Shown: one piece after another, positions 1-64,000 of the stretch
Layout of the letters: every line of letters begins with the position of its first letter
Position numbering within the stretch: position 1 is the first letter of the stretch
Assembly (NCBI RefSeq): GCF_029960785.1
Contig: NZ_JASBQE010000023.1
Coordinates: forward strand, 1-64,000
Length of the DNA: 64,000 bases
Direction: 5' to 3'
Origin: Polyangium sp. 15x6
Lineage (GTDB): Bacteria; Myxococcota_A; Polyangia; Polyangiales; Polyangiaceae
Notes under the pieces: model-generated
Databases searched by the model: none
What the model was told of the DNA's origin: nothing
The model's input: only the letters and a program-made list of their open reading frames with translations
Position numbers and translations under genes: made by a program

Positions 1-22
1 TGTCCGCCCCCTGCACCCCGGA

Positions 23-270
23 CCAGCGCAAGCGCTGGACCCGGGGTCGATGAACTGCGCGATGCGCAGTTCATCGAACAGGCCGTGGCAAGACCACGAG
101 CGGCGTTGCCAGCCAAGACGGCAGCGCTGACCTTTCAACCGGCAACGCGGTCCCACCGGCCTGTTGGGAGAACTGCGCACCGCGCAGTTCTCCCACAAAA
201 GGTCCAGCGCTGGCGCTGGTCCGGGTCCAGGGGCGGACAGCCCCTGGTCGGGTCCGGGGTGAAACCCCGG
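23..270. repeat. Array of six short-loop palindromes (dispersed repeat)
   Basis: The first 295 bases hold no convincing gene. They carry perfect stem-loops at 23-38 (7-bp arms), 47-77 (14-bp arms TCGATGAACTGCGC, loop GAT), 165-195 (14-bp arms TGGGAGAACTGCGC), 204-219, 227-247 and 254-270. The 23-38 and 47-77 hairpins recur in the same order near 16.46 kb, and relatives of the last two recur near 31.57 kb. Each array lies 3' of a gene, which suggests a dispersed intergenic element that may also help end transcription. Function is not known. Confidence 0.85.
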
Positions 271-295
271 CGCGACGCTGCCGAACACCTTCTAA

Positions 296-706
296 CTAAG
301 GCGCGCCCGGTCCACCGAGCCAGACCGGGACGAACCTCGGGGAGGCAAGCGCCAAGATGCACGCGGCGGCTGCGAGCACGGCTCCGCCGTGGAGGAGCGC
401 GAGACTGGCCCGCGTCAAACCCTTTGGCTGCGTTTGTCCGACGGAGCTTGCTGCCGCCAATGCGTTGGCGAGGGGAATGGCGAACGCGAGCCAGAGGAGT
501 GGTGAGGTCGTTTCTCCCGGGGATTTCGGCGTCACCAGCGCGGCGACGAGCAGGTATGCCGAGAACAGGTAGATCGTCGGGCTTTTGATGCGTTGCGCCG
601 CGAGGTGTGCGCGACCCTGGCGTGCGCCGCTGACGCCTCGGACTACGGCCACGACGACCGCGGCGAGCAGCCAGATCACGCTGAGGAGCCAGACGAGGGG
701 GTACAT
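296..706 (-). CDS. Small integral membrane protein, unknown function
   Basis: A 136-residue protein made mostly of hydrophobic stretches. Roughly four membrane segments are visible: an N-terminal helix starting at the third residue, a helix around YLFSAYLLVAALV, one around LLWLAFAIPLANALAAA and a C-terminal one rich in Ala/Leu. The reading frame stays open far upstream, but that extension is Arg-rich, unlike a real protein, and lies antisense to the lipoprotein gene at 776. I therefore place the start at the ATG before YPLVWLL. The 3' end abuts the palindrome array. No family recognised. Confidence 0.6.
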   Translation of the reverse strand: MYPLVWLLSVIWLLAAVVVAVVRGVSGARQGRAHLAAQRIKSPTIYLFSAYLLVAALVTPKSPGETTSPLLWLAFAIPLANALAAASSVGQTQPKGLTRASLALLHGGAVLAAAACILALASPRFVPVWLGGPGAP

Positions 707-775
707 CGCGTCCGCGCGGAAGATTCCGCCATACCACGAACCAACCGTACGGCTGTCGTGGTAAACAAAGAAACC

Positions 776-1207
776 ATGAAGCGTGCGGCTCTTCCGCTCG
801 GGTTCGCCCTCCTTGCTCTCTACGCGATCTTGCCTCTGGGCTGCGCTGGGGCGCCGCCGGAGCCCAAAGGTCCTGACATCGGCGTCGTCGATGCGACGGT
901 CGTCGTCGAGACGTGTCCGGATTCGAAGACCATGAACGCGAAGGCTGCGCATGCTGCGATCCAGAAGCTCGTCGAGAAGTGCAGCACGGTCCCCAACGGC
1001 ACTGCGCACTTCTCGACCACGCTCATGCCGGGCGGTCGGATCATGCTCGCGTCTCCTTCCGGCAATCCGGACGACGGCGTCGTGCCTACGTGCGTGCTCT
1101 CGAACCAGCTCACGCACCGCGTGTATCTGAGGCAGCCTTGCAAGTTCGACGTCAAGCTCGAAGAGCGCAAGGTCCAGCAGCAGCAAGCCTCTGCTTCGGA
1201 GGAGTGA
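776..1207 (+). CDS. Putative lipoprotein, unknown function
   Basis: A 143-residue protein with a lipoprotein-like N-terminus: basic MKR, a hydrophobic core and Cys23 in the context LPLGC, followed by a Pro-rich linker. The Pro at -3 makes this an imperfect lipobox. The mature part has a few further Cys residues (ETCPDS, EKCSTV, PTCVL, QPCKF), possibly disulfides. It ends with a Gln/Ser/Glu-rich tail. The start was chosen at the ATG with a signal sequence, because the upstream part of the frame is low-quality. It is convergent with the membrane gene ending at 1214, only 6 bases away. Function unknown. Confidence 0.65.
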   Translation: MKRAALPLGFALLALYAILPLGCAGAPPEPKGPDIGVVDATVVVETCPDSKTMNAKAAHAAIQKLVEKCSTVPNGTAHFSTTLMPGGRIMLASPSGNPDDGVVPTCVLSNQLTHRVYLRQPCKFDVKLEERKVQQQQASASEE

Positions 1208-1213
1208 ACTGCG

Positions 1214-1618
1214 TCAGCGCGGGCAGTACCACGAGGGCAGTGGCCATGGGTTCGGCGTCTGCGTCATGAGCGCCCAGCCGAAGTAGACGAAGTCCACCAG
1301 CAGCACGAGCCCGCCCGCGCGCGCCACCGCCATCACTGCGCTCGGCCGCGACAGCCAGCGCGCTCGCTGCGCGAGCACGTACACGGCCACGCCTGCGGCG
1401 AGCGCGAACACGAGCCCTACCGCCGTTCGCCCGTACCAGTCCATCCCGAGCCCCGCGGGCCGCGACGCGAACACGAACCTTCGTTCGAGCGGCAGGTACC
1501 AGGGCACGGGCGACTTGCGCGCCGCGCTCACGAGGAACGCGAGCCCGTACGCGAGCCGCGCCGCGAGGAACGCGAGGAAGAGTCGCGCCGAGGGGGAAGG
1601 CGGCTTCGTCTCGCTCAT
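1214..1618 (-). CDS. Membrane protein, last gene of a radical SAM operon
   Basis: A 134-residue protein with about three membrane segments (LFLAFLAARLAYGLAFLV, AVGLVFALAAGVAVYVLA, ARAGGLVLLVDFVYFGWALM). The ATG overlaps the stop of the upstream gene in an ATGA, so the two are translationally coupled. It is the third gene of an operon with the radical SAM/SPASM gene at 2115-3230. No family was recognised. The tight coupling suggests that it works with the other membrane protein, perhaps as a complex or carrier for the radical SAM product (inference). Confidence 0.7.
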   Translation of the reverse strand: MSETKPPSPSARLFLAFLAARLAYGLAFLVSAARKSPVPWYLPLERRFVFASRPAGLGMDWYGRTAVGLVFALAAGVAVYVLAQRARWLSRPSAVMAVARAGGLVLLVDFVYFGWALMTQTPNPWPLPSWYCPR

Positions 1619-2118
1619 CCGATCCCCCGCACTGACGCGACGATGAGGCCGAGTGTCACGTTCAGCCACACCACGCCGCACACGATGAAACTCATCACCG
1701 CGTAGATGCGCACGAGCCATCGCTCCTCGGCGGGACGGAGCGTGAACGCGAGCGCGCCGAGCCCGAGCGCCACGACGAGCGTGAGCGACGCGTACACTTC
1801 CTTCACGTCGAACAAGCCGGCGTAGAGCGGCGCGTATCGATCGAGGTAGATGCCGCGCACGTGGTAGCGGTACGTCGGGTAGAGCAGCGCGCCCACGGCG
1901 AAGGTGAACACGTACGCGACAGCGACGACCTTCGCCCACGTCTTCTCGGTCGCGACGCGGATGAACCGCTCTCGCAGATAGTGACGCATCGTGAGCGCGT
2001 GGTGTGTCGCGGCGCCGACGAGGACGATGCTGCCCGCGGCATGCAGCACCATGAGCAGGCGCCGCGCGCCGTAGAGGAACACGGCCTCCGTCTCGGGAGG
2101 CGCGCAAGGGTCGATCAC
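1615..2118 (-). CDS. Four-helix membrane protein with conserved His, radical SAM operon
   Basis: A 167-residue protein with about four membrane helices. His residues lie at helix ends (VLHAAGS, ATHHALTMRHYL, YRYHVRG), a pattern also seen in haem- or quinone-binding helical bundles, though no known family could be assigned. The GTG start at 2118 overlaps the stop of the radical SAM gene as GTGA, and the 3' end overlaps the next gene as ATGA. The upstream frame remains open but overlaps the radical SAM coding region, so it is not used. Confidence 0.7.
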   Translation of the reverse strand: MIDPCAPPETEAVFLYGARRLLMVLHAAGSIVLVGAATHHALTMRHYLRERFIRVATEKTWAKVVAVAYVFTFAVGALLYPTYRYHVRGIYLDRYAPLYAGLFDVKEVYASLTLVVALGLGALAFTLRPAEERWLVRIYAVMSFIVCGVVWLNVTLGLIVASVRGIG

Positions 2119-3230
2119 GTGGAAGCCTCGGTTCGTCGCACGCGCGGACACTCGGGGTCGGGGCGGAAGCTGCTCGCCGCGTGACGCGAGACGACCTGAC
2201 AACCACCACGACAGACGGGGAAGAGCGTGCACGAGGCGCAGGGCTCCGGCGGGGCTGCGTGATACGCGCGGAAGCGCTCGATCTCCTCATTCGACGCAGG
2301 CGAGAAGCTGCACGGCGCGGCGCGCCCCGCGACGTCGAGCCCGCCGAGGTGCCTGCCGGCCTCGCAGCCGAAGACGCCGAGCGAAGCGAGCATCTCGGCC
2401 GCGCGAGGTTCTTCCGCGAGCGCCTCCGAGAGCAGAGGCACGAGCGCGCAATCGATCCGCACCGACAGACGCCGCCGGTGCACGATCGCCGTGATCGCGG
2501 GCCAGAGCGCCTCGCGCTGCGCTGGCGTGAGCCGCGACTCGAAGTAGCCGATCCCCGCCGCGCGCCCCTGCGGCTTGTACCGCAAGAGCTGAAGCTCCCC
2601 CGCCCCGAGATCGGCGACACGCTCGGCCGTGGCCTCGAGATGCTCGAACGATCGCCGCGTGAGCACGAGGTTCACGCCGACGGGAATCTCCGCGCGCGCA
2701 AGAATCTCGATCGCCCGCTCGGCGACGCGCGCGCCGTCGAACCCGCGCACGGCCGCGTACGCGCCGCCCACGCCGTCGTGGCTCACGTTGATCTGCGCGA
2801 ACGCGCGGAGCTCCTTCGCGCGCTCCTCTCGCAACCCGAACCCGCTCGTCGTCATCACGGGAACGAGCCCGAGCGAACGCGCGAAGGCCGCGAGCTCGCC
2901 GAGGTCCTCGCGAAGCAGCGGCTCGCCGCCGCCGAAGGCCACGGTCGAAGCGCCGCGCTCGGCCGCGGAGGCGAGCCGCGCGCGAAGCTCGTCGAGGGAA
3001 GGCTCCGCGCCGTCGGGACGCGCGTCGAGGTAGCAGTCTGCACACGGCGCGTGGCAACGCGCGTTCACCGCGAGATGCACTTCGAGCGGGCGCGGCGGTG
3101 CGGTCGCGCCCGCGGGCTCTCCCGAGGGAACGCCGAGCCGCGCGGCGAGCGCGTGATCGACGGCGACGAGGGTTCGATCATCGAGACGAACCCACGCGCC
3201 GAAGGGCTCGGGACGGGACCAGGGGGGCAT
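2115..3230 (-). CDS. Radical SAM/SPASM domain protein
   Basis: A 371-residue protein. Residues 59-66 give the radical SAM iron-sulfur motif CX3CX2C (Cys59, Cys63, Cys66), followed by the GGEPLL motif near residue 100. The C-terminal part holds a SPASM-type Cys set: one Cys in FGCEAG, one in APCSF, and CASCTLFPVCRGGC followed by DPECPR. SPASM proteins modify peptides or proteins or mature quinone cofactors. No precursor peptide was recognised nearby. It heads a three-gene operon with two small membrane proteins. The first about 50 residues resemble a PqqD-like peptide-binding segment only weakly. Substrate unknown. Confidence 0.88.
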   Translation of the reverse strand: MPPWSRPEPFGAWVRLDDRTLVAVDHALAARLGVPSGEPAGATAPPRPLEVHLAVNARCHAPCADCYLDARPDGAEPSLDELRARLASAAERGASTVAFGGGEPLLREDLGELAAFARSLGLVPVMTTSGFGLREERAKELRAFAQINVSHDGVGGAYAAVRGFDGARVAERAIEILARAEIPVGVNLVLTRRSFEHLEATAERVADLGAGELQLLRYKPQGRAAGIGYFESRLTPAQREALWPAITAIVHRRRLSVRIDCALVPLLSEALAEEPRAAEMLASLGVFGCEAGRHLGGLDVAGRAAPCSFSPASNEEIERFRAYHAAPPEPCASCTLFPVCRGGCQVVSRHAASSFRPDPECPRVRRTEAST

Positions 3231-3334
3231 GCGAGGGGAGCGGTCTAGTGCGGACGGGCGCGTGCGTCACGGGGACGGGCGAGCGGAGGCGTGCGCTTGA
3301 CGGGGAAAGCGGGGTGCTCGAACCTTCGCGCGCG

Positions 3335-4498
3335 ATGTTCCTGCGAAGCCTGAAGCTCAACCGGCTGCTCTCGTTCGGGCCCGACGCGGAGGCGGTCGAG
3401 CTTCGGCCGCTGAACGTGCTGATCGGGCCGAATGGGTCGGGGAAGTCGAACTTCATCGAGGCGATTAGCCTCCTCCGGGCTGCCCCGAAAGAACTCGTGG
3501 TCCCGGTCCGCATCGGTGGCGGGGTGGGCGCATGGATCTGGCGGGGTGCTCCTGGTGGTCAGGCTGAACTCGAGGCCGTCCTTTCCTACCAGCCAGAGAA
3601 CGCGCTGAACTTGCGACACAGGATCGCGTTCACCGAGGTGAACTCCCGCCTCGATCTCGTCGATGAGCGAATCGAAAATGAATTGAATCGGGATGGGGCG
3701 TCGAAGCCGTCCTTTTATTTCGGGTATGAAAACGGACGTCCAATGCTCAACGCGAAGGAAGGCCCCAGGATGCTTCGTCGCGAGGACGTGGATCCGGAAA
3801 AATCCATTCTGGCCCAGCGCAAAGACCCAGACGTGTATCCCGAACTCTCGTTCCTGAGCGAGGCGTACGAGGGAATCCGTCTTTACAGAGAATGGACCTT
3901 CGGACGGTTTGCTCCACCGCGGCAACCACAGCGCGCGGATCTACCAGCGGGCTACCTGCTGGAGGACGCTTCCAACTTGGGACTCGTTCTGAACTGGTAC
4001 AGGAACGATGTGCCGACGAAGCGGGCCCTGATCGAGCACTTGCGAACGGTCTTCGATGGGGTGGTCGACTTCTCGGTCCAGGTCCTCGGCGGCATGGTGC
4101 AAATCTTCCTCGAAGAGGAGCGCTGGACGATCCCCGCCTCCCGCCTCTCCGACGGCACGATGCGCTGGCTCTCGCTCCTCGCCATCCTCCTCGATCCCAA
4201 GCCCCCGCCCCTCGTCTGCATCGAGGAGCCCGAGCTCGGCTTGCACCCCGACCTGATGAACCCCCTCGCGCGCCTCTTGAAGGATGCGTCCGAGCGCATG
4301 CAGCTCGTCGTGACGACGCACTCGGAGGCGCTCGTGGACGCCTTCCGACATACGCCCGAAGATATTCTGGTCTGCGAACGTCGAGACGGCTCGACGACGA
4401 TGCAGCGTCTCGATCCCGAGCAGCTCTCGAAATGGCTCGAGGAGTATTCGCTCGGTCAGCTCTGGTCCAAAGGGGTCCTCGGAGGGAATCGGTGGTAA
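3335..4498 (+). CDS. AAA/ABC-type ATPase (AAA_21/OLD-like), putative defence ATPase
   Basis: A 387-residue protein. It has a Walker A GPNGSGKS at 31-38, an ABC-like signature LSDGTMRW at 271-278, Walker B LVCIEEPELGLHP at about 293-305 and the His-switch TTHSEALVDAF at 327-337. This layout is that of SMC/RecF-like ATPases found in OLD, RloA and PARIS-type phage defence. The start follows an unlikely Arg-rich extension, so the ATG before FLRSLKL is used. Between about 3650 and 3900 the base composition is clearly less GC-rich than its neighbours, hinting at transfer. Its stop lies inside the start of the DUF4276 gene, so the two are coupled. Confidence 0.88.
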   Translation: MFLRSLKLNRLLSFGPDAEAVELRPLNVLIGPNGSGKSNFIEAISLLRAAPKELVVPVRIGGGVGAWIWRGAPGGQAELEAVLSYQPENALNLRHRIAFTEVNSRLDLVDERIENELNRDGASKPSFYFGYENGRPMLNAKEGPRMLRREDVDPEKSILAQRKDPDVYPELSFLSEAYEGIRLYREWTFGRFAPPRQPQRADLPAGYLLEDASNLGLVLNWYRNDVPTKRALIEHLRTVFDGVVDFSVQVLGGMVQIFLEEERWTIPASRLSDGTMRWLSLLAILLDPKPPPLVCIEEPELGLHPDLMNPLARLLKDASERMQLVVTTHSEALVDAFRHTPEDILVCERRDGSTTMQRLDPEQLSKWLEEYSLGQLWSKGVLGGNRW

Positions 4499-5136
4499 GC
4501 CGAACCAAGGCAACGCCCTCCAGCGCTGTCTGGATCTTCGTGGAAGGCGGCGGGCCGACGCGCGACGAGCAAGCCGCGCTTCGACACGGCTTCTCCGATC
4601 TTTTCGCCAAGGTCCTGGGGACGCGCAAAAAACCCAGCGTGATCGCCTGCGGTGCACGCGGCCAGGCGTTCCGGGAGTGGCAATGCGCCCTGGAGAGCCA
4701 TCCACACGTGCTTTGCCTCCTCCTCGTCGATAGCGAGGGCCCCGTCGCGAAGGGGGTCGACTTCTGGGCGTACATCCAGAACCGCGCAGGGGACGCGCAC
4801 TGGAAGAAGCCAGCAGGCGTCTCCGATGAACAGCTCCACTTCATGGTGCAGGTCATGGAAGCCTGGTTCATCGCGGATCCCGCCGCTCTCGCGCGGTACT
4901 ACGGCACGAGCTTCCAGCCGAACGCGCTCCCAGCACGCCCCGACGTCGAGAACATCCCCAAGCAAGAGCTCGCGAAGTCCCTCGCCCACGCCTCACGCAA
5001 CACGACGAAGGGTTCCTACATGAAGCACCACGGCTTCGCCCTCATCGGCCTCATCGATCCCGCCAAGGTCCGCGCCGCTTCCCCCTGGGCCGCCCGCTTC
5101 TTCGACCATCTCCTCGCCATCTGCCCCGCCCGCTGA
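4492..5136 (+). CDS. DUF4276 family protein, partner of the AAA ATPase
   Basis: A 214-residue protein that matches what I know of DUF4276: N-terminal WIFVEGGGPTRDE, central CLLLVDSEGP, then HFMVQVMEAWFIADP and the C-terminal KVRAASPWAARFF. The ordered acidic motifs (Glu in VEG, Asp in VDSEG, Glu in MEAW) look like a Toprim-type nuclease core. That fold assignment is inference. The GTG start at 4492 sits 7 bases inside the upstream ATPase gene. ATPase + DUF4276 pairs are a recurrent two-gene association that resembles ATPase/nuclease defence systems such as PARIS. Confidence 0.85.
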   Translation: MVSRTKATPSSAVWIFVEGGGPTRDEQAALRHGFSDLFAKVLGTRKKPSVIACGARGQAFREWQCALESHPHVLCLLLVDSEGPVAKGVDFWAYIQNRAGDAHWKKPAGVSDEQLHFMVQVMEAWFIADPAALARYYGTSFQPNALPARPDVENIPKQELAKSLAHASRNTTKGSYMKHHGFALIGLIDPAKVRAASPWAARFFDHLLAICPAR

Positions 5137-5150
5137 CCGCGTCCGACGGG

Positions 5151-5400
5151 GTCGACGCGTTCCTACCCCCTCGCGTCATCTTCTCCCGTGGGCGTCGACG
5201 CGTTCCTACCCCCTCGCGTCATCTTCTCCTGTGGGCGTCGACGCGTTCCTACCCCCTCGCGTCATCTTCTCCCGCGGGGGTCGACGCGTTCCTACCCCCT
5301 CGCGTCCTCTTCTCCCGCGGGGATCGACACGTTCCTACTCCCCTCGCGGCACCCTCTCCCGCGGGGATCGACGCGTTCCTACCCCCTCACGCGCCGTTTT
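5151..5400. repeat. 43-bp tandem repeat, about 5.8 copies
   Basis: Five near-perfect copies start at 5151, 5194, 5237, 5280 and 5323, with a decayed copy from 5367. Each begins GTCGACGCGTTCCTACCCCC (ATCGAC in the last two). Copies 1 and 2 differ at one base. The reverse complement contains the core ACGCGAGGGGGTAGGAACG, which is related to the ACGTGAGGGGAGGAACACGT units of the minisatellite at 60520. The 300 bases between the DUF4276 stop and the PuuD stop contain nothing else that I can support. No unique spacers, so this is not a CRISPR array. Confidence 0.92.
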
Positions 5401-5437
5401 CCTGCTCGTTCCCGCCCCTCGTCCCTCGCCCCCGCCT

Positions 5438-6613
5438 CTACTTCCCCTGTCCCTCGATCCACACCTTGAGCTGGGCCCTCTCCTCATCCGTCATCGCCGT
5501 CGCGTTCCCGAGCGGCATATCCCGCGTCACGCTCGTCCGCTGCACCACCTTCTCTGCCTTTGCCAGCACTTGCTCCGGCGTCTCCAGCAGGAACCCCGAC
5601 GGCGGCGCCACGAACGACGGGTGCGTCGGCTTTTGCGAATGACACGGCACGCAGCGCTTTTGCACGATCGCCATCGCCGTCGCCGTATCCACCGGCCCCA
5701 CCACCGGCGGCGGCGCCGGCCGCACGAAGCTCAGCCCGATCGCCCCCCCGAACGCCGCCGCCACGGCCACGAGCAGCGACTTCTCTTTCCGGTCGTGCTT
5801 GAACGAGATGTTCAGGTAATGGCGGATCGTCACGCCTCCCGCCATCAAGAGCCACAGGATCAGCCACGCGCGGTGATGATTGTAGGCCAGCGCGAAATGG
5901 TTGCTGATCATCGCGAACGTGACCGGCAACGTGAAATAGTTGTTGTGCTGCGATCGCCGCTTCGCCTGCTCGCCGTGCCGCAGATCGAGCGGCTGCCCGG
6001 CATTGAGCTGTTTTCGCATGGCGATGTGATGGGGCACGATCGACGTCCACACGTTGAGCCCCATGCACGTCCCGAGCATCGCCCCCACGTGGATGTACGC
6101 GGCCCGCCCGCTGAAGACGTGCTGATACCCGTACGCCGCGATCCCGACGAACACGGCCATCACCGCCGTGATCACGCGATTGTCTTCAATGAAGAAACAA
6201 AGCTCGTTATAGAAGAACCAGCACGCCAGGATCGACGCGATGCTGATGCCCACCGCGGCCGTCGGGCCGATGTCCGCCACGCTCGGGTCGATGAGGTACG
6301 TCCGCGCGCCATACCAGTAGATCCCCGCGAGCAGGAGCACCCCCGTGACCAGCGTCGTCTTCGCCGGCCAGGCGTGGACGAGCAGGCGCTCGGGGTGGGC
6401 GTTCGGCCAGTATTGCTCGTGATAGTAAAAACTGCCGCCGTGGATCTCGTCGAGCGTGCCCCGGATGTTCTCCTTCAGCACCTTGCCCTTCGGCGGCCGG
6501 ACGGACAGGTCGAACCAATTGAAATAAAACGACGTTCCCACCCACGCGATCCCCGCCATGAGGTGGAGCCAGCGAAGCAGAATCGCGATCCAGTCCTGGA
6601 ATACCGCCATCAT
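5438..6613 (-). CDS. puuD: Membrane-bound urate oxidase (urate hydroxylase) with cytochrome c domain
   Basis: A 391-residue protein of the PuuD family, which oxidises urate to 5-hydroxyisourate at the membrane. The N-terminal part has about eight membrane helices rich in His (RWLHLMAGIAWVG, SFYYHEQYWPNAHP, VGAMLGTCMGLNVW, MISNHFALAYNHHRAW). The C-terminal part is a cytochrome c domain with haem motif CVPCH and a distal Met in DMPLGN. The start is one of two adjacent ATGs at 6613/6610, preceded by GGAG. It stands apart from the other purine genes, which lie 6-10 kb downstream on the opposite strand, and is divergent from the transglycosylase. Electrons presumably pass through the haem to the respiratory chain. 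Confidence 0.9.
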   Translation of the reverse strand: MMAVFQDWIAILLRWLHLMAGIAWVGTSFYFNWFDLSVRPPKGKVLKENIRGTLDEIHGGSFYYHEQYWPNAHPERLLVHAWPAKTTLVTGVLLLAGIYWYGARTYLIDPSVADIGPTAAVGISIASILACWFFYNELCFFIEDNRVITAVMAVFVGIAAYGYQHVFSGRAAYIHVGAMLGTCMGLNVWTSIVPHHIAMRKQLNAGQPLDLRHGEQAKRRSQHNNYFTLPVTFAMISNHFALAYNHHRAWLILWLLMAGGVTIRHYLNISFKHDRKEKSLLVAVAAAFGGAIGLSFVRPAPPPVVGPVDTATAMAIVQKRCVPCHSQKPTHPSFVAPPSGFLLETPEQVLAKAEKVVQRTSVTRDMPLGNATAMTDEERAQLKVWIEGQGK

Positions 6614-6721
6614 CGTGCCGCTCCGCGCCCCTATACCGCGACCACACGCACGCGTCGACGAGCGCGCTCGGTACGCGAGCTTTCTCCGGCCGATCCGTTC
6701 TTTTCGGGCTAAACTCCGCCC

Positions 6722-9229
6722 GTGGCTCTCCGTTCGTTCCTTTCCCGGCGCAGCGCCGTCTGGGGGCTCGGCCTCACCGCCCTGGTCGCCCTCGGCTGCG
6801 CCGCCGTCACCACCGCCCCGCGCCTGACCACCGGCCCGACCCCCGCGCCCGCGGTCGCCGCCGCCGCCGCCCCCGCGTCCGCGTCCGCCGCCGCCCCGTC
6901 CGCCGTCGCTCCAGCCGCCGCTTCCGCGTCCGAGGAGAGCGTCGCCTTCGATCCGGACGCCGCCGTGCCCCTGCTCGACGACGCGCGTCTCGCCGCCGTC
7001 AAAGCCGCCGTGACCCGCGAGGCGTACGTCGAGGCCGTGAAGGAGCTCGACGCCGTCCTCGCCGCCGAGCCGCGCCCCTCGAAGGAGGACGAGCACGCCT
7101 TCCGGTACCAGCTCGGACGGCTCCGCGCGCTCGCGGGCGATCCGCTCGGCGCCGCGCGCGCGTTCGGAGAATCCGCCGCGATCGGAGGGCCGCTCGAAGG
7201 ATATGCCCGCTACCAGGCCGCGGACCTCTCCGTCCGCGCGGGCGAGCACGCCGAGGCCCTCCGCCACCTCGAAAAGGTGCCCGCCGATCTGCCCGTCACC
7301 TCGGACGTGGGGCTGCTCCGCGCCGACGCCCTGCTCGGCAAGGGCGACCTCGACGCGGCGCTGCCGCATTACCGCGCCTACCTCGGCAAGACGGGACACC
7401 CGCCGCGCTGGGTCGAGATCTCGCTCAAGGTGGCCCGCGCCCTCCTGCAAAAGCCCTCCGAGGAGCATGCCGAAGAGGCCATCGGCCTCGCGCGGCGTGT
7501 CCTCTACGAGGGGCCCTCCGGCGCGGGGAACGGCGAGGCGAAGTCGATCGAGACCGACGCCCTCGGCAGCTTGCCCTTCCCGCGCCGCAAGGCCTTCGAG
7601 ACCCCGAGCCAGGACGACCTGCTCTCGCAGGCCAAGCGCCAGCTCGACGCCGGCCAGAGCCGCGAAGCGCTGCGCACGACCGACGGCCTCATCGCCGATC
7701 CCCTCGCCGCGAACCCCGGCGACCTCGGCTGCGGCGCGTGGATGGTCCGCGCCGAGGCCCTCGCGCGGCTGAAGAAAAAGCCCGAGGCCGAAGGCGGCTT
7801 CGGCACCGCGATCGAGCGTTGCGCCGGCACGCCCCGCCGCGTCGAGGCTCTCTGGAACGGCGGCAAGGCCTCCGCCCGCGCCGGCAGCCACGGCGAAGCC
7901 ATGCGACGGTATGGCCTGCTCGAACAGGAGTTCGCCTCGCACAGGCTCGCGGACGACGCGCGCTTGAAGGGCGCGCTCGCCGCGCGCGAGCTCGGCGACG
8001 AGGTGCGCTTCACGCAGATGCTGACGAAGATGCCGGACGACTACCCGCAAGGGGACATGTCGACCGACGGCCTCTTCGAGCTCGCCCTCGCGCGCATGAC
8101 GAAGCGCGACTGGGCCGGCGCCGTCGCGCCGCTCGAGCGCGCCCTCGCCCGCGCCCCGCGTGAACGCATCTACTACGCCGCCGGCCGCCTGCCCTACTAC
8201 CTCGGCCGTGCGCGGCTGGAAACCGGCGCGCTCGATCAAGGCAAGGAGCTGCTCGCCAGCGTCATCCGCGACTATCCGCTCTCGTTCTACATGTCCCTCG
8301 CGTACGCGCGCCTCGCGGACAAGGACCGCGCCGCGGCCGATCGCGCGCTCGACGAGGCGCTCGCGCGGGAAGGCGCGACCGCTCCGCTACCGCCGCCGAA
8401 GAGTGCTTCCTTCGGCAAGCCCGAGTTCCTCCGCGCCCTCGCGCTCGCGCGGCAAGGGGAGTCGAGGCTCGCGCGCATCGAGCTCGATCGGCTCGGCGTC
8501 GGCACGCGCACCGCGCCGCCCGAGGTGCTCTGGGCCGCGGCGCTGCTCTTCTCGCGCGCCGGCTCGCCGAAGGAAGCGCACCAGATCCTCCGCACCGCGA
8601 CGAACGCGATCGCCGCAGGCCGCGCCGAGCTGACGGACTGGACCGATCACTACCCTGCAGGCAACTGGCGCTCGGCCTGGGAGATCGCCTTCCCTCGCCC
8701 GTACGCGGCCGTCGTCGGGGCCGAGGCGCAACGCAGCGGCATCCCCGAGTCGCTGGCCTACGCGATCATGCGCGAGGAGAGCGCCTTCGATCCGCGCGTC
8801 GTCTCGAGCGCGGCCGCGGTCGGCCTGATGCAGCTCATCGTGCCCACGGCGCAGCGCATGGCGAAGCCGCTCAAGCTGAAGGGCGACGCGGAGTCGCTGA
8901 AGCGCCCCGAGATCAACATCGCGCTCGGCTGTCGTTACCTCTCGGTCCTCCGCGCGAAGTTCCAGGACAACCCGCTCCTCGCGATCCCCGGCTACAACGC
9001 CGGCGGCGGCAAGCCGAAGGACTGGGTCGACGAGCGTCCGAACGAGGACTTCGATCTCTGGGTCGAGCAGATCCCCTACGAAGAGACGCGGAACTACACG
9101 AAGCGCGTGATGACGAGCATGGCCGCGTACGACTTCCTCTACGGCAAAGGCAAATCCGGCGAGGCACTCGCCGCGCCGCTCTGGGCGAGCCCGTCGGCGC
9201 GGGCTACCCTGGCGGCCAAGGCCCCCTGA
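6722..9229 (+). CDS. Lytic murein transglycosylase (Slt70-like) lipoprotein
   Basis: An 835-residue protein that cleaves peptidoglycan glycan strands. A GTG start is followed by a basic, hydrophobic signal and a lipoprotein-type Cys26 (LVALGC), then an Ala/Pro-rich linker. Residues of about 80-640 are a long helical TPR-like superhelix, as in Slt70. The catalytic domain begins near residue 670, with the motif REESAFDP (Glu686 is the likely acid/base), AVGLMQLIVPTA, and IPGYNAGGG, and ends with PYEETRNYTKRV. Length and order fit the family. It is divergent from puuD with a 108-base gap. Confidence 0.92.
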   Translation: MALRSFLSRRSAVWGLGLTALVALGCAAVTTAPRLTTGPTPAPAVAAAAAPASASAAAPSAVAPAAASASEESVAFDPDAAVPLLDDARLAAVKAAVTREAYVEAVKELDAVLAAEPRPSKEDEHAFRYQLGRLRALAGDPLGAARAFGESAAIGGPLEGYARYQAADLSVRAGEHAEALRHLEKVPADLPVTSDVGLLRADALLGKGDLDAALPHYRAYLGKTGHPPRWVEISLKVARALLQKPSEEHAEEAIGLARRVLYEGPSGAGNGEAKSIETDALGSLPFPRRKAFETPSQDDLLSQAKRQLDAGQSREALRTTDGLIADPLAANPGDLGCGAWMVRAEALARLKKKPEAEGGFGTAIERCAGTPRRVEALWNGGKASARAGSHGEAMRRYGLLEQEFASHRLADDARLKGALAARELGDEVRFTQMLTKMPDDYPQGDMSTDGLFELALARMTKRDWAGAVAPLERALARAPRERIYYAAGRLPYYLGRARLETGALDQGKELLASVIRDYPLSFYMSLAYARLADKDRAAADRALDEALAREGATAPLPPPKSASFGKPEFLRALALARQGESRLARIELDRLGVGTRTAPPEVLWAAALLFSRAGSPKEAHQILRTATNAIAAGRAELTDWTDHYPAGNWRSAWEIAFPRPYAAVVGAEAQRSGIPESLAYAIMREESAFDPRVVSSAAAVGLMQLIVPTAQRMAKPLKLKGDAESLKRPEINIALGCRYLSVLRAKFQDNPLLAIPGYNAGGGKPKDWVDERPNEDFDLWVEQIPYEETRNYTKRVMTSMAAYDFLYGKGKSGEALAAPLWASPSARATLAAKAP

Positions 9230-9239
9230 CCGCGGGGGC
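9221..9239. terminator. Possible GC hairpin at a convergent gene end
   Basis: GCCCCC (9221-9226) can pair with GGGGGC (9234-9239) around the stop codon of the transglycosylase gene. It lies between two convergent genes. There is no T-run after it, so it is at best a weak terminator candidate. Confidence 0.3.
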
Positions 9240-9266
9240 GATTGTCAAGGAAAAACGGGCGAGACC

Positions 9267-10010
9267 TCACTCCTCCGCGGGACGTCGCCATCGCAGGGTG
9301 AGCTGATCGTTCTCGCGCTGCACGCCGTGCGCGCGCATGGCCTCCGCGACGAGCCCTGCGCTCTCTGCGCTGAAGACGGACGCGGCGGCGATACGCGGCC
9401 ACCCCGGAGCGTTATGCAGCGGCGTGGTCGAGCAGAGCAGCTCGGTCACGCCGCGGAGGTCGTGGACGCAGTCCTCGGGCTTGATGCCGCCCCGCAGCCC
9501 GTCCACGCCGACGTCGGTCGCGAACATCGCCTTGTACTGATTCAACTGCGCTCGCACCTCGTCGGTCAGCTCGACCTCGGGCGGCAAGCCTGGCAGGGGC
9601 TTCTCGATCTCGCGCAGGGGTTCGTCGCCGACGCGCATGTACAGCGAGTAGTCGCCGATCACCACGGCCCACCCCACCACGAACGAGAACCACGCCATCG
9701 AGGCGCTGCGCACGTCGCGGTGCAGCGCGTCGTTCGGGTTCGAGGTGAGCAGCGCCTGCAAAGCCTCCACGTACTTGATCGCCAGCGCCTCGACGGCTGG
9801 ACGCTCGGCGGTCTTGCCGAGCCAGGGGTCCGGCGGGGCGAACGCCTCCCAGCGAGGGTTCGGCGCGTAGCCTCGCACGCCGCGCAGATGGAGCACCCGC
9901 ACGACGCGGCTGTAGTGATACCGATCGATGCGGAACTCCGGATACTCTTGCTCCGTGAATTTCCAGAGGAGCTGATCGCAGGCTTCGTAGTGAACGTGGC
10001 CGTTGGGCAC
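9267..10010 (-). CDS. Hypothetical protein
   Basis: A 247-residue soluble-looking protein with no recognised family. It has clusters of aromatic residues (RIDRYHYSRVVRV, PRWEAFAPPDPW) and a more hydrophobic centre (SMAWFSFVVGWAVVIGDYSLYM). I chose the GTG at 10010 because GAAAGGAC lies about 10 bases upstream. The alternative ATG at 10046 lacks an obvious ribosome site. The frame is open further, but that region is antisense to the kinase start. It is divergent from the Ser/Thr kinase operon. Confidence 0.65.
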   Translation of the reverse strand: MPNGHVHYEACDQLLWKFTEQEYPEFRIDRYHYSRVVRVLHLRGVRGYAPNPRWEAFAPPDPWLGKTAERPAVEALAIKYVEALQALLTSNPNDALHRDVRSASMAWFSFVVGWAVVIGDYSLYMRVGDEPLREIEKPLPGLPPEVELTDEVRAQLNQYKAMFATDVGVDGLRGGIKPEDCVHDLRGVTELLCSTTPLHNAPGWPRIAAASVFSAESAGLVAEAMRAHGVQRENDQLTLRWRRPAEE

Positions 10011-10119
10011 TGCGTCCGTCCTTTCGGTGGGCGTGGCGGAGAGCATACGCGGGGGGAGCAGGATCGGGGTGTGTCCTCTAGGCGTGTCCCGGGGCCAGTT
10101 CTGGTAAGGTTCGCCCCGC

Positions 10120-11418
10120 ATGACCACATCGAGCCCGGCCGAGAAGCTCGTCGGCGCGACCCTCAACCGGCGCTTTCGGCTCGTGCGCCTGCTCGGCGAA
10201 GGCGGCATGGGCGCCGTCTACGAAGCCGAGAGCGTGCAAGGCGAGGGCAAACGCGCTGTAAAACTCCTCCACGAGGAGTTCACCCGCATCCCCGAGGTCC
10301 GCGACCGCTTCCTCGCCGAGGTCACCGCCACGAAGAACCTCGTGCACCCGAACGTCGTGCCGATCCTCGAATCGGCCGTCGCCGAGGACGGCTCGCCCTA
10401 CCTCGTGATGGAGCTGCTCCGCGGCCAGTCGCTCGGCGACAAGCTCGACGGCGGCGTCATCGTCCCCGTGCTCGAGGCCTACCGCATCACGAGCCAGATC
10501 CTCGCCGCGCTCTCGGCCGCCCACGCGCAGCGCGTCGTCCACCGCGACCTCAAGCCGGACAACGTCTTCGTCGCGAAGGATCCGGGCGGCAACGAGGTCG
10601 CGAAGATCCTCGATTTCGGCATCGCGAAGGTCATGGATGCGGCCGGCGGCATGGGCAACAAGACCCGCACCGGCGCGCTCATCGGCACGCCCGGGTACAT
10701 GAGCCCCGAGCAGATCAAGAGCGCGAAGAACGTCGACCCGCGCAGCGATCTCTGGTCCGTCGCGACGATCCTCTACCAGATGCTCACGGGCCAGCTCCCG
10801 TTCGAGGCCGACAACGACTTCACGCGCCTCACGGCCGTCATCGTCGGCCACCCGACCCCGATCACGGTCTTCGCCCCGCACCTCGAGCGCTTCACGCCCT
10901 TCTTCGATCGCGCCCTCGAGAAGGACCCGAACAAGCGCTTCCAGAGCGCCGACGAGATGGCCCAGGTCCTCGCCGCCCTCACGCGCGCCGAGGCGCCCGA
11001 GGTCGTGGTGACCGGCGGCTGGAAGCCGCAACATGAGAGCGCCGCGACGCTGGCCTCGGCCGCCACGACCGCGATGCCCGTCGTCGACATCATGCCCACG
11101 GGCCAGACGCCGCCGCCGATGGCGCCCGTGTCGGGCTCGTTCGCCGTCGCCGATACAGATCCCGCGGCCTCGCCGCGCCACGGCGCGTCCGCGCCCGCCG
11201 CCGTGCTCTATCCGCCGCAGCCCGCGGGCGGCACGCAGATGAGCGCCGAGCCGCGCGGCGTCGCGGCCGCGGCTCGCATGCCCCCGCAGGTGGCGATCGT
11301 GCCGCCGCCGCCACTGCCGCAGCAGAAGGGCGGCGTCCCCGCGCCGATCGTCGCCGCCATCGCGATCGGCACGCTCCTCCTCGGCATCCTGATCGGTTAC
11401 CTCGCGGGAGGCTCGTGA
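10120..11418 (+). CDS. Ser/Thr protein kinase with C-terminal membrane anchor
   Basis: A 432-residue Hanks-type kinase. The glycine loop GEGGMGAVY is at 26-34, Lys48 is the likely ATP lysine, HRDLKPDN starts at 141, DFG is at 165-167, and GTPGYMSPEQ is the activation/P+1 region. After the kinase domain (about 20-285) comes a Pro/Ala-rich linker and one membrane helix at about 408-427, leaving almost no periplasmic part. It is the first gene of an apparent operon: its stop is one base before the dipeptidase start, and purine genes follow. It may therefore phosphorylate or tune that operon (inference). Confidence 0.92.
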   Translation: MTTSSPAEKLVGATLNRRFRLVRLLGEGGMGAVYEAESVQGEGKRAVKLLHEEFTRIPEVRDRFLAEVTATKNLVHPNVVPILESAVAEDGSPYLVMELLRGQSLGDKLDGGVIVPVLEAYRITSQILAALSAAHAQRVVHRDLKPDNVFVAKDPGGNEVAKILDFGIAKVMDAAGGMGNKTRTGALIGTPGYMSPEQIKSAKNVDPRSDLWSVATILYQMLTGQLPFEADNDFTRLTAVIVGHPTPITVFAPHLERFTPFFDRALEKDPNKRFQSADEMAQVLAALTRAEAPEVVVTGGWKPQHESAATLASAATTAMPVVDIMPTGQTPPPMAPVSGSFAVADTDPAASPRHGASAPAAVLYPPQPAGGTQMSAEPRGVAAAARMPPQVAIVPPPPLPQQKGGVPAPIVAAIAIGTLLLGILIGYLAGGS

Positions 11419-11419
11419 C

Positions 11420-12595
11420 GTGGCTCCGCTCCTGCTCACGGCCCGCTTCGCCGCGACGATCGTCGGCGCCGCATCCCTGGTCGTGAGCCTCGCGAGCCCG
11501 CGCGGCGCTGCCGCCGCGGCTGAGCCTGCGCCACGTTTCATGGTCGTCGACCTGCACGTGGACGTCCCCTGGCAAGTCCACGGCAAGGGCCGCTCGCCCA
11601 AGCTCACCGAAGGGCAAGCGCGCATCGATGCGCTGCAAAAAGGCGGCTACGGCGGCGTCGTCCTGCCGATCTACATCTCCGACAAGATCAAGGGCGGCCC
11701 GAAGATCGACGACGCCGAGGCGATCTACCGCGCGGCCGTTTCGATCGTCGAAGCGAGCGCGATCTTCCTGCCCCTCGTCTCCCGCGTCGCCGAGCCCGAT
11801 CGCATCAGCACCTTCCTCGCGATCGAAGGCGCGGGCGCGTTCGCCGAGGACATCACCGCGATCGATCATTTCATCGATCGTGGCGTCCGCCTCGTGAGCC
11901 TCGCGCACGCGAGGAACAACAAGCTCGCCTCGGCGGCGACGGGCGGCGGCGCGAACTACGGCCTGACCGACCTCGGCAAGCAGTTCGCCGCGCGCATCTA
12001 CGAAAAAGGCGCGCTCGTCGACGTCTCGCACCTCTCCGACGCGGGCTTCCGGGACCTCGTCCCGATCGCCGAGGCGCACGGCGCGCCCATCATCGCGACG
12101 CACTCGAACGCGCGCGCGCTCTGCGACGTGCCGCGCAACCTCACCGACGAGCAACTCCGCACGATCGGCCGCACGGGCGGCGTCGCGGGGCTGAACTTCC
12201 ACGCGCCCTTCGTGAAGGCCGACGGCGCGGCCACGGTCGCGGATCTCGTGGCGCAGGCCGAGCACATGATCGCGGTCGCCGGCATCGATCACGTCGCGAT
12301 CGGCAGCGACTTCGACGGCGACATCAAGCCGGCCGAGGGCATGGAGGACGCCTCGCGCCTGCCCGCGCTCGCCCGCGAGCTTTCCAGGCGCGGCCGCAAG
12401 GACGACGAGATCCTCAAGCTGTTTTCGCTGAACGCGCTGCGCGTGCTCGGCTGGCGTCCTTCTCCACCTCGGGGGCTCCGCTCAGCAGAGCCGAGCTCTG
12501 CCCCCGAACCCGCCCCACCTCGGGGGCTCCGCTCGGCAGAGCCGAGCTCTGCCCCCGAACCCCCGCCGAAGACGAACGAGCCGAAGGCCCCGTGA
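11420..12595 (+). CDS. Membrane dipeptidase family (M19) protein, exported
   Basis: A 391-residue protein with a GTG start and a signal peptide ending in a run of Ala (GAAAAAEP). The M19 zinc-dipeptidase landmarks are present: VDLHVDVPW, a Glu in AIEGAGAF, THSNARALC and AIGSDFDGD. The family hydrolyses dipeptides or D-amino-acid-containing dipeptides. The C-terminus, beyond the natural end near LGWRPSP, consists of two copies of a 17-residue repeat (RGLRSAEPSSAPEP) encoded by a 51-bp DNA repeat, which looks like a repeat inserted in frame. It sits between the kinase gene and a DUF1232 gene in one operon. Confidence 0.88.
   Translation: MAPLLLTARFAATIVGAASLVVSLASPRGAAAAAEPAPRFMVVDLHVDVPWQVHGKGRSPKLTEGQARIDALQKGGYGGVVLPIYISDKIKGGPKIDDAEAIYRAAVSIVEASAIFLPLVSRVAEPDRISTFLAIEGAGAFAEDITAIDHFIDRGVRLVSLAHARNNKLASAATGGGANYGLTDLGKQFAARIYEKGALVDVSHLSDAGFRDLVPIAEAHGAPIIATHSNARALCDVPRNLTDEQLRTIGRTGGVAGLNFHAPFVKADGAATVADLVAQAEHMIAVAGIDHVAIGSDFDGDIKPAEGMEDASRLPALARELSRRGRKDDEILKLFSLNALRVLGWRPSPPRGLRSAEPSSAPEPAPPRGLRSAEPSSAPEPPPKTNEPKAP
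12464..12563. repeat. 51-bp direct repeat (2 copies) inside the dipeptidase 3' end
   Basis: Two copies start at 12464 and 12515 and differ at a single core base (CTCAGCAG versus CTCGGCAG). Each unit has outer arms CGGGGGC / GCCCCCG and an inner CAGAGC / GCTCTG hairpin. The repeat is in frame and adds about 34 residues to the dipeptidase. It resembles mobile intergenic palindromes more than coding sequence. Confidence 0.88.
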
Positions 12596-12617
12596 CCGAG
12601 AGAAGAAAGGACCTTTC

Positions 12618-13166
12618 ATGACCACCGAGCTCGAGACCCGTTGCTTGAACACGTTCCCCGAGTGGCTGCGCACGCTCGCCGCCGACGCCGACGACGTCGC
12701 GAAGCTCCTCTCGTCGACGACGGCGCCCGTCTCGGCGCGGCGTTACGTCGCGGCGGGGCTCAACTACCTGTTCAAGTCGCTCGATCTCATCCCCGACGGC
12801 ATCGAGGATCTCGGCTTCCTCGACGACGCGTTCGTCCTGCGCATCGCGGCCGCGCTCGCGCTCGACGAGAACCCGTCCGTGCGCGCCGAGGCGCCCGCGC
12901 TCCACCGGCTCGCGGCCGACAAGGCGCTCATCGTCGAGCTGCTCGGCAAGGACTATGGTCGCCTCGAAAGGTACGTGCGCGACCTGACCCGCGGCGCCGC
13001 GCGCGGCCGCACGGTCGACGAGATCCTCGAGGACGACGGCACGCGGACGGCCTTCCTGAACGAGGTCGCGGGCTGGGCGCAGAGCTACCAGGCACCAAGC
13101 TTCTCCCGCGACGAGAAGAACATCGTCAAGCTCCAGTCCTTCCTCTCCGCGAAGCTGCCTGCCTGA
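12618..13166 (+). CDS. DUF1232 domain protein
   Basis: A 182-residue protein. The central segment FKSLDLIPDGIEDLGFLDDAFVLR is the hallmark of DUF1232 (YkvA-like), a short membrane-associated or soluble domain of unknown role. An upstream AGAAAGGA supports the ATG. It lies in the kinase-dipeptidase-allantoin operon, and its stop overlaps the allantoinase start in TGATG. Why a DUF1232 protein should sit with purine degradation genes is not known. Confidence 0.85.
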   Translation: MTTELETRCLNTFPEWLRTLAADADDVAKLLSSTTAPVSARRYVAAGLNYLFKSLDLIPDGIEDLGFLDDAFVLRIAAALALDENPSVRAEAPALHRLAADKALIVELLGKDYGRLERYVRDLTRGAARGRTVDEILEDDGTRTAFLNEVAGWAQSYQAPSFSRDEKNIVKLQSFLSAKLPA

Positions 13167-14530
13167 TGACGAGCCACGATCCCGCCCACTTCGATCTCGT
13201 GCTGAAGGGCCGCCGCGTCGTCCTGCCGGACGGCGTGCGCGAGGCCGCGATCGCGATCACCGGCGGCCGCATCGCCGCGGTGCTCGATCCCTCGGCCGTT
13301 CCGCCGGGCGTACGCACGATCGACGCGGGCGACCGCGTGATCATGCCCGGCCTCGTGGATACGCACGCGCACGTCAACGAGCCGGGGCGCACCGAGTGGG
13401 AGGGCTTCGAGACGGCCACGCGCGCGTGCGCCGCGGGCGGCATCACGACGGTCGTCGACATGCCGCTGAACTCGATCCCCGTGACCACGACGCGCGCGGC
13501 GCTGGACGAGAAGCGCCGCGCGTCGGCGGGGCGCACGTGGGTCGATCACGGCTTCTGGGGCGGCGTCGTGCCGGGCAACGAGCGCGAGCTCGAGCCGCTC
13601 GTCGAGGCCGGCGCGCTCGGCTTCAAGGCCTTCCTCGTGCACTCGGGCATCGACGACTTCCCGATGGCCGAAGAGGGCGACCTGCGCCGCGCGATGCCGA
13701 TCCTCGCGCGCCTCGGCGTGCCCTTGCTCGTGCATGCGGAGCTCGAAGGCGAAGCGCCCGAGGCCGCGGGCGATCCGCGCAGCTACGCGACGTACCTCGC
13801 CTCGCGCCCGCCGGCGTGGGAGGAGCGCGCCGTGCGCCGGATGGTCGAGCTCTGCCGCACGTTCGGCGGCCCCGTGCACGTCGTGCACCTCTCGGCCGCG
13901 GGCGCGCTCGATGACGTGGCGAGCGCGCGCGCCGAGGGCTTGCCGTTCTCGATCGAGACGTGCCCGCACTACCTGCTGCTCGCCGCCGAGGAGGTCCCCG
14001 AGGGGCACACCGAGTACAAGTGCGCGCCGCCGATCCGCGAGCGCGACAACCGCGAGCGGCTGTGGAAGGCGCTCGTCTCCGGCGCGATCGACCTCGTGGT
14101 CTCGGATCACTCGCCGTGCACGCCGCGGCTCAAGCTGCCGAACGAGGGCGACTTCCTCCGCGCGTGGGGCGGGATCGCCTCGCTCCAGCTCGGCTTGTCG
14201 CTCATCTGGACCGAGGCCAGCCAGCGCGGCGCGACGCTCTCGGATCTGGCGCGGTGGATGTGCGAGGCGCCCGCGCGGCTCGCGGGTCTGTCGCACAAGA
14301 AGGGCCGCATCGCGGCCGGGCTCGACGCGGATCTCGTCGTCTGGGATCCCGACGCCACGTTCGTCGTCGAGCCTTCGATCCTGCGTCATCGCCACAAGGT
14401 GACGCCCTACCTCGGGCGAACGCTGCGCGGCGAGGTGAAGACGACGATCCTTCGAGGTCAAACGGTGTACGAGGATGGCGTCGTCCGCGACGAGCCCCTC
14501 GGCGTCCCGCTCCTGGGACGTGGTGCGTGA
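13166..14530 (+). CDS. allB: Allantoinase
   Basis: A 454-residue amidohydrolase that opens the hydantoin ring of allantoin to give allantoate. Visible metal-site and family motifs are DTHAHVNEPGRTEWEGF, a Lys in LGFKAFLV for the bridging carbamate, a His in VHAELEG, HVVHLSAA and the Asp in VVSDHSPC. The length is typical of AllB. The longer open frame upstream lies inside the DUF1232 gene and is discarded; the ATG overlaps that gene's stop. Dihydroorotase or hydantoinase are related alternatives, but the neighbouring allantoicase and ureide genes settle the call. Confidence 0.93.
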   Translation: MTSHDPAHFDLVLKGRRVVLPDGVREAAIAITGGRIAAVLDPSAVPPGVRTIDAGDRVIMPGLVDTHAHVNEPGRTEWEGFETATRACAAGGITTVVDMPLNSIPVTTTRAALDEKRRASAGRTWVDHGFWGGVVPGNERELEPLVEAGALGFKAFLVHSGIDDFPMAEEGDLRRAMPILARLGVPLLVHAELEGEAPEAAGDPRSYATYLASRPPAWEERAVRRMVELCRTFGGPVHVVHLSAAGALDDVASARAEGLPFSIETCPHYLLLAAEEVPEGHTEYKCAPPIRERDNRERLWKALVSGAIDLVVSDHSPCTPRLKLPNEGDFLRAWGGIASLQLGLSLIWTEASQRGATLSDLARWMCEAPARLAGLSHKKGRIAAGLDADLVVWDPDATFVVEPSILRHRHKVTPYLGRTLRGEVKTTILRGQTVYEDGVVRDEPLGVPLLGRGA

Positions 14531-14544
14531 ACGAAGAGGAAACG

Positions 14545-15540
14545 ATGGCTGATTTCGAGACGATGGTCGATCTCGCGTCGGAGCGCCTCGGTGGCGCGGC
14601 GATCTGGGCGACCGACGATTTCTTCGCGCCGAAGGAGAACCTGCTCAAGCCCGGCAAGGCCGTCTTCATTCCGGGCAAGTACACGGAGCAGGGCAAGTGG
14701 ATGGACGGCTGGGAGTCGCGGCGCCGTCGCGTCGGCAGCGAGGACGCGTGCATCGTGCGCCTCGGCCTCGCGGGTCGTATCGCGGGCTTCGACGTCGACA
14801 CGAGCCACTTCCTCGGCAACGCCCCGGCGAAGGTCTCCATCGAGGCGACGTACGTGCCCGGCTACCGGGCGCTCGAAGCGCTGCTCGGCGCGGACGTCGC
14901 GTGGACCGAGATCCTGGCGCTCTCCGCGGTCAAACCGGGCTCGCAGAATCTGTTCGCGATCACGGACGCGGGCACCTACTCGCACGTAAAACTCCGCATC
15001 TACCCCGACGGCGGCGTCGCGCGTCTCCGCGTCTACGGCGATGTCAAACCCGACTGGGCGTTGCTCCTCTCGGAGCACCGCGTCCTCGATCTCGCGTCCG
15101 TCGAGCACGGCGGCGTGGTCATCGGCGCGAGCGACGAGTTCTTCTCGGATCGGCGGAACCTGCTTTTGCCCGGTCCCTCGCGCGACATGGGCGACGGCTG
15201 GGAGAGCCGCAGGCGCCGCGGCCCGGGTCACGACTGGGCGATCGTCCGCCTCGGCCGCGCGGGCACGCTCGTGCGCACGGACATCGACACGATGCACTTC
15301 AAGGGCAACTACCCCGAGAGCTGCTCGCTCGAAGGATGTTTCCTCCGCGGGGAGGAGTCGCCCGAGGCGCTCGAAGCGGCCGCGTGGAAGGAGCTCCTGC
15401 CGCGCACGAAGCTCGAAGCGCACACGCGGCACGTCTTCTCGCTCCAGGCGAGCGAGCCGGTGAGCCACGTGCGCCTGCGCATCTTCCCCGACGGCGGCGT
15501 CGCGCGGCTGCGGCTCTACGGCGCGCCGATCACCACGTGA
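14545..15540 (+). CDS. alc: Allantoicase
   Basis: A 331-residue protein made of two homologous halves, each with an SDEFF/TDDFF-type start (WATDDFFAPKENLL and GASDEFFSDRRNLL), then DGWESRRRR and an IDT/VDTSHF segment, which is the diagnostic allantoicase duplication. It hydrolyses allantoate to ureidoglycolate and urea. The ATG at 14545 follows GAAGAGGAAA. A GTG at 14527 in frame is possible but less well placed. It is in the operon between allantoinase and OHCU decarboxylase with short gaps. Confidence 0.95.
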   Translation: MADFETMVDLASERLGGAAIWATDDFFAPKENLLKPGKAVFIPGKYTEQGKWMDGWESRRRRVGSEDACIVRLGLAGRIAGFDVDTSHFLGNAPAKVSIEATYVPGYRALEALLGADVAWTEILALSAVKPGSQNLFAITDAGTYSHVKLRIYPDGGVARLRVYGDVKPDWALLLSEHRVLDLASVEHGGVVIGASDEFFSDRRNLLLPGPSRDMGDGWESRRRRGPGHDWAIVRLGRAGTLVRTDIDTMHFKGNYPESCSLEGCFLRGEESPEALEAAAWKELLPRTKLEAHTRHVFSLQASEPVSHVRLRIFPDGGVARLRLYGAPITT

Positions 15541-15550
15541 GAGTATCGCC

Positions 15551-16051
15551 ATGGACGAGTGCCGCGCCTTGAACGATCTCGAAGGCGACGAAGCGCGCGC
15601 CGCGCTGACGCGCTGCTGCGGCAGCGCCCGCTGGGTCGATCGAATGCTCCACGAGCGGCCTTTCCAGAGCCGCGCCCATCTCTTCGAAGCGGCGTCGCGG
15701 CACTGGAACGCGCTCGACGTCGCCGACTGGGACGAGGCCTTCTCGCACCATCCCCGCATCGGCGAGCCCTCCGCGGCCTCGAGGTCGACGGCCGCATGGG
15801 CCGCGAACGAGCAAGCCGGCGCCGCGCGATCGGCCGACGACGTGCGCGCCGCGATCGCCGAGGGAAACCGCGCCTACGAGGCGAAGTTCGGTCGCATCTA
15901 CCTCGTCTGCGCCACGGGCAAGACGGGCGAGGAGCTGCTCGCGATCCTGCGCGCGCGGCTCGACAACGACGCAGAGACCGAGCTCCGCGTCGCCGTGGGC
16001 GAACAAGAAAAGATCACGCGCCTGCGCCTGGAGAAACTCCTCTCGCCATGA
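15551..16051 (+). CDS. uraD: OHCU decarboxylase
   Basis: A 166-residue protein of the UraD family, which decarboxylates 2-oxo-4-hydroxy-4-carboxy-5-ureidoimidazoline to S-allantoin. Key motifs are FEAASRHW, the catalytic His in SHHPRIGEP and the C-terminal NRAYEAKFGRIYLVCATGKT with ILRARLDND. Length is typical. It lies 10 bases after allantoicase and overlaps the HIU hydrolase start by four bases (ATGA), so both post-urate steps are made together. Confidence 0.94.
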   Translation: MDECRALNDLEGDEARAALTRCCGSARWVDRMLHERPFQSRAHLFEAASRHWNALDVADWDEAFSHHPRIGEPSAASRSTAAWAANEQAGAARSADDVRAAIAEGNRAYEAKFGRIYLVCATGKTGEELLAILRARLDNDAETELRVAVGEQEKITRLRLEKLLSP

Positions 16052-16398
16052 GCACGAGCCCCATCACCACGCATGTCCTCGACACGAGCCGCGGCCGTCC
16101 CGCGGAGGGCGTCCCCGTCGTGCTCGAGCGTCTCGAAGACAGCGGCGAATCCGTCGTGCTCGGGCGCGGCAAGACAGACGCGGACGGCCGCCTGCGCGAC
16201 CTGCTGCCGCCCGAGCCGCGCCCGAAGCCGGGGACGTACCGCATCACCTTCGACACGGGCGCCTACTACGCGGCGCAAGGCACGACGGGGTTTTACCCGA
16301 CCGTCTCGATCACGTTCCTCCTCCGCGCGCCGGAGGAGCACCACCACGTGCCCCTTCTTTTGAACCCGTACGGATTCTCGACCTACCGCGGGAGCTGA
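16048..16398 (+). CDS. hiuH: 5-hydroxyisourate hydrolase (transthyretin-like)
   Basis: A 116-residue protein that hydrolyses 5-hydroxyisourate, the product of PuuD. N-terminal ITTHVLDTSRGRPAEGVPV contains the catalytic His, and an Arg is in YRITFDTGAYY. The C-terminus ends in YRGS, the conserved YRGS signature of the family. It is the last gene of the operon, followed within 15 bases by a palindrome array that may act as the operon end. Confidence 0.96.
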   Translation: MSTSPITTHVLDTSRGRPAEGVPVVLERLEDSGESVVLGRGKTDADGRLRDLLPPEPRPKPGTYRITFDTGAYYAAQGTTGFYPTVSITFLLRAPEEHHHVPLLLNPYGFSTYRGS

Positions 16399-16412
16399 CC
16401 GGAGCCGCTGCG

Positions 16413-16516
16413 CTGGGGCGTTGCCCCAGGCCCCACCGGGGCTATCCGCCCCTGGACCCGGACCAGCGCAAGCGCTGGACCAGGATCGATGAACTGCGCG
16501 ATGCGCAGTTCATCGA
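16413..16516. repeat. Palindrome array downstream of the purine operon
   Basis: Perfect hairpins at 16413-16429 (CTGGGGC arms), 16463-16478 (CCAGCGC arms) and 16486-16516 (14-bp arms TCGATGAACTGCGC). The last two are identical in sequence and order to those at 23-77. The array sits between the convergent ends of hiuH and the DUF6986 gene and could act as a bidirectional terminator. Confidence 0.88.
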
Positions 16517-16522
16517 ACAGGA

Positions 16523-17950
16523 TCAGCCCTTCCGCGCCGCGAGGATCTTCACGAACGAACGCGTCGCGAAGTCGGCCGAGCCGAGCCCGGTCATCTGCTC
16601 GGCTTCCGCTTCCGTCAGCGCGCCGCAGGCGATTGCGCGAAGGAAGTAGTTCAGGAGCCCCTGCCCCGTCGCGGCGTCGTCGAACACGTCGCCGAGCAAG
16701 GTCGCCTGCGCGGCCTTGTCGAGGAACGCCTTCAGGCGCGCGCCCGCGGCTTCGAGACCCTCCAGGAAAAACGCGTACACCGCGCCGTAGCGCGCCGGGA
16801 GCTGCGCGGGGTGCAGATCCCATCCCTGGTAAAACCCGGTCACCAGCGAGTGCCGGATGTGATCGTGCGCGAGCCGCCACGCCCGATGCACCACCGCGCG
16901 GTTCTCCGCGAGCTCCGCCGCGCCGAGCGTCCCTCCCTCCGCCGCGCGATGCGGGCCGATCGGCATCACGTTCGTCGCGCCGTCCGACAGGAGCACGCCC
17001 GTCCCCGCAAGCGACACCTTCATCACGTGCTTCGCGAAATCACACGCTGGATGCGCCATGTGCTGGTGCGCCGCCGTGATGCTGCAACCGGCCGTGTAGT
17101 CGTACGTCCCGAAGTGCGCGCCCGTGCATCGCTCCTTCGCCAGCGCCATCAGGTGCGGCAGCGCGACGCGCCCGTCCGGCAGGAAGATCGACTGCGTCGT
17201 CTCCACCATCACCTCGAACAGCAGCGACTTCGGCGGCAGCACGAGCGCGGCTTCGAGCGATTCGAGGAGCGCCACGAGCGCCTCGACCTGCTCGGGCACC
17301 GTGATCTTCGGCAGCGTCACGACGAACCCCTCGGGCAAACGTCCACCGAGCCGGGTCACGAGCGTCGTCACGAACAGATCGAGCGTCCGCACGCTCCGCG
17401 CGCGTAGCTCCTCGTTCAGTGGCTTGATGCGGATCCCGATGAACGGCGGCGCCGTCCCGCTCGTCACGGCCTCTGCGACCTGCTCCGCCGCCGCGACCGC
17501 GTGCCCGTCCTCCTCGGCGTCCGGGCGGTTTCCGTAGCCGTCCTCGAAGTCGATGCGGAAGTCCTCCACGGGCTCGCGCGCGAGCTTCTCGAGCACGCGC
17601 TCGTGCACGACGCGCGCGAGGTATCCCGGCGAGCCTGTGGGCGCGTCCTTGAGCACGGCCGGATCGTCGGGCAGAGCGCTCGCGAACGAGAGGCCGAGCG
17701 CGCGGGCAAACGTCACGGGATCGGGCGCGTACGTGCGCATCACGTCGAGCGCGACCTCGCCGGATCGCTGACACGTGCGCGCCTTGAAGAGGTGCGCCCC
17801 GCCGTAGACCGTGTGCACCGGTTGCCTGCGTGAGGGCTCGCCGGGGAAGGCCTGGACAAAGTCGCGGTTCGCCTGGGCGAGCCGCGCGAGCGTGGCGTGG
17901 GGGAGGTTCTCCGAAGTCAGGGAGGTCTTCACGGCGCCATTGTGGAGCAC
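16523..17950 (-). CDS. DUF6986 family protein (HpcH/HpaI aldolase/citrate lyase-like)
   Basis: A 475-residue protein resembling the DUF6986/HpcH-HpaI-like TIM-barrel lyases. Supporting patterns are DFRIDFEDGYGNRPDAEED (metal-binding Glu/Asp), IGIRIKPL, VVTLPKI and LFEVMVETTQSI. It contains HFGTYDYTAGC and a C-terminal helical region. These lyases and malate-synthase-like enzymes act on 2-oxo acids or glyoxylate; the substrate here is unknown. Its position next to the allantoin operon suggests disposal of glyoxylate or a ureido acid (inference). The start is a GTG at 17950; a GTG at 17932 is an alternative. Confidence 0.72.
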   Translation of the reverse strand: MLHNGAVKTSLTSENLPHATLARLAQANRDFVQAFPGEPSRRQPVHTVYGGAHLFKARTCQRSGEVALDVMRTYAPDPVTFARALGLSFASALPDDPAVLKDAPTGSPGYLARVVHERVLEKLAREPVEDFRIDFEDGYGNRPDAEEDGHAVAAAEQVAEAVTSGTAPPFIGIRIKPLNEELRARSVRTLDLFVTTLVTRLGGRLPEGFVVTLPKITVPEQVEALVALLESLEAALVLPPKSLLFEVMVETTQSIFLPDGRVALPHLMALAKERCTGAHFGTYDYTAGCSITAAHQHMAHPACDFAKHVMKVSLAGTGVLLSDGATNVMPIGPHRAAEGGTLGAAELAENRAVVHRAWRLAHDHIRHSLVTGFYQGWDLHPAQLPARYGAVYAFFLEGLEAAGARLKAFLDKAAQATLLGDVFDDAATGQGLLNYFLRAIACGALTEAEAEQMTGLGSADFATRSFVKILAARKG

Positions 17951-17974
17951 TCCCTGGATGTACGGAAGCGCGAG

Positions 17975-20527
17975 CTACGAAGCGATCCGGCGCAGGGAGA
18001 TCACCGGCTTGTTCGCGTCACGCGACTTGTCGAGATCGATCACGCCTTCGAGCGCCCATCCGCTGCTCTCGCCTTCCTCGTCGATGAGGACCTGGGAAAA
18101 CTCCCAGACGAAAGGCCACTGCCGGATCTGCGTGTTCTCGGGGCTCCGCGCCTTCGGATCGATGCGGATCTCCGCGAACTCTTCCCAGAACGGCGCGAGC
18201 GCGTCCTCGAAGCGCCGCGGCGTCCAGTCCTCTCCGCCGGCCTCCACGAGCTCCGCTGCCTCGACGTAGTCCTTCCGCGCGAGCGCGCGCACCAGCGCGA
18301 ACACCTCGTTCCGGATGAGCGCGATGAACGCGCGCGTGTCGGTGGTGAGGTCGAACTGCTCTTCCTTCGGCTCGGGTTTGCCCTCGACCACCGCCATCAC
18401 GCGGTCGGGGTTCTTCATCCGCTCCCACTCTTCGAGCAGCGAGCTGTCGACCTGCCGCACGATCGCGCCGAGGAAGATCTCCACGTCGTCGAGCTCGTCG
18501 GTCTTCTCGCGCTCGGGCACCGTCTGCACGAGCGCCTTGTACACGTCCGAGAGGTAGCGCAGCAGCAGCCCCTCGCTCCGCTGCAGCTCGTACTCCTTCA
18601 CGTAGTCCGAGAACGACCAGAGCCCCTCGAACATCTCGCGCGCGATCGACTTCGGCCGGATGTTCTCGCGTGCGACCCAGGGGTGCTTCTTGGCGAACTC
18701 GTTGAAGCTCTCGTAGATGAAGTCCGCGTTCGGCTTCGGGTACTCCATCTTGTCGAGCTCCGCGACCCGGTCCTCGAACTCCATCCCGGCGGCCTTGAGC
18801 TCGATCATCTTCTCGCGCTTCAGCTTGTCGAGCTGCTTCATCAAGAGGAGCTCGGGGTTCTCCAGGATGCTCTCGACCAGCGTGAGCACCTCGAGTGCGT
18901 ACGTCTCGCTCTCGCGATCGAGCACCTCCACCGTCTCCACGAGCCAGAGCCCGAGCGCGTGGTTGATGGTGAAGTCCTCTTGCAGATCCGCGTTGACGCG
19001 CACCTTTCGGCCCGTCTCGTCGCGCTCGGCGAGCGGCACGAGCTCGATCACGTCGCCGCGCACGAGCGAGCGGAACATCGAGAGCGCGGTCTTCTTGTGG
19101 ATCCGTCGCTGCGCCGGGGTCTCGTGCACGTCGTTGAGGAGCGTCTTCATCGCCCGGCAGCCGTCGCCCTCGCGCCCGAGCACGTTGAGCAGCATTCCGT
19201 GCGAGACCGAGAAGCGCGACACGAGCGGCTCGGGCTCGCCGGCGATGAGCCGGTCGAACGTCGATCGATCCCAGTGCACGTAGCCCTTCTCGGGCGGCTT
19301 CTTGCGCACGATGCGCTTCTTCTTCACGGGGTCGTTGCCCGCCTTCGCTTCGAGCCGGAGGTTCTCGATCGCGTGCTCGGGCGCCTGCGCGACCACGGTG
19401 CCTCGATCGTCGAAGCCCTTTCGACCCGCGCGCCCCGCGATCTGCTGGAAGTCGCGCACGCTGAGGATCGCCGTCTTCTGGCCGTCGTACTTGCAGAGCT
19501 TGGTGAAGAGCACCGTGCGGATCGGGATGTTCACGCCCACGCCGAGCGTGTCCGTCCCGCAGATCACCTTGAGCAGGCCCTTCTGCGCGAGCTTCTCCAC
19601 GAGCAGCCGGTACTTCGGCAAGAGCCCCGCGTGGTGGAGCCCGATCCCGTGGCGCACGAAACGGCTGAACTCCTTGCCGTAGGGGCTGTCGAGGCGCACG
19701 CCTTCGAGCGCCTTCGCGATCGCGCGCTTGTCGTCCTTCGACGCGTAGTCGAGGCTCATGAGGTTCTGCGCTTCCTCGGCCGCAGCGCGCTGCGTGAAGT
19801 TGACGATGTAGATCGGCGCGCGCCCCTTCTGGACGAGGTCGTGCACGGTCTCGTGCAGCGGCCTCTCGCTGTACTCGAAGTCGAGCGGGACGGGCCGCTC
19901 GCGCGAGCGCACGAGCGCGGTCTCCTTGCCGTTCAGCTTCGTGAGGATCTTGGCGAACGCATCCGCGCCCCCGAGCGTCGCCGACATGAGCAGGTACGTG
20001 GCCTGCGGCAGCGTGAGCAGCGGGACCTGCCACGCGACCCCGCGCTCGCGGTCCGCGTAGTAATGGAACTCGTCCATGATCACGTAATCGACATCCGCGC
20101 GCTCCCCCTCGCGCAGCGCGATGTTTGCGAGGATCTCGGCCGTGCAGCAGATGATCGGCGCGTCGCGGTTCACGGACGCGTCCCCCGTCATCATGCCGAC
20201 GTTCTCCGGGCCGAAATCCCGGCAGAGCGCGAAGAACTTCTCGCTGACGAGCGCCTTGATCGGGCACGTGTAGAACGAGCGCTTGCCCTGCGACATCGCA
20301 AGGAAGTGCATCGCCGTGGCCACGAGCGATTTCCCCGACCCCGTGGGGGTGTTGAGGATCACATTTTTGCCACCAACGATTTCGAGGAGCGCCTCTTCCT
20401 GGGCCGGGTAGAGCTCGAGCTCTTTCTCGGCGACGTAGTCGAGGAACCTGTCGAAGACGAGCGTCGGATCGACATCGTCCGGGGCGGGAAGGCGGCTGGC
20501 CAGGGGCGTGGGCACGGCGAGCGTCAT
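17975..20527 (-). CDS. Ski2/Mtr4-like DEAD/DEAH RNA helicase with DUF3516
   Basis: An 850-residue superfamily 2 helicase. Motif I is TPTGSGKS (about 57-64), motif II DEFHYY, motif III SATL and motif [12 protein letters not shown]. The long C-terminal half (about residues 450-850) corresponds to DUF3516, typical of actinobacterial and deltaproteobacterial HelY-type helicases. An RNA-unwinding or turnover role is likely but not shown here. It lies 24 bases from the DUF6986 gene on the same strand and is divergent from the anchored protein at 20724. A very long antisense frame across it is a codon-bias shadow. Confidence 0.93.
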
Positions 20528-20723
20528 GCCATAAAAGAGCTCTGGGGGCTTGCCTCCGAGATCGCCCTTGGCGTGAGGGGGCTGGTTGAGCTACCCCCGT
20601 CAAGGTGCGCGACGGCCAGACGAGCGACGTGAACGAACGATCGGAAGGTGGCGCTGACGCGGCGATCCGAGGCATCATGGTCCGGCGGAGCACTTGGATC
20701 GTGAAAGGCCCGGGAGGGAGCGC

Positions 20724-21617
20724 GTGAGCGCCGACAATCGCGAGGGAGCTCAGCCGCCGAGCGGAGCACCGGGAGCAGACGCAGGCACGCCCGCGGCGCC
20801 GTCCGCGGCGCCGGCTGCCGAAGGCGAGAACGTGATCACCTCGCACGGCGAGCGCGAAGCACGCGCCTACGTCGCGCCGATCGAGGTGCCGAAGCGACGG
20901 CAGCGCCTGAAGACCATGGACATGGCCAAGGTGCGGATCGCGGCCGACATGAAGGTCGAGGTCATGGACGCGCGGCACATGCCCACGACGAAGATGGAGC
21001 TGCCCCCCGGCGGCCTCCGTCCACCGCCGCCGCCGCCACAAGCCGAGATCGCGGACCCGAACTCGAGCCCGTGGACGGCGAGCAGCGGCATCGATCGCTC
21101 GATGCTCCCCTCCGCATCGCTCGGCCCCGCCGTGCCCGCGCCGGGCTCGCGCCCCGCGGCCCCGCAAGCCTCAGACGAGGACGAAGGCGGGCGCAGCATC
21201 GGGATCTGGATCGGCGTGGTGGTCGTCGCGGCGCTGCTCGGCGGCGGCGCGGCGTATCTCCTGCGCGGCAAGGTGTCGAGCGGAGGCAACGAGACGGGCG
21301 TCTCGTCGAGCGCGCCGATCGCAGTCACGGTGCCGGCGACGCCCGGCAAGATCCCGATGCCTCCCGTGACCGCGGAGCCCGCGGCACCCGAGCCCGCGCC
21401 GACCGAGCCCACGCCTGCCGAGCCCGCGGCGACGGCGGAGCCCGCGCCCGCGGAAGAGCTGGGGGCGGAGCCCGCGACGACGGCGCCTGTGCAACCGGGG
21501 ATCAAGCCGGTCGCGACGTCGCCCCGCAAGACGACGACCACCACCACCACGAAGACCGCGCCGACCACGACGGCCGCGCCGACCACGACGGCCTCTGCGC
21601 CGCGGCGACTTTTCTAG
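20724..21617 (+). CDS. Single-pass membrane protein with Pro/Ala/Thr-rich tails
   Basis: A 297-residue protein with low-complexity ends. A Pro/Ala-rich cytoplasmic part contains a more conserved stretch at about 50-95 (RQRLKTMDMAKVRIAADMKV). One membrane helix (IGIWIGVVVVAALLGGGAAYLL) is followed by a PEPA-like and poly-Thr extracellular tail. I chose GTG at 20724 because GGGAGGGA is 5-12 bases upstream; a TTG at 20694 is possible. It precedes the PEGA/TPR-like gene by 15 bases. No catalytic domain seen, so a scaffold or envelope role is a guess. Confidence 0.75.
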   Translation: MSADNREGAQPPSGAPGADAGTPAAPSAAPAAEGENVITSHGEREARAYVAPIEVPKRRQRLKTMDMAKVRIAADMKVEVMDARHMPTTKMELPPGGLRPPPPPPQAEIADPNSSPWTASSGIDRSMLPSASLGPAVPAPGSRPAAPQASDEDEGGRSIGIWIGVVVVAALLGGGAAYLLRGKVSSGGNETGVSSSAPIAVTVPATPGKIPMPPVTAEPAAPEPAPTEPTPAEPAATAEPAPAEELGAEPATTAPVQPGIKPVATSPRKTTTTTTTKTAPTTTAAPTTTASAPRRLF

Positions 21618-21632
21618 GGAGCTTCGGGAGGG

Positions 21633-22598
21633 ATGAGCATGCGAACCAAGGCACTGCTTTCGACGATGAGCTTCGCCCTCCTGGTCGCGGGCGCTTCGCC
21701 TGCGTACGCGGACGACGCGGCGCGGGCGGCGGAGCTGTTCGAGACGGGCAACAAGCTGTTCGACGAGCAGAAGTGGGCCGAGGCGGAGGCGTCGTACCAG
21801 GCCGCGTGGGATCTGCGAAAGAGCTTCGATCTCGCGGGAAATCTGGGCGATGTGGAGATGACGCTGGGCCAGCACCGCGATGCGGCGGAGCATCTGTCGT
21901 ACGCGCTGGAGGAGTTCCCGGCGGGCGGGAAGCCCGAGGTGCGCGAGGCGCTGCAGAAGCGGCTGGAAGAGGCGAAGAAGCACGTCGGCACGGTGACGAT
22001 CGGCACGAACATCGGTGGCGCGAAGATCTATGTCGACGGCCGGTTCGTGGGGCAGGCGCCGCTGGCGAAGGCAGTGTTCGTGGACCCGGGGAAGCGGGTG
22101 ATCGAGGCGAAGCTGCCGGGGCACGATGACGTGCTGAAGACGGTCGATGTGGAGAAGGCGCAGAGCCAGGAGGTGAGTCTGGTGCTGGCGCCGAAGATTG
22201 GGGGGACGCCGGGGGGGAAGAGCGTGGCGCTCATTGCGGTGGGGGCCGGGCTCGGGGTGATTGGGATCGGGACGGGGATTGGGCTGATCGTGGCAGGCGA
22301 GAGCGAGCTGACCGCTGCGCGCGCGCTTCGCGATTCGATCCCCGAGGCGGTCTGCAATACCGCGCATCCGCAACACGGCATGTACACGGCCCAGTGCAGC
22401 GAGCTCAAGAACAAACTCGGCAAGACGGATACCCTTCACAACGTCGGCGTGGGTGTGGCCATCGCCGGCGGGGTGATCGCAGCCGGAACCGTGGTTTACG
22501 CGCTGTGGCCCAAGAAGAAGTCCCCGACGACGGGGCTCGACGTGCTTCCGATCGTGGCACCCACGTTCGCAGGTTTGTCGGCGTCCGGGCGCTTCTGA
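21633..22598 (+). CDS. TPR/PEGA-like exported protein with C-terminal membrane helices
   Basis: A 321-residue protein. A signal peptide ends at PAYADD and is followed by a TPR-like segment (AAELFETGNKLFDEQKWAEAEASYQAAWDL...). Residues of about 115-180 look like a PEGA domain (GTVTIGTNIGGAKIYVDGRF). The C-terminal part has two glycine-rich membrane-like helices separated by a loop with Cys (PEAVCNTAHPQH, QCSELKN). The ribosome site GGGAGG precedes the ATG. It is a paralogue of the gene at 25955-26959, with matching C-termini (VLPIVAPTFAGLSA versus VLPTVAPTYAGISA). It is followed by a PGRS-like lipoprotein. Confidence 0.85.
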   Translation: MSMRTKALLSTMSFALLVAGASPAYADDAARAAELFETGNKLFDEQKWAEAEASYQAAWDLRKSFDLAGNLGDVEMTLGQHRDAAEHLSYALEEFPAGGKPEVREALQKRLEEAKKHVGTVTIGTNIGGAKIYVDGRFVGQAPLAKAVFVDPGKRVIEAKLPGHDDVLKTVDVEKAQSQEVSLVLAPKIGGTPGGKSVALIAVGAGLGVIGIGTGIGLIVAGESELTAARALRDSIPEAVCNTAHPQHGMYTAQCSELKNKLGKTDTLHNVGVGVAIAGGVIAAGTVVYALWPKKKSPTTGLDVLPIVAPTFAGLSASGRF

Positions 22599-22678
22599 GG
22601 AGACCGTCCGAGTCTCGTTCGTCGATCCCGGTTCATCGAGATCGACGCATTTCCTTGGCTTCCAGCAAGTGAGGAGAC

Positions 22679-24274
22679 ATGCCGATGCGCACCCTACACA
22701 AGTCCCTTGCGTATCTCGGAATTCTGGTATGTGCCGCGATAGGGCAGCTCGCGGCATGTGCTTCGTATTCCAGCGATTGTAGCGAGAATGGCATTTGCCT
22801 GCCAAACGGCAACAAATATCTCGGCGGTGGAGAGGTCTCGCCCGAGTGCAAAGCGCTCCCGAGCGAAGACAGCTCGGTCATCAAGGACGAGTGCGGCATC
22901 TTCGTGAGCTCATCCGCTGCGGATGGCGGAGATGGAACGAAAGCCAAGCCATTCAAGTCGCTTCAAGCGGGGCTCGATGCTGCCGCGAAGTCGAAGTTCC
23001 GCGTGTATGCCTGCGCCGAGACGTATACCGAAGAGGCTAAGGCGAGCATCGTGTCGGTGTTCGGTGGGTTCGATTGTGCGAACGGCTGGACCTATGTGGT
23101 CGATCCGGCAAAACGCGCCACGATCGCGCCAACGGATGGGATCCCGTTGCGCGTGACCGGGGGTGCCTCGCTCCAGGTGCAGGACGTGATTGCGCAGGCA
23201 CCGAGCTACGATCAGCCCGCGGCGACGGGTGAAGAGGCGAAGTCTTCGATCGCGGCGATCGTCGACGGCTCGACCGTCGAATTCGCCCGTTGCGATATCC
23301 TCGGCGGCAGAGCGCAGGATGGCGCTCCCCCCAGTCCTCCGCCAGACAGCACGGATCTGAAGGGTCTTGCTGGTAACCCCGGCAAGGACGCTTGCATGGC
23401 AGGAGCGGCCAATGCCGGAGGCGCAGAGCAGACTAAAACGTGCGACGAGGACGGCGTGATGGTCACGAGCGTCGGGGGCAAAGGCGGCAATGGTGGATCC
23501 GTCGAGCTCTCTCCGTTCAAAGCGCTGGCTGGTGCTCCCGGCGCTTCCGGATCGCCGGATCTCGGCGCGGGCCAGGGTGGGCAGGGGGAACCGGAGAGCG
23601 GTGTTGGATGGAGTTGCTCGGACGGCGGCAACGGGAAGGATGGCTTGGCGGGCAGCGACGGCACCGGCCCCGCGGAGGTTGCAATCAGCAACCCCGTGAA
23701 CGCCTCCGGTTATGCCCCTGCGGACGGTAAGCCAGGCAACTGGGGGAGCCGCGGTCAGGGCGGCGGCGGGGGAGGCGGCGCGAGAGGCGGGCAGAACATC
23801 TGCGGCGCTGAGCGACCTGGCGCGAGCGGCGGCAGCGGCGGTACCGGTGGATGCGGGGGTAAAGGCGGCGAGGGCGGCAAGGGCGGCGGCGCGAGCGTCG
23901 CGCTGATCAGCGCGGACGCAACCGTGGCGCTAACCGATTGTAAACTCGAGGCGGGGCAAGGCGGCAATGGTGGCCCGGGCGGGCAGAGCCAATCCGGCGG
24001 AAACGGGGGCTTCGGGGGTAAAGGGGGTGAGGGAGCCAATGGCTCGAAGAACGCATGTTCCGGTGGTATCGGTGGCAATGGCGGGAGGGGTGGTCCCGGC
24101 GGTGGCGGCGCGGGCGGCCCTTCGATTGCCATTGCCCACAGCGGCAAAGCGCCCGAGAAGCGCGACGGCACCACGGTCCTTCCAGGTACCCCGGGGGAGG
24201 GTGGACTAGACGGCAGTGGCGGCATCATGAGCGCCGGAGCCGAGGGGACAACGGGAGACATCGTGAGCTTCTGA
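22679..24274 (+). CDS. PGRS-like glycine-rich lipoprotein
   Basis: A 531-residue lipoprotein: basic N-terminus, hydrophobic core and lipobox LAAC with Cys27, preceded by GAGGAGAC and ATG. The N-terminal half contains a DUF1565/pectin-lyase-like start (DECGIFVSSSAADGGDGTK, KPFKSLQAGLDAA, VYACAETYTEE), then a region with scattered Cys. The C-terminal half is rich in Gly-Gly-X (GGKGGNGG, GGTGGCGGKGG) like PE_PGRS proteins. Probably a surface or secreted matrix protein. It has a paralogue, convergent with it, at 24308-25888. Confidence 0.85.
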   Translation: MPMRTLHKSLAYLGILVCAAIGQLAACASYSSDCSENGICLPNGNKYLGGGEVSPECKALPSEDSSVIKDECGIFVSSSAADGGDGTKAKPFKSLQAGLDAAAKSKFRVYACAETYTEEAKASIVSVFGGFDCANGWTYVVDPAKRATIAPTDGIPLRVTGGASLQVQDVIAQAPSYDQPAATGEEAKSSIAAIVDGSTVEFARCDILGGRAQDGAPPSPPPDSTDLKGLAGNPGKDACMAGAANAGGAEQTKTCDEDGVMVTSVGGKGGNGGSVELSPFKALAGAPGASGSPDLGAGQGGQGEPESGVGWSCSDGGNGKDGLAGSDGTGPAEVAISNPVNASGYAPADGKPGNWGSRGQGGGGGGGARGGQNICGAERPGASGGSGGTGGCGGKGGEGGKGGGASVALISADATVALTDCKLEAGQGGNGGPGGQSQSGGNGGFGGKGGEGANGSKNACSGGIGGNGGRGGPGGGGAGGPSIAIAHSGKAPEKRDGTTVLPGTPGEGGLDGSGGIMSAGAEGTTGDIVSF

Positions 24275-24307
24275 CCGGACGAGGCGCCACGCGGTCCCGA
24301 GGTCACG

Positions 24308-25888
24308 TCAGAACACGATGGCTTCCTCGGCGGTGCCGTCCGGCCCAGCGATGACGCTCATGCCCTCGCCGCCTGCGCCGCCGAGGCTTGTCTCACCCAG
24401 GGTGTACTGCGTCGTCCCGCGCTTCGTGGGCGTCGTGCCGACGACCGCAATCACGATCGATGGCCCTCCCGCGCCGCCCCCGCCGGGGCCGCCCTTCCCA
24501 CCGCTTCCACCGGGACCACCTTGGCAAGAGACCTTGGAGTTCCCGGCCTTCTGACCCGCGGCACCGCGAAGACCTCCCCCGCCTCCCGCTTGACCATCGC
24601 CACCCTTGCCCCCGTCGCCACCGCGTCCTGCAACGAGCTCGGAATCATTCAACGAGACCTGGGCATTGAGGCTCAGCAGCGCAATGCTCGCTCCACCGCT
24701 CCCGCCGGCCCCTCCGCCTTTCCCCCCACATCCGCCGCTGCCACCGCTGCCGCCGCTGGCGCCTGCGCCCGACATCCCGATGGCGCAGATGTTCGTCCCG
24801 CCGCGCGCCCCTCCACCACCTCCGCCGCCCTGGCCGATGCCGCCGGTTTTTCCTGCAGTCGCCAGAGCCGGTGTGTAGCCATCCGTGCCAATGGTTCCAA
24901 CCGCCTCGGCGCTCGTGCCAGCTCCACCCTCCGCCCCATCGGCTCCGCTCATACCGCCGGTGCAAGCGAGCAACCCGTCCTTCGATTCACCAGTGCCGCC
25001 AGCTCCGCCTGCCGGACCACCATTCGCGCCATTACCAGCAGCCGCCGGGGTGGGAGGCGGTGATTCGATGGGTCCACCCAACCCGCCGGCCCCGCCCGTG
25101 GTGGCGATGCCGTCGCACATGAGTGTGACCTCTGCTCCGCCCAGATTGCCCGCAATGACGTCCCCAGAGCAGGCCTTGACCCCAGGAGTTCCATCCTTGC
25201 CGTTGAGGTTGTCATCGATGCCGAGGCTCTCGCCGGGCGCGCCATCTCCACCGCGGCCTGCCGTGAGAATACATCGCTCGACATTGACCGTTGCCGTCGC
25301 CATGATGGCCGCAATGGCTGACCCACCGGGGAGCGTCGCATTCGCCGCGACGATATCGAGATCCTCGAGCGTGGACGTGCCATCCCCCGAGACTCGAACC
25401 GAGGCTTGCAGGTCATCGGCGGTGCCGGGGGCGTCTGGATTGATGCGGCTCTTCGTGGCCCCGCCGTATGTCCACGTGCCACCCGCACAATCGATGCCCC
25501 CGAAGACGGAGATACCCGCGGGAATGTCCAGTCGTTCCTTGTAATCCCCGTCTGCGCACACATAGACGCGCGCTGTTCTCTTGGTTGCCTCCTTGACGGC
25601 CTCGTCAATCGTCTTGAAGGGGTTTGCGCTGCGGCCCGCGGGTCCGCTGCCGGCCACGGTTTTGCTCACGAAAATGCCGCATTCATCGCGGAGCACGATC
25701 GCATCTTTGCTTGGCGAAGCCACGCATCCTGGCGGAGGCTCCACTACGCCGCCGTAGGGGTTCCCATCCTCCAGGCACTGATTGTTCAACGAACAATCTT
25801 TCGGGTCGACCCCACAACCCACGACCTGCCCGAACCCAGTCGCGGCCAGGAGACCCAGAAACGCCAGGGTCGTGTGAACATTGCGCAT
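24308..25888 (-). CDS. PGRS-like glycine-rich lipoprotein (paralogue)
   Basis: A 526-residue lipoprotein with the same layout as 22679-24274: a signal with lipobox VVGC (Cys25 from the ATG), DECGIFVSKTV, NPFKTIDEAVKEATK, VYVCADGDYKER and a Gly-rich C-terminal half, ending in an Ile/Val-Val/Ser-Phe tail like its partner. I use the ATG at 25888, preceded by AGGAGAG, rather than the GTG one codon earlier. It is convergent with its paralogue with only 33 bases between stops and lies downstream of a second TPR/PEGA-like gene, so the two pairs are mirror images. Confidence 0.86.
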   Translation of the reverse strand: MRNVHTTLAFLGLLAATGFGQVVGCGVDPKDCSLNNQCLEDGNPYGGVVEPPPGCVASPSKDAIVLRDECGIFVSKTVAGSGPAGRSANPFKTIDEAVKEATKRTARVYVCADGDYKERLDIPAGISVFGGIDCAGGTWTYGGATKSRINPDAPGTADDLQASVRVSGDGTSTLEDLDIVAANATLPGGSAIAAIMATATVNVERCILTAGRGGDGAPGESLGIDDNLNGKDGTPGVKACSGDVIAGNLGGAEVTLMCDGIATTGGAGGLGGPIESPPPTPAAAGNGANGGPAGGAGGTGESKDGLLACTGGMSGADGAEGGAGTSAEAVGTIGTDGYTPALATAGKTGGIGQGGGGGGGARGGTNICAIGMSGAGASGGSGGSGGCGGKGGGAGGSGGASIALLSLNAQVSLNDSELVAGRGGDGGKGGDGQAGGGGGLRGAAGQKAGNSKVSCQGGPGGSGGKGGPGGGGAGGPSIVIAVVGTTPTKRGTTQYTLGETSLGGAGGEGMSVIAGPDGTAEEAIVF

Positions 25889-25954
25889 CACAATCTCTCC
25901 TATGCGTGTAGCCAGGGTAAGCGCCTGGAACGAGAAAGCGTCCCACGTCAGCGC

Positions 25955-26959
25955 TCAGAATTGTCCAATCGCAGAAATCCCCGCGTACGTCGGCGCGACC
26001 GTCGGCAGTACCTGGAGACCCATGGTCGCCGACTTCTTCGATGGCATCAGAGTATAGACGAGCGTGCCGACGCCGATCACGCCCCCCGCTACGAGCGCAC
26101 CGAGCCCCACGTTGTGCAGGGTTTGCGATCGCTCCAACGCACCGCGCAACTCGCCGCATGCGCCGGAGAACTCGGCGTTGCGCGGATGAAGGGGGCTACA
26201 TGCCCCGTCGGGCATTCCGTTGTCCTGCGCATCCGCGTCGCTCACCAAACCGCTTGCCGCCACGAGAAGCCCAATTCCCACCCCTACCCCCACCACCCCC
26301 AGCGCCGCCCCCACCCCAACTACCACCCCACTCTTCCCCGCCCCCTCCTCCCTCACCGCCTCCCCCCGCTTCACCGTCACCTCCTCCCCCAACGCTGGCA
26401 CCTTCACCCTCGTCACCGCCCCCTCCCCTGCCACCACCTTCCCCGCCCACCCCTTCTTCCCCGGCGCCGCCGCCTCCACCCGCTGCTCCCCTGGATCCAC
26501 CGGCACCGCCGCTCCCCACACCGCCTCCTCCACCCGCTTCCCGTTCCGCCGCACCTCTAGCCCCGCAACCCTCGCCTCCGGCGCCACCTCCACCACCAGC
26601 TTTGCCAGCTTCGGCTCCAGCTCCCCCGCCCGCCGCGCCGCCTCCTCCATCCGCCGCTCGTCCTTCCCTGCCCGCGCCGTCGACTCCGCCTCCCGGAACG
26701 TCGCCCATGCGCTCGCCGTCTCCCCGTTCGTCTCGTAGCAATCCCCAAGCGCCAGCAGCCTCCCTGGCCGCGGATCCAGCTTCTGACTCGCCGCGAACTT
26801 TGGACACGCCTCCCCCGCGCGCCCTCCCTTCAGCAGCTCCCGCCCCTCCTGGAACAACGCATCTGCCGCAGCGCGATCCTCCGCGGGCCCTGCGTCCGCG
26901 CGCCCCCCGCCCAGACAAACCAGAGCCACGACTCCCAGCGCAGACACCTTCACGCGCAT
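25955..26959 (-). CDS. TPR/PEGA-like exported protein (paralogue)
   Basis: A 334-residue paralogue of the 21633 gene. A signal peptide (VSALGVVALVCLGGGRADAGPAED) leads to helical TPR-like repeats (ALFQEGRELLKGG, KFAASQKLDPRPGRLLALGDCYE). A Val-rich PEGA-like beta domain and two glycine-rich helices follow, with a Cys-containing loop. The start ATG at 26959 follows the kinase stop by 57 bases, so kinase, this gene and the PGRS lipoprotein likely form one operon. Its Gly/Val-rich composition creates large antisense frames, which are not genes. Confidence 0.83.
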   Translation of the reverse strand: MRVKVSALGVVALVCLGGGRADAGPAEDRAAADALFQEGRELLKGGRAGEACPKFAASQKLDPRPGRLLALGDCYETNGETASAWATFREAESTARAGKDERRMEEAARRAGELEPKLAKLVVEVAPEARVAGLEVRRNGKRVEEAVWGAAVPVDPGEQRVEAAAPGKKGWAGKVVAGEGAVTRVKVPALGEEVTVKRGEAVREEGAGKSGVVVGVGAALGVVGVGVGIGLLVAASGLVSDADAQDNGMPDGACSPLHPRNAEFSGACGELRGALERSQTLHNVGLGALVAGGVIGVGTLVYTLMPSKKSATMGLQVLPTVAPTYAGISAIGQF

Positions 26960-27016
26960 GCAATGACCTCGGCGGAGCACCTTACCAAGGCAAACCCCAC
27001 CCGTCAGCATGCGCCG

Positions 27017-28498
27017 TCAAGGTGCGTACAAATCCTCGTTCCCCTTCGGCGGCCGAGGACGCACCGCCCCCGTGCTCGTCGCCGTCGCCTTCCCCGTTGC
27101 AGATGGTTTGACCACCGACGATCCGCGCACCGACGGCACGCTTGCCGCCGCCGCCGCTGCCGACGGCGCCGGAGCCACACTCGAAGCCGCCGCGCTCGTC
27201 GTCCCAACCGCGCGCGCGCTCGCCTCCGCCGACGCCGCATCCTCCACTGGCGCGACGATCACCGGCCCCGCCGCCTTCGCCGACGCCTCCCCCCGCACCT
27301 TCGCCGACTCCTCCCCCACCGCCCCGCTCGTCCCACCCGCGCCCGCGCCCGCACCCGAGAACAACACCACCCCGACCCCGAGCACTCCCCCCACGATCGC
27401 CAACACCACCCCGATCACCACGAGCCGCATCGGACTCGCGCCCTTCGTGCGTGAAGCCGACCCCGCGCCCGGCGCGACCACCACCGCGAGCTTCTCCGTC
27501 GCTGCCGTCCCCGACGTCGCCGACGTCATCGCTCGTGCCGCGGTGTGCTCTGCGAACGTCGGGCTCGCCTCGGGCATCGATCCCATCCGCGCGCCTTTCC
27601 CGCGCACCACCCGCCCGACCCGCTCCACGTACACCCGCGCATGCGCCGGCGCGTACGGCGCGAGCGCCGCTGCCAGCTCCCCAACGTCGCGGAACCTCTC
27701 CTCCCGATTCCGCGCCAAGCACCGCAGGATCACCGCCTCGAACCCCGCCGGCGCGTCCGCTCGGTACTGCCGCAGCGGCGTCGGTTGCCCCGCGATCACC
27801 AGCGCGCACACCGCCTGGATCGTCTCCGCGTGGAACGGCGTCCTCCCCGCGACGAGCTGGTACAGGATGATCCCGAGCGCCCACACGTCGCTCCGCGCGT
27901 CCACGCTCTTCGGCGTGTTCATCTGCTCCGGCGACATGTAGAGCGGCGAGCCGAGCATCTGCGACTCGTGCGTCAGCGCCACGTCGGAGCCCATGAGCTT
28001 CGAGATCCCGAAGTCCAGCACCTTCACGCACGCCGCTCCGCTCACGTCTTGCGTCAGGAACAGATTCGCCGGCTTGAGATCCCGGTGCACGATCCCCGCC
28101 GCGTGCGCCTCGCCGATCGCCTCGCACGCTTGCAGCACGAGATCCACCGCCTCCTCGAACGGCAGTTGCCTCCGCGCCTTCAGCGTCGCGGCGAGGTCTT
28201 GCCCGTCGAGGTACTCCATCACGATGTACGGCGCGTCGTTCTCATCTGCGCCGACGTCGAGCACCCGCGCGACGTGGTGGCTCTTCAGGAGCACCGCGGC
28301 GCGCGCCTCGCGCAAGAACCGCTCGCGTTGCTCCGGGCTCACGACGCGACCCGTGAGGAGCGACTTCACCGCGACGAGCTGCCCGAGATCCACGTGCCTC
28401 GCGGCCACCACGACGCCCATCGCGCCCGAGCCGAGCACGCGCTCCACGCGATACTTCCGCGCCAGGAGATCGCCGGGCTTGACGGGCATCTGGCTCAT
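27017..28498 (-). CDS. Ser/Thr protein kinase, membrane anchored
   Basis: A 493-residue Hanks kinase: glycine loop GSGAMGVV (23-30), Lys45, HRDLKPAN from 138, DFG 162-164, GSPLYMSPEQ. A membrane helix (MRLVVIGVVLAIVGGVLGVG) follows the kinase and linker, and then an Ala/Ser/Thr-rich extracellular tail of about 95 residues with no domain. The start is placed at ATG 28498; ATG 28489 is also possible. It heads the operon with the PEGA-like and PGRS-like genes, so its substrates may be in that envelope module (inference). Confidence 0.9.
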   Translation of the reverse strand: MSQMPVKPGDLLARKYRVERVLGSGAMGVVVAARHVDLGQLVAVKSLLTGRVVSPEQRERFLREARAAVLLKSHHVARVLDVGADENDAPYIVMEYLDGQDLAATLKARRQLPFEEAVDLVLQACEAIGEAHAAGIVHRDLKPANLFLTQDVSGAACVKVLDFGISKLMGSDVALTHESQMLGSPLYMSPEQMNTPKSVDARSDVWALGIILYQLVAGRTPFHAETIQAVCALVIAGQPTPLRQYRADAPAGFEAVILRCLARNREERFRDVGELAAALAPYAPAHARVYVERVGRVVRGKGARMGSMPEASPTFAEHTAARAMTSATSGTAATEKLAVVVAPGAGSASRTKGASPMRLVVIGVVLAIVGGVLGVGVVLFSGAGAGAGGTSGAVGEESAKVRGEASAKAAGPVIVAPVEDAASAEASARAVGTTSAAASSVAPAPSAAAAAASVPSVRGSSVVKPSATGKATATSTGAVRPRPPKGNEDLYAP

Positions 28499-28716
28499 GA
28501 ACCGCCATCTCAGCCGACTCGTACGGCAAGTCAAGAACGTGGCATCGCGCCTGTTCGTCGTCGCGAACGCCGGCCGTCCTCGCCTCGGTTTGTCTCCACC
28601 CAACACGGGCTCCCCCCGCGCCCCGGACGTCCCCCGCCTGACCCGTGTCCTCCCTCACGCACGAGCCTCGCGGTTCCTCATGGACTTTGCTCCCGTGTTG
28701 TCCGAAAATCGCAGTC

Positions 28717-29226
28717 GTGAGCAATCCACAAAGACCCCCGGATCGTGGCCCTCGCCGGAGCGATCCGGGCGTCGATGATCCGCGCACGGGACCGGACAGC
28801 CAGCCGCCTACGTCCACATCGTTCTCGGGCGTGATCGCGCGCGGCTTCGACACCGTGCCCATCTCCGTGCGGGGGGAGAGGGTCCAACCGCCGAGCGTGC
28901 CGTCGAGCCGCCTTCCGCCTTCGTCGGGCACCGTGCCGACCAGCGGGCCTTCTTCTTCGGGCACCCCTGCATCGGGCCAACCGAGCTCGGGCGTCCGTCG
29001 CACCAAGGGCGGCATCTACCAGGCCGTGCGCCTCCTCGATCAGAAGCATGGCTCGTTCTTCATCTCGCGGCTGATCCTCGTGACCGGCGTCAACCTCCGC
29101 AGCTTCGACTCTTCGAGCGTGGACGATCCCGTCGTCGCCGAGAAGCTCATCAAGGCGCTCCGCCCCCTGCTCTCTCCCGCGGAGCTCGACGGCCTCATGC
29201 CGCTTCTCGTCGCGCCGCAACGCTGA
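28717..29226 (+). CDS. Hypothetical protein with small C-terminal domain
   Basis: A 169-residue protein. The first about 95 residues are Pro/Ser-rich and disordered-looking. The last about 70 residues form a compact domain (GGIYQAVRLLDQKHGSFFIS, LIKALRPLLSPAELDGLM) that I cannot assign. The start is uncertain: the GTG at 28717 is used, but the frame is open to a GTG at 28645 in the 220-base gap upstream of the divergent kinase. It is followed by the ABM-fold gene after 12 bases. Confidence 0.65.
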   Translation: MSNPQRPPDRGPRRSDPGVDDPRTGPDSQPPTSTSFSGVIARGFDTVPISVRGERVQPPSVPSSRLPPSSGTVPTSGPSSSGTPASGQPSSGVRRTKGGIYQAVRLLDQKHGSFFISRLILVTGVNLRSFDSSSVDDPVVAEKLIKALRPLLSPAELDGLMPLLVAPQR

Positions 29227-29238
29227 AGGGAGCTCGTC

Positions 29239-29541
29239 ATGTACGTCGTTTGCGTCAAGGTCTCCGTGCTCGCCGACCACGTCGATGCCTTCGCGGAAGC
29301 GACGCTCGACAACGCCCGCGGCACCCGCGCCGAGCCGGGCAACGTCCGCTTCGACGTCCTCCGGGCCGCGGACGATCCCACGCGGTTTTTCCTGTACGAG
29401 GTCTACCAGACCGAGGCCGATTTCAAGGCGCACCAGCAGACCGCGCATTACCTCCGCTGGAAAGAGCTCGTCGCGCCGATGATGGCCGCCCCCCGCGCCG
29501 GCGAAAAATACGTCTCCGTGTTCCCCGAGCCCTGGGCCTAG
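29239..29541 (+). CDS. Antibiotic biosynthesis monooxygenase-fold protein (ABM, LsrG-like)
   Basis: A 100-residue protein of the dimeric alpha-beta-barrel ABM family. VCVKVSVLADHVDAFAEATLDNARGTRAEPGNVRFDVL and FFLYEVYQTEADFKAHQQTAHY are very similar to LsrG/YgiN-type proteins. These act on small quinones or the AI-2 signal. AAGGGAGC precedes the ATG. It is followed by an iron alcohol dehydrogenase 16 bases later, so a shared reaction on a small carbonyl compound is possible. Confidence 0.9.
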   Translation: MYVVCVKVSVLADHVDAFAEATLDNARGTRAEPGNVRFDVLRAADDPTRFFLYEVYQTEADFKAHQQTAHYLRWKELVAPMMAAPRAGEKYVSVFPEPWA

Positions 29542-29557
29542 AGCACCGCGTGATCCC

Positions 29558-30742
29558 GTGAAGTTCTCGTTCCGCACGGCGCCCGAGATCCACTTCGGCG
29601 CGGGCACCCTCGGCGAAGCGCCGGCCGCCGTCGCCCGCCTCGGCAAGCGTTGCCTCCTCGTCTCCGGCAAGAGCTCGCTCGAACGCTCCGGCAAGCTCGC
29701 CGCGATCGAGGAGGGGCTCCGCGCGCGGGGCGTATCGACGGCGCGATTCTGCGTCGATGGCGAGCCCGACCTCGCGGTCGCGGACGAGGGCGCCCGCGTC
29801 GCCCGCGAAGGTGGCCACGACGTCGTCCTCGCGATCGGCGGCGGCAGCGTGATCGACGCCGCGAAGGCGGCGGCCGCGCTCGCGACGAACGAGGGTTCGG
29901 CGATCGATTACGTCGAAGCCGTGGGCGCGGGCCGCACGATCGAGAAGACGCCATTGCCGCTCGTCGCCGTCCCCACGACCGCGGGCAGCGGCTCGGAGGT
30001 CACGAAAAACAGCGTCCTTCGTGTCCCCGATCTCCGCGTCAAGCGCAGCATTCGCAGCGATCTCATGGTCCCGCGCGTCGCGCTCGTGGACCCTTCCCTC
30101 ATCGCCACGGCGCCGAAGAGCGTCGCGGCTTCCTCCGGGCTCGACGCGCTCACGCACCTCGTCGAGGCGTATCTCTCGAAGGGCGCGCAGCCGATGACCG
30201 ACGTCCTCGTCGTCCCCGGCATCACGCTCGCTTATCGCGCGCTCGTCGCGCTCGCCGAGGATCGCACCACGGACGAATCCCACGAGGCCATGGCGCTCGC
30301 GGCGCTCTGGGGCGGCATTGCGCTCGCCAATGCGGGCCTCGGCGCCGTGCACGGCCTCGTCGCGCCGCTCGGCGGCCTCTCTGGCGTCCCGCACGGCGCC
30401 GGCTGCGGTTGCCTCTTGCCCGCCACCTTCGCCACGAACGTCGCCGCCTTGCGCGCCCGCGCGCCCGAACACCCGGCGCTCGCCCGCGCCCACGAGGTCG
30501 CCGACCTCCTCTTGCCCCCCGACGCGCCCGATCGCAGCCCCGAGCGCGCCGCCGACGCGTTTCGAGGTTTACGCGACAAACTCGGCGTCCCGCCGCTCCG
30601 ATCGTACGGGGTTTCCGAGACGGACCTCGCGTCGATCATCGCGGGCTCGCGGGCGGGCAGCATGCGTTCGAATCCGATCGAGCTCACGGACGCCGAGCTC
30701 GAAGCCATCCTCGCGCGCTCGCTCGGCCCGCCGCTCGCCTGA
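29558..30742 (+). CDS. Iron-containing alcohol dehydrogenase
   Basis: A 394-residue protein of the Fe-ADH family. It has the NAD-binding GGGSVIDAAKAAAAL, PTTAGSGSEVT, and metal ligands in SGLDALTHLVEAY (Asp, His), GAVHGL (His) and GVPHGAGC (His). A GTG start is used. The family reduces aldehydes or oxidises alcohols or maleylacetate; the substrate cannot be read from sequence. It is probably co-transcribed with the ABM gene. Confidence 0.93.
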   Translation: MKFSFRTAPEIHFGAGTLGEAPAAVARLGKRCLLVSGKSSLERSGKLAAIEEGLRARGVSTARFCVDGEPDLAVADEGARVAREGGHDVVLAIGGGSVIDAAKAAAALATNEGSAIDYVEAVGAGRTIEKTPLPLVAVPTTAGSGSEVTKNSVLRVPDLRVKRSIRSDLMVPRVALVDPSLIATAPKSVAASSGLDALTHLVEAYLSKGAQPMTDVLVVPGITLAYRALVALAEDRTTDESHEAMALAALWGGIALANAGLGAVHGLVAPLGGLSGVPHGAGCGCLLPATFATNVAALRARAPEHPALARAHEVADLLLPPDAPDRSPERAADAFRGLRDKLGVPPLRSYGVSETDLASIIAGSRAGSMRSNPIELTDAELEAILARSLGPPLA

Positions 30743-30787
30743 TCATCGGGCTTCACGGCTGCCACCGGTCTTTGGTAGGGTTCGGCC

Positions 30788-31534
30788 ATGCGACATTCGA
30801 TGGCCCTGATCCTGCTCGTCCTCGCTGGTTGTGGCTCGAGCGCCCCGAAGGCCGAGGAGCCGAAGACCGAGACCAACGCGGAGGCTGGCACGGACACGAA
30901 GACCGAAGCTGCCGAGGCGCCCAAGGCCGAGGAAGAACCGAAGGGGATCCCCGAGGCCTGCGCGGGCGACGACAAGGCCGCGTGTGTCATGCCGAAGGGC
31001 TTCGTCAAGCGCCTCTGCAACGGCGTCTACCCGGAGCTCGCGCTTTATCTCTTCCAGAAGGGCACGCCGTGGCGCCGCGCGTACGTCTCCGCGAAGGAGG
31101 TCGCGCCGTTCAACGGCCTCGGCGGACCGAGCGCGGAGGAGAAGCTCACGCTCGACGAGGAGCTGCTCGTGCTCAACCAGATGAAGGCGGACACGGGCGG
31201 CATGCAGGTGAGCGGCGCGTCGGGCAGCGTCGATGTGCTCCGCTGGGACGGCACCTGCGCGACCCTGTCGACCGAGGAGGTCCGCTTCCAGGCCCCGTCG
31301 AAGCCCAAGCACGCCATCATTCCGTGGCGCATCCTCGAGGACGCGACCCAGGAGGCGCTCAAGAAAAACGAAGCGCTCGCGAACGTGGCCACGGAGCGCA
31401 AGAAGGAATGCAAGGGCGCGACGATGGGCGCAGTCTCCGCGAAATGCGAGAAGGCCGATAAAGCGCTGAACGATCTCGTCGTGGACGCCGTGCGCGCCGG
31501 CACGACCGTGCCCAAGCCCGCGAAGGTCCCCTGA
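30788..31534 (+). CDS. Putative lipoprotein
   Basis: A 248-residue protein with a short signal and lipobox VLAGC (Cys15). A Glu/Lys/Ala-rich linker follows to about residue 55, then a domain with Cys residues (PEACAGDDKAACVMP, LCNGVYPEL, GTCATLS, KECKGATMGA, KCEKADK). It lies 45 bases after the alcohol dehydrogenase and is followed by a palindrome array. Family unknown. Confidence 0.8.
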   Translation: MRHSMALILLVLAGCGSSAPKAEEPKTETNAEAGTDTKTEAAEAPKAEEEPKGIPEACAGDDKAACVMPKGFVKRLCNGVYPELALYLFQKGTPWRRAYVSAKEVAPFNGLGGPSAEEKLTLDEELLVLNQMKADTGGMQVSGASGSVDVLRWDGTCATLSTEEVRFQAPSKPKHAIIPWRILEDATQEALKKNEALANVATERKKECKGATMGAVSAKCEKADKALNDLVVDAVRAGTTVPKPAKVP

Positions 31535-31560
31535 GAGGGTGGTGCTGCCACAGCGTAACG

Positions 31561-31662
31561 CCGGGGTTTCACCCCGGACCCGACCAGGGGCTCTTCGCCC
31601 CTGGACCCGAACCAGGGCACAGCCCTGGACCTCGGGTGCATCGACCGCGGTGCGGTCGATGC
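31561..31662. repeat. Palindrome array
   Basis: Four perfect hairpins in a row at 31561-31577, 31584-31604, 31612-31628 and 31638-31662, spaced by ACCCGA-like linkers. The first two are close relatives of the hairpins at 254-270 and 227-247. The array fills the gap between the convergent lipoprotein and agmatinase genes. No gene was seen in this gap. Confidence 0.87.
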
Positions 31663-31688
31663 AACGATTCGCGTAGGAGCTTATCGAT

Positions 31689-32735
31689 TCAGCGCAGCTT
31701 TGCCTTGCCCTGGCTGGCGAGCGTGAATCCGATCAGTTTGTAGAGCAGCCGCGCCCCCACGTTCGCGTCCCACTCGTCGCCGTCCGGCCCCGGGGCGACC
31801 TCGTTCAGATCGAACCCCACGATCGTTCGTCCGGACCGCACCACCTCGCCGATCACGTACACCGCCTCGTGAAAATCGAGCCCGCCGGGCACGGGCGTGC
31901 CCGTGTGCGGGCAATAACGCGGATCGAGCCCGTCGACGTCGAACGAGACCCACACCTCCCGCGGCAGCGCATCCACGATCTCCCGCGCCACGGCGGCAAA
32001 CGTCTCGCCCCCGAGCTTGCGCCGCGCGAGATCGCGATCGAAAAACACCCGCGCGCGCTCGCCCTGCGAGGCGACGTAGTCCATTTCCTCCTCGCACACG
32101 TCGCGAATCCCGACCTGCACGAGTTTTCCGACGCCCGCCGCGCGCGTGAGCACGTTGTACATGATCGAGGCGTGCGAGAACGTAAACCCCTCGTAGGCGC
32201 GGCGCGTGTCCGAATGCGCGTCGAAATGGAGCACGCCGAGCCCCGGACGCCGCCGCGCGAGCACCTCGATCGCGCCGAGCGGCACCGCGTGATCGCCGCC
32301 CACGATTCCCACGATCTTCCCCTTCGCCACGAGCCGCTCCGTCTCGGCCTCGACGCGCGCATTGAGCTTCCCGCCGAGCTCGTTCACCCGCGCGAGCGCC
32401 GCGCGCAGTTCGTCCGTCTCGACGACGCCGCCTACGTCGATGATCTTCTGCGCGAGCGCCCTCCCCTCCTCGTTCCACCGGACGATCTCTTCGGCCTCGT
32501 CCTGCATGAAAATGCCGGGCGCATAAGGTTTTTCCACGTCGAGATCGTAGAGATCCACCTGCCGGCTCGCCGCGAGGATCGCCGCGGGGCCGCCCGACGT
32601 GCCGCCGCCGTACGAGGTCGTCACTTCCCACGGGACGGGCACGAGCACGACGGCCGCGTCGTCCTCCGTGAAAGGCAATCCATAAATGCCGGAGTCGGCG
32701 GCCGCGGGCGCGTTGGGATCGAACGGAACGGTCAT
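31689..32735 (-). CDS. Agmatinase/arginase-family ureohydrolase
   Basis: A 348-residue protein of the binuclear manganese ureohydrolase family. The metal motifs are GGDHAVPLG, HFDAHSD and SFDVDGLDP, and GGTSGGPAAIL precedes them. It cleaves a guanidino compound to urea and an amine; agmatinase is most likely. The length is a little longer than SpeB because of an insertion at about 90-135. The ATG before TVPFDP is used; the longer frame is not supported. Urea from this enzyme would join that from the allantoicase. Confidence 0.88.
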   Translation of the reverse strand: MTVPFDPNAPAAADSGIYGLPFTEDDAAVVLVPVPWEVTTSYGGGTSGGPAAILAASRQVDLYDLDVEKPYAPGIFMQDEAEEIVRWNEEGRALAQKIIDVGGVVETDELRAALARVNELGGKLNARVEAETERLVAKGKIVGIVGGDHAVPLGAIEVLARRRPGLGVLHFDAHSDTRRAYEGFTFSHASIMYNVLTRAAGVGKLVQVGIRDVCEEEMDYVASQGERARVFFDRDLARRKLGGETFAAVAREIVDALPREVWVSFDVDGLDPRYCPHTGTPVPGGLDFHEAVYVIGEVVRSGRTIVGFDLNEVAPGPDGDEWDANVGARLLYKLIGFTLASQGKAKLR

Positions 32736-32787
32736 GACGGCAGCCTCTAGCACGAGCGAGCTTGCTCCGGGAGCCGCCTCGACGGCG

Positions 32788-33342
32788 CTACCCGCCTTCG
32801 GCGGCGCCCTCGTCCTCTGGCCGCCGGAGCCGCTCGACGAGCGCCGCATTGAGATCCTGCACGGTCCACTCCTTCGGCAGCCAGGAGCCCGGGATCCAGT
32901 ACACGTTGTCCTGAACCTGCACGACGATCGACTTCGGCCGCCCCGGCGGCTGCAGCCCGACGGAAACGATGTCGCGCACCGGCACCGTGATCACCCGCAT
33001 GCTCATCGGACGTCCCACGGGGAGCGACAACGACTTGGCGCTGAGGACGAGCTCGAAGGTCTCGATCTGCAGGAAGCGAACGATGCCGAGCAGGGCCATC
33101 ACGCTCATGCCCACGGAGAGCACGCCCAGCACCGCGTAAAACGCGTCCGCCCCGTCGGGGTCGAAGTGGAGGATGCCGTTCAGGATGAGGCCGCGATCGT
33201 TGACGCTCGAACGATGGAAGAAAAACGCAGCGCAGGCCCCGAACAGGACGAAGCCGGGGACGAGCTGCCCGTAGGGCTTGCGCAGAGGAATCTGGATCTT
33301 TGGCTCGCTTCGTTTCTTGCGCTTCGTCTTCTCGGGTCCCAC
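32788..33342 (-). CDS. Membrane protein with two N-terminal helices
   Basis: A 184-residue protein: basic N-terminus, two membrane helices (LVPGFVLFGACAAFFF and AFYAVLGVLSVGMSVMALLGI), and then a cytoplasmic beta-rich part (MRVITVPVRDIVSVGLQPPG, SIVVQVQDNVYWIPG) resembling PH-like bacterial domains. A GTG start is used. No family is firmly assigned. It is divergent from the PAS-STAS gene at 33393. Confidence 0.7.
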   Translation of the reverse strand: MGPEKTKRKKRSEPKIQIPLRKPYGQLVPGFVLFGACAAFFFHRSSVNDRGLILNGILHFDPDGADAFYAVLGVLSVGMSVMALLGIVRFLQIETFELVLSAKSLSLPVGRPMSMRVITVPVRDIVSVGLQPPGRPKSIVVQVQDNVYWIPGSWLPKEWTVQDLNAALVERLRRPEDEGAAEGG

Positions 33343-33392
33343 CGCGCGTTTTTCCTCTCTTTACACGCCCTCGGCCACGCTACGATGCCGCC

Positions 33393-34250
33393 GTGGGCAA
33401 CGGCGTTGCACTCGACCCTTTGCGCTTGGAAGCCCTCGAGCGGGAGCTCGCCGAGGCGCAAGCCACGATAACACGCCTCGAAGGTGATGCATGGCGCATT
33501 CGCCACATGCTCGAGGTCACCCAGGAGACGCTCACCGTCTTCGAGAACGGCCTCGTGATCGACACGAGCCCGCAGTTCGAGGTGATGTTCCGGGGCAAGC
33601 GCGAGGAGGCGATTGGCAAGCACGCGTTCGAGTTCGTCGCGCCCGAGTCGCGGGAGCTCGTCGCCGAGTACCAGCGCCGCGGCGTCACCGAGCCCTACGA
33701 GGCCACGCTCCTGCGGATGGACGGCACCACGTTCGTCGCGCGCATCCGCGGGCAGAACTTCGAACGCGACGGGCGCACGATCCGGGTCTCGACGTTCGCC
33801 GACGCGACCGCGGAGAAGCTCGCCGCGGAGGTGATCCGCACCGCCGCCGTGGTCGAGGAGACGGTGCAATTGCAGACCGAGCTCCTCGCGCGCCTCTCGA
33901 ACCCGCTCTTGCCCATCGCCGAGGGCACGCTCCTGCTCCCGCTCATCGGCGCCGTCGACGAGGACCGCGGGAGCGGAGTGCTCGACACGCTCACGCAGGG
34001 CATCGTGGCGCACGACGCGCGTTTCGTGATCCTCGACGTCACGGGCGTCGAGGCGATGGACGCGCACGTCGCGAGTGTTCTCGTCACGAGCGCGCGCGCG
34101 GCGGCGCTCCTCGGCGCGCGCGTCCTGCTCACGGGCATCCGCGCGGACGTGGCGCGCGCGCTCGTCACGCTCGGCCACGATCTCGGCGACCTCGTCACGT
34201 TCGCCACGCTGAAGCAAGGCGTCGCGCACGCGCTGCGCGCGCGGCGTTGA
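33393..34250 (+). CDS. PAS-STAS regulator (RsbR-like)
   Basis: A 285-residue protein with a coiled-coil start (LEALERELAEAQATITRLEG), a PAS domain at about 40-150 (ENGLVIDTSPQFEVMF, DGTTFVARIRGQNFE) and a C-terminal STAS domain (LPLIGAVDEDRG to LGHDLGDLVTF). This is the RsbR layout of stressosome sensors. Compared with Bacillus RsbR, the Thr171 position reads Glu (GAVDEDRG) and Thr205 reads Ala (MDAHVAS), so ordinary Thr phosphorylation may be lost. The start is a GTG at 33393; upstream sequence is antisense to the neighbour. Confidence 0.86.
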   Translation: MGNGVALDPLRLEALERELAEAQATITRLEGDAWRIRHMLEVTQETLTVFENGLVIDTSPQFEVMFRGKREEAIGKHAFEFVAPESRELVAEYQRRGVTEPYEATLLRMDGTTFVARIRGQNFERDGRTIRVSTFADATAEKLAAEVIRTAAVVEETVQLQTELLARLSNPLLPIAEGTLLLPLIGAVDEDRGSGVLDTLTQGIVAHDARFVILDVTGVEAMDAHVASVLVTSARAAALLGARVLLTGIRADVARALVTLGHDLGDLVTFATLKQGVAHALRARR

Positions 34251-34254
34251 TCGA

Positions 34255-34998
34255 TCACACCGCGCCGTCCACCAGAATGGTCGCTCCATTCACGTACGAC
34301 GCGCGATCCGACACCAGGAACGCCGCCATCTCGGCGACCTCCTGGAACGTGCCGAGCCGCCCGAGCGCCGTGTGCCGGAGGTACTCGTCGAGCCGACCTT
34401 TCGGCAGATTCACGCTGACCCCGCCCTCGAGCACCCCGGGCGCGAGGTTGTTCACGGTGATCCCGTACCGCCCGATCTCCTTGGCGAGCGCCTCGGTAAA
34501 ACCCTTGATGGCCGCCTTTGCCGTGCAGTAATGCACCGGCGCTTGCATCATCTTCACCCCGGCGAGCGAGCCGATGTTGAGGATGCGCCCGCGCCGGAGC
34601 TTGACCATGCCCCGAAGGACGGCCTGCGTGGCGAGGAACGTGCCTTTCACGTTCGTATCCATCACGCGGTCCCAATCGTCTTCGTCCATCAACGCGAGCG
34701 GAACCACGTCGGACACGCCCGCGTTGTTCACGAGCACGGAAACGGTCCCCACCGCGGACTCCATTTCCTTCACGGCTGCGGCGAGGCCCTGCTTGTCGAG
34801 CACGCTCGTTCGAAAGGAAAAACCCCGCACCCCGTGGGCCTCGATCTCGGCGAGCGTCTCCTTCGCCTCGACCTCCGATTTCGTCCAGTTGAACCCGACG
34901 TGCGCCCCTTCGCGGGCGAGCGTCACGGCGATCGCCCGCCCGAGGCCCTTGGAGCCGCCCGTCACCAGGGCGATGTGCCCTTCGCAAAGCTTCGTCAT
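34255..34998 (-). CDS. SDR/FabG-like 3-oxoacyl reductase, partner of radical SAM
   Basis: A 247-residue short-chain dehydrogenase. The Rossmann motif TGGSKGLG, the NNAG motif, the catalytic triad region with Ser in NIGSLAG and Tyr-X3-Lys in HYCTAK, and a C-terminal GATILVDGAV are all typical of FabG-like NAD(P)H reductases. It overlaps the upstream radical SAM gene by ATGA. It is a near-twin in length and layout of the SDR at 55903-56646, which also follows a radical SAM gene, so both belong to a duplicated module of the acyl pathway. Confidence 0.9.
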   Translation of the reverse strand: MTKLCEGHIALVTGGSKGLGRAIAVTLAREGAHVGFNWTKSEVEAKETLAEIEAHGVRGFSFRTSVLDKQGLAAAVKEMESAVGTVSVLVNNAGVSDVVPLALMDEDDWDRVMDTNVKGTFLATQAVLRGMVKLRRGRILNIGSLAGVKMMQAPVHYCTAKAAIKGFTEALAKEIGRYGITVNNLAPGVLEGGVSVNLPKGRLDEYLRHTALGRLGTFQEVAEMAAFLVSDRASYVNGATILVDGAV

Positions 34999-36716
34999 GT
35001 ACTCACGATGGAAAGACGTGTCGTCCCGTTTTCCTTCACCCAGGGCTTCTTGCCCCAGGACGGCGTCACCGTCCCCGGCCCCTTCGCGGCGCCGCGGTGG
35101 AACATGTTGAAGCCACACGCCGGCATGATCCGCCCGTCCGTCTGCGGATAATGATGGCAGCATTTGCGCAGGCGCTCGAGATCGAAATCGTGCCGATCCA
35201 TGTAATGGTGCAGGAAGATCGATTTCGCCTGCTGCTCGCCGACGAGCAGGCTCTCCTTCTGCGTCATCGGCCGATCCGGGAACATCACCTTCAGCGTGCG
35301 CTTGAGCGCCGCGAGGATCTCCGGCCCCCGCTCGATCTCGTCCTGCCGCGCGTACACGTCGTAGAGCACGTCCTGCAGCGTCTGCTCCATCTCCGGCGTC
35401 GCGGGGAGCGTCGCGCTCGAACGGAGGAGCGAACCGTGCTTCGTGAAATCGACGAACCGCGAGAACGGCAGGAACGTCCCGTCCTCGAGGCGGAGCAGGT
35501 AGGTGAGCGACACGCATTGCGGGTGCGAGCACGGCAGCGGGAAGAAATCCTCCACCTTGAGCTTGCCGCCCGTCTGCTCGTCGACGCGCCGCACGACGCC
35601 CGGGATCGTCAGCCGATCCATCGGATCGTGACCGAAGAGACCGCCTCCGTGGCCCGTGTAGGCGGCGGGCTGGAAGTTCAGCGAGAGGAAATGGTCCTCC
35701 GAGAGGAAGAGCTCGACGACCTTTCCGATCTGATCGTCGTTCACCCCGCGCGTCGCCACGAAGATGATCTGCGTCGGGATCTGGAGCTCGCGCAGCGCCG
35801 CGAGCGCGGCTTCCTTCTCCTTCACGAGGTCGCGGCCGCGGATCTTCTCGTGTGTATCGGCGGTGAAGCCGTCGAGCTGCAGGCCCACGTACGCGCCGCT
35901 CTCCTTGATCGCCTTCGCGAAGGCGCGGTCCTTGCCGAGCCGGATGCCGTTCGTGATCACCACGACGCGGCCGATCTCGGGGCGGCTCGCGATGCGCACG
36001 AGGTCGAGGATCTGCGGGTGGCTCGTGGGTTCGCCGCCGGAGAGCGCCACGGACTCGCACTGCCCCTCGTTCACCACGAGGGTGTCGATCATGCGCGTAA
36101 AAGTGTCGAGATCGATGTGGTTCGAGTACTGGTTGTCGACGATGCAGATCGGGCACTCGAGGTTGCAGTGGTCGGTGACCTCGATGATCGGCAGGCAGGT
36201 GTGCTGCTCGTGATCATTGCAGGTCCCACAATCCGTGGGGCAACCGTGCTCGACCTTCGTGGCGAACTTCAAAGGCTCGGTGCCGGCGCGCGCGAACGCA
36301 TAGGCGCGCACGTAATATTTCGCGTCCTCTGAAACGAGCGCCTCCGAGGGACCACACGACGCGCAGTTTTTCTTGAAATACACGCGGCCTTCGCGGATCA
36401 CGACCTTCGCGGGCAAGAGCGTCAGGCAACCCGGACACGTGGACGTCGTCTCCTTGAACTCGACCTCCCCCTCGAACCCCTCGGGGACCTCGCCGCGCGC
36501 GAGAAAACGGTCGACATAATCTTTTGCAGTGCCGGGAAGAATTTCCTCCGAAGGGCCACACGTGGGGCAAAGCAGCAGCCGCACGGGGTTTTCGCCGCGC
36601 AGCACGACGCGTCCTTCATGCGTTTCGCGGCACGTCGGACACGCCGCACGCTCGTGGTGGAAAAACGTATGCGGACGGTCCTGTCGTGTCGGCGTGATAC
36701 AGCTAACGCAATCCAT
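34995..36716 (-). CDS. Tes/MJ0619-like radical SAM enzyme
   Basis: A 573-residue enzyme. The N-terminal part has paired Cys: Cys26/29, Cys50/53, Cys94/97 and Cys118/121, like two zinc-ribbon pieces. A conserved cluster follows at Cys159/163/166 and Cys174, then the CX3CX2C at Cys184, 188, 191 and GGEPTSHP. The C-terminus has RKCCHHYP and PACGFNMFHR. This layout matches MJ0619/Tes/Mss-type enzymes that couple or modify fatty chains. It is divergent from the FabZ-KS operon and overlaps its SDR, so acyl chains are the likely substrate (inference). GGGGAG precedes the ATG. Confidence 0.86.
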   Translation of the reverse strand: MDCVSCITPTRQDRPHTFFHHERAACPTCRETHEGRVVLRGENPVRLLLCPTCGPSEEILPGTAKDYVDRFLARGEVPEGFEGEVEFKETTSTCPGCLTLLPAKVVIREGRVYFKKNCASCGPSEALVSEDAKYYVRAYAFARAGTEPLKFATKVEHGCPTDCGTCNDHEQHTCLPIIEVTDHCNLECPICIVDNQYSNHIDLDTFTRMIDTLVVNEGQCESVALSGGEPTSHPQILDLVRIASRPEIGRVVVITNGIRLGKDRAFAKAIKESGAYVGLQLDGFTADTHEKIRGRDLVKEKEAALAALRELQIPTQIIFVATRGVNDDQIGKVVELFLSEDHFLSLNFQPAAYTGHGGGLFGHDPMDRLTIPGVVRRVDEQTGGKLKVEDFFPLPCSHPQCVSLTYLLRLEDGTFLPFSRFVDFTKHGSLLRSSATLPATPEMEQTLQDVLYDVYARQDEIERGPEILAALKRTLKVMFPDRPMTQKESLLVGEQQAKSIFLHHYMDRHDFDLERLRKCCHHYPQTDGRIMPACGFNMFHRGAAKGPGTVTPSWGKKPWVKENGTTRLSIVST

Positions 36717-36793
36717 GACGCTCCCCTCGTGAGCACGTATCTTCCACTCTGTGTGCCTTGGACGTCAATTCGAACTGCTATCCTCGGCCGCAC
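36717..36793. promoter_or_regulatory. Divergent promoter region of the acyl cluster
   Basis: The 77 bases between the radical SAM start (36716) and the dehydratase start (36794) are the only place from which both arms of the first half can be transcribed. I do not see a convincing -10/-35 pair or operator, but both arms must start here or nearby. Confidence 0.45.
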
Positions 36794-37261
36794 GTGCGTT
36801 ACCTGCTCCTCGATCGGATCACGCGGCTCGAACCGCCGCGCCTCGCGACGGGTGTCAAGTGTGTGTCGCTCTCGGACGACACCTTCGCGGACCACTTTCC
36901 TGGCCACCCGGTGATGCCCGGCGCGCTCGTGATCGAGGCGCTCGCGCAGCTCGGCGGCGTGCTCCTCGAAGCAAGCCGGCGCGCCGAGGGACACGAGGAC
37001 GTACACGCGCTGCTCACGATGATCGATCACGCCCGCTTCCGGCGCATCGTCAGGCCCGGGGACAAACTCGAGCTCGAAGCGGAGGCGATCCTCGCGCGTG
37101 AAGAAGGCGGGCAGGTGAAAGGCAAGGCGCGGGTCGACGGCGAGGTCGTGGCGACGGCCGAGCTCGGCTTCGCGTTCGCGCGCGTGACGAACCCCAAGGT
37201 GCTCGCGCGGCGGCGCGAGGTGCTCGACGTATGGCTGACGGGAGCAGCGGAGGAGCCTTGA
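36794..37261 (+). CDS. FabZ-like (3R)-hydroxyacyl-ACP dehydratase
   Basis: A 155-residue hot-dog protein. HFPGHPVMPGAL carries the catalytic His34, and Glu48 in IEALAQLGG completes the FabZ dyad. It dehydrates 3-hydroxyacyl-ACP to trans-2-enoyl-ACP. I use the GTG at 36794, giving the usual FabZ N-terminus RYLLLDRI; a TTG at 36758 would add 12 unlikely residues. It is the first gene of the ketosynthase operon and overlaps the first KS gene. Confidence 0.9.
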   Translation: MRYLLLDRITRLEPPRLATGVKCVSLSDDTFADHFPGHPVMPGALVIEALAQLGGVLLEASRRAEGHEDVHALLTMIDHARFRRIVRPGDKLELEAEAILAREEGGQVKGKARVDGEVVATAELGFAFARVTNPKVLARRREVLDVWLTGAAEEP

Positions 37262-38463
37262 AAAGGCGCGTTTTCGTGCGCGGTCGCGGCGCGATCACCC
37301 CGCTCGGCGAGACCTGGCCCGCGTCGAGGGACGCGCTCGCCGAAGGCCGATCCGCGGTCGGCCCCGTCAAACATTTTGACGTCGAAGGATATCCCTCGCA
37401 GGTCGCGGCGAGTGTCCCCTTCCCCCTCGAAGAAGCCGAGGATCGCCGCCTCGCGCTCGCGCGGCGCGCCGCGGACGAGGCGTGGAGCGAGGCCCAGCAG
37501 AGGGCCGAGCCGGAGCGGATCGGCGTGTTCGTCGGCGCCGAGAGCGGCCGAGCCACGTACGGGACGATCTTCGCGCTCTCACGCGCGGCGGGCGGCGGCG
37601 CGCGCTTCGATCACGCGCGCTTCGGCGAGGAGGCGCGGGGCCTCGCGACGTCCGTGCACGCGGCCGCGGTCTCGCCTGCTGCGATCGCGTCGGCGCTCGC
37701 GGCGCGGATCGGCGCCGAGGGACCGGTGGAGACGATCTCGCTCGCCTGCGCGTCGGGCGCGGCCGCGATCGTCTCGGCGACGCAGGCGATCCGGCTCGGA
37801 CTTTGCGACGTCGCGCTCGCGGGCGGCGTGGGCGCGGACGTCGATCCGTTCATGCTCGTAGGATTCGGGCTGCTCGGGGCGCTCAGCGCGCGTGGTGTCT
37901 CGTGCCCGTTCGACGTGCGGCGCGACGGGTTCGTCGTGGGCGAGGGCGCGGCGTTCGTGGTGCTCTCGTCGTCTCCCGGCGACGAACCGCGCTCGGAGAT
38001 CCGAGGGGCGGCGCGCACGCTCGACGCGCACCACCTCACGGCGCCCGATCCGACGGGCGACGGGGCCGAGCGGGCCATGCGCGGCGCGATCGAGGACGCG
38101 GGCCGCGTGAAGATCGGCTACGTGCAGGCGCACGGCACGAGCACGCAGCTCAACGACGCCGTCGAGGCCGCGGCGATCCGGCGGGTCCTCGCCGACGCGC
38201 TCTCCGACGTGCACGTCGGCGCGGTGAAAGGCGCGGTCGGGCACTGGATCGCGGGCGCGGGCGCGATGGGCTTCCTGTGCGCGCTCGAAGCGGTCGAGGA
38301 AGGCCTCTGTCTGCCGACCGCGGGCCTCACCGAGCCCGATCCCGCGTGCATGTTGCCGCACGTCGTGGGCGCGGCCTTGCGAAAACCCGTAGAAGCAGCG
38401 CTCGTCAACGCCTTCGCGTTCGGCGGAGCGAACGCGAGCCTCGTGGTGAGCCGATGCGCCTAG
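37231..38463 (+). CDS. Beta-ketoacyl-ACP synthase, catalytically intact (KS-alpha 1)
   Basis: A 410-residue FabF-type condensing enzyme. Cys173 in SLACASGAAA is the acyl nucleophile, and His301 (QAHGTSTQLND) and His338 (VKGAVGHWIAGAG) complete the triad. NAFAFGGANAS is the C-terminal glycine motif. The ATG at 37231 overlaps the dehydratase gene by 31 bases; a TTG at 37258 right after GGAGGAG is an alternative. It is followed with a 10-base overlap by a partner that lacks the nucleophile, like a KS/CLF pair. Confidence 0.92.
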   Translation: MADGSSGGALKRRVFVRGRGAITPLGETWPASRDALAEGRSAVGPVKHFDVEGYPSQVAASVPFPLEEAEDRRLALARRAADEAWSEAQQRAEPERIGVFVGAESGRATYGTIFALSRAAGGGARFDHARFGEEARGLATSVHAAAVSPAAIASALAARIGAEGPVETISLACASGAAAIVSATQAIRLGLCDVALAGGVGADVDPFMLVGFGLLGALSARGVSCPFDVRRDGFVVGEGAAFVVLSSSPGDEPRSEIRGAARTLDAHHLTAPDPTGDGAERAMRGAIEDAGRVKIGYVQAHGTSTQLNDAVEAAAIRRVLADALSDVHVGAVKGAVGHWIAGAGAMGFLCALEAVEEGLCLPTAGLTEPDPACMLPHVVGAALRKPVEAALVNAFAFGGANASLVVSRCA

Positions 38464-39569
38464 ACGGAAAAGGCCTTCCCATCGTCGCCCTCTCGACCCT
38501 GACGACGGCGGGCCTCGCGGGCCGCGGCCTCGGCCGTCGCGTGCTCGAGAGCAGCCTCCCTCTGCCGTCCGAGATCGCCGCGCCCGCGCCGTCGCGGCCC
38601 GAGGATGTCCGGCAAAGAAAGCTCATGTCCCGCGCCGCGTGGTTCTCCGCGCTCGTCATGCGCGGCGCGCTCGACGAGGCGCGGTGGGACGAAGGGCGCG
38701 CCGAGATCGGCGCATTCTTCGGCGTCGGCGCCTCGGGCGCGGAGATGGACGAGGTCGCCCGGCTCGTCGCGGCGAGCATGGAGGACGGCCGGTTCTCGCT
38801 CGCGCGGTGCGGCCGCGAGGGGCTCGACGCGTGCAACCCCCTGTTCGCGTTCCAGATCATGAACAACTTCACCCTCTGCCACGGAGCGATCCTCGAGGGC
38901 CTCGCCGGCCCGAACGCCGCGTTTTTCTCGCGCGGCACGGGCACGGTGACGGCGCTCGAAGAGGCGTGCGCCGCGATCACGTCGGGCGCGTGCGAGCGCG
39001 CGCTCGTCGGCGGCGCGGACACGGCCCTGCACCCGGTCACGATGGCCGAGCTCGAACGCGAAGGCTTCTTGCGGCAAGGGCTCACGCCGGCCGAAGGCGC
39101 GGCGGCGCTCGCGCTCGCTGCCGGGGCCGAAGCGCCGATCGGTTACGTGGAGGCCGTGCGGGTGTTCACGGTCGATCGCCCCCGCGGCGCGCTCGTGCCC
39201 CGCACGGGCGTGCTGCGCGACACGGCCGTGCCTGCCGCGTTCGACGCGCTCGAGGACCAGCCTTGCGACGTCGTCGTGCTCGCGCCCTGGGGCACGCCCG
39301 CGCGCGAGGCGCTCATGGATCTGCCCGAGGTGCTCGAAGCGGAGCACGCGGTCGACGCCTCGCTCTCCCTCGGCGAATCCCTCGCCGCGACGCCGGCGCT
39401 CGCCTGGGCGCTCGCGCTCGATCTGCTCGCGCACCTCGACAAACCCCGCGCGCTCGTCCTCTCGGCGGGCCCGGACGGGGATCTCGGGGCCGTCGTGCTC
39501 GGGCGGGGGGTTTGGGGGCGTAGCTCGGCTCGTCCGAGCGTAGCCCCCATCGACGAGGAGGGCGCGTGA
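38454..39569 (+). CDS. Ketosynthase homologue without nucleophile (CLF-like 1)
   Basis: A 371-residue thiolase-fold protein, shorter than a full KS. The nucleophile region reads AAFFSRGTGTVTALEEA, with Ser159/Arg160 where the Cys would be, and the two active-site His motifs are missing. That makes it a likely chain-length-factor-type partner of the KS before it. The last about 20 residues are encoded by a palindromic repeat (39514-39548) and may be a decayed end. It overlaps the following KS gene at TGATG. Confidence 0.85.
   Translation: MRLDGKGLPIVALSTLTTAGLAGRGLGRRVLESSLPLPSEIAAPAPSRPEDVRQRKLMSRAAWFSALVMRGALDEARWDEGRAEIGAFFGVGASGAEMDEVARLVAASMEDGRFSLARCGREGLDACNPLFAFQIMNNFTLCHGAILEGLAGPNAAFFSRGTGTVTALEEACAAITSGACERALVGGADTALHPVTMAELEREGFLRQGLTPAEGAAALALAAGAEAPIGYVEAVRVFTVDRPRGALVPRTGVLRDTAVPAAFDALEDQPCDVVVLAPWGTPAREALMDLPEVLEAEHAVDASLSLGESLAATPALAWALALDLLAHLDKPRALVLSAGPDGDLGAVVLGRGVWGRSSARPSVAPIDEEGA
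39514..39548. repeat. Imperfect palindrome within the CLF-like gene 3' end
   Basis: GGGGGCGTAGCTCGG faces CCGAGCGTAGCCCCC across CTCGT, an imperfect inverted repeat. It lies in the last 20 codons of the CLF-like gene and resembles the in-frame repeat in the dipeptidase gene (CGGGGGC/GCCCCCG arms). Confidence 0.6.
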
Positions 39570-40846
39570 TGGGCGCGCGTCGCGCGGTGATCACGGGCGT
39601 CGGCGCGGTCAGCGCGTTCGGCGTCGGGTACGAGGCGCTCGCGAACGGGCTCGCCGCGGGCCGCAGCGCGGTCGGCCCGATCCGCAGCTTCGACGCGCGC
39701 ACCTTCCCCACGCGTGTCGCGGGCGAGGTGCCGATCGAGAAGACGGACGCGCTCTTCCTGGAAAAACACCGCGGCGTCCTGCTGCACGTCGGCGAGGCCG
39801 GGACGTGGGAAGAATCGGGCCTGCTCCGCGACCGCAAGGTGTGCTTCGGCCTCGTCGCGGCGGCGGAGGCATGGCGCCATGCGCGATGCGGGACGGCCGA
39901 GCGCAAGGCCGCGCTCTCCGTCGGCCTCGGGCTCGAACAGGCGTTCCTGGAGGACCTCGCGGAGCAGATCGACGGGGATGAGATCCGCGTCGGCGCAGGC
40001 AATCTTTCGGGTGGCGAGGGCGTTCGGTTCCGCTCGCGTGTCGACATCACGGCCGAGAAGATCCGCGCTGTCGTGGGCATCTCGGGACGCGTCGCCGTGC
40101 ACGCCTCGGCATGCGCGGCGGGCGGCATGGCCGTCGCGCACGCGGCCTCGTTGATCGAGCGGGGCGCGGTGGACGTCGTGCTCTGCGGCGCGGCGGACTC
40201 GATGGTCAACCCGCTCGGCATCGGCGGCATGTCGCGCCTCGGCGCCCCCTCTCCGCGCGCCGAGGCCTCGGCATGCCGGCCGTTCGATCGACGGCGCGAC
40301 GGGCTCGTCGTCGGCGAGGGCGCGGCGATGTTCGTGGTCGAGGAGGAATCCCGGGCGCGCGCGCGCGGCGCGGAGCCGCTCGCGGTCATCGCCGGCTTCG
40401 CGACCACGCAGGATGCCTACCGCGCGACGGCGCCCCGCCCCGATGGATCCCGCGCGCTCGCGGCCATGGAACGCGCTGTTCGTCGCGCCAACCTCACGCC
40501 CGCGGACATCGGGTACGTCAATGCCCACGGCACGGGGACGCCGCTCAACGATCCGGCCGAGGCGAAGGCGATCCGCGCGCTCTTCGGCGACGTGCCCACG
40601 TCGAGCATCAAGGGCGCCGTCGGCCACCTGATGGCCGCCGCCGGCGCGATTGAGCTCGCCGCGTGCCTGCTCGCGTTCACGCGGGATCTGCTCCCCGGGA
40701 CGGCACATTTCGAGGAGCCGGATCCGGAGTGCCCGATCCACGTGATCGGCCCGAGGCCCCTCGCCAAACGCGTGGATCATGTGCTCTCGAACTCGTTCGG
40801 GTTTGGCGGGCAAAACGTCAGCGTGGTCCTCGGGAGACCGGGATGA
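39569..40846 (+). CDS. Beta-ketoacyl-ACP synthase, catalytically intact (KS-alpha 2)
   Basis: A 425-residue condensing enzyme. Cys182 (HASACAAGGMA), His320 (VNAHGTGTPLND) and His353 (IKGAVGHLMAAAG) form the triad, and SNSFGFGGQN is the C-terminal motif. A GTG directly upstream (39566) is also in frame; ATG 39569 after GAGGAGG is preferred. It overlaps the CLF-like gene before it and, as ATGA, the second CLF-like gene after it. Confidence 0.93.
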   Translation: MGARRAVITGVGAVSAFGVGYEALANGLAAGRSAVGPIRSFDARTFPTRVAGEVPIEKTDALFLEKHRGVLLHVGEAGTWEESGLLRDRKVCFGLVAAAEAWRHARCGTAERKAALSVGLGLEQAFLEDLAEQIDGDEIRVGAGNLSGGEGVRFRSRVDITAEKIRAVVGISGRVAVHASACAAGGMAVAHAASLIERGAVDVVLCGAADSMVNPLGIGGMSRLGAPSPRAEASACRPFDRRRDGLVVGEGAAMFVVEEESRARARGAEPLAVIAGFATTQDAYRATAPRPDGSRALAAMERAVRRANLTPADIGYVNAHGTGTPLNDPAEAKAIRALFGDVPTSSIKGAVGHLMAAAGAIELAACLLAFTRDLLPGTAHFEEPDPECPIHVIGPRPLAKRVDHVLSNSFGFGGQNVSVVLGRPG

Positions 40847-42033
40847 CGCATGCGGGCCGGATGGCCGTGACGGGGTTTGCCCTGCGCACCCCGCTCGGCG
40901 ACGACCCCGCGGCCGTGCTCCGGAAGCTCCTCGCCGGCGAGCGCGCGGCGGCCCCGAATGCCCATTTCGACGCGAGCACCTACGCCTGCCGCCTCGCCGC
41001 CACGATCCCGGGCGCGCCCCGGCCGACGAAGCACCGCAAATTCGTCAAGCGGATGGGGCTCTTCGGCATGGAGGTCGGGGCCGAGGCCCTCGCCCGCTCG
41101 GGCGCCCCGGCGACAGGCGCTCGGCTCGGGCTTTTTTGCGGTTATGGAGGCCTGCGCGCGCACTGGGACGATCTGATGCCCGTGCTCGAACGGCAGGCGG
41201 GCGACGAGCGCGCGACGGGCGCATGGGCGCAGGGTTTTTCCTTGCTACACCCGTTCTGGATGTTGTTTCACCTGTCGAACAACGCGCACGCGCTCCTGTC
41301 GATCGACGTCGGCGGCAAGGGCGACGGCACGACCACGGCGGGCTCGAATGCGGGGGCGCAGGCGCTCTCGGCGGCCATCGTCGCCCTCGCCATGGAGCGC
41401 GTCGATGCGGCGCTCGTGTTCGCGTACGATTCACTCGTCGAGCCGGAGACGATCCTCTCGCTCGGCATGTCCGGCGCCGCGACGCAGGCCAACACGCCCG
41501 CGGCGATCGTGGCCCCGTACGACGAGCGCGCGGCGGGGATCGTGCCCGGCGAGGCCGCCGCGGCACTGGTGCTGGAGCGGCCCGAAGATGCGGGAAAGCG
41601 AGCGATTTCGTTCGTCTCGGCCGCGGCGACGGCCGATGGCGCCGTGGACTTTCCCTCGCCGCGCGCGATCGCCTCCCTCGCGGCCAATCTCTCCGCGGGT
41701 GACACGATCGTCGACGGCGCCGCGCTCGCCTCGCCCGCGCGCGACGCGGCCGAACGCGCGGCCCTCGCCGACGTGCTCGGCCCCTCGGCCACGCTCCTCG
41801 CCTTGACGGCTTCCACGGGCCAGCTCGGCGGCGCGACGGCGGTGGTGCAGGCGATCCTGCTCGCCGAGGCGCTCCGCACGGGCGCGCTGCCGCCCATCGC
41901 GGGCCTCGATCGTCCCGCCGAAGGCCCGCTCCGCCCGCTCCTGCGCGCCGAGGAGACACGCGCTCGCTCGGCCCTGGCCCTCTCGGCCGGCATGCCGGGG
42001 CTCGCCGGCGCCCTGCGCGTGGAGGTTCCATGA
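40843..42033 (+). CDS. Ketosynthase homologue without nucleophile (CLF-like 2)
   Basis: A 396-residue KS-fold protein. The nucleophile position reads TAGSNAGAQ (Ser168/Asn169 in place of Ala-Cys), and the His-containing HGTxT and GHxxxAAG motifs are absent. As with the first pair, it directly follows an intact KS, so it should be a CLF-like partner. The upstream open frame lies inside the KS gene; the ATG at 40843 overlaps its stop. The following FabG-like gene overlaps it by four bases. Confidence 0.88.
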
Positions 42034-42785
42034 ACGAAACCAAGGAGCGATCCCGCGTCGCGCTCGTCACGGGCGCCTCGCGCGGCATCGGACGCGCCAT
42101 TGCGGAGGCGCTCGGCCGGCGCGGATATGCCGTCGCCGTCGATTATCGCAACGGCGAGGAAGCGGCGCAAAAGACCGTGGCCGCCGTGGAGGCGCTCGGG
42201 GCGCGGGCCGTCGCTCTCCGCGCCGACGTCTCGCGCCCCGCGGAGGTCGCGTCCCTCTTCGAGCAGGCCGAGAGCACGCTCGGGCCGCTCGACGCGCTCG
42301 TCTGCAATGCCGGCGTCACCCGCGACGGCCTCCTCGGCGCGAGCACCGAAGACGATTACGATCACGTCTGGGGCACGAACGCCGCCGGCGTGGTGCATTG
42401 CTGCCGCGAGGCCGCGCGGCGCTTCATCTCCCGACGGCGCGGCGTGATCGTCAACGTCTCCAGCGTGGCCGCGCAGCGCCCGGGCCGCGGGCAATCGCTT
42501 TATGCCGCCTCGAAGGGCGCCGTCGAGTCGTTCACCCGCGCGCTCGCGGTCGAGCTCGCGCCGCGCGGCGTGCGCGTGAACGCCGTGGCGCCTGGGCTCG
42601 TCGAGACCGACATGACGGCCGAGCTCCGGGCCCTCGCGCCGGAGGAGCTCGCGAAACGCATCCTGCTCAAGCGCGTCGGCCGCCCCGAGGAAATCGCGGC
42701 GGTCGTCGCTTTCCTCGTCTCGGACGAGGCGAGCTACGTGACGGGACAGATATGGAACGTGGACGGCGGATTCAAGCTGGAATGA
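42030..42785 (+). CDS. FabG-like 3-oxoacyl-ACP reductase
   Basis: A 251-residue SDR with [29 protein letters not shown] with the catalytic Ser, YAASKGAV (Tyr-X3-Lys) and [13 protein letters not shown]. All motifs of a FabG-type NADPH reductase are intact. It supplies the keto-reduction step of the cluster. It overlaps both neighbours by four bases, as part of a seven-gene translationally coupled run. Confidence 0.93.
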
Positions 42786-43447
42786 GCGGCCCCGGCGGGA
42801 TCGGAGGCCCGGGGATGCTGGCGTGGCTGGAAACGAGGCGATCGCGCCGCGCGTTCGAGGACACGCCCGTGCCGAAGGAGGTGCTCGCCCGGCTCGTGCA
42901 AGCCGCGATCACGGCGCCCTCGAACACGAACCGGCAGCCATGGCGGTTCACGGTCGTCACGGCCCCGGACAAACGGAAGCAAATCGCCGCGGCCGTGCGG
43001 GCGCGGGCCGAGGAGATCAAGGAAATCATCCACCGCGGGCACCACGCCGAGGATTTCGCCAATTACGGCGATTTTTTCCACGAGCCGCTGGAGAGCGCCG
43101 CGGCCATCGTGGTGCCGCAATGGCGCGATTACCCCGACCTCATCGCCGATCTCATCACCTCGGGCGGCGGGGATCCTTCGGAGTACCACACGGCCCGCAG
43201 CATGCAGGCCGAGCTCTGCTCGACGAGCGCGGCCGTGATGGCGATGCTCCTCCAGGCGCACGCCGAGGGCCTCGGCGCCTGCTGGATGGCGGGCCCGATG
43301 ATCGCGAAGCCAGAAATCGAGGCGCTGCTCGGCATCCGGGAACCGTTCCGGATGGTGGGCGCCGTGGCGATCGGATACCCCGTGGGCGACGCGCCGCCGC
43401 CCGGGCGAAAGCCGATCGATCGCGTCGTGCAATGGGTGGACGATTGA
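42782..43447 (+). CDS. Nitroreductase-family flavoprotein
   Basis: A 221-residue protein of the NAD(P)H-FMN nitroreductase family: [35 protein letters not shown] and the [10 protein letters not shown] segment. The family includes enoyl reductases, dehydrogenases and oxidases. Since no ordinary enoyl-ACP reductase is seen in the cluster, it may reduce or desaturate an acyl intermediate (inference). The ATG overlaps the FabG-like stop. Confidence 0.88.
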
Positions 43448-43463
43448 CAGCCTGCTGACGGCC

Positions 43464-44312
43464 TCAGGCCTCGGCGCGTCGGCTTTTCACGTCGACGACC
43501 GTCAATGCGACCCGCTCGACGCGGCCCTCCACGCACACCGGATGGAAGCTCGCGAGCGCGCGGTGGTGCGCTTGCCAGGCCACATCCACGTCGAGAAGCG
43601 GCTCGCCCGTGGCGAAGACCTTCCGGACGTGCTCGGCGAGGGCCATCGCGTTTGGTCCCTCCGGGAGAATCTCGGCCAGCGGGAGGCCGAGGTGCGCCTC
43701 GGCGGGCGCGCAGTTCATCGCCCGGGCGAGCGCCGCGTTGATGCGCTCGCAGCGCAGGTCCGCGTCGACGATGGCGAGGCCGATCGGCGACCGCCCGACC
43801 ACCGCTTCGAGCACCGCGGCCGTCCTCGCGGCCTCCGCCAGGGCGCGTTTTTCGCGGGCGACGAGCTCGGCCCGCTCCCGCTCGAATTGCATGGCCTCGC
43901 GCATGCGCGTGACCTCGCCGCGGCGCCAGAGGTCGGCCAGCGCCGACACTTTTGCCCGCAGAACGTCGGGGCTGAACGGCTTGGGGATGTAATCGACCGC
44001 GCCGTGGGCATACCCCTTGGCTTGATAGGCGTCGTCGCGATGAATCGCCGAGATGAAGATGATCGGCACTTCCTTCGTGCGCTCGCGCCGGCGGATCAGC
44101 GCTGCGACCTCGAATCCATCCATGTCCGGCATCTGCACGTCGAGCACGATGGCCGCGAACTCCTCGCGCAAGAGGTGCGTCAGCGCCTCTTTGCCCGAGC
44201 TCGCCCGCACGAGATGCAACCCGAGGGGCTCCAGCACGGCCTCCAGGGCGAGCAGGTTCGAGGGATGGTCATCGACGAGCAAGATGCTGGGGACGAGGGA
44301 GTGCGGTGTCAT
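43464..44312 (-). CDS. Response regulator with PAS domain
   Basis: A 282-residue protein: receiver domain at 8-130 with phospho-acceptor Asp58 (IVLDVQMPDMDG), DDHP acidic pocket, and Lys in IPKPF, then a coiled coil (EAMQFERERAELVAREKRALAEAAR) and a PAS domain at about 165-275. It has no output domain. Its N-terminal 200 residues closely match those of the histidine kinase at 45036, but it lacks the GAF and kinase parts. It is convergent with the nitroreductase gene. Confidence 0.88.
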   Translation of the reverse strand: MTPHSLVPSILLVDDHPSNLLALEAVLEPLGLHLVRASSGKEALTHLLREEFAAIVLDVQMPDMDGFEVAALIRRRERTKEVPIIFISAIHRDDAYQAKGYAHGAVDYIPKPFSPDVLRAKVSALADLWRRGEVTRMREAMQFERERAELVAREKRALAEAARTAAVLEAVVGRSPIGLAIVDADLRCERINAALARAMNCAPAEAHLGLPLAEILPEGPNAMALAEHVRKVFATGEPLLDVDVAWQAHHRALASFHPVCVEGRVERVALTVVDVKSRRAEA

Positions 44313-44369
44313 TGGGGCTCGGTTCCTTGCTCATGAACGACCTTCGGCGAATGCTTTCGAGGCGGCTCA

Positions 44370-44753
44370 TCACAAAGCATTGTTGTTCGCGCCCCTGTTT
44401 TCGAGGGCGGCCAGCTCGAGGAGCACGAGCACGATCTTGTCGTCGGCGCCCGCGACGCAAGGAACGAACCCGAGGGGCCTGTCCAGGGTGCGGAGCACCC
44501 GAGCGACGCGGGCAGGATGGTCGTCCCCCCGCGCGGCGGCCATATCGACGAGCACCTTGGCGGCGCGCTCCGTCGACTCGACGGAGCATTCGATGCTCCC
44601 CTCCGGTCCATCCTCTTTGGACAATACCAGCACCACGGGATCGGGAACGCGCGTATTGCGAAAGGCTTGCGCGAGCGGGCCGGTCAGCGACGCCTCGATG
44701 ACGCGCATGAGGCCACTCGTGAGAGACCCGTCGCCCACGGGAAGCACCTTCAT
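44370..44753 (-). CDS. Hypothetical protein
   Basis: A 127-residue protein with no recognised family. It contains a beta/alpha pattern (PDPVVLVLSKEDGPEGSIEC, KVLVDMAAARG, RPLGFVPCVAGADDKIVLVLL). The ATG at 44753 is used; a GTG 30 bases earlier would add MCPCFIFSPG. It is 57 bases upstream of the response regulator on the same strand and may be co-transcribed with it. Confidence 0.55.
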   Translation of the reverse strand: MKVLPVGDGSLTSGLMRVIEASLTGPLAQAFRNTRVPDPVVLVLSKEDGPEGSIECSVESTERAAKVLVDMAAARGDDHPARVARVLRTLDRPLGFVPCVAGADDKIVLVLLELAALENRGANNNAL

Positions 44754-44951
44754 TCCGGGGCTGAAGATAAAACATGGACACACGCCGAATCCATGCGGAC
44801 CGTGCCCCAGTCACGTGTCGGGATTTTCCCGCGGTCCTTCGGAGATTGGATGAACATCCCCGCAAAATCGGCCTTTGTCGCGGACGCAACACCGAGACAC
44901 CGGGATTGGCATACTAGTCTCCGCGACAATCGCGCCCTCGCCCAACATTTT

Positions 44952-44973
44952 TTCGAATCGGTTACCATTCGAA
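44952..44973. promoter_or_regulatory. Inverted repeat in divergent promoter region
   Basis: TTCGAAT (44952-44958) and ATTCGAA (44967-44973) form a perfect 7-bp inverted repeat with an 8-base spacer in an unusually AT-rich patch (about 44945-44995). It lies 63 bases before the histidine kinase gene and could be an operator or promoter element. The rest of the 280-base gap (44754-45035) shows nothing else. Confidence 0.45.
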
Positions 44974-45035
44974 TTCTCAAACGTTTTACACTCGGCGCCG
45001 CGACGACGTTCCACCCCGTGTGCCGACCCTGACCC

Positions 45036-47183
45036 ATGAGCCAGGAAATCTGCCCGCCGTCCTCACCATCCGCTGTCCCCTGTGTTCTCCTGGTCGATGA
45101 CCACCCCGCGAACCTGCTCGCCCTGGAGGTGGTGCTCGAGCCCCTCGGCCTGCATTTGATGCGCGCGAGCTCGGGCAGAGACGCGCTCCGGCAACTGCTC
45201 AGCAACGAGTTCGCGGTCATCGTGCTCGACGTCAACATGCCGGACATGGACGGGTTCGAGACGGCCGCCCTCGTGCGAAGGCTCGAGCGCACGCGGGAGA
45301 TCCCGATCATCTTCATCTCCGCGTTTCACCGCGACGACGCCTATCAAGCCAAGGGGTATGCCCACGGCGCCGTGGACTACCTGCCCAAGCCCTTCAATCC
45401 CGACATCCTGCGCGCGAAGGTCGCGGCCTTCGCCGAGCTCTGGCGCCGCGCCGAGAACCTCCGCGTCCGCGAAGCCATGCTCTTCGAACGGGAGCGGGCG
45501 GAGCTCGTCGCCCGCGAAAAACGCGCCCAGGCCGAGGCCGCGAACAGCGCCGCCGTCCTCGACGCCGTCGTCGCGGGCGCGCCCATCGGGATTGCCATCT
45601 TCGACGTGCACCTCCGCTGCGAGCGCATCAACGCCGCGCTCGCCGAGATGCACGGCGTGCCCGCCGAAGGCCAGGTCGGGCGCACGCTGGCCGAGACGCT
45701 GCCCGAGGGGTCCGAGACGACCGCCACGATCGAGCGCCTCGAGCGGGTCTTCACCACGGGCGAGCCGCTCCTCAACCTGGAGGTCGCCCGCCCCGTCCCC
45801 GGGGGCTCGGGGCATCAGTACTCGCTCACGAGCTACTTTCCCGTGCGCGTGGAGGGCCGCGTCGGGCGCGTGGCCATGACCGTCGTCGACGTGACGGCCC
45901 TGCGCGCAGCCGAGGCGCGCGCCGCCACGAGGCGCCAGAACCTGCACCGGCTGATGAGCGTGGCCGCGGCCCTGTCGGAGGCGCACACGAGCCAGCAGGT
46001 CGCGGAGATCGCGGTCGCCCAGGGTCGCGCGATCCTCGGCGCGAAGCGGGCCGTTCTGGGCGTGTTGACGGAGGACGGGGCAGAGCTCGCGATCTTGCAA
46101 TCGGTCGGGTTCGAGGAGGCGGAGCTCTCTCCGTGGCCCTACGTGCCGCTCACCCACCCGCTCCCCATGACGGACGCTGTCCGGGAGCAGCGCCCGCTCT
46201 TCTTCGAGACGGCGGCCGCGGCGGCCGACCGATATCCCCCGATCGCCTCTTCACGGTCGCCCGGCCACGAGGCCCTGGCGGCCGTGCCCCTCCTGTTCGA
46301 AGAACGCGGGCTCGGGGTCCTGGTCCTCTCCTTCGACGAGCGCCGATCCTTCAGCGAGGCGGACCGGGCGCTGCTCACGACGCTCGCGCGCCTCTGCGCG
46401 CAGGCCATGGAACGCGCGCGCCTCTACGACGCCGAGGCCCGGGCGCGCGCCGAGGCGGAGACCGCCAATCGCGCGAAAGACGAGTTTCTCGCCCTCCTCA
46501 GCCACGAGCTGCGCAGCCCCCTCAATGCCTCGCTCGGCTGGACCACGATGCTCCGCGACAACATCCTGCCCGCCGAGAAGCGCGAGCGCGCGCTCGCCAC
46601 GGTGGAGCGGAACATCCGCGCGCAGGTCGCGCTCATCGAGGACCTGCTCGACGTCTCGCGTATCGTCGCGGGCAAACTGCAGCTCAACAGCGTCCAGTCG
46701 CTCGAGCTCGCGGGCATCGTCGAATCGGCGATCGACGCCGTCCGCCCGGCGGCGGAGGCGAAATCGATCAGCGTCGAGGGCCTCGTCGAAACGCAGGACC
46801 GCGTCCACGGCGACCCGGGCCGACTGCTCCAGATCGTGACGAACCTGCTCGGCAACGCGATCAAGTTCACGCCGAAGGGAGGCTCGGTGCGCCTGCACCT
46901 CCGCCGCGTGGACGGGTCGATCGAGCTCTCCGTCACCGACAATGGGCAGGGCATCTCGCCGGCCTTCCTGCCGCACGTCTTCGACAAATTCAGGCAGGCC
47001 GACAGCGGAATGACCCGCACGCACGGCGGGCTCGGCCTGGGCCTCGCGATCGTCAAGCACCTCGTCGAGCTGCACGGCGGCACGATCACGGCGCACAGCG
47101 AGGGCAGCGGCAAGGGGGCCGTCTTCGTCATGCGCGTGCCGATCGCGGAGGTGACCGCGCGGCCGACGACACGGCCCCGCTGA
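45036..47183 (+). CDS. Hybrid sensor kinase: receiver-PAS-GAF-HisKA-HATPase
   Basis: A 715-residue protein. The receiver at 15-135 carries Asp65 (IVLDVNMPDMDG). A coiled coil leads to PAS at about 172-290 and GAF at about 300-460. HisKA holds His490 in LLSHELRSPLN, followed by HATPase with NLLGNAIKFTPKG, DNGQGIS and GGLGLGLAI. The N-terminal receiver before the kinase is the layout of ligand- and phosphorylation-gated kinases. No separate DNA-binding regulator is next to it; its likely paralogue is the divergent RR-PAS gene. No membrane segment was seen. Confidence 0.93.
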   Translation: MSQEICPPSSPSAVPCVLLVDDHPANLLALEVVLEPLGLHLMRASSGRDALRQLLSNEFAVIVLDVNMPDMDGFETAALVRRLERTREIPIIFISAFHRDDAYQAKGYAHGAVDYLPKPFNPDILRAKVAAFAELWRRAENLRVREAMLFERERAELVAREKRAQAEAANSAAVLDAVVAGAPIGIAIFDVHLRCERINAALAEMHGVPAEGQVGRTLAETLPEGSETTATIERLERVFTTGEPLLNLEVARPVPGGSGHQYSLTSYFPVRVEGRVGRVAMTVVDVTALRAAEARAATRRQNLHRLMSVAAALSEAHTSQQVAEIAVAQGRAILGAKRAVLGVLTEDGAELAILQSVGFEEAELSPWPYVPLTHPLPMTDAVREQRPLFFETAAAAADRYPPIASSRSPGHEALAAVPLLFEERGLGVLVLSFDERRSFSEADRALLTTLARLCAQAMERARLYDAEARARAEAETANRAKDEFLALLSHELRSPLNASLGWTTMLRDNILPAEKRERALATVERNIRAQVALIEDLLDVSRIVAGKLQLNSVQSLELAGIVESAIDAVRPAAEAKSISVEGLVETQDRVHGDPGRLLQIVTNLLGNAIKFTPKGGSVRLHLRRVDGSIELSVTDNGQGISPAFLPHVFDKFRQADSGMTRTHGGLGLGLAIVKHLVELHGGTITAHSEGSGKGAVFVMRVPIAEVTARPTTRPR

Positions 47184-47199
47184 TTGTCCGCCGCGCGTT

Positions 47200-48114
47200 T
47201 TACCCCGCGCCGCGCCCCGGCATGACGGCGCGCCGGCCGAGCCGGGCGAAGCAATGCCGCAGGCCGTATCTCACGTTCCTGAGGAGGCGGAGGTGCTCGA
47301 ACCGCACGTCGAGGTGGAGCAAGGAGACGGCGACGGCCGGGCGAATGCCCGTGAGGATGCACTCGGCGCCCACGAGCTCCACGGCGCGGACGAGATCCAG
47401 CAAATGGCGCGCGCTGTTCGTGTCCATCGTATCGACGCCGGTCCAGTCGATGATCACGAACCGCGAGCCCCTCGATACGACGGCGTCGAGCAGCCGCGAC
47501 GTGATTTCCGCGCCGCGCCGATCGTCCACCGCGCCGATGACGGGGAGCGCGAGCACGTCGTCCCATACCTCGATGATGGGCGTCGAGAGCGCGTCGATCC
47601 CCGCTTCCAGCTGATCGATGAGCGCGCGCTTCTCGTCGTCGCTCGCCAAGATCGCATCGTCGAGCTCGCGCAGGATGTCCTTGTGCTCGGTCACGTCGCG
47701 CGTCACGGTCACCGCGGCGCGCACCACTCCGTTTGCGTCGCGGAGCGGGCGCGAAGACTGCGAGATCCACGTGCCGCGGCCCTCCTCGTCGGTCGCGGCG
47801 AGCAGGCTTTCGAGGTTGTCGACCACCTCGCCGCCGAGCGCCCGCCGCGTCGGCTCACGCTCAGGCGGCGCCGGCGAGACGCCATCCGAAACGAATACGC
47901 CCCGCGACCCCGGCTCGCCCGCGATGGCTCGCATGTGGGCGTTGTACATTCGATACCGGCCCGACGTGTCCTCGACGATCACCCCCACGGGCATCTCGTC
48001 GATCACGGCCCGCAGCAGGTCGACCTCCTCGGCGAGCCCTTGCCGGGCCTGGATCTCCTCGGCGAGCCGCGCCTCGAGCGCCGCGATCCGCGCCTGCATT
48101 TCCACGACGTCCAC
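47200..48114 (-). CDS. PAS-STAS regulator (RsbR-like)
   Basis: A 304-residue protein: N-terminal coiled coil (MQARIAALEARLAEEIQ), PAS at about 40-155 (VGVIVEDTSGRYRMYNAHMRA) and STAS at about 185-290. It corresponds to RsbR, with Thr171's position as Asp (GAVDDRRG) and Thr205 retained (MDTNSARHLL). A GTG start is used. It lies 9 bases downstream of the V4R operon and probably ends that operon. It is convergent with the histidine kinase. Confidence 0.86.
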   Translation of the reverse strand: MDVVEMQARIAALEARLAEEIQARQGLAEEVDLLRAVIDEMPVGVIVEDTSGRYRMYNAHMRAIAGEPGSRGVFVSDGVSPAPPEREPTRRALGGEVVDNLESLLAATDEEGRGTWISQSSRPLRDANGVVRAAVTVTRDVTEHKDILRELDDAILASDDEKRALIDQLEAGIDALSTPIIEVWDDVLALPVIGAVDDRRGAEITSRLLDAVVSRGSRFVIIDWTGVDTMDTNSARHLLDLVRAVELVGAECILTGIRPAVAVSLLHLDVRFEHLRLLRNVRYGLRHCFARLGRRAVMPGRGAG

Positions 48115-48123
48115 GTCGGACTT

Positions 48124-48516
48124 CTACCCCGCTTGCGGCGGGATGGCCAGGCAGGAGCCCTGGTTCAACATACGGTCGAGGGTCTCCGCGATCTCGCGCG
48201 CGGCCCGCGCTTGCCACGTGAGGTCCGTTGCAAGGCGAGGCATCAAAATGGCGCGACCCGCGCGCGGCGCGACCGTGAGCTGATAGGCCCCCGGCACCTC
48301 GATCACGTAGAGCGCGGGCCGCTCGCGGAGCTCCCCGCGAGACGCGAGCCAATCGCGAAAAGCCGTAGGAAATGGCTCCTTCGTCACGAGCTCGAACTGA
48401 TCACGCCGGATGCAGCCGTAACGCCGCGTCATCCGCACGCGGCCGACATCGATCACGTCGAGGATCTCCCCGTACGAAGCGGAGCTCCGCCGGTCCTCAG
48501 CGACCTCCACGTTCAT
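48124..48516 (-). CDS. Hypothetical protein in the V4R operon
   Basis: A 130-residue soluble protein. I recognise no family. It has a beta-rich middle (GRVRMTRRYGCIRRDQFELV, LYVIEVPGAYQLTVAPRAG) and a helical end. The ATG overlaps the stop of the upstream V4R gene (ATGA). It links the V4R genes with the PAS-STAS gene, so it probably belongs to the same signalling unit. Confidence 0.65.
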   Translation of the reverse strand: MNVEVAEDRRSSASYGEILDVIDVGRVRMTRRYGCIRRDQFELVTKEPFPTAFRDWLASRGELRERPALYVIEVPGAYQLTVAPRAGRAILMPRLATDLTWQARAAREIAETLDRMLNQGSCLAIPPQAG

Positions 48517-49166
48517 CCCTGCATTCGCTCCACGACGAACTCGCAGTGCGAATCGCCCTTCGCGGCGCAAAGATGCTCGCGCGAGCGGAAGGATCGCGGA
48601 TGGCTGAACACCTCGCGATAAAGGTCCTCGGTGAGCGCGGGCCTGCGCGTGATGTCGCCCTGGTAGACGAGGTTCATGAGCCCGGCCAGCCCGCCGTTCG
48701 CGAGGTAGCAACGTGGCCCGTCGGCCTGCGGATACGATTCGAGATACCCGCACGACTCGTAGCTGTCCCGCAGCTCGACGACGAGCCGCTCGCCGGGCAG
48801 GAGCTGCGCGACGCGAAAGCGGCCCCAGCCGAAGGCGTTCACGACCGCGATCATGCCGTGCACCCAGTCCTCGCGGCTCTCGATCATGGGCTGCACCAGC
48901 GCGTCCCACTCGACGGACTCCATGATGCCGCCGAACGTGTGGAACGCGCAGACGTGCGCGGCTTCCGTGAGGAGCGCGATCGCGTCCTCCGTGAGCTCGG
49001 GGTTTTCCCGAATGAGCGCGCCGAGGACGCCGAACGAGATGCGGTTGTAAAAATCCGCGTAATGGTTCGTCAGGTACAGACCGAAGGCCGGAATGAGGCC
49101 CTCCTCGTTGCCGGCGAGGCCCATGCCGGCGACGGTTTCGACGATGACGCGCTCGTCGATGGCCAT
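48513..49166 (-). CDS. V4R-domain protein
   Basis: A 217-residue protein with a C-terminal V4R (4-vinyl-reductase-like) small-molecule-binding domain. The diagnostic motif Cys-X3-Gly-Asp-X2-Cys is CAAKGDSHCEF near the end. The N-terminal part is helical (TEAAHVCAFHTFGGIMES). V4R domains sense hydrocarbons, tetrapyrroles or other ligands. The start overlaps the end of the second V4R gene in TGATG. Confidence 0.83.
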   Translation of the reverse strand: MAIDERVIVETVAGMGLAGNEEGLIPAFGLYLTNHYADFYNRISFGVLGALIRENPELTEDAIALLTEAAHVCAFHTFGGIMESVEWDALVQPMIESREDWVHGMIAVVNAFGWGRFRVAQLLPGERLVVELRDSYESCGYLESYPQADGPRCYLANGGLAGLMNLVYQGDITRRPALTEDLYREVFSHPRSFRSREHLCAAKGDSHCEFVVERMQG

Positions 49167-49684
49167 CACCACACCTCCACGCGGAAGGAGCACCGCTCGT
49201 CCCCGGCGGCGACGCATTCGGTCTCGCGGCTCGTGACGCGCTCGGGCGCGAGCCGATACGCGACCGCAACCGCGCCGGCGAGGAAACCCGCGACGAAGTA
49301 GCACCCCGGCGTGGGCCGTTTGCCCCAGCGCGAGACCCAGCCGACCGCATAATGCGAATGGTCGAGCGTCGCGAGGCCGCCGCCCACGCCGAGGCCGCTC
49401 ACGTCCATCCGGCCAAACCCTTGCGCCGCGAACGTGTCCGCCGCGCGCCGGAGCGCGTCCGCGGCCGAGCCGCTCCTCGCGTCGTTTTCGAGCCCTTGCA
49501 GCATCGATCGCGACGCCTCCATCCCCGCGGCCACGAGCAGCCCCGGGGCCCGCTCCTGCAGGGCGTCCTCGATCGTGCGCTGGAGGAAGACGTTGTAATG
49601 GTGACAGTGGAACACGAGCCGACGCCCGCCGAGCGTGGTGATGCCGCGCTCGAGGTCCGCCTTCGGAGCGAGGTGAAAGCTCAT
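49166..49684 (-). CDS. V4R-domain protein
   Basis: A 172-residue protein carrying the same C-terminal motif, CVAAGDERCSF. Its N-terminal part has a His pair in HCHHYNVF. It is directly upstream of the other V4R gene with one-base overlap and is itself preceded by a small gene overlapping by ATGA. Two V4R proteins in a row suggest a heteromeric ligand sensor that feeds the PAS-STAS protein downstream (inference). Confidence 0.83.
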   Translation of the reverse strand: MSFHLAPKADLERGITTLGGRRLVFHCHHYNVFLQRTIEDALQERAPGLLVAAGMEASRSMLQGLENDARSGSAADALRRAADTFAAQGFGRMDVSGLGVGGGLATLDHSHYAVGWVSRWGKRPTPGCYFVAGFLAGAVAVAYRLAPERVTSRETECVAAGDERCSFRVEVW

Positions 49685-49887
49685 CGTCTTGCCTTCCTTT
49701 CGTGTTCCAGGATCTCGCGCGCGCAAACCCACGCGCGCGCCACGAGCTCCGGGTCGTCCGGGATCGACTCCGCGTTGCGTGACAAGGCCCGCCCGACCAG
49801 CAAATTCAAGCGCGCCAGCTCCACCACGGCGGTGCCGCGGGCGCGCCCTCGGACGAACTCCACGACCTGCACGAGCTCCTTGCCCAC
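49681..49887 (-). CDS. Small protein, first gene of the V4R operon
   Basis: A 68-residue helical protein (ELVQVVEFVRGRARGTAVVELARLNLLVGR ... in several helices). The GTG at 49887 follows GGAGAC and a 7-base spacer. Its stop overlaps the V4R start by ATGA. It has no recognised family; a small adaptor is likely. Confidence 0.55.
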   Translation of the reverse strand: MGKELVQVVEFVRGRARGTAVVELARLNLLVGRALSRNAESIPDDPELVARAWVCAREILEHERKARR

Positions 49888-49907
49888 GCCATGTCTCCGT
49901 CTGCCGG

Positions 49908-50477
49908 CTAGAGCCGGCGCCAATCCTCGCCGTGGAAATCGGGGAACGATACCTTGCACGTGCCCGGATCGATCCCCGTGATCCGCGCCCTTCCATTCGC
50001 GTCGAGCATGCCCTCGCGTGTCGCCCCGTCCGAAAGCTCGACGCGGTAGCGCTTGAACGGCACGGGCTTCGGCGGATCGTCGTCGTCCACGAGCTCGATG
50101 CCGAACCAGGTTTTTTCCTCCCGTGCTGCGACCTTCTCGCCCGTGGGCTCCTCCTTGCGGCCCCCCGCCGCGAGGACGAACTGCATCTCCATCTTGAACG
50201 CGCGGAGCTCGCCGCTCTCGAGCGCCCGCCGGATCCGAGCCCGCTGCGCGGCGAACGACGCGCCCTCCCGCATACCGAGCGGTCCCGCGAGGAAGGCCGC
50301 GATGTCGGCGACGAGGGGGCGCATGCGGGGTTCGTCCGGGAACCATCCGTCGACGAGCCACGCCGCGAGGCCCCGGGCGACGGGCGACGCGTCCTCGGGC
50401 ACCACGCCGGCGCCGAGGCGCGGCACGATCCATACGACGTCCGAGAGCGTGCTGATGCGCCATTTCTTGCCGTGCAT
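49908..50477 (-). CDS. Hypothetical protein with small beta C-terminal domain
   Basis: A 189-residue protein. The C-terminal 45 residues (YRVELSDGATREGMLDANG, then ITGIDPGTCKVSFP) match a short beta-strand segment that is often found at the end of secreted or phage-tail/type VI related proteins (family memory, not checked). The N-terminal 110 residues are unassigned. The ATG at 50477 is used; a frame extension upstream looks non-coding. It lies 20 bases upstream of the V4R operon and may be part of it. Confidence 0.6.
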   Translation of the reverse strand: MHGKKWRISTLSDVVWIVPRLGAGVVPEDASPVARGLAAWLVDGWFPDEPRMRPLVADIAAFLAGPLGMREGASFAAQRARIRRALESGELRAFKMEMQFVLAAGGRKEEPTGEKVAAREEKTWFGIELVDDDDPPKPVPFKRYRVELSDGATREGMLDANGRARITGIDPGTCKVSFPDFHGEDWRRL

Positions 50478-50561
50478 GATGTCGCGCCTCTGCACCACGA
50501 GGATACGCGCTCGGGCAGGCGCTCGGCAAGACACCCGAAAAGCCGTTTCGTCCCCCTCTCC

Positions 50562-50578
50562 TCCGGGCAAAGCCCGGA
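50562..50578. other. Perfect hairpin in divergent gap
   Basis: TCCGGGC-AAA-GCCCGGA is a perfect stem-loop in the 186-base gap between the divergent genes at 50477 and 50664. No T-run follows on either strand. Role unknown. Confidence 0.45.
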
Positions 50579-50613
50579 CGATTCACCCCCGAGGGAGCTC
50601 GCTTCGTGATCTC

Positions 50614-50652
50614 CTTAGAACATCGTTCAGCTTGGCTGAACGATGTTCTAAG
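50614..50652. promoter_or_regulatory. Perfect 18-bp inverted repeat upstream of M20 peptidase
   Basis: CTTAGAACATCGTTCAGC, loop TTG, and the exact complement end 11 bases before the peptidase ATG. Each arm contains a smaller palindrome GAAC-N3-GTTC, which looks like a TetR-type box repeated twice. It could be an operator or an mRNA hairpin at the ribosome site. No TetR gene is near. Confidence 0.7.
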
Positions 50653-50663
50653 ATGCGCTCCCG

Positions 50664-52025
50664 ATGACATCCGTCTCCGCGCAGGATCCCTCCTCGAACA
50701 CGCCGGATCGTGAGCTCGGCGAGCACGCGTTCCGACTCTGCCAGACGCTCCTCCGCATCGACACCACGAACCCGCCGGGCCGCGAGCGCGCCGCCGCGGA
50801 GGTCGTGGCCGGCGAGCTCGCGGCCGCGGGGCTCGATCCGCTCACGCTCGAGAGCGCGCCCGAGCGCACGAACGTGGTCGCGCGCCTGCGCGGCACGGGC
50901 GAGCTGCCGCCGATCCTGCTCACGGCGCACCTCGATGTCGTCGAGGCCGAGGCCTCGGCATGGAAACACCCGCCGTTCTCGGGCGTCGTCGCGGACGGCT
51001 GCCTCTGGGGGCGCGGCGCGATCGACATGAAGAACATGGCCGCGATGTCGGTCGCGATCCTCGCGCGCCTCGCCCGGGAAAAGCCGCGCCTGCGCCGCGA
51101 CGTGATCTTCGCCGCCGTCGCGGACGAGGAGGCGGGCTGCGACCACGGCTCGCGTTTCCTCGTGGAGAACCACCCCGATCTCGTGCGCGCCGAGTACGCG
51201 ATCGGCGAGAGCGGCGGCTACACGCTGCATCTCGGCAAGGCCACGTTCTATCCGATCCAGGTCGCGGAGAAGGGCCTCTGCTGGGTGCGCGCGCGCGTGC
51301 GCGGCGAGCCCGGGCACGGCTCGATGCCCCGCGAGGACTCGGCCGTCATCAAGCTCGCGGACGCCATCGCGCGGCTCGAAAAACCGCTGCCCGTGCACGT
51401 CACGCCCTACGTCCGCGATTTCGTGGACGGCCTCGCCGCGAAGCAACCCGCGCCGCTGCGCGCCCTCCTGCGCCGGCTCCTCCACCCCGCGATCGCGCCG
51501 CACGTGCTGCGCGCGCTGCCCGATCGCATGATCGCGCGGAGCTTCGGCGCGATGCTCTCGAACACGGCGTCGCCGACGATCCTGCGCGCGGGCGCGAAGG
51601 TGAACGTGATCCCCGGCTTCGCGGAGGCCGAGATCGACGGGCGCACGCTGCCCGGACAAACCGAGGCCGATTTCCTTCGCGAGCTCGGCGCGGTGCTCGG
51701 GCCCGAGGTCTCGCTGGAGATCGTGAAGAGCGCGCCGCCCACCACGACCGACCCCGTCGATTCGCCGCTTTACGACACGATCCGCGCGGCGATCCTCGAG
51801 CGCGAGCCCGGTGCCACGGTCGTGCCCTACATGATCCCGGGCTTCACGGACGCGAAGTACTTCACGCAGCTCGGCGCGAAATGGTACGGGTTTTCCCCCG
51901 TGAAGATGCCGAAGGGCCTGCGCTTCGCCGAGCTCTTCCACGGCCACGACGAGCGCATCCCGGTCGACGGCTTGAAATGGGGGACCGAGGTCCTCTTCGA
52001 CGTCGTGCGCAGGTTTTGCCTGTAA
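50664..52025 (+). CDS. M20 family metallopeptidase (ArgE/DapE-like)
   Basis: A 453-residue zinc peptidase. Metal-site motifs are LTAHLDVV (His, Asp), GRGAIDMKNMAA (Asp), ADEEAGCDHG (catalytic Glu and metal Glu), and ELFHGHDERI near the end. The dimerisation domain insert is in the middle. It hydrolyses an acylated amino acid or small peptide; the exact substrate is unknown. It lies alone behind a striking inverted repeat and is convergent with a small gene. Confidence 0.92.
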   Translation: MTSVSAQDPSSNTPDRELGEHAFRLCQTLLRIDTTNPPGRERAAAEVVAGELAAAGLDPLTLESAPERTNVVARLRGTGELPPILLTAHLDVVEAEASAWKHPPFSGVVADGCLWGRGAIDMKNMAAMSVAILARLAREKPRLRRDVIFAAVADEEAGCDHGSRFLVENHPDLVRAEYAIGESGGYTLHLGKATFYPIQVAEKGLCWVRARVRGEPGHGSMPREDSAVIKLADAIARLEKPLPVHVTPYVRDFVDGLAAKQPAPLRALLRRLLHPAIAPHVLRALPDRMIARSFGAMLSNTASPTILRAGAKVNVIPGFAEAEIDGRTLPGQTEADFLRELGAVLGPEVSLEIVKSAPPTTTDPVDSPLYDTIRAAILEREPGATVVPYMIPGFTDAKYFTQLGAKWYGFSPVKMPKGLRFAELFHGHDERIPVDGLKWGTEVLFDVVRRFCL

Positions 52026-52028
52026 AAC

Positions 52029-52262
52029 TCAGGGCGAGACGAGCGCGTCCGGCCACCACGGCGCGGCCTCGGCCTCGCCGCGTTCGAGCGCGAGCGCCAC
52101 GTGCGGCAACGTGGCGCGGACGCGATCGCCGATCCGGTGCATGCCGAGCCCCTCGAACGGCCGCACGAGGAGCCTCGACGTCTCGAACGTCATGCAAGGG
52201 ATCTTGCCTCGCGTGAAATCGACTGTCGAGAAGGTCTTCCCGCGGCGGTCGTTCCGGTCCAT
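52029..52262 (-). CDS. Possible small protein
   Basis: A 77-residue frame that fills the gap between the peptidase stop (52025) and the next gene start (52286). GGAAAAGG precedes the ATG at 52262. The part from residue 24 (MTFETSRLLVRPFEGLG) looks more protein-like than the start; an internal ATG at 52193 is possible. No family recognised. It could also be an artefact of the high GC content. Confidence 0.35.
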   Translation of the reverse strand: MDRNDRRGKTFSTVDFTRGKIPCMTFETSRLLVRPFEGLGMHRIGDRVRATLPHVALALERGEAEAAPWWPDALVSP

Positions 52263-52285
52263 CCTTTTCCGGGGAGCGAGACACG

Positions 52286-53284
52286 ATGGCGGATGAGCTT
52301 TCGAGGCGGGGCGTGCTCAAGGTCGTGGCCGCGGCGGCGGCGGTCGCGGGTTGTAAAACCACGAGCAGCGGGACCACGGCAGGCGCAAGCGAGACGAGCG
52401 CGGCGCCGCCGGCCGCTGCATCACCGCCCGTCCCCGCGGCGCCGGCCTCCTCGGCTACGCGGACGCTCGGACGCACGGGCGCGCACGTCGAGGCGGTGTC
52501 GCTCGGCGGCGAGGGGATCTTGCGGACGTGGAACCGCGAGCGCGAGGCCGTGCCGATGATCCTCGAAGCCCTGCGGCTCGGCGTGCGGTATTGCGACACG
52601 GCGCCGGCCTACGCGGGCTCGCTCGATTATTACGGCGAGGCGTTCCGGCAAGCGCCCCCGGGGGCGCGGGATCAGGTTTTTCTCGCCTCGAAGACCCACG
52701 AGCGGAGCCGCGACGGGAGCCTGCGCCTGCTCGACGAGAGCCTGAAGCGGCTGGGGACCAGCCGCCTCGACCTCCTTCAGCTCCACGATCTGCGCACCCG
52801 CGAGGATCTCGACGAGATCTTCGGCAAGGGCGGCGCGATCCAGGCCGTCGAGGCGGCGCGGAAGGACGGCCGGATCCGGTTCGTGGGGATCACCGGGCAT
52901 CACGATCCGGCCATCCTGGTCGAGGCGATGCAGCGATACGATTTCGACACGGTGCTTTGCGCGGTGAACCCTGCCGATCCGGCACGGCTCCCGTTCCTTT
53001 CGACGGTCGTGCCCGAGGCGCGGAAGCGCGGAATGGGCGTGATTGGCATGAAGGTGATGGCCGCGGGGCGGATCCTCGCGGACGGCGCGGCCACGCCCGA
53101 GGAGCTCATCGGGTACGGCGCCCATTTCGCGGATACGGTGATCGTGGGCATGCGGAGCCCGGCCGAGGTGCGGCAGAATCTCGCGATTGGCCGCGCGCTC
53201 GCGCCGCCCTCGAAAGAGGTGCTCGCGGCGCTGGAGCGGAGGCTCGCGCCGCGGGCCGACGAATATTCTTATTTCAAGGCATGA
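52286..53284 (+). CDS. Aldo/keto reductase, Tat-type lipoprotein
   Basis: A 332-residue protein. The N-terminus has SRRGVLK, like a Tat twin-arginine signal, and a lipobox VAGC (Cys23). An Ala/Ser/Pro linker follows to about 60, then an aldo/keto reductase domain (TLGRTGAHVEAVSLGGEG, RYCDTAPAY for the catalytic Asp/Tyr region, DLLQLHDL). Export of such an enzyme as a lipoprotein is unusual for this family and would leave it without cytosolic NADPH. Its stop overlaps the Cys-rich lipoprotein start. Confidence 0.88.
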   Translation: MADELSRRGVLKVVAAAAAVAGCKTTSSGTTAGASETSAAPPAAASPPVPAAPASSATRTLGRTGAHVEAVSLGGEGILRTWNREREAVPMILEALRLGVRYCDTAPAYAGSLDYYGEAFRQAPPGARDQVFLASKTHERSRDGSLRLLDESLKRLGTSRLDLLQLHDLRTREDLDEIFGKGGAIQAVEAARKDGRIRFVGITGHHDPAILVEAMQRYDFDTVLCAVNPADPARLPFLSTVVPEARKRGMGVIGMKVMAAGRILADGAATPEELIGYGAHFADTVIVGMRSPAEVRQNLAIGRALAPPSKEVLAALERRLAPRADEYSYFKA

Positions 53285-54153
53285 GCATGACGCCGAGCTT
53301 CTTCCGTACCGCGCCCCTCGTCGCCCTCGGTTTGCTCGGCGGCTGTCAGGTCGTGCTCGGAATCGAATCGGAGCTGCACCTCGCGACCTGCGAGGATGGC
53401 GAGGTGTACAACACGACGCCCGCCGATTGCCGGCGCGAGGTCTGCAAGGACGGCGAGCTCGTGACCGAGCCGGATCCGGACGATGTCCGGAACGACGTGA
53501 ACGAATGCACGGAGGACGCGTGCGACGGCACGACGCCGGTGAACGCGCCGCGCGCCGCGGATTCGCCCTGCGGTCTCGATGGGCTCTTGCGTTGCGACGG
53601 CGCGGGCAAGTGCCAGGGCTGCGTGGACGATGCGTCGTGCCAGAGCGGACCCGCACAGCCGTGCGCGCCGATCACCTGCCAGCAAGGCATTTGCGTGACG
53701 AACATGGTGCCGCCCGGCACGCTCTTGCCCGATCCGGCCCCGGGCGATTGCATGGCGCCCGCGTGCGGCGCGAATGGCGTGGCCACGACGGTATTCGCGG
53801 CCGATCCGCCCACGCCCCCGTCGCCCTGCATCGCGACGGTGTGCATGGAGGGCATGGCGCAGAGCGGGTTTCGCAACCCCGGGACCGCCTGCTCCGGCGG
53901 GGTCTGCGACGGGAGCGGCAACTGCGTGGCGTGCCTGGAAAACGCCCATTGCGGCGGCGGGACGATGGTCTGCCTGGGCCAGGCCTGCGTGAACCATTGC
54001 ACGGACGGTCTGCAAAACCATGGCGAGACGTACCTGGATTGCGGCGGCGGCTGCCCCGGCTGCGGCATCGGCGCGCCGTGCATGGCCGCGTCCGACTGCG
54101 CCACGAACTACTGCATCGAGGGGATCTGCTGGGATCCGGGCTTCGGGGGCTGA
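53281..54153 (+). CDS. Cys-rich lipoprotein
   Basis: A 290-residue lipoprotein with Cys22 in LLGGC. The mature part has about 30 Cys in short spaced motifs (CDGAGKCQGC, CSGGVCDGSGNCVAC, CGGGCPGCGIGAPC), typical of myxobacterial secreted disulfide-rich proteins. The motif DGLQNHGETYLDCGG is also common in them. It overlaps the aldo/keto reductase by ATGA. Function unknown. Confidence 0.85.
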   Translation: MSMTPSFFRTAPLVALGLLGGCQVVLGIESELHLATCEDGEVYNTTPADCRREVCKDGELVTEPDPDDVRNDVNECTEDACDGTTPVNAPRAADSPCGLDGLLRCDGAGKCQGCVDDASCQSGPAQPCAPITCQQGICVTNMVPPGTLLPDPAPGDCMAPACGANGVATTVFAADPPTPPSPCIATVCMEGMAQSGFRNPGTACSGGVCDGSGNCVACLENAHCGGGTMVCLGQACVNHCTDGLQNHGETYLDCGGGCPGCGIGAPCMAASDCATNYCIEGICWDPGFGG

Positions 54154-54156
54154 GCC

Positions 54157-54528
54157 ATGCAATCCGGGCACATCCTCGTCCACGTCACGACACGCTCGGC
54201 CGAGGAGGCCGAGGCGCTCGGCGCCGCCGCCGTCGCGCGCAGGCTCGCCGCTTCGGCCCAGGTCGAGCCGATCACGACGAGCCATTACCGGTGGAAAGGC
54301 GCGATCCACGCCCACCCCGAGCACCGCGTGACGCTCTTCTCGCGCGCGGCGCTCTGGGATGCGATCGTCGCGTTCGTCCGTGCGAACCATTCCTACGAGC
54401 TGCCGCAGATCGTCGCGACGCCCATCACCATGGGCCTGCCGGAGTTCCTCTCCTGGATCGACGAGAACACGCGCGCGCTGGAGCAAGAGAGCGATGAGGT
54501 ACAAGAAGCTCGGGACGACCTCGATTGA
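54157..54528 (+). CDS. cutA: CutA-like divalent ion tolerance protein
   Basis: A 123-residue protein with the CutA pattern: ILVHVTTRSAEEAEALGAA at the start, TSHYRWKGAIH, and the signature NHSYELPQIVATPI. CutA is a ferredoxin-like trimer of unclear role linked to metal tolerance. It has a C-terminal acidic extension. It overlaps the following aldo/keto reductase by 35 bases. Confidence 0.88.
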   Translation: MQSGHILVHVTTRSAEEAEALGAAAVARRLAASAQVEPITTSHYRWKGAIHAHPEHRVTLFSRAALWDAIVAFVRANHSYELPQIVATPITMGLPEFLSWIDENTRALEQESDEVQEARDDLD

Positions 54529-55450
54529 GGTGAGCGCCGTCATTTTCGGCGGCTGGCAGGCGGGCAAGGAGTCGTGGGTCGGCATCGACGACGCCGCGCA
54601 GATCGCCGCGCACCGGGCGGCCCTCGACGCGGGCGTGACCACGTTCGACACGGCCGAGGAGTACGGAGCCGGGCACAGCGAGCGGATCCTCGCGAAGGCG
54701 CTCGCCGGCGAGCGCGAGCGGATCGTGATCTTGACGAAGGTGTCCTGGAACAACCTGCGTCGGGAGAAGGTGATCGAGGCGTGCGAGCGCTCGCTGAAAA
54801 ACCTCGCGACGGATCGGATCGATCTCTACCAGATTCACTGGCCCGCCGGGAGCTTCGGCAGCGAGGTGGTGCCGATCGAGGAGACGATGGGCGCGCTCGT
54901 GGATCTGAAGGCGCAGGGGAAGATCCGCGCGATCGGCGTATCGAACTTCGACCGACCGCAGCTCGAGGCCGCGAGCCGCGTGGGCCGGGTCGACAGCCTG
55001 CAGCCCTGCTATTCGCTGTTTTTTCGGAAGGCGGTGGAGGACACGCTCTCGTATTGTCAAAAGAACGAGATTTCGGTGCTCGCGTATTCGCCGCTCGCCC
55101 AGGGTCTGCTCACGGGCAAGTTCGGGCGCGGGCACGTGTTCGCCGAGGGCGACAACCGCGTCGACAACCGGCTCTTCAAGGGCGAGACGTTCGCAAAGGC
55201 GCTCGCGGGCCTCGACGAGCTCCGCCCGATCGCCGCGCGGAACGGCGTGCCCCTCACGAACCTCGCGCTCGCGTGGCTCATCGCGCAGGAAGGCGTGGGC
55301 GCGATTGTGGGCGCGAGGAACGAGGCGCAGGCGAGGGAGAATGCGCGCGCGGGGGATGTCACGCTCGGCGCGGCGGATCTCGCGGAGATCGACCGGATCG
55401 GGCGGGCAGTCTCGGATTCCCTGCCGCCCGGATTGATGTGGGACTGGTGA
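54494..55450 (+). CDS. Aldo/keto reductase (cytoplasmic)
   Basis: A 318-residue protein with the standard aldo/keto reductase barrel: TTSIEVSAVIFGGWQAG, DTAEEYGAGHSER (Tyr), the Lys in LTKVSW, IHWPAG (His), GVSNFDRPQ and the C-terminal GARNEAQAREN coenzyme segment. No signal peptide is seen, unlike its neighbour at 52286. It precedes the acyl carrier protein gene by 19 bases and might reduce an aldehyde in that pathway (inference). Confidence 0.9.
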   Translation: MRYKKLGTTSIEVSAVIFGGWQAGKESWVGIDDAAQIAAHRAALDAGVTTFDTAEEYGAGHSERILAKALAGERERIVILTKVSWNNLRREKVIEACERSLKNLATDRIDLYQIHWPAGSFGSEVVPIEETMGALVDLKAQGKIRAIGVSNFDRPQLEAASRVGRVDSLQPCYSLFFRKAVEDTLSYCQKNEISVLAYSPLAQGLLTGKFGRGHVFAEGDNRVDNRLFKGETFAKALAGLDELRPIAARNGVPLTNLALAWLIAQEGVGAIVGARNEAQARENARAGDVTLGAADLAEIDRIGRAVSDSLPPGLMWDW

Positions 55451-55469
55451 TCGCGTAGGATCGCGCGCG

Positions 55470-55889
55470 ATGTCCGAAGCCGCCTCGCCCCCCGTCTCCG
55501 ATCCCGAGATCGCCGCGCAGGTCCGCCAGATCGTCGCCGAGGCGCTCGCCCTCGATCCGGCCGCGGTGAAGAACGAGTCGCTCCTGATGGCCGATCTCGG
55601 CGCCGAGTCGCTCGATTACCTCGACATCGTGTTCAAGATCGAGCGGACGTTCGGCATCCAGATCACGCGGGGCGAGATGCAAAAGGCCGCGCGCGGCGAC
55701 ATGAGCGAGGAGGAGTTCGCGCCGGGCGGCGTCGTCAGCGACAAGGGCCTCGAACGGCTGCGCGAGCTGATGCCGGAGGCGAAGGACCGCATCGTCCCGG
55801 GGCTACGGCCCGTGCAGATCCTGGGGCTGTTCTCCGTGCAGACGTTCGTGAACATGGTGGAAGCGAAGAAGCGGGGCGTGGTGGTCTGA
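55470..55889 (+). CDS. Acyl carrier protein with long C-terminal extension
   Basis: A 139-residue ACP. LMADLGAESLDYLDIVFKIE places the phosphopantetheine Ser at 47. About 60 residues beyond the usual ACP end (from MSEEEFAPGG to the C-terminus) are a distinct extension. It is the only ACP in the window and therefore the likely carrier of the KS/CLF cluster. It is convergent with the SDR gene, with 13 bases between stops. Confidence 0.92.
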   Translation: MSEAASPPVSDPEIAAQVRQIVAEALALDPAAVKNESLLMADLGAESLDYLDIVFKIERTFGIQITRGEMQKAARGDMSEEEFAPGGVVSDKGLERLRELMPEAKDRIVPGLRPVQILGLFSVQTFVNMVEAKKRGVVV

Positions 55890-55902
55890 CAAACGGAGCG
55901 GG

Positions 55903-56646
55903 TCAAAGCCCGCCGTCGATCACCACCTGCCCGCCCGTCATGAACGAGTTCTCGTCCGAGACGAGCCACGCCGCGAGGTCCGCGACCTCCTCCACCGTGC
56001 CGAGCCTGCCGAGCGCCGCTTGCGCCACGTAACTCTCGACGCGGTGCTTCGGCAATCGTGCCGACAAACCTGTCTCGAGCAGGCCCGGCACGAGGCAATT
56101 CACCGCGATTCCGTACCGGCCGACCTCCTTCGCGAGCGCCAGCGAAAACCCGACGAGCGCCGCCTTCGAGGCCGCGTAGTGGACCGGCGCGTCGAGGACG
56201 CGGTCCGCGCCGAACGAGCCCACGTTCAGGATGTGGCCTTTTTTGGCCCGGATCATCGATTTCAACGCCGCGCGCGAGAACAGATACGGGCCCTTCACGT
56301 TCGTATCCATCGCCGCGTCCCACTCCGCCTCCTCCAGCAGCGCGATCGGGAGGACCTGCGTGAGCGCCGCGTTGTTCACGAGCACGTCGATGCCGCCGTA
56401 CGCCGTCTCCACCGCCTTCACCGCGGCCGTCACGTGCGCGGCGTCCGAGACCGAGCCCTTGAGCACGAGCGGCGAGGCGCCCGCGGCTTCGAGCAGCGCC
56501 CGCGTCTCCTCGGCCGCGTCGTCGCGCTCGCGGTACGTGAACGCCACGCGCGCCCCTTCCCGCGCGAAAGCGAGCGCAATCGCGCGGCCGAGATTTCTCG
56601 AGCCGCCCGTCACGAGGCAACGTTTTCCCGAAAGGCGCGCGCTCAT
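55903..56646 (-). CDS. SDR/FabG-like reductase, partner of second radical SAM
   Basis: A 247-residue SDR with GGSRNLG, NNAALTQ, NVGSFGA and the Tyr-X3-Lys HYAASK. It matches the SDR at 34255 in length, order (directly after a radical SAM gene) and four-base overlap. The two differ in side chains around the active site (APVHYCTAKAAIKG versus APVHYAASKAALVG). It is most likely a 3-oxoacyl reductase or dehydrogenase on a modified chain. Confidence 0.9.
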   Translation of the reverse strand: MSARLSGKRCLVTGGSRNLGRAIALAFAREGARVAFTYRERDDAAEETRALLEAAGASPLVLKGSVSDAAHVTAAVKAVETAYGGIDVLVNNAALTQVLPIALLEEAEWDAAMDTNVKGPYLFSRAALKSMIRAKKGHILNVGSFGADRVLDAPVHYAASKAALVGFSLALAKEVGRYGIAVNCLVPGLLETGLSARLPKHRVESYVAQAALGRLGTVEEVADLAAWLVSDENSFMTGGQVVIDGGL

Positions 56647-58118
56647 CGGGTCCTCCCGCGGCCGAGCTGCACGAGCGGCGTCGCGGGACGCGGGGAAAAA
56701 CGCGCGTCGCGCTCGCGGTAGAGGACGTTGTAGGCGCAGGAGGGGACGTTCGAGCCGTCGGGGCCGGGCATGCCGACGCAGCAGCGGCGAATGCGATCCG
56801 TGTCGAAGGTCTCCTCGTCCATGTGGGTGTGCACGTAAATGGCCTTCGTGTGCATCTCGGCGATCCGCATGCGAATGGCCTCGTCCGTGCCCGGCGCGAA
56901 CATGCGCTCGACGAGGTCCTTCAAGGCGGCGAGCACCGCGTCGGCTTCCTCGCATTCGATGTCGCCCGCCCAGAGGCGATTCAACACGTCCGCGAGGATC
57001 TGCTCCATTTCGGGGCCGGGCACGATGTAGAGCTCCTGCGAGAGGAGGCTGCGCAGGTCGTCGCGGCTCATGAAGCGGGTGAACGGGAGCCAGCGGCCGT
57101 CCTTCAAGCGCAAGAGATAGGCAATCTGGTAACAGAGCGGGTGCGCGAGCGGAGACGGGACGAAATCGCGGACCGCGATCCGGCCGCCCGATTGGCGCTC
57201 GATGTCGGAGAGCGCGTCGAACGCGGTGTAGCGCGCGCTGCGCTCGAAGCTCGCGCCGCTCTGGCCCGTGAACGTCATGGGATGGAACTCGACGGAGCGG
57301 ATGAAATCCTTCGAGAGCGCGAGGTCGATGAAAGCCGCGACCTCATGGTCGTTCACGCCACGCGCGAGCACGGGCAGGAGCGTCGTGGCCACCGCGTGTT
57401 TTTCCAGGAGATCGAGGATCTTGAGCTTGGCGTTCAGGTGGTGGCCGCCGAGCATCTTCTTGTTCGCCTCGGGCTCGAAGGAGTCGAACGAGAGAATGAC
57501 GCGGGCGTCGATGCGGGCGAGGCGCTCGAGCAGCGCCTCGTCGCGGAGGAAACGCAGGCCGTGCGTGGAGACGGTGACGCGCCGGACGCCGGCCGAGACG
57601 CACATCTCGACGAGGCGCTCGAATTCAGGGTGCTGCGTGGGTTCGCCGCCGGTGATGTTGATGATACGGCGGTCGGGCGCGACGTGGTCGAGGTGCCGCA
57701 GGATCGCCGCGAGCTCCCCCTCGGACATGTGGTAGGCGCCCTCGTTCTTGTTGTGCGTGTAGCAGATGGGGCAATCGAGGTCGCATTTCGAGGTGATCGG
57801 GACGACCGGGAGGTGATTGCGTTGCTCGTGCTGCTCGCAAGGGCCGCAATCGTAAGGGCAGCCGGCGGAGATGGGGCGCGGCGAGGCGGGGCGTTCGAGG
57901 ACGGAGGCGTGCCGGACGGTGTCCTCGTACCAGTCCGCGGAGCTCGAGACGAGCACCTCCTCGGGGCCGTGCAGCTCGCAGCGCTTGCGCAGGACGATCT
58001 TGCCGGAGGCGCGCACGGTCTCGGCCGGGACCGTGCGCTTGCACGTCCCGCAGAGGCCCATCGTGGCGCCGAGGATCACGCCTTCGTCCGTTACGTCCGC
58101 CATTGCCACTTCAGCCAT
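56643..58118 (-). CDS. Tes/MJ0619-like radical SAM enzyme (second copy)
   Basis: A 491-residue relative of the enzyme at 34995. One N-terminal Cys-rich segment (Cys23/26, Cys47) replaces the longer one, then Cys87/91/94 (AGCPYDCGPCEQH) and radical SAM Cys112, 116, 119. GGEPTQHP and the C-terminal RRCC and PSCAYNVLYR motifs are shared. ATG at 58118 is used; ATG at 58103 is an alternative. It overlaps a membrane-protein gene upstream and an SDR downstream. Confidence 0.87.
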   Translation of the reverse strand: MAEVAMADVTDEGVILGATMGLCGTCKRTVPAETVRASGKIVLRKRCELHGPEEVLVSSSADWYEDTVRHASVLERPASPRPISAGCPYDCGPCEQHEQRNHLPVVPITSKCDLDCPICYTHNKNEGAYHMSEGELAAILRHLDHVAPDRRIINITGGEPTQHPEFERLVEMCVSAGVRRVTVSTHGLRFLRDEALLERLARIDARVILSFDSFEPEANKKMLGGHHLNAKLKILDLLEKHAVATTLLPVLARGVNDHEVAAFIDLALSKDFIRSVEFHPMTFTGQSGASFERSARYTAFDALSDIERQSGGRIAVRDFVPSPLAHPLCYQIAYLLRLKDGRWLPFTRFMSRDDLRSLLSQELYIVPGPEMEQILADVLNRLWAGDIECEEADAVLAALKDLVERMFAPGTDEAIRMRIAEMHTKAIYVHTHMDEETFDTDRIRRCCVGMPGPDGSNVPSCAYNVLYRERDARFSPRPATPLVQLGRGRTR

Positions 58119-58636
58119 TTTCGTACCGCGAAGTCGGTCGCGTGGATGAGAAAAAACCCGAAGACGAGGTTCGTCACCCACGTGGCCCAGAGGGCCGGGG
58201 TGTAGCGCGCGACGGGCGGGAACGGCCGGTGCGCGAGGTTCACGTTGAGCGTGGGCGGCGTCGTGTAATAGGCGAGCACGACCATCGCGGAGAGGAAGGC
58301 GAACGAGACCCACGGAGCCCAGCGCGGCAGGCCCGAGCGGCGGACCTCGAGCGCGCCGACGACGAGCGGCGCGACGTGCACGAGGACCGAGGTCCAGGTG
58401 GTCGTGCGGGTCTCGCAGAGGCCGAAGAGGTACCCCCAGAGGCCGGCGCCGATATGGAAGGAAAAACCAAAGAGGACGAGCGCGGGCTTCTGGAGGAGCA
58501 CGCCGACGGCGAGGACGGCCGTCGCCACGTGGCAGGCGTAGAGCATCTCGGGCAGGAGCCCGTTCGGCATTTTCTCGATGACCGCGTGGAGCACGAGGAC
58601 GACGAAGAGCAGGAGCCCGACCCAGCGCGGCGTCAC
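58091..58636 (-). CDS. Polytopic membrane protein in acyl cluster
   Basis: A 181-residue protein with about five or six membrane helices and few soluble parts. A GTG start overlaps the upstream SDR stop (GTGA), and the end overlaps the radical SAM start. It has scattered His and Tyr residues, with no known motif. Membrane location suggests that the radical SAM product is handled in or moved through the membrane (inference). Confidence 0.75.
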   Translation of the reverse strand: MTPRWVGLLLFVVLVLHAVIEKMPNGLLPEMLYACHVATAVLAVGVLLQKPALVLFGFSFHIGAGLWGYLFGLCETRTTTWTSVLVHVAPLVVGALEVRRSGLPRWAPWVSFAFLSAMVVLAYYTTPPTLNVNLAHRPFPPVARYTPALWATWVTNLVFGFFLIHATDFAVRKWLKWQWRT

Positions 58637-59346
58637 AGGCCCCCCGTGATGGGCAAGACGGAGCCGGTCATCCAGCGATTGTGGAGCGCGAGGCGGGTGA
58701 TGGCGCGCGCCGCCTCGACGGGCGTGCCGACGCGCTGGAGCGCGCTGTACCGCTTGTAATCGGCGAGGCGCGCCGGATCGAGGCTCTCCGAGATGCCGCC
58801 GCCGAGCGCGCCGAGGAGGACGAGGTTCACCCGGACGTCCTTCGGGCCGAGCTCCTTGGCGAGGGCCTGCGTCATGCCGAGCCGCGCTCCCTCGGTCGCG
58901 GCGAAATGCACGGCGGAGGGGATCTTCGCGATGCCGTCGAGCGCCGCCGTGAGGACCACGTCCCCGGGCCTCCCCGCGAGCCGCGCCGCGAACGATTGCA
59001 TGGCGACGTAGACGGAGCGGACGTTGACCGCGTGCATCTCGTCCCAGAGCGCGTCGGTGACGTCCGCGAGCGCGCCCGCGTCGGAGACGACGGCGGCGTG
59101 TACGAGCAGATCGGGCGCGGCGTTTTCGGCGTCGAGCGCGTCGAAGAGGGCGCGGATCGCGGCGGGTTCGGCGAGGTTCGTCCGGAAGGATCGCGCGCCG
59201 GTCTCGGCGGCGAGGGCTTCTGCGACGGCAGCGCCTCGCTGGTACGTGAATGCGACCCGCGCTCCCGCGGCCGCGAGCGCGCGCACGACCTCGCGGCCCA
59301 CGTATCCGCTGCCCCCGAGCACGAGCGCGCGCCGGACGTCGGTCAC
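58633..59346 (-). CDS. SDR-fold protein with altered catalytic residues
   Basis: A 237-residue SDR. The Rossmann motif GGSGYVG and the C-terminal GSVLPITGGL are present. The usual Tyr-X3-Lys is Phe-X3-Glu (VHFAATEGARL), and the Ser region reads VLTAALDG. It is thus probably not an ordinary keto-reductase; a non-catalytic partner or another mechanism is possible. It overlaps both flanking membrane-protein genes by four bases. Confidence 0.8.
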   Translation of the reverse strand: MTDVRRALVLGGSGYVGREVVRALAAAGARVAFTYQRGAAVAEALAAETGARSFRTNLAEPAAIRALFDALDAENAAPDLLVHAAVVSDAGALADVTDALWDEMHAVNVRSVYVAMQSFAARLAGRPGDVVLTAALDGIAKIPSAVHFAATEGARLGMTQALAKELGPKDVRVNLVLLGALGGGISESLDPARLADYKRYSALQRVGTPVEAARAITRLALHNRWMTGSVLPITGGL

Positions 59347-60440
59347 GAGGCAGACTCCAGGCCGAGTTCGAATCGCAACGTTTGATCCTCGCGCACGTGC
59401 CAGATCTTTTGATCGATGTAGTAATGGTGGAAGAAAATGCCCCAGTAAATCACGAGAAAGAGATCGGGGAGCGCGGCGCCGCGCGAGACGGGTGCGAGGC
59501 TCGGGAGGACGCCGCGCGCCGCGTTGAGCGCGAGGTATCCGAGCGAGACGAGGACGAACGCGGCATACGCCGCGAGCGGGCGGCGGCCGAACCGGGCCAC
59601 GAGCGAGCGCGCGTCGTTGCCCTCGAAGCGGCGCCGGGAGACGGCCGCCACGATGCCGAGGTAATTCACGCCGTGCACGATTCCCCCGACGACCGTGGAC
59701 GCCATGAACGCCTGCTCGGGGTCCTCGGGGCGCGGGACGAGAGGCTCGAAGGAGCCGACGACGAACAGCGCAAAGAGCGGGAGGCCGAGCGCGGGGCCGA
59801 GCAAATACAGGAGGGGACGTTCGTCCTCGTCGCGGAAGCGGGTTCGTCGGTAAATGCCATACGCGATCGTCGCGACGAGGAGCAGGCCGAGGAGAGCGAG
59901 CCCGAGGAGAGCGAGGAAGCGCGGTGGATCCGCGGGCAAGCCGAGGAAGATACGATTCTGCGGGTGGCCGAACGAGAAGAGGCCAAAGGCGAGCCAGAGG
60001 GCGCCGTGCAAGAAGAGGCGATCGGTCTTGCGTGCTGGGAGCGCGGTGCGCGCGTGGTGCTGGTAGATGGCGAGGACGCCGTACGATTGCCGGACGGCAT
60101 GGTGAAAACTCCAGAGCGCCGCGACGAGGAGGAAAAGATCCATCGGCGCGCGCAGGCCCATGACGCGCGTGAGAGTCCACGCGGCGAGGCCGGGCAGGAG
60201 AAAGGCGAGGCTCCCGGCGAGCAGGCGGCCGCGGCGCGCGCGGAAGCCCGGGTCGAGGTAGGTGCGGGTCCAGGTGGCCGCGAGGTGCGGGCCGTCGACG
60301 AGGACGAGGAAGGCCACGAAGAGGGGCACGACCGCCCGCGGGACGGCGAGCGCGAAGGCCCCGACGAGCGCGGCGAGGAGCGCGCTGCCGAAGAAAAACG
60401 CGAGGTCGAAGCGGCGACCCCCGATCCATCCGGCCTTCAC
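59343..60440 (-). CDS. Polytopic membrane protein with His motifs
   Basis: A 365-residue protein with about eight to ten membrane helices. His clusters occur at helix ends (DGPHLAATWTRTY, SFHHAVRQSYG, YQHHARTA, FFHHYYIDQKIWH), reminiscent of membrane di-iron hydroxylases/desaturases, although the spacing does not match a known family. It heads the second acyl operon and its stop overlaps the SDR start. A metal-dependent lipid modification is plausible. Confidence 0.75.
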   Translation of the reverse strand: MKAGWIGGRRFDLAFFFGSALLAALVGAFALAVPRAVVPLFVAFLVLVDGPHLAATWTRTYLDPGFRARRGRLLAGSLAFLLPGLAAWTLTRVMGLRAPMDLFLLVAALWSFHHAVRQSYGVLAIYQHHARTALPARKTDRLFLHGALWLAFGLFSFGHPQNRIFLGLPADPPRFLALLGLALLGLLLVATIAYGIYRRTRFRDEDERPLLYLLGPALGLPLFALFVVGSFEPLVPRPEDPEQAFMASTVVGGIVHGVNYLGIVAAVSRRRFEGNDARSLVARFGRRPLAAYAAFVLVSLGYLALNAARGVLPSLAPVSRGAALPDLFLVIYWGIFFHHYYIDQKIWHVREDQTLRFELGLESAS

Positions 60441-60519
60441 GGGACCAGCCTACCACGGCGAAGGTGAGCCCCATTCGAGCATCTCGCGCGTCCCAGCGAC
60501 GCGGTCGCCGAGGGCGATG

Positions 60520-60795
60520 ACGCGAGGGGAAGGCGCGTCCACGCAAGGGGAAGGCGCGGGCGCACGAGGGGAGGAGCGCGTTCACGTGAGGGGAAGGCGT
60601 GTCCACGCGACTCGAAGGCGCGTCCACGCGACTCGAAGACGCGTCTACGTGAGGGGAGGAACACGTCCACGCGACTCGAAGGCGCTTCTACGCGCCTCGA
60701 AGGCGCGTCTACGTGAGGGGAGGAACACGTCCACGCGACTCGAAGGCGCGTTCACGCGACTCGAAGGCGCGTTCACGCGACTCGAAGGCGCGTCC
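60520..60795. repeat. Minisatellite of about 13 units of 20-22 bp
   Basis: The 390 bases between the membrane-protein start (60440) and the ABC ATPase stop (60833) contain no gene but a degenerate tandem array. Typical units are ACGCGACTCGAAGGCGCGTCC and ACGTGAGGGGAGGAACACGT. The second type shares its core with the reverse complement of the 43-bp repeat at 5151. Several units begin ACGCG/ACGTG and end CGCGT/CACGT, so each is nearly palindromic at its ends. Confidence 0.9.
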
Positions 60796-60832
60796 ACACG
60801 GTATGCCACGCTCGAACGGCGTGGCGAGGCCT

Positions 60833-61519
60833 TCACGGGACCATTCTACCATGCCGCAAGCGGAGGACGCGCGGGAACGAGGCGAGGAGGTCCGTGTCGT
60901 GCGTGCAGACGACGACGGCTGCGCCTCGGGCGTTCGCGCGACGCAAGAGCGAGACGACGGACGCGGCGCTGGCCTCGTCGAGGTTCGCCGTGGGCTCGTC
61001 GGCGAGCACGACGGCCGGGTCGTTGACGAGCGCGCGGGCGATGGCGACGCGCTGCATTTCGCCGCCCGAGAGGCGCGTGACGTCGTGCCGCGTGCGCGCT
61101 TCGAGGCCAAGCTCGGCGAGGAGCGCCTCGGCCCGCGCGAGGGCCCGGCCGTGATGGCCATGGAGCTTCCAGTGCGGGAGCGCGACGTTGTGGCGCACGT
61201 CGAGCGCCGGCAAGAGGTGAAAGGTCTGGAAGACGAGGCCAATGCCTTCGAGGCGCGCGCGGGCGCGCTCGCGGCTGCTCATGCGCCGGACGCTCTTGCC
61301 GCGCATCGTGATCTCGCCCGAAACATCCGCGTCGAGCAGGCCGAGGATGGCGAGCAGGGTGCTCTTGCCCGAGCCGCTCGGGCCGGCGATGGCGGCGAGC
61401 TCGCCCTCGGCGAGCGTGAACGAGACGTCGTCGAGGGCCCGGACATCGAGGGCCGGCGTGCGGAAGGACCGCGTGACCGAGGCGAGCTCGTAGAGCACGG
61501 GCGCATTCGCCAAGGTCAT
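60833..61519 (-). CDS. ABC transporter ATP-binding protein (LolD/MacB-like)
   Basis: A 228-residue ATPase: Walker A GPSGSGKST, LSGGEMQRVAIARAL signature, Walker B VVLADEPT and a His-loop CTHDTD. It belongs to the LolD/MacB group (VRALDDVSFTLAEGE, FQTFHLLPALDVRHNV). The ATG overlaps the permease stop. Its own stop lies 38 bases from the minisatellite. Confidence 0.93.
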   Translation of the reverse strand: MTLANAPVLYELASVTRSFRTPALDVRALDDVSFTLAEGELAAIAGPSGSGKSTLLAILGLLDADVSGEITMRGKSVRRMSSRERARARLEGIGLVFQTFHLLPALDVRHNVALPHWKLHGHHGRALARAEALLAELGLEARTRHDVTRLSGGEMQRVAIARALVNDPAVVLADEPTANLDEASAASVVSLLRRANARGAAVVVCTHDTDLLASFPRVLRLRHGRMVP

Positions 61520-62694
61520 TCCCTCCGGAGCTCGACGGCAGGCTCGGCGCGCGAGGCGAGGATGGCCGGGACGATGCCCGCGAGGAGCGTCGTAGCAAAG
61601 AGGACGAGGGCCGGGATCAAAAACGAGCGGAGCGTGATGCTCGGGAGGACGACGAACCCGGCGTGGGAGAAAATGGGGTTGTCCTGGAAATACCGACAGA
61701 GGGCGTAACCGAGGCCGCTGCCGAGGACGGTGCCAATCCCGCCGACGAGCAGGGCCTCGAAGAGGTGAATGAGAAAAATTTCGCGCCGTCTGAAGCCGAG
61801 CGCGGCGATGGTGGCGATGCGGCGGCGCTCGTGGAGGACGTGGATGTAGAGCAGCGCGAGGACGGGGATCATGACCGCGACGACGACCATCGTGGTCGAA
61901 ATGGCGGCGAGGGCGCGGTTGCCGTCGATGGCGTTCTTGACGAACGTCTGGGCCTCCCACCAGGTCTCGACTTTCTGCTCGGGGGCGAGCTCGGCGATGC
62001 GCTTCGCCCATTCGCCGGCGCGGGCGTCGTCCGTCGAGAAGACGCGGATCTCGCTGGAGACGCCCGGCTTGCCGAAGAGGTCGCGCAGGGCGCCGATGGG
62101 GACGAAGAGCTCGTAATCGGCGCGGAAGCCGCCCGAGCCACGGAGGACGCCGACGACGCGGAAGACGGCGGAGACCGTTCGAACGTCCTCGCCGACCGAA
62201 AAAGGCAAGGCGACCTTGATCGAGGAGCCGACGCGCGCGTCGAGCTGCTCGGCGAGCTTGGCGCCGACGACCGCGGGCCGCTCGTCGCCCGCGACCATGC
62301 ACCGGCCCTCCGCGAGCTCCTGGCCAAATCCGGCGGCGCGATCTTCCGCGACGGGATCGATGCCGGCGATGCTCGCGGAGGTCGTGCGTTCGCCGTGGAA
62401 GAAAGAGCCCACGTGGACGAGCCGGATCGTGGCGGCGCGGACGAAGGGCTCCGCGGTGATCCGCGCGGCGAGGGCCTCGGCGCCTTCGAACGTGCCGCCG
62501 GACCTCGCCGTGACGCGGACGTGGCCCGTGTCGCGCGAGAGTCCCTTTTCGCGGAGCTCCGCGGTGTAGCCTTCGATGTTGGCGGTGTTCGGGATCTGGA
62601 AGCCGAGCCCGGCCGTCACCGCAGCGAGCAAGAGGACGAACGAGATCCGGCTGCGGACGAGCGTGCGAAAGGCGAGGTAGAAGAGGATCCTCAC
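61516..62694 (-). CDS. ABC transporter permease (LolC/MacB-FtsX-like)
   Basis: A 392-residue permease with an N-terminal helix, a large periplasmic domain at about 40-250 and three C-terminal helices with the FtsX-like signature (LHERRRIATIAALGFRRREI). It moves lipoproteins or other envelope substrates with the ATPase. A GTG start overlaps the stop of the MYXO-CTERM gene (GTGA). Confidence 0.9.
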   Translation of the reverse strand: MRILFYLAFRTLVRSRISFVLLLAAVTAGLGFQIPNTANIEGYTAELREKGLSRDTGHVRVTARSGGTFEGAEALAARITAEPFVRAATIRLVHVGSFFHGERTTSASIAGIDPVAEDRAAGFGQELAEGRCMVAGDERPAVVGAKLAEQLDARVGSSIKVALPFSVGEDVRTVSAVFRVVGVLRGSGGFRADYELFVPIGALRDLFGKPGVSSEIRVFSTDDARAGEWAKRIAELAPEQKVETWWEAQTFVKNAIDGNRALAAISTTMVVVAVMIPVLALLYIHVLHERRRIATIAALGFRRREIFLIHLFEALLVGGIGTVLGSGLGYALCRYFQDNPIFSHAGFVVLPSITLRSFLIPALVLFATTLLAGIVPAILASRAEPAVELRRE

Positions 62695-63044
62695 GCGCGG
62701 CGACGAGGCGCGCTGCGGCGGGACCTGCGGCTGTAGAGCAGCGCGCCGAGGCCGAGGATCCAGGCGCCCGTGGCGCCGTACGTCATGGCGCCGGGGGCCG
62801 CGACGGAGCAGCCCTCCTCCTCCGCCGGTTGTGGCGTCGGCGTGGAGCCGCCCGTCGAGCTCGTGGCGCCGGCGCTCCCGCCGTTGCCGCCCGCGCTTCC
62901 GCCGTTGCCACCGCTCCCGCCGATGCCACCGGTGCCGCCGGCGCCCCCGCTCCCGGACGAGGTCGCGGGGGGCAGGTCCGCGCTGGCGGGCAGGGAGAGA
63001 GCGAGCGGCGCGAGGATACCCAGGACAAACAAGAATTTACGCAT
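62691..63044 (-). CDS. Small Gly-rich protein with MYXO-CTERM-like tail
   Basis: A 117-residue exported protein: signal peptide, a short Gly/Ser/Thr-rich repeat region (GGTGGIGGSGGNGG) and a C-terminal tail with Cys, one hydrophobic helix (GATGAWILGLGALLYSRR) and basic end, as in MYXO-CTERM sorting signals. It is translationally coupled to the ABC permease. The pairing suggests that it might be a substrate or partner of the transporter. Confidence 0.82.
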   Translation of the reverse strand: MRKFLFVLGILAPLALSLPASADLPPATSSGSGGAGGTGGIGGSGGNGGSAGGNGGSAGATSSTGGSTPTPQPAEEEGCSVAAPGAMTYGATGAWILGLGALLYSRRSRRSAPRRRA

Positions 63045-63119
63045 GTCGCGAGGAAAGCAGAAACCGACCCGGACGACAAGAGCCCGGCGCGATTCCGGCT
63101 CGCGAGGCGCGACGTCGGA

Positions 63120-64000
63120 TCAACGGGACGGGGCGCGGGCGACGCGATAGCCACCCCAGAATCCGCGGGGCGGGGACGTCTTCGGCATCGGGTCCGGGGC
63201 CATGCCCCACCCGTACTCGGTCACGGCCTGCTGGAAGAGCGAACGATACGCGTCCTGGAGCGCGACGAGCTCGGCCTTGCCGGCTTCGTCGACGCCGAGC
63301 GCCTCCCAGTACGAATCCCCCTCGGGCAACGCGCCCCAGTCGTTGTCCACGAAGCGCGCGTCGCATTGGCCCGACTGTGTGAGCTCGGCCGGAGCGGCGG
63401 CGAAGCTCCCGGCCGCTTCGCCGAGCTTCGCGACGAACGTGTCGTCGTCGAGGCCCGAGAAAGGGGCGCCCTGCGAGTCGCCGATGTTCAGGAAGTACAT
63501 CGCGTCGCCGAACGCGAAGAAGCCGCTGCCGAGGCCCGCGTCGACGTTCGCGGCGTGCGCGAAGAAATCGGCGGCGAGCGCCTCGTCGAGCGTCCCGTCG
63601 GGGAAGGTGACGACGCCGAACCTCGTCGCGCCGCCCTCCTTGGGCGTGAAATCGGTGAGCAGCACGCTCCATTGCAGCATGACCACGCCGATGGCCGCCG
63701 CGGCGCGCGTCGCGTCCGGCCACGCATCGGGGAGGCGGGTCTGGATGGAGGGATTCGTGTCGTTCTGGTAGCCGCCCGGCGCGTCCTCGGTGGCCAGGTC
63801 GTCGACGTTCACGGCCGCGAAGATGTCCTTCACGAAATGGGCCCGGAGCTCTGCGGTGAACGCGGCGCGCTCGGCGTAGGGGTCATCGGTGGAATCGACC
63901 ATGAAGCCCACGCCGGGCATGGCCTCGTAGGACATCTGGATGAAATCAGGCGTGTACGCCGGAGGCGAGGGGGACGCCTCTTCGTCGTCCGAGCACGCGC
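63120..64000 (-). CDS. Putative lipoprotein, N-terminus beyond the window
   Basis: The reading frame continues to the window end; the ATG at 63935 is internal. Just before the end it reads CSDDEEASPSPPAYTPDF, which is the start of a mature lipoprotein, so the signal peptide lies outside the window. The visible about 290 residues form a soluble domain with several Trp/Tyr (GWGMAPDPMP, GGYRVARAPSR) and one Cys (SGQCDARF). Family unknown. It is 75 bases upstream of the MYXO-CTERM gene and could be the operon's first gene. Confidence 0.7.
   Translation of the reverse strand, partial: ACSDDEEASPSPPAYTPDFIQMSYEAMPGVGFMVDSTDDPYAERAAFTAELRAHFVKDIFAAVNVDDLATEDAPGGYQNDTNPSIQTRLPDAWPDATRAAAAIGVVMLQWSVLLTDFTPKEGGATRFGVVTFPDGTLDEALAADFFAHAANVDAGLGSGFFAFGDAMYFLNIGDSQGAPFSGLDDDTFVAKLGEAAGSFAAAPAELTQSGQCDARFVDNDWGALPEGDSYWEALGVDEAGKAELVALQDAYRSLFQQAVTEYGWGMAPDPMPKTSPPRGFWGGYRVARAPSR

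Follow-up and report, generated by a model that had tools for sequence, protein, structure and literature searches.

Gene content and organization of the locus

The stretch of DNA analysed here (the window, 64 kb) begins at position 1 of a 145.6-kb contig, which belongs to a genome of 13.4 Mb in 275 contigs. It carries two overlapping genes for an ATPase and a DUF4276 protein (Table 1), and the observation of this gene pair is confirmed. The ATPase matched the Pfam domains AAA_21 (E 5.9e-34) and SMC_N (E 2e-12) and retains intact Walker A (GPNGSGKSN), signature (LSDGT), Walker B (CIEEPE), D-loop and H-loop (TTHS) motifs, and all of these ABC motifs are conserved. Its structural model (pLDDT 72), which is weaker than that of the DUF4276 protein, resembles the heads of SMC, Rad50 and the defence ATPase PtuA (Z 16-18). 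The downstream partner matched the Pfam DUF4276 domain at E 1.6e-17 (64.8 bits, with the cut-off at 30.2). The initial annotation had described an SMC-like ATPase coupled by a 7-base overlap to a DUF4276 protein, and both statements hold, in that the ATPase is a complete ABC/SMC-type protein and the overlap is exactly of that length. In the vicinity of the gene pair, no sigma-70-like promoter was detected.

Table 1. Positions of the gene pair, its variable segments and its flanking genes in the window
Feature	Position	Strand	Basis
HEC-01A-type ABC/SMC-like ATPase, 387 aa	3335..4498	+	PADLOC HEC-01A PDLC04177; Pfam AAA_21
HEC-01B-type DUF4276 protein, 214 aa, GTG start	4492..5136	+	PADLOC HEC-01B PDLC04201; PF14103
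7-nt gene overlap: DUF4276 GTG start within the ATPase 3' end, TAA stop	4492..4498	+	ORF coordinates
Low-GC, hypervariable middle of the ATPase gene	3530..4029	+	GC and dS among genus members
Segment absent from the sister species G003	3286..5072	.	G003 flanks 3226-3285 and 5073-5138 nearly abut
Left flank gene, radical SAM protein	2115..3230	-	PF04055 1e-13; syntenic in 6/6 genus members
Right flank gene, urate oxidase N-terminal domain protein	5438..6613	-	PF06181 3e-91; syntenic in 6/6 genus members

The pair lies between the radical SAM gene and the urate-oxidase-domain gene and not in a defence island, and its neighbours are housekeeping genes; the left context beyond 3.3 kb is unseen in this genome because the contig ends there. 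Directly past the DUF4276 stop codon, a 43-bp unit is repeated 5.6 times (5148-5388) and occurs nowhere else in the genome, and in the congeners this intergenic area holds other tandem repeats.

In every locus recovered with a full-length DUF4276 protein, the DUF4276 gene is immediately preceded by an ATPase gene in the same orientation. For the wider DUF4276 family sampled in the phylum, an adjacent ATPase was present in 28 of 30 loci, and the two ATPase-less loci lie at a contig end in one case and near a contig end, with an internal stop, in the other. A junction of 0, -4 or -7 nt was found in the locus described here and, since it recurs in 19 others from the same phylum, Chloroflexota (including SAR202) and Bacillota, the gene overlap is not a matter of chance. 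Full-length relatives were found in 5 of the 58 other related genomes and in 13 of the 377 genomes of the phylum (its own genome included), and DUF4276 was present in 59 of 235 sampled genomes of the phylum. A domain that is common in the phylum and nearly always paired with an ATPase is nevertheless still listed in Pfam as one of unknown function.

Assignment to HEC-01 and relation to known defence systems

In PADLOC, residues 1-387 of the ATPase matched positions 3-393 of the 393-position HEC-01A profile (PDLC04177, E 3.5e-169), and residues 13-209 of the DUF4276 protein matched positions 4-198 of the 202-position HEC-01B profile (PDLC04201, E 5.8e-71). The locus therefore combines a near-full-length HEC-01A ATPase with an adjacent HEC-01B partner and, because both proteins match their models over nearly the full length, it is by sequence an intact member of HEC-01, a candidate defence system in PADLOC. 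The HEC class was discovered through its embedding in host defence clusters; such embedding is not demanded by the protein models and was not counted here as a defining property. HEC-01 stands for Hma-embedded candidate 01, and its PADLOC models cite a 2024 preprint by Payne et al. (10.1101/2024.01.29.577857). In the literature searched, which did not extend to that naming preprint, the HEC name is used for candidates embedded in Hma defence systems, of which HEC-05 and HEC-06 are said to work. HEC-01 was found there in one genome survey, by name only, 'DUF4276' was not found mentioned, and no tested HEC-01 activity or mechanism was found, in agreement with the earlier statement that the association is known, here under the name HEC-01, and its mechanism undescribed.

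A check of the gene neighbourhoods for defence islands, as the initial annotation had suggested, gave a divided outcome. The copy here stands alone between housekeeping genes and differs in this from the HEC-01 pattern, whereas relatives of the same subfamily sit in BREX- and DISARM-type clusters, one of these pairs directly adjoining DrmA of DISARM. Other relatives are solitary among ordinary genes, often with a third-position GC content below that of their neighbours. The DUF4276 protein had no match in phage or plasmid records at E 1e-5, and its single sequence had none in viral contigs; the alignment query recovered one contig of a viral collection, IMGVR_UViG_3300045256_000750, which looks like a bacterial BREX-type defence island and not like a virus.

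Several of these clusters were inspected individually. On the viral-collection contig, BrxC and the pair are directly followed by PglXI and a HEC-02 pair (L084, 116-9938), and in another genome BrxC, a HEC-01 pair, PglX and an AbiL/RloAB pair form one cluster (G088, L149, 386-12267). The genome under study itself contains a second, divergent HEC-01 pair, located between brxC-pglX and pglZ-brxL of a BREX cluster (G000:C64, L041, 7525-9332), and a third DUF4276 gene (HEC-01B PDLC04210, E 4.8e-66), located downstream of an ATPase ORF among housekeeping-looking genes (G000:C45, L042, 7607-9888). In a further genome, a HEC-01 pair lies less than 10 kb from a second DUF4276-ATPase pair and two AAA_21/AAA_15 ATPases (G016, L038, 3604-13396).

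Similarities to other two-component or Toprim-containing systems were also considered. Like PARIS (AriA-AriB), the pair encodes an OLD/ABC ATPase and a predicted Toprim protein as separate genes, and embedding beside restriction-type systems, described for PARIS-like modules (PMC12839542), is likewise seen for relatives of the pair. However, AriB is a DUF4435 protein, of another family than DUF4276. The PADLOC AriB models did not match the DUF4276 protein at E <= 1, and no Pfam DUF4435 match was found in this protein or anywhere in the genome; membership in PARIS was rejected for want of the AriB (DUF4435) Toprim partner. The match of the ATPase to the AriA model (PDLC02980, E 3.4e-35) has the coordinates and length of the Pfam AAA_21 match and is far below that to HEC-01A. 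On the one hand, OLD, Gabija GajA and the retron-Eco8 OLD nuclease share with the pair the combination of an ABC ATPase and a Toprim nuclease, the latter predicted in the pair, and the alignment of the DUF4276 model spans the OLD C-terminal region in full. On the other hand, each domain has its own gene in this locus, identity is about 11-15%, and neither the GajB helicase nor a reverse transcriptase lies beside the pair. A single-chain OLD protein of class 1 or 2 was rejected because ATPase and Toprim are encoded by two genes. AbiL (RloA/RloB-like) resembles the pair in its AAA_21 ATPase followed by a small partner, and its AbiLi model matched the ATPase at E 5e-24, but the DUF4276 protein had neither an AbiLii match at E <= 1 in PADLOC nor a RloB match in Pfam, and AbiL membership was rejected for lack of the AbiLii/RloB partner. 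A profile comparison of DUF4276 with one RloB protein gave an overlap of 19 residues, and a single-sequence comparison with DUF4435 was likewise uninformative; the same profile comparison was equally unsuccessful for A1 against a classical DUF4276 protein and is therefore too insensitive to separate these families.

Predicted fold and putative active site of the DUF4276 protein

The AF2 model of the DUF4276 protein, computed from six sequences, reached a pLDDT of 85.4 and a pTM of 0.83. Its fold assignment rests on structural realignment to solved structures, in which ranks 1-14 were all occupied by OLD, GajA or retron-Eco8 OLD nucleases (Z 8.6 to 4.8). The top match was 6nk8, an OLD C-terminal Toprim region (166 residues, rmsd 4.3), with a Z of 8.6 that is near the level of chance resemblance; OLD C-terminal regions scored 7.1-8.6, GajA 5.3-6.6 and retron-Eco8 OLD 4.8, and unrelated folds followed from 4.8 downwards. 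Residues 9-212 of the model align with OLD 391-594, and the predicted structure comprises the Toprim and helical domains of an OLD-type nuclease. Foldseek alone gave no significant match against PDB and viral models (best E 0.096, with 6nk8 in the first row), so the OLD/Gabija-like Toprim nuclease fold predicted by the model is well supported but not proven. Sequence and profile searches of solved structures with DUF4276 returned nothing credible. AriB/PARIS was absent among the structural matches listed, which is not evidence against PARIS.

The active site of Bp OLD comprises E400, E404, D455, D457, T506, E508 and K562 (PMC6755086). The putative counterparts of E400, D455, E508 and K562 in the DUF4276 protein, namely E18, D80, E123 and K178, follow one another in the same order and are similarly spaced; E123 and K178, for example, are 55 residues apart, against 54 for E508 and K562. 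Within the subfamily, the alignment shows E18, D80 and E123 to be invariant and K178 nearly so, and among divergent DUF4276 proteins there is no exception at E18 or E123 and there are few at D80. At the second acidic position of the DxD motif (E82), E or D occurs only within this subfamily, and the motif is incomplete in classical DUF4276 proteins. Fold model and residue conservation together back the acidic Toprim-like core that the initial annotation had described, and suggest that DUF4276 is a probable OLD-type Toprim nuclease with named putative catalytic residues. Neither such an active-site assignment for DUF4276 nor the segment replacement reported below for this site was found described elsewhere. 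With these residues named, the proposed OLD-type assignment would make a common candidate defence system directly testable.

Site history and proposed function

Six genus members with syntenic flanks were compared, among which the pair is present in three (G000, G001 and G002) and absent from three (G003, G004 and G005). The latter contain, between the flanking genes, an ORF of about 2,350-2,400 aa with SpvB and FG-GAP domains (L079-L081). G003 retains the 60 bp preceding the pair and the last 66 bp of the pair, about 12 bp apart; because both edge remnants remain, the pair was lost from this species by deletion. Part of the ATPase gene had been noted as lower in GC than its surroundings, and indeed the GC content at 3575-3934 is 56.9% against a window mean of 69.4% (3.3 SD low), with one other place in the 64 kb equally low. 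Among the three carriers, dS is 0.21-0.31 in ATPase codons 1-45, rises to values from 0.74 to saturation in codons 46-270, reaches saturation in the first half of DUF4276 and is 0.06-0.19 in the last 35 DUF4276 codons, compared with 0.26-0.43 in the flanking genes. The contrast between ends and middle has an approximate Fisher p of 2e-6 to 3e-9, calculated on estimated site counts. The simplest reading of this pattern would be that the interior of both genes was replaced by divergent alleles via recombination at the conserved ends, since selection alone is not expected to raise synonymous change so locally, and such replacement would account for the GC dip too. The scar in G003 and the segmental allele replacement fit an arms-race gene. 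As the middle of the ATPase is a part exchanged from species to species, a phage-sensing surface may be located there.

The best-supported reading of the pair is an anti-phage function with PARIS/OLD-like logic. It is likely that the pair represents a stand-alone HEC-01-type anti-phage module, in which an ATPase sensor gates a Toprim nuclease. The OLD/SMC-family ABC ATPase would serve as scaffold and infection sensor and would keep the translationally coupled DUF4276 Toprim nuclease inactive; upon sensing phage activity, for example DNA ends or an anti-restriction protein, it would release or activate the nuclease. DUF4276, with a putative metal site formed by E18, D80 (with E82), E123 and K178, could then cleave host or phage nucleic acid, leading to abortive infection or direct clearance. 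This scheme of sensing and release follows by analogy with the BREX modules, where OLD-ABC ATPases with TOPRIM or other nucleases act as backup suicidal effectors (PMC12839542), and with PARIS, whose Toprim partner AriB cleaves tRNA (PMC12409363). Anti-phage activity, complex formation, ATP gating, the trigger and the substrate, DNA or tRNA, are inferred; the structural neighbours lean towards DNA and the split-gene design towards PARIS-like tRNA cleavage. Of the PARIS/OLD-like defence that the initial annotation had proposed, membership in PARIS fell with the missing AriB/DUF4435, and the defence part is upheld by the HEC-01 match, the relatives in BREX and DISARM and the OLD/Gabija-type predicted fold. 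A PARIS-like mechanism remains likely despite the failed PARIS membership: the pair probably works like PARIS/OLD and is probably defensive, but is no new kind of system.

A toxin-antitoxin module, in which DUF4276 would be a toxin neutralised by the ATPase and addiction, rather than phage defence, would maintain the pair, is an unlikely explanation. The two overlapping genes would suit it, as would the Pfam name of the ATPase domain ('putative AbiEii toxin, Type IV TA system') and the PDB entries that call AriA 'AriA antitoxin'. Plasmid and phage records, however, gave no match (see above), the pair is recurrently embedded in BREX and DISARM, and the ATPase can occur without DUF4276, as close HEC-01A homologues with no recognisable partner of this type in the sequence seen (G031, G166 and G116) indicate, which would be unexpected for a pure antitoxin. 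There is also little probability that the ATPase is itself the effector, acting by NTP depletion or DNA binding, with DUF4276 as a regulator or a non-nuclease metal-binding partner. Such a role would agree with the HEC-01A ATPases that lack DUF4276 in BREX contexts (G116 and G031) and with the incomplete DxD motif of classical DUF4276 proteins, but two points argue against it: the E, D, E and K of an OLD-type site are conserved, and the predicted fold matches that of active nucleases. The other possible nuclease gene that adjoins the G116 ATPase would fit effector exchange. A housekeeping pair for DNA repair or chromosome maintenance, with a RecF/Rad50-like ATPase and a Toprim nuclease, is very improbable: SMC and Rad50 heads are the nearest structural matches of the ATPase model, the Sulfolobales OLD protein Cran1 has a cell-cycle role rather than a defensive one (PMC12796447), and the copy here lies among ordinary genes, but the pair is absent from 3 of 6 congeners and most relatives, has left a scar of its loss in G003 and has had its interior replaced between species.

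Beyond the anti-phage module favoured here, we raise as a tentative and somewhat doubtful possibility that DUF4276 proteins constitute a separate, widespread group of stand-alone OLD-type Toprim effectors, whose ATPase partner can exchange effectors and swaps its sensor region between species by recombination. If true, this would set HEC-01 apart from PARIS and Gabija as a modular platform that combines a sensor with a nuclease, and the exchangeable effectors would comprise DUF4276, a PD-(D/E)XK-like protein (G116) and possibly a HEPN protein (G031). In G116, a HEC-01A-type ATPase in a BREX cluster lies beside a 220-aa ORF with an EAK motif (L152, 8808-10817); this ORF has no Pfam or PADLOC match and was read as PD-(D/E)XK-like from the motif, making effector exchange possible at that locus. 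In G031, a weak HEPN match, below the Pfam cut-off, lies near the ATPase on the opposite strand and adjoins BrxC.

Follow-up and report, generated by a model that had tools for sequence, protein, structure and literature searches.

Ketosynthase/CLF genes and Tes-like radical SAM enzymes of Polyangium: a candidate pathway to radical-coupled, amine-bearing lipids

What does Polyangium, a soil myxobacterium, build with two intact ketosynthases (KS1, KS2), two nucleophile-less ketosynthases (CLF1, CLF2) and a radical SAM enzyme (rSAM) related to tetraether synthase (Tes), all encoded side by side? Few enzymes are able to join unactivated alkyl carbons, and Tes serves as their model. The window, by which we mean the whole stretch of 64,000 nucleotides that was analysed (Polyangium sp. 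15x6, contig NZ_JASBQE010000023.1), holds a core operon at 36794-43447 that runs divergently from the rSAM1/SDR1 pair at 34255-36716 (Table 1). We propose that one biosynthetic system is split between 34255-43447 and 55470-60440 and is completed by two unlinked loci of the host genome, and that this system is a radical-coupled, aminated acyl-chain pathway, a reading to which we give an even chance.

Table 1. Features of the proposed system within the window
Feature	Coordinates	Strand	Remarks
SDR1, FabG-type short-chain dehydrogenase	34255..34998	-	Pfam/NCBIfam; N-S-Y-K intact; 4-bp overlap with rSAM1
rSAM1, Tes-like radical SAM enzyme, 573 aa	34995..36716	-	PF04055 + PF23545
FabZ-like dehydratase	36794..37261	+	PF07977, NCBIfam FabZ; GTG start
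KS1, intact ketosynthase, own clade	37231..38463	+	Cys/His/Lys/His present; separate 100/100 clade
CLF1, nucleophile-less KS	38454..39569	+	Cys position Gly; KS fold; homologues in other phyla
KS2, intact ketosynthase	39566..40846	+	Clade 97/85 with KSs of wider family
CLF2, second nucleophile-less KS	40843..42033	+	Cys position Ser; His positions Ala and Gln
FabG-like ketoreductase	42030..42785	+	Pfam/NCBIfam FabG-type SDR; tetrad NSYK
NTR, nitroreductase-fold flavoprotein, proposed enoyl reductase	42782..43447	+	PF00881
Aldo/keto reductase, membership uncertain	54494..55450	+	PF00248; 19 bp upstream of ACP
Dedicated ACP, 139 aa, long C-terminal extension	55470..55889	+	PF00550; Ser in ESL
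SDR2, SDR1 paralogue (50 percent identity)	55903..56646	-	
rSAM2, second Tes-like radical SAM	56643..58103	-	PF04055 + PF23545; Tyr459 position Met
TM1, conserved membrane protein	58091..58636	-	No Pfam or NCBIfam match; alignment
SDR3, catalytic tetrad lost (N-A-F-E)	58633..59346	-	
TM2, polytopic membrane protein	59343..60440	-	Invariant His/Asp positions in alignment; no Pfam or NCBIfam match

Pfam and NCBIfam models describe the core operon as a FabA/FabZ-like protein, four ketoacyl synthases of which two are degenerate, a FabG-type SDR and a nitroreductase. From FabZ through NTR the genes overlap by 31, 10, 1, 4, 4 and 4 bp. The original prediction, made from the sequence alone, had listed these seven overlapping genes and an adjacent Tes-like rSAM, and annotation, overlaps and catalytic residues bear it out. 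The start of FabZ had to be corrected to 36794, a GTG codon that lines up with the M/V-R-[YFW]-x-L-[LVI]-D-[RK] beginning of its homologues. For KS2, a start at the ATG at 39569 is more plausible than one at the GTG at 39566. The best NCBIfam match of NTR is a full-length F420 ligase model, of which it covers the C-terminal nitroreductase part; BluB comes second. NTR is present in most core clusters.

Could these be ordinary FAS II paralogues without a special product? Judged against Cys164/His304/Lys336/His341 of E. coli FabF, KS1 and KS2 retain all four catalytic residues (Cys-His-Lys-His); CLF1 shows G/A/S/E at these positions and CLF2 S/A/T/Q, and the nucleophilic Cys is likewise absent from every CLF homologue checked. 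PF00109 covers part of the length of CLF1, the predicted model of which is a complete KS fold that best matches FabF (Z ~32 over ~313 residues). By VIA-align, this fold is equidistant from FabF and from KS/CLF subunits and thus gives no subtype. KS2 does find its top score in FabF. The window KSs nevertheless reach 258 and 315 bits against an NCBIfam FabF equivalog cut-off of 494, and a separate clade, a patchy distribution and obligate co-occurrence with rSAMs render the FAS II explanation scarcely credible.

The KS tree included E. coli FabF/FabB, the E. coli aryl polyene (APE) cluster and two Streptomyces plasmid clusters, one an aromatic and one a highly reducing type II PKS. KS2 joins the cluster KSs of a wider family and lies apart from the FabF/FabB, aryl-polyene and type II PKS sequences that were sampled. 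KS1 forms a clade of its own, outside the sampled FabF/FabB, APE, highly reducing and aromatic KSs, in a tree whose deep forks are weakly supported. This agrees with the mismatch with ordinary FAS II and aryl-polyene clusters that had been suspected from gene content: the operon KSs grouped with none of the FAS II, aryl-polyene or type II PKS sequences sampled, and neither KS falls into the FabF/FabB clade. Gene order would pair KS1 with CLF1 and KS2 with CLF2, but this pairing is doubtful, because the unit found across the wider family is FabZ-CLF-KS, which corresponds by homology to FabZ...CLF1-KS2; fusions of CLF with KS, in this order, also occur (L048, L078, L079). As judged from these arrangements, the ancestral pair is CLF1-KS2, not KS1-CLF1.

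How close are the radical SAM enzymes to Tes? The only strong solved relative of rSAM1 is tetraether synthase 7TOL (213 bits). Aligned with 7TOL under the metal-ligand assignments of PMC9433317, all four Tes ligand sets are present, namely rubredoxin, N-cluster C73/C77/C80/H83, RS CX3CX2C and the C-terminal cluster cysteines, with a single variation, rubredoxin H36 to Cys in rSAM1; nearly all full-length copies conserve the cofactor cysteines together with the N-cluster His. It is for these reasons that we favour Tes-like chemistry. The N-terminus of rSAM1 carries an apparent duplicated rubredoxin-like segment, GAGGGGA precedes its ATG, and SDR1, which belongs to the rSAM1 operon, is found in all members of the genus. 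Against the NCBIfam Tes model (NF045702; cut-off 450 bits), rSAM1 scores 264 and rSAM2 235, and rSAM1 scores 273 against a TrsS cut-off of 490, all below threshold; both proteins match TrsS as well as Tes. Nearly all cluster copies have His in place of the labile Met439 of Tes, and Tyr459 is conserved in the rSAM1 lineage only, being lost from the rSAM2 and aminotransferase-linked lineages. On the strength of these two substitutions, at least two of the three Tes-like rSAMs may catalyse a reaction different from that of Tes.

Do these enzymes couple chains at all? Within the same system they might instead modify a polar or amine part, or add sulfur or methyl groups, with the KS/CLF line supplying a starter or tail only. 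The changes at Met439 and, in two of three lineages, at Tyr459 would agree with this, as would the equal similarity to TrsS and the position of the Tes-like rSAMs, mostly beside an SDR and sometimes also an aminotransferase. We consider it rather unlikely, given that all Tes cofactor sites are conserved, that rSAM1 keeps Tyr459, and that fatty acid hydroxylase and membrane protein genes are neighbours.

In a tree with Tes and the unlinked Tes-like proteins of this order, the cluster rSAMs form a clade distinct from both. The Tes-like rSAMs at 17 other loci of the order served as a control: they fall into another clade, their gene neighbours differ, and the KS/SDR/aminotransferase set is absent. 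Two more Tes-like loci (L139, L140) proved to be members of the system.

Do all these genes belong together? The core gene order is the same in five of five other genomes of the genus and recurs, more divergent, in G137 and G101, which excludes chance. In relatives from Myxococcota, Rokubacteria and Betaproteobacteria the modules are contiguous, and partly so in MAGs of Planctomycetota and Verrucomicrobiota. A rokubacterial locus (L077) reads rSAM2-rSAM1-SDR-AT3-SDR-TM1-AT3-rSAM3-FabZ-CLF-KS; contiguous or near-contiguous versions also occur in Betaproteobacteria GR16-43 (L092), in L065 and in L046, the last with the Polyangium-type double KS/CLF. In some genomes, a FabZ-CLF-KS-FabG-NTR-ACP core lies beside amino-acid genes, with the rSAMs elsewhere. 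Among 184 genomes of the order, 26 of which bear CLF, rSAM1 occurs in 24 and the MoaA-like rSAM3 in 18, every one of them (24/24 and 18/18) CLF-bearing, even where the genes sit on separate contigs (G005, G006, G007, G009) or megabases apart (G150). The hypergeometric probabilities, which ignore kinship, are 4e-28 (rSAM1) and 4e-19 (rSAM3) by genome, and 4e-14 and 3e-9 by genus. This near-perfect co-occurrence, together with gene order and the CLF-KS fusions, supports the functional tie to Tes-like radical chemistry that had been suggested earlier.

The original prediction recognised the core operon of this system but did not include the ACP, the aminotransferases or the Tes-like rSAMs other than the first; the system continues at 55470-60440 and in two unlinked loci. 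In relatives the ACP adjoins NTR (for example L045, L052, L065), and TM1 falls within their clusters. Most SDR3-type homologues likewise lack Ser and the final Lys, and often Tyr too. The TM2 fold was modelled weakly (AlphaFold2 pLDDT 64), and Foldseek returned no hit for it under E 0.001. The aldo/keto reductase was seen in Polyangium only (L036, L038, L040, L042, L044). One unlinked locus (C229) encodes the third Tes-like rSAM, an SDR, an aminotransferase, a pseudo-SDR and an ABC permease; the other (C66) encodes a second aminotransferase and rSAM3. All modules are thus encoded in the host's own genome, and this, with the contiguous or near-contiguous versions in relatives and the co-occurrence, is why we treat them as one system. 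Among solved structures, 4PPM, which we take to be the prodigiosin aminotransferase PigE, is closest to the rSAM3-linked aminotransferase; the NCBIfam match of the latter is PigE (NF053554), below threshold at 412 bits against 850 and over the aminotransferase part only. The PLP lysine is conserved in 16 of 16 aminotransferases, and together with the 4PPM/PigE relationship this argues for amination. Lipid substrates are suggested by FA_hydroxylase genes that adjoin the modules in three genera, and by the membrane proteins.

Gene content, conservation, co-occurrence and catalytic residues are direct observations, and from them we infer the following chemistry. Chain extension on the dedicated ACP would fall to KS/CLF heterodimers; FabG would reduce and FabZ dehydrate the chain, and the nitroreductase may act as enoyl reductase, so that a reduced alkyl chain results. 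This dedicated acyl-ACP line is probably fully reducing. If the conserved nitroreductase has this role, the polyene that had been considered as a product is unlikely. The three Tes-like rSAMs would take hydrogen from unactivated chain carbons and couple or cyclise the chains through new C-C bonds; as in the mechanism proposed for Tes, the alkyl radical would be held by the C-terminal cluster. PigE-like aminotransferases could place one or more amines on aldehydes, and TM1, TM2 and the ABC transporter could insert or export the product, which we predict to be an amine-bearing, radical-coupled or carbocyclic lipid.

Alternatively, the rSAMs could couple ordinary tails into membrane-spanning phospholipids of the Mss/brGDGT type, the KS/CLF line merely tuning fatty acid supply. 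The homology to Tes would suit this, and bacterial Mss has been modelled with the Tes catalytic architecture (PMC13274423). We judge it improbable in view of a dedicated ACP, KR, DH and nitroreductase that co-occur obligately with the rSAMs, the aminotransferases, the presence of three rSAMs, and the separation of the cluster rSAMs from Tes and unlinked Tes-like proteins described above.

We tentatively put forward, at a little under even chance, a new lipid pathway in several bacterial phyla, in which a KS/CLF line feeds three Tes-like rSAMs with SDRs to give amine-bearing coupled or carbocyclic lipids; Tes-type C-C bond formation would then have been recruited into ACP-based biosynthesis. 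Three Tes relatives and a dedicated acyl-ACP line in several phyla would point to lipids, or natural products resembling lipids, of a class not yet described. A search of the full-text literature, in which few subscription journals are covered, returned nothing relevant on this gene combination or on such lipids of Polyangium or Sorangium, and no known product. The gene set offers enzymes that can be tested, and candidates occur in sequenced, named organisms, namely Polyangium fumosum DSM 14668, Sorangium cellulosum So ce26 and So0008-312, and Betaproteobacteria GR16-43. The proposal bears on the role of many unassigned bacterial Tes homologues, and has consequences for inferring membrane-spanning lipids in sediments from such homologues.

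How does the system compare with known ones? A polyene or aromatic type II PKS, an aryl polyene or a ladderane pathway of known type would share FabZ, KS/CLF, FabG and ACP as common ingredients. The E. coli CFT073 aryl polyene cluster has KS, CLF, FabZ-like, FabG-like and ACP genes in common with it, but its acyl-CoA synthetase, MMPL exporter, LolA, glycosyltransferase and acyltransferase are all absent from this system, which adds a nitroreductase and rSAMs. Neither KS joins the APE KSs, in a tree with poorly supported deep forks and a long-branched APE_KSb. With highly reducing type II PKS (ishigamide type, 6KXD) and L119 it shares the KS/CLF fold and a dedicated ACP, KR and DH; it differs in its nitroreductase, Tes-like rSAMs and aminotransferases, and KS and CLF join neither sampled type II PKS cluster (one of each kind, with a long-branched aroPKS_CLF). 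At the nucleophile position, where a type II PKS CLF would carry Gln or Ala, CLF1 has Gly and CLF2 Ser. Anammox ladderane loci likewise combine FASII genes, including cysteine-less FabF paralogues, with radical SAM enzymes; the phytoene-desaturase-like oxidoreductases and B12-binding rSAM that mark them (PMC2649909) are both missing among the genes of this system, so we rejected the ladderane analogy of the original prediction. Taken together, a pathway of any of these known types is very improbable.

Mss, compared here by description rather than by sequence, is a bacterial Tes-like radical SAM enzyme too; reports place it alongside Ger/PlsA and ordinary diacylglycerol lipids, and the accessible text mentions no KS/CLF/ACP or aminotransferase partner. 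Compared with PigE, the rSAM3-linked aminotransferase is a free-standing domain in unrelated gene company. The likeness to Tes itself (GDGT-MAS, Mj0619, PDB 7TOL) extends over PF04055 and PF23545 near full length, all ligand sets and, in rSAM1, Tyr459, which rSAM2 and the aminotransferase-linked copy lack. Unlike Tes, the enzymes of this system reach about half the equivalog score, carry His for Met439, come in three copies and are attached to a KS/CLF/ACP line.

Family searches confirmed the predicted set of seven genes: a FabZ-like dehydratase, two alternating pairs of ketosynthase (KS) and KS-like protein without nucleophile Cys (CLF), a FabG-like reductase and a nitroreductase-fold protein (NTR), with an overlap between every adjacent pair. 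The distinction between two intact and two nucleophile-less ketosynthases held as well: KS1 and KS2 retain the Cys-His-Lys-His set of FabF, which on alignment is not kept in CLF1, CLF2 or any of their homologues checked. CLF1 is short and diverged, yet its model shows a whole KS fold (pLDDT 77, Z ~32). The gene for the radical SAM enzyme rSAM1 is divergent from this operon across a 77 bp gap and overlaps SDR1, encoding a short-chain dehydrogenase, by 4 bp.

Genes of the two pieces of the cluster in the window
Feature	Position	Strand	Basis	Remark
SDR1	34255-34998	divergent from FabZ to NTR	family searches	
rSAM1	34995-36716	divergent from FabZ to NTR	family searches	
FabZ	36794-37261	+	family searches	
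KS1	37231-38463	+	family searches	Cys-His-Lys-His kept
CLF1	38454-39569	+	family searches	FabF catalytic set not kept
KS2	39566-40846	+	family searches	Cys-His-Lys-His kept
CLF2	40843-42033	+	family searches	FabF catalytic set not kept
FabG	42030-42785	+	family searches	
NTR	42782-43447	+	family searches	
ACP	55470-55889	+		unusual C-terminal extension
SDR2, rSAM2, TM1, SDR3, TM2	55903-60440	opposite to ACP		overlapping genes
SDR3	58633-59346	opposite to ACP		catalytic tetrad lost

A second piece, running from the ACP to the membrane protein TM2, lies twelve kilobases downstream, and both pieces recur in all five other Polyangium genomes examined. The intervening stretch (43464-52262) holds histidine kinase and response-regulator genes, a PAS protein and an M20 peptidase. 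Because the ACP adjoins nitroreductase and KS/CLF genes in genome G137, and G101 has a single locus (rSAM-SDR-AT3-SDR-TM1-rSAM2-ACP-CLF2-KS2-CLF1-KS1-FabZ, with rSAM1-SDR1; AT3, aminotransferase), the split in Polyangium would most simply be explained by DNA inserted or rearranged between NTR and ACP. At a separate place, a third Tes-like rSAM is found with an SDR, an aminotransferase and an SDR3-type gene in Polyangium (contig C229; L054, L108), and such a separate module also occurs in Sorangium (L107, L115) and family f3 (L099, L113). Contig G000:C66 carries the MoaA-like rSAM3 with its aminotransferase; with C229 and the pieces on C155, all modules of the contiguous clusters are therefore present in the window's genome. 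In Polyangium, the gene call for the aminotransferase-linked rSAM gives 749 aa (L054:9820-12069, L108:9150-11399), ~250 aa more than in homologues, which may be a start error or an additional domain.

Do the KS/CLF and radical SAM genes occur together? In a set of 184 Polyangiales genomes, CLF (profile E < 1e-50) occurs in 26, an rSAM1-type protein (>= 440 bits to the rSAM1 of L065) in 24 and rSAM3 (E < 1e-70) in 18; all 24 rSAM1 and all 18 rSAM3 genomes fall within the 26. Hypergeometric probabilities, which ignore phylogeny, are for rSAM1 4e-28 counted by genome and 4e-14 by genus, and for rSAM3 4e-19 and 3e-9, respectively. CLF lacks an rSAM1-type match in G081, with two diverged Tes-like rSAMs in its cluster, and in the incomplete G099, which carries the aminotransferase-linked module (L140). 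The link persists where the genes are apart: CLF and rSAM1 lie on separate contigs in G005, G006, G007 and G009, and in G150, a genome of two contigs, both rSAM3 and the aminotransferase-linked rSAM lie megabases away. Not every genome of genera g41 and g47 carries the system (e.g. 3/5 do in g47), a patchiness expected for accessory metabolism.

Searches with the CLF profile also recovered homologous loci from Sorangium cellulosum and many MAGs of Myxococcota, from one Rokubacteria MAG, from MAGs of Planctomycetota and Verrucomicrobiota (where the rSAM, SDR and FabZ part was seen), from one MAG under the label Cyanobacteria, and from the betaproteobacterium GR16-43, whose chromosome is complete. 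Most often the genes run rSAM2-rSAM1-SDR-SDR-TM1-(aminotransferase)-(MoaA-like rSAM3)-FabZ-CLF-KS-FabG-NTR-ACP, accompanied in some loci by TM2 and an ABC transporter. One cluster (L095) sits in a MAG labelled Bordetella parapertussis, probably a naming error. At L055, L056, L057 and L083 the FabZ-CLF-KS-FabG-NTR-ACP core adjoins a gene resembling N-succinylarginine dihydrolase, the rSAMs being elsewhere in the genome where searched.

KS1 and KS2 share 38 percent identity and fall in separate clades, so the double KS/CLF set is not a recent duplication. In a tree with FabF/FabB, E. coli aryl polyene, Streptomyces type II PKS and wider-family KSs, KS2 clusters with the last (97/85), apart from the others, and KS1 forms a clade of its own. 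As the deep forks are unresolved, our claim is that both lie outside the known clades sampled, FabF/FabB included, in keeping with the original prediction. The conserved FabZ-CLF-KS order of the wider family and CLF-KS fusions in L048, L078 and L079 argue that CLF1-KS2 would be the ancestral pair; KS1 and CLF2 would be later additions or imports.

The only strong solved relative of rSAM1 is the archaeal tetraether synthase Tes (7TOL; 213 bits, next 31). Alignment to 7TOL, with its metal ligands as given in PMC9433317, shows conservation at four sites in nearly all full-length cluster rSAMs: the rubredoxin and radical SAM cysteines, C73/C77/C80/H83 of the N-cluster, and the C-terminal cysteines C338, C455 or C456, and C470. 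Unlike Tes, nearly all have His for Met439, and Tyr459 is retained in the rSAM1 lineage but substituted in the rSAM2 and aminotransferase-linked lineages. All three sub-lineages belong to a single clade (100/99), which excludes Tes as well as 17 unlinked Tes-like proteins from Polyangiales. The cluster rSAMs score under the NCBIfam Tes equivalog cut-off, so we do not assign them to Tes; at most, their mode of action is Tes-like. At its N terminus, the rSAM1 of Polyangium and G137 carries what looks to be a tandemly duplicated rubredoxin-like domain. The unlinked clade (17 loci, L122-L138, other Polyangiales genomes), mostly single copy and often adjoining a membrane protein of ~240 aa, provides candidates for Mss-type (membrane-spanning lipid synthase) or TrsS-type enzymes.

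The aminotransferase linked to rSAM3 is nearest to PigE (412 bits, NCBIfam; solved relative 4PPM), and the PLP lysine is retained in 16/16 checked. For NTR, the best NCBIfam matches are the F420 ligase FbiB, in its nitroreductase part, and BluB; because this FbiB domain is a reductase of a conjugated carbon-carbon double bond, we propose NTR as the missing enoyl reductase. In the window's SDR3, N-A-F-E replaces N-S-Y-K, so that catalytic Ser, Tyr and Lys are all gone; in most homologues of the SDR3 type, Ser and Lys are missing too. This conserved pseudo-SDR is thus probably a non-catalytic partner, perhaps of SDR2. FA_hydroxylase genes adjoin modules in G101, G137 and the window's own genome, which suggests an alkyl chain as substrate.

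In the proposed scheme, the KS/CLF, ketoreductase, dehydratase and probable enoyl reductase line would make a reduced chain on its own dedicated ACP. The Tes-like rSAMs with their SDR partners would form carbon-carbon bonds on this chain by coupling or cyclisation, or perform another radical reaction; PigE-like aminotransferases would add nitrogen, and the membrane proteins and ABC transporter would handle the product. What is shown is the gene system; for the scheme as a whole, with coupling, cyclisation or another radical reaction as the candidate steps, our confidence is evenly balanced.

The window's genome holds other KS-bearing clusters. Those at G000:C133:121240-125938 (L001) and G000:C193:17600-19930 (L003), with long KS/KS-type proteins and ACPs (L003 adds a FabZ-like protein, an SDR and an acyltransferase), are unrelated to this set. 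Close to the window, at G000:C155:81489-85650 (L005, L006), an acyl-AMP ligase, a cyclopropane-synthase-like methyltransferase, an ACP and a FabF-like KS in a row make a probable further acyl modification cluster.

The literature searched holds no description of this enzyme combination. Each enzyme family is already known and the cluster is of the type II FAS/PKS-like kind; there is a substantial chance that its product belongs to a new class.

Follow-up and report, generated by a model that had tools for sequence, protein, structure and literature searches.

Two loci of the soil bacterium Polyangium sp. 15x6, about 12 kb apart, each encode a radical SAM enzyme related to archaeal tetraether synthase (Tes), directly followed by an SDR. 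Are these two loci parts of one pathway, and if so, what does it produce? We analyzed both in a 64-kb stretch of DNA (the window) and refer to the locus at 34–43 kb, comprising rSAM1-SDR1 and the ketosynthase (KS) operon, as half A and to the locus at 55–63 kb, comprising rSAM2 and its neighbors, as half B. All features are listed in Table 1. A preliminary description of this DNA had proposed a split cluster with a duplicated radical SAM-SDR module, in which the second copy is accompanied by a long ACP, an SDR-fold protein and two membrane proteins. These genes are indeed all present beside rSAM2-SDR2, and the shared ATGA as well as the SDR length of 247 aa recur in rSAM1-SDR1. The range of 56643–60440 given for this group omits SDR2 and ACP, although the accompanying text counted both, and the 556-aa reading frame of rSAM2 starting at 58313 is too long, as homologs start near the ATG at 58118, from which the gene shares 28 nt with the membrane gene upstream of it. 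The ACP gene, which had been assigned to half B, does adjoin it, but lies on the opposite strand and convergent with SDR2, and is therefore not part of the same operon. Within this operon, the consecutive overlaps are GTGA, GTGA, 28 nt and ATGA.

Table 1. Features of halves A and B in the 64-kb window of Polyangium sp. 15x6.
Feature	Position	Strand	Characteristics
SDR1	34255..34998	(-)	247 aa, FabG-like, S-Y-K intact
rSAM1	34995..36716	(-)	Tes-class radical SAM; additional Cys-rich ribbon at N-terminus
FabZ-like 3-hydroxyacyl-ACP dehydratase	36758..37261	(+)	
KS1	37231..38463	(+)	ketosynthase, Cys-His-His present
KS2	38460..39569	(+)	chain-length-factor-like, without active-site Cys
KS3	39566..40846	(+)	ketosynthase, Cys-His-His present
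KS4	40843..42033	(+)	chain-length-factor-like, without active-site Cys
FabG-like ketoreductase	42030..42785	(+)	
Nitroreductase-family flavoprotein	42782..43447	(+)	final gene of the KS operon in this genome
12-kb intervening stretch	43448..55469		between nitroreductase and ACP
ACP	55470..55889	(+)	139 aa, C-terminal extension; Pfam PP-binding 1.6e-7
SDR2	55903..56646	(-)	247 aa, FabG-like, S-Y-K intact; ATGA overlap with rSAM2
rSAM2	56643..58118	(-)	491 aa, Tes-class; Pfam Radical_SAM 2e-24 and Zn_ribbon_HMPTM
mem181	58091..58636	(-)	polytopic membrane protein
SDR3	58633..59346	(-)	degenerate SDR; GTGA overlaps on both flanks
mem365	59343..60440	(-)	polytopic membrane protein
ABC transporter ATPase and permease	60833..62694	(-)	

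The intervening stretch encodes response regulators, a histidine kinase, STAS/PAS and V4R proteins, an M20 peptidase and an aldo-keto reductase; comparison of domains and synteny found no link to a lipid pathway among these genes. The matching stretch of another Polyangium genome, G298, measures ~7.6 kb. On the far side of half B lie the ABC transporter genes; three other Polyangium genomes have them overlapping mem365, but in two others they were not found beside it, so the transporter is an optional component of the locus. Elsewhere in the genome, we identified a third piece on contig C229 (rSAM3-SDR-aminotransferase-SDR, the last being SDR3') and a fourth, C66, with the aminotransferase AT455 and the SPASM radical SAM gene rSAM4.

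In every cluster examined, KS1 and KS3 carry Cys-His-His, the Cys is missing from KS2 and KS4, and each two-KS cluster thereby contains two pairs of a KS and a Cys-less chain-length factor (CLF). Their PDB matches are FabF-type and actinorhodin KS/CLF proteins, which do not separate the subfamily. By gene content and motifs, the Polyangium set is comparable to highly reducing type II PKSs: both have a KS with Cys-His-His, a Cys-less CLF and discrete KR, DH and dedicated ACP (here FabG, FabZ and the ACP 12 kb away). Unlike these systems, it has two KS/CLF pairs and an extended ACP, and it further includes a nitroreductase-family flavoprotein, Tes-class radical SAM enzymes and class III aminotransferases. 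The ACP had been said to occur only with half B, and a genome-wide search agrees: it is the sole ACP of its type, and the next-best match is a FAS-type ACP (E 4e-5). In relatives, it adjoins the nitroreductase within the KS operon.

Of the remaining proteins of half B, SDR3 retains an SDR fold, but all three catalytic residues are exchanged (S->A, Y->F, K->E). The gene for mem181 is found in the clusters of most relatives, and its product shows conserved Cys34, His86 and NxN (130/132), whereas mem365 is characterized by invariant or near-invariant His residues at positions 52, 113, 114, 256, 338 and 339. Profile searches with both membrane proteins returned no Pfam or NCBIfam family and no PDB match. 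A resemblance of mem181 to TMEM164/YwaF is conceivable, but we make no claim of it.

The two radical SAM-SDR pairs resemble each other in both partners, with 34% identity between rSAM1 and rSAM2 (E 1e-90) and 50% between SDR1 and SDR2 (E 5e-88), and judged by these alignments they are homologous and not a product of chance. The proposed duplicated module holds only to this extent; a recent duplication of the block is contradicted by the radical SAM and SDR trees and by partner switching. According to the tree, rSAM1, rSAM2 and rSAM3 are ancient paralogs that diverged before the pathway spread between phyla, and they differ at an active-site position, that of Tyr459 in Tes. SDR2 comes after rSAM3 or rSAM4 in most genomes compared, and the rSAM2-SDR2 pair was seen in Polyangium and the MAG SJ525 only.

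Archaeal tetraether synthase (7tol/7tom) is the only high-significance PDB match for rSAM1 (E 5e-62) and rSAM2 (E 7e-57 for 7tol). Both align with Tes (GDGT-MAS, MJ0619) over its full length and share with it the radical SAM core and a C-terminal Cys-rich domain. The RS motif CX3CX2C is present in every aligned radical SAM protein of the pathway, and all rows except one retain the N-terminal [4Fe-4S] ligands CX3CX2C plus His (CCCH), equivalent to C73-C77-C80-H83 of Tes. The rubredoxin ligands C-X2-C-X20-C-X2-H (C9-C12-C33-H36 in Tes) are matched by CCCH in rSAM2 and rSAM3, whereas rSAM1 of two-KS clusters has CCCC, with Cys for His36, and differs further from Tes by its additional N-terminal ribbon. 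The position of Met439, a labile ligand of the C-terminal cluster in Tes, is His in all pathway members; that of Tyr459 is Tyr only in rSAM1, Met in rSAM2 (I/V elsewhere) and Asn in rSAM3. Both residues are fully conserved in archaeal Tes, and MJ0619 variants M439A, Y459F and Y459L retain activity (PMC9433317). Since M439A is still active, the exchange of Met439 for His does not exclude a Tes-like function.

Given this similarity, half B could simply encode a bacterial tetraether synthase, in which rSAM2 joins the chain ends of ordinary membrane lipids to yield membrane-spanning (brGDGT-like or diabolic acid) lipids, while the KS half acts independently. Homology to Tes/GDGT-MAS with conserved Fe-S motifs and rubredoxin fits this explanation, as does the position of rSAM2 next to flippase and PLC genes in Massilia and its occasional occurrence without KS genes; moreover, a role in brGDGT synthesis has been proposed for bacterial Tes homologs (PMC8941075, PMC11868695). 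We nevertheless regard it as unlikely, because rSAM2 is closely tied to a dedicated KS/CLF/ACP system and aminotransferases, three radical SAM paralogs with different active-site residues co-occur, and the scores of rSAM2 and rSAM1 against the NCBIfam Tes equivalog NF045702 (235 and 264 bits) stay well under the 450-bit cut-off. Genomic context also differs, with a KS/ACP cluster around the pathway enzymes instead of archaeal lipid genes. This matters beyond Polyangium: surveys count bacterial Tes homologs as possible brGDGT producers, which bears on climate proxies (PMC8941075, PMC11868695), and the function of many of these homologs is unproven. For the group described here, a different substrate is predicted because these enzymes are housed in a dedicated KS/ACP pathway with aminotransferases. 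Radical SAM-dependent coupling of fatty acyl chains is known from bacteria, as cited in PMC11868695. The related bacterial systems are the membrane-spanning lipid synthase Mss and the ether lipid genes Ger and Elb; the enzymes of the window match Tes, and a scan of the cluster genes identified neither Ger nor Elb.

Together, the four pieces probably represent a dispersed locus for an unusual amino-lipid, part of which lies in the window. Gene identities and motifs, the common ancestry of the halves, the dispersion over four loci and the distribution are established by the analysis; we infer the step order, the chemistry of each radical SAM enzyme and the lipid product as follows. Two KS/CLF pairs together with FabZ, FabG and the dedicated long ACP would synthesize a reduced acyl chain, as highly reducing type II PKSs do; an ACP-bound acyl or polyketide is the likely substrate of the pathway. 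On this chain, rSAM1, rSAM2 and rSAM3 (C229) would activate unactivated C-H positions and, by analogy with tetraether synthase, the Tes-class enzymes could create C-C bonds, either inside a single chain or linking two chains. That at least one of them does so we consider an even bet. SDR1 and SDR2 would reduce keto groups, the class III aminotransferases (C229, C66) would add amino groups, and rSAM4 (C66) could contribute one further modification, with SDR3 as a putative partner without catalysis. mem181, mem365 and the adjacent transporter/flippase genes would then complete and export the lipid, for which the amino-lipid assignment is slightly favored. No described pathway combining a type II PKS and a Tes-like radical SAM enzyme was found in the open-access literature. 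Two known products were set aside: prodigiosin, because the PigE-like aminotransferase reaches 428 bits against a cut-off of 850, and cispentacin, with 69–196 bits against the 325-bit AmcF cut-off.

Speculatively, and we think quite improbably, the product could be a two-headed, membrane-spanning amino-lipid: a Tes-class enzyme would join the ends of the two chains that the KS/CLF pairs make, and an SDR and an aminotransferase would convert each head to an amino-alcohol. If true, this would give bola-type lipids a genetic basis in bacteria; such lipids are comparable to the leucettamols, which derive from sponges and for which a participation of symbiotic microbes is not known (PMC11767167).

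A ring-containing fatty acid, ladderane-like or otherwise carbocyclic, would result if the Tes-class enzymes cyclized a polyene made by the KS/CLF pairs. Polyene-forming type II PKSs use a KS/CLF/FabG/FabZ/ACP set, and such a set is present here. The FASII clusters of anammox bacteria and Desulfotalea, which likewise combine multiple divergent FabF-type KSs with radical SAM genes, have been proposed to synthesize ladderanes or polyunsaturated hydrocarbons (PMC2649909). However, the published description of the anammox clusters highlights a B12-binding radical SAM gene and a phytoene-desaturase-like oxidase gene, neither of which was found among the scanned pathway proteins; the pathway instead has genes for Tes-class radical SAM enzymes, SDRs and aminotransferases. 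As aminotransferases are foreign to the ladderane system, a carbocyclic product also appears improbable.

The amino-lipid pathway proposed above presupposes that halves A and B belong together. Massilia and several Myxococcota carry the genes of both halves in a single ~20-kb cluster in which the nitroreductase is directly followed by ACP. A 30-kb region of Massilia rubra (5318–24944) shows the order rSAM2, PLC, flippase / mem181-SDR3-AT432-SDR2-rSAM4-AT455-mem365-ACP-nitro-FabG-KS4-KS3-KS2-KS1-FabZ / rSAM1-SDR1. The cluster of the MAGs RYN365 and G057 is the same except that rSAM3 replaces rSAM4 and a PPTase is added, and in TYHY the genes are mostly contiguous. SJ525 is intermediate: its halves are ~10 kb apart, ACP is in the KS operon, and half B keeps both aminotransferases and rSAM4. 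In Polyangium, the 12-kb insertion falls precisely at the junction of nitroreductase and ACP, with orientation unchanged. The proposed split of a formerly contiguous cluster is thus borne out by Massilia, RYN365 and G057, but the Polyangium pathway is in four pieces rather than two, which together equal the Massilia gene set; rSAM4 is found in six of six Polyangium genomes. A biosynthetic cluster can break into four loci and yet persist, as in all six Polyangium species examined, and cluster-mining tools would miss the connection because the genes are so scattered. Cultured hosts of the pathway are Polyangium, Massilia and Sorangium.

The suggested co-occurrence check was performed on 317 genomes of the class: 14 contain both halves and 299 neither (Fisher p 1.1e-20). 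Genomes with a single half, which the preliminary description had named as a ground for refutation, do exist, three with rSAM2 but not KS4 and one with KS4 but not rSAM2. One of the former, G056, retains rSAM1, and the two that lack KS and rSAM1 are MAGs with rSAM2 on contigs of 10.0 and 4.8 kb, which leaves them indecisive. That the halves are independent pathways and chance neighbors with convergent radical SAM-SDR pairs, as the 12-kb gap with unrelated genes, the restriction of rSAM2-SDR2 to Polyangium and SJ525 and the few single-half genomes might suggest, is very improbable and largely ruled out by synteny, considering the contiguous clusters in unrelated bacteria, the strong co-occurrence and a KS half without any other ACP of its type. 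By gene order and distribution, the two halves very probably constitute one pathway that was pulled apart.

Some observations weigh against the proposed pathway, among them the low Tes equivalog scores of rSAM1 and rSAM2 and the two genomes in which rSAM2 occurs without KS or rSAM1. In Polyangium G295, a deletion of ~318 bp takes away the last part of rSAM2 together with the first part of SDR2, whereas half A is complete. Half B may thus be dispensable in this strain, or the assembly may be at fault. Even in Massilia, rSAM2 is located apart from the KS operon, and it may therefore act in a later or separate step.

Gene calling in the window, which belongs to a 13.4-Mb genome whose closest relatives are Polyangium, bore out the genes previously described for the second half (half B) of the pathway: a radical SAM gene joined to an SDR by an ATGA overlap, an ACP, an SDR-fold protein and two membrane proteins. 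The genes of the span 56643-60440 stood but the range itself did not, since SDR2 and the ACP fall outside it, and the 556-aa ORF for rSAM2 is ~65 residues too long. Successive overlaps of GTGA, GTGA, 28 nt and ATGA suggest that mem365, SDR3, mem181, rSAM2 and SDR2 form a single, putatively translationally coupled unit. In the first half (half A), SDR1 and rSAM1 overlap by ATGA just as rSAM2/SDR2 do, and FabZ, KS1, KS2, KS3, KS4, FabG and a nitroreductase follow.

Features of the two halves and of the insert next to mem365 (window positions)
Feature	Position	Strand	Remark
rSAM1	34995-36716		
nitroreductase	ends 43447	plus	
ACP	55470-55889	plus	139 aa; 13 nt from SDR2 end
SDR2	55903-56646	minus	
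rSAM2	56643-58118	minus	
mem181	58091-58636	minus	
SDR3	58633-59346	minus	
mem365	59343-60440	minus	
insert region	60441-60832		insert of ∼363 bp at mem365 start
tandem array	60520-60797		21-bp unit, ∼13 copies, inside the insert

The insert is absent from Polyangium y55x31, 6x1 and G295, where the stop of an ABC ATPase gene overlaps the mem365 start, and the 21-bp unit does not occur elsewhere in the window genome.

A genome scan for relatives, which found 45, upheld the proposal of a cluster split by ∼12 kb. Genes of these genomes were called by a codon-usage script, which may skip small genes or misplace their starts. A single ∼20-kb cluster contains the genes of both halves in Massilia rubra, M. 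atriviolacea and the MAGs RYN365 and G057; in MAG TYHY most of them lie together, and in SorMAG the KS operon adjoins rSAM1-SDR1 at one end and ACP-rSAM3-SDR at the other end. The ACP directly follows the nitroreductase in most of these joined clusters. Both genes are on the same strand in the window, so that the 12 kb between them, occupied by unrelated genes, interrupt the KS operon at this point. The displaced ACP is common to the Polyangium loci L001-L003 and genomes G295 and G298 (nitroreductase-ACP gap of ∼7.6 kb in G298), and rSAM2 lies ∼11-16 kb from KS4 in all six Polyangium genomes. MAG SJ525 (G085), which belongs to a different family, has an intermediate arrangement: its halves are ∼10 kb apart, the ACP is within the KS operon, and half B retains two aminotransferases and rSAM4, a SPASM radical SAM. 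In Polyangium G295, a ∼318-bp deletion (L088 7320-7323) takes away about 55 residues from the end of rSAM2 and ∼52 from the start of SDR2, with half A intact; this may reflect either decay of half B in the species or an assembly error.

The halves also co-occur, as had been anticipated. Among 317 genomes of the class, rSAM2 (orthologs at ≥58% identity) is present in 17 and KS4 in 15, with both in 14 (Fisher p 1.1e-20, which overstates the evidence as the genomes are related). Genomes with one half only, named beforehand as evidence against a split cluster, were seen (three with rSAM2 only, one with KS4 only). The rSAM2-only genomes are MAGs or highly fragmented, and one of them, G056, still contains rSAM1; the contigs that bear rSAM2 in G086 and G316 are 10.0 and 4.8 kb long. 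G139, 80% complete, has KS4 and rSAM1, and rSAM2 was not found there. Because related genomes are not independent, betaproteobacterial contiguity is a stronger argument for one pathway than the p-value.

Further pieces are found elsewhere in the window genome: rSAM3-SDR-class III aminotransferase-SDR3' on contig C229 and an aminotransferase overlapping rSAM4 on contig C66. All six Polyangium genomes contain rSAM4, adjoined by an aminotransferase in the three inspected. In the two-contig assembly of G295, the rSAM3 and rSAM4 pieces are 7 Mb and ∼5.8 Mb from the window-like region. By gene content, the four loci of the window genome together cover the enzyme set of the Massilia cluster.

The radical SAM-SDR pair had been regarded as a duplicated module. 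Equal lengths and overlaps are not in themselves a sign of a copied block. In the SDR tree, SDR1 and SDR2 group with each other and apart from FabG and SDR3. In the rSAM tree, whose root is uncertain (outgroup MJ0619 on a long branch), rSAM1 types stand apart from rSAM2 and rSAM3, each a supported group, and rSAM1-like and rSAM2-like genes are neighbours in Sorangium, a planctomycete and an elusimicrobium, in each case within a one-KS cluster. Together these observations indicate that the rSAM duplication is old. The partner of the SDR2-type gene varies: in most genomes this gene comes after rSAM3, Massilia has it behind rSAM4, and an rSAM2 partner is confined to Polyangium and SJ525. A simpler version of the pathway, with one KS pair, occurs in Sorangium, Planctomycetota, Elusimicrobia and others (L072, L073, L087, L021/L023/L045); in most of these the rSAM2-like and rSAM1-like genes are next to each other.

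KS1 and KS3 carry Cys-His-His and the Cys is missing from KS2 and KS4 in all clusters, a pattern that makes KS1-KS4 two KS/chain-length factor (CLF) pairs. S-Y-K is present in SDR1, SDR2 and FabG. In every two-KS cluster SDR3 has lost this triad, the catalytic Ser and Lys being absent, but Sorangium So ce26 and G164 retain it in their one-KS clusters; SDR3 may have become non-catalytic while the pathway grew.

We infer the chemistry, order of steps and product as follows. The two KS/CLF pairs, FabG and FabZ would build a chain on the ACP, three Tes-class enzymes would modify it at unactivated carbons, SDRs would reduce it and class III aminotransferases would aminate it. The chain may be saturated or a polyene; as a guess, enoyl reduction may fall to the nitroreductase-family flavoprotein. 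Relatives' loci contain genes for membrane proteins and, named from sequence, flippase-like, phospholipase C-like and acyltransferase or sterol-desaturase-like proteins, which point to a membrane lipid as the likely product. Highly reducing type II PKSs are closest in working, here joined to Tes-type radical chemistry. We found no description of such a pathway in the open-access literature.

The sole highly significant PDB match of rSAM1 and rSAM2 is the archaeal tetraether synthase (Tes), bacterial homologs of which have been proposed, without proof, as brGDGT enzymes (PMC8941075, PMC11868695). Both score well under the Tes equivalog cut-off, and rSAM2 also lacks two conserved Tes residues, placing it outside tetraether synthase. 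Alignment of 80-odd relatives with the 7TOL sequence revealed the radical SAM cysteines in all and, nearly always, both the CCCH of the N-cluster and the rubredoxin ligands, with the rubredoxin His replaced by Cys in rSAM1 of two-KS clusters. Met439 is His in all pathway members. Tyr459 is preserved in rSAM1; at this position rSAM2 has Met, Ile or Val, and rSAM3 has Asn. These substitutions mark separate enzyme types and are compatible with C-C coupling, since the archaeal variants M439A, Y459F and Y459L are still active (PMC9433317). Within its N-terminal ∼85 residues, rSAM1 in the window carries an additional Cys-rich ribbon (C-X2-C-X20-C-X2-C) upstream of the usual rubredoxin-like domain, and this ribbon is conserved across genera in rSAM1 of two-KS clusters. 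Beside the one-KS cluster of G164 lies a third, divergent Tes-like radical SAM (L087 5519) with Met at 439 and His at 459.
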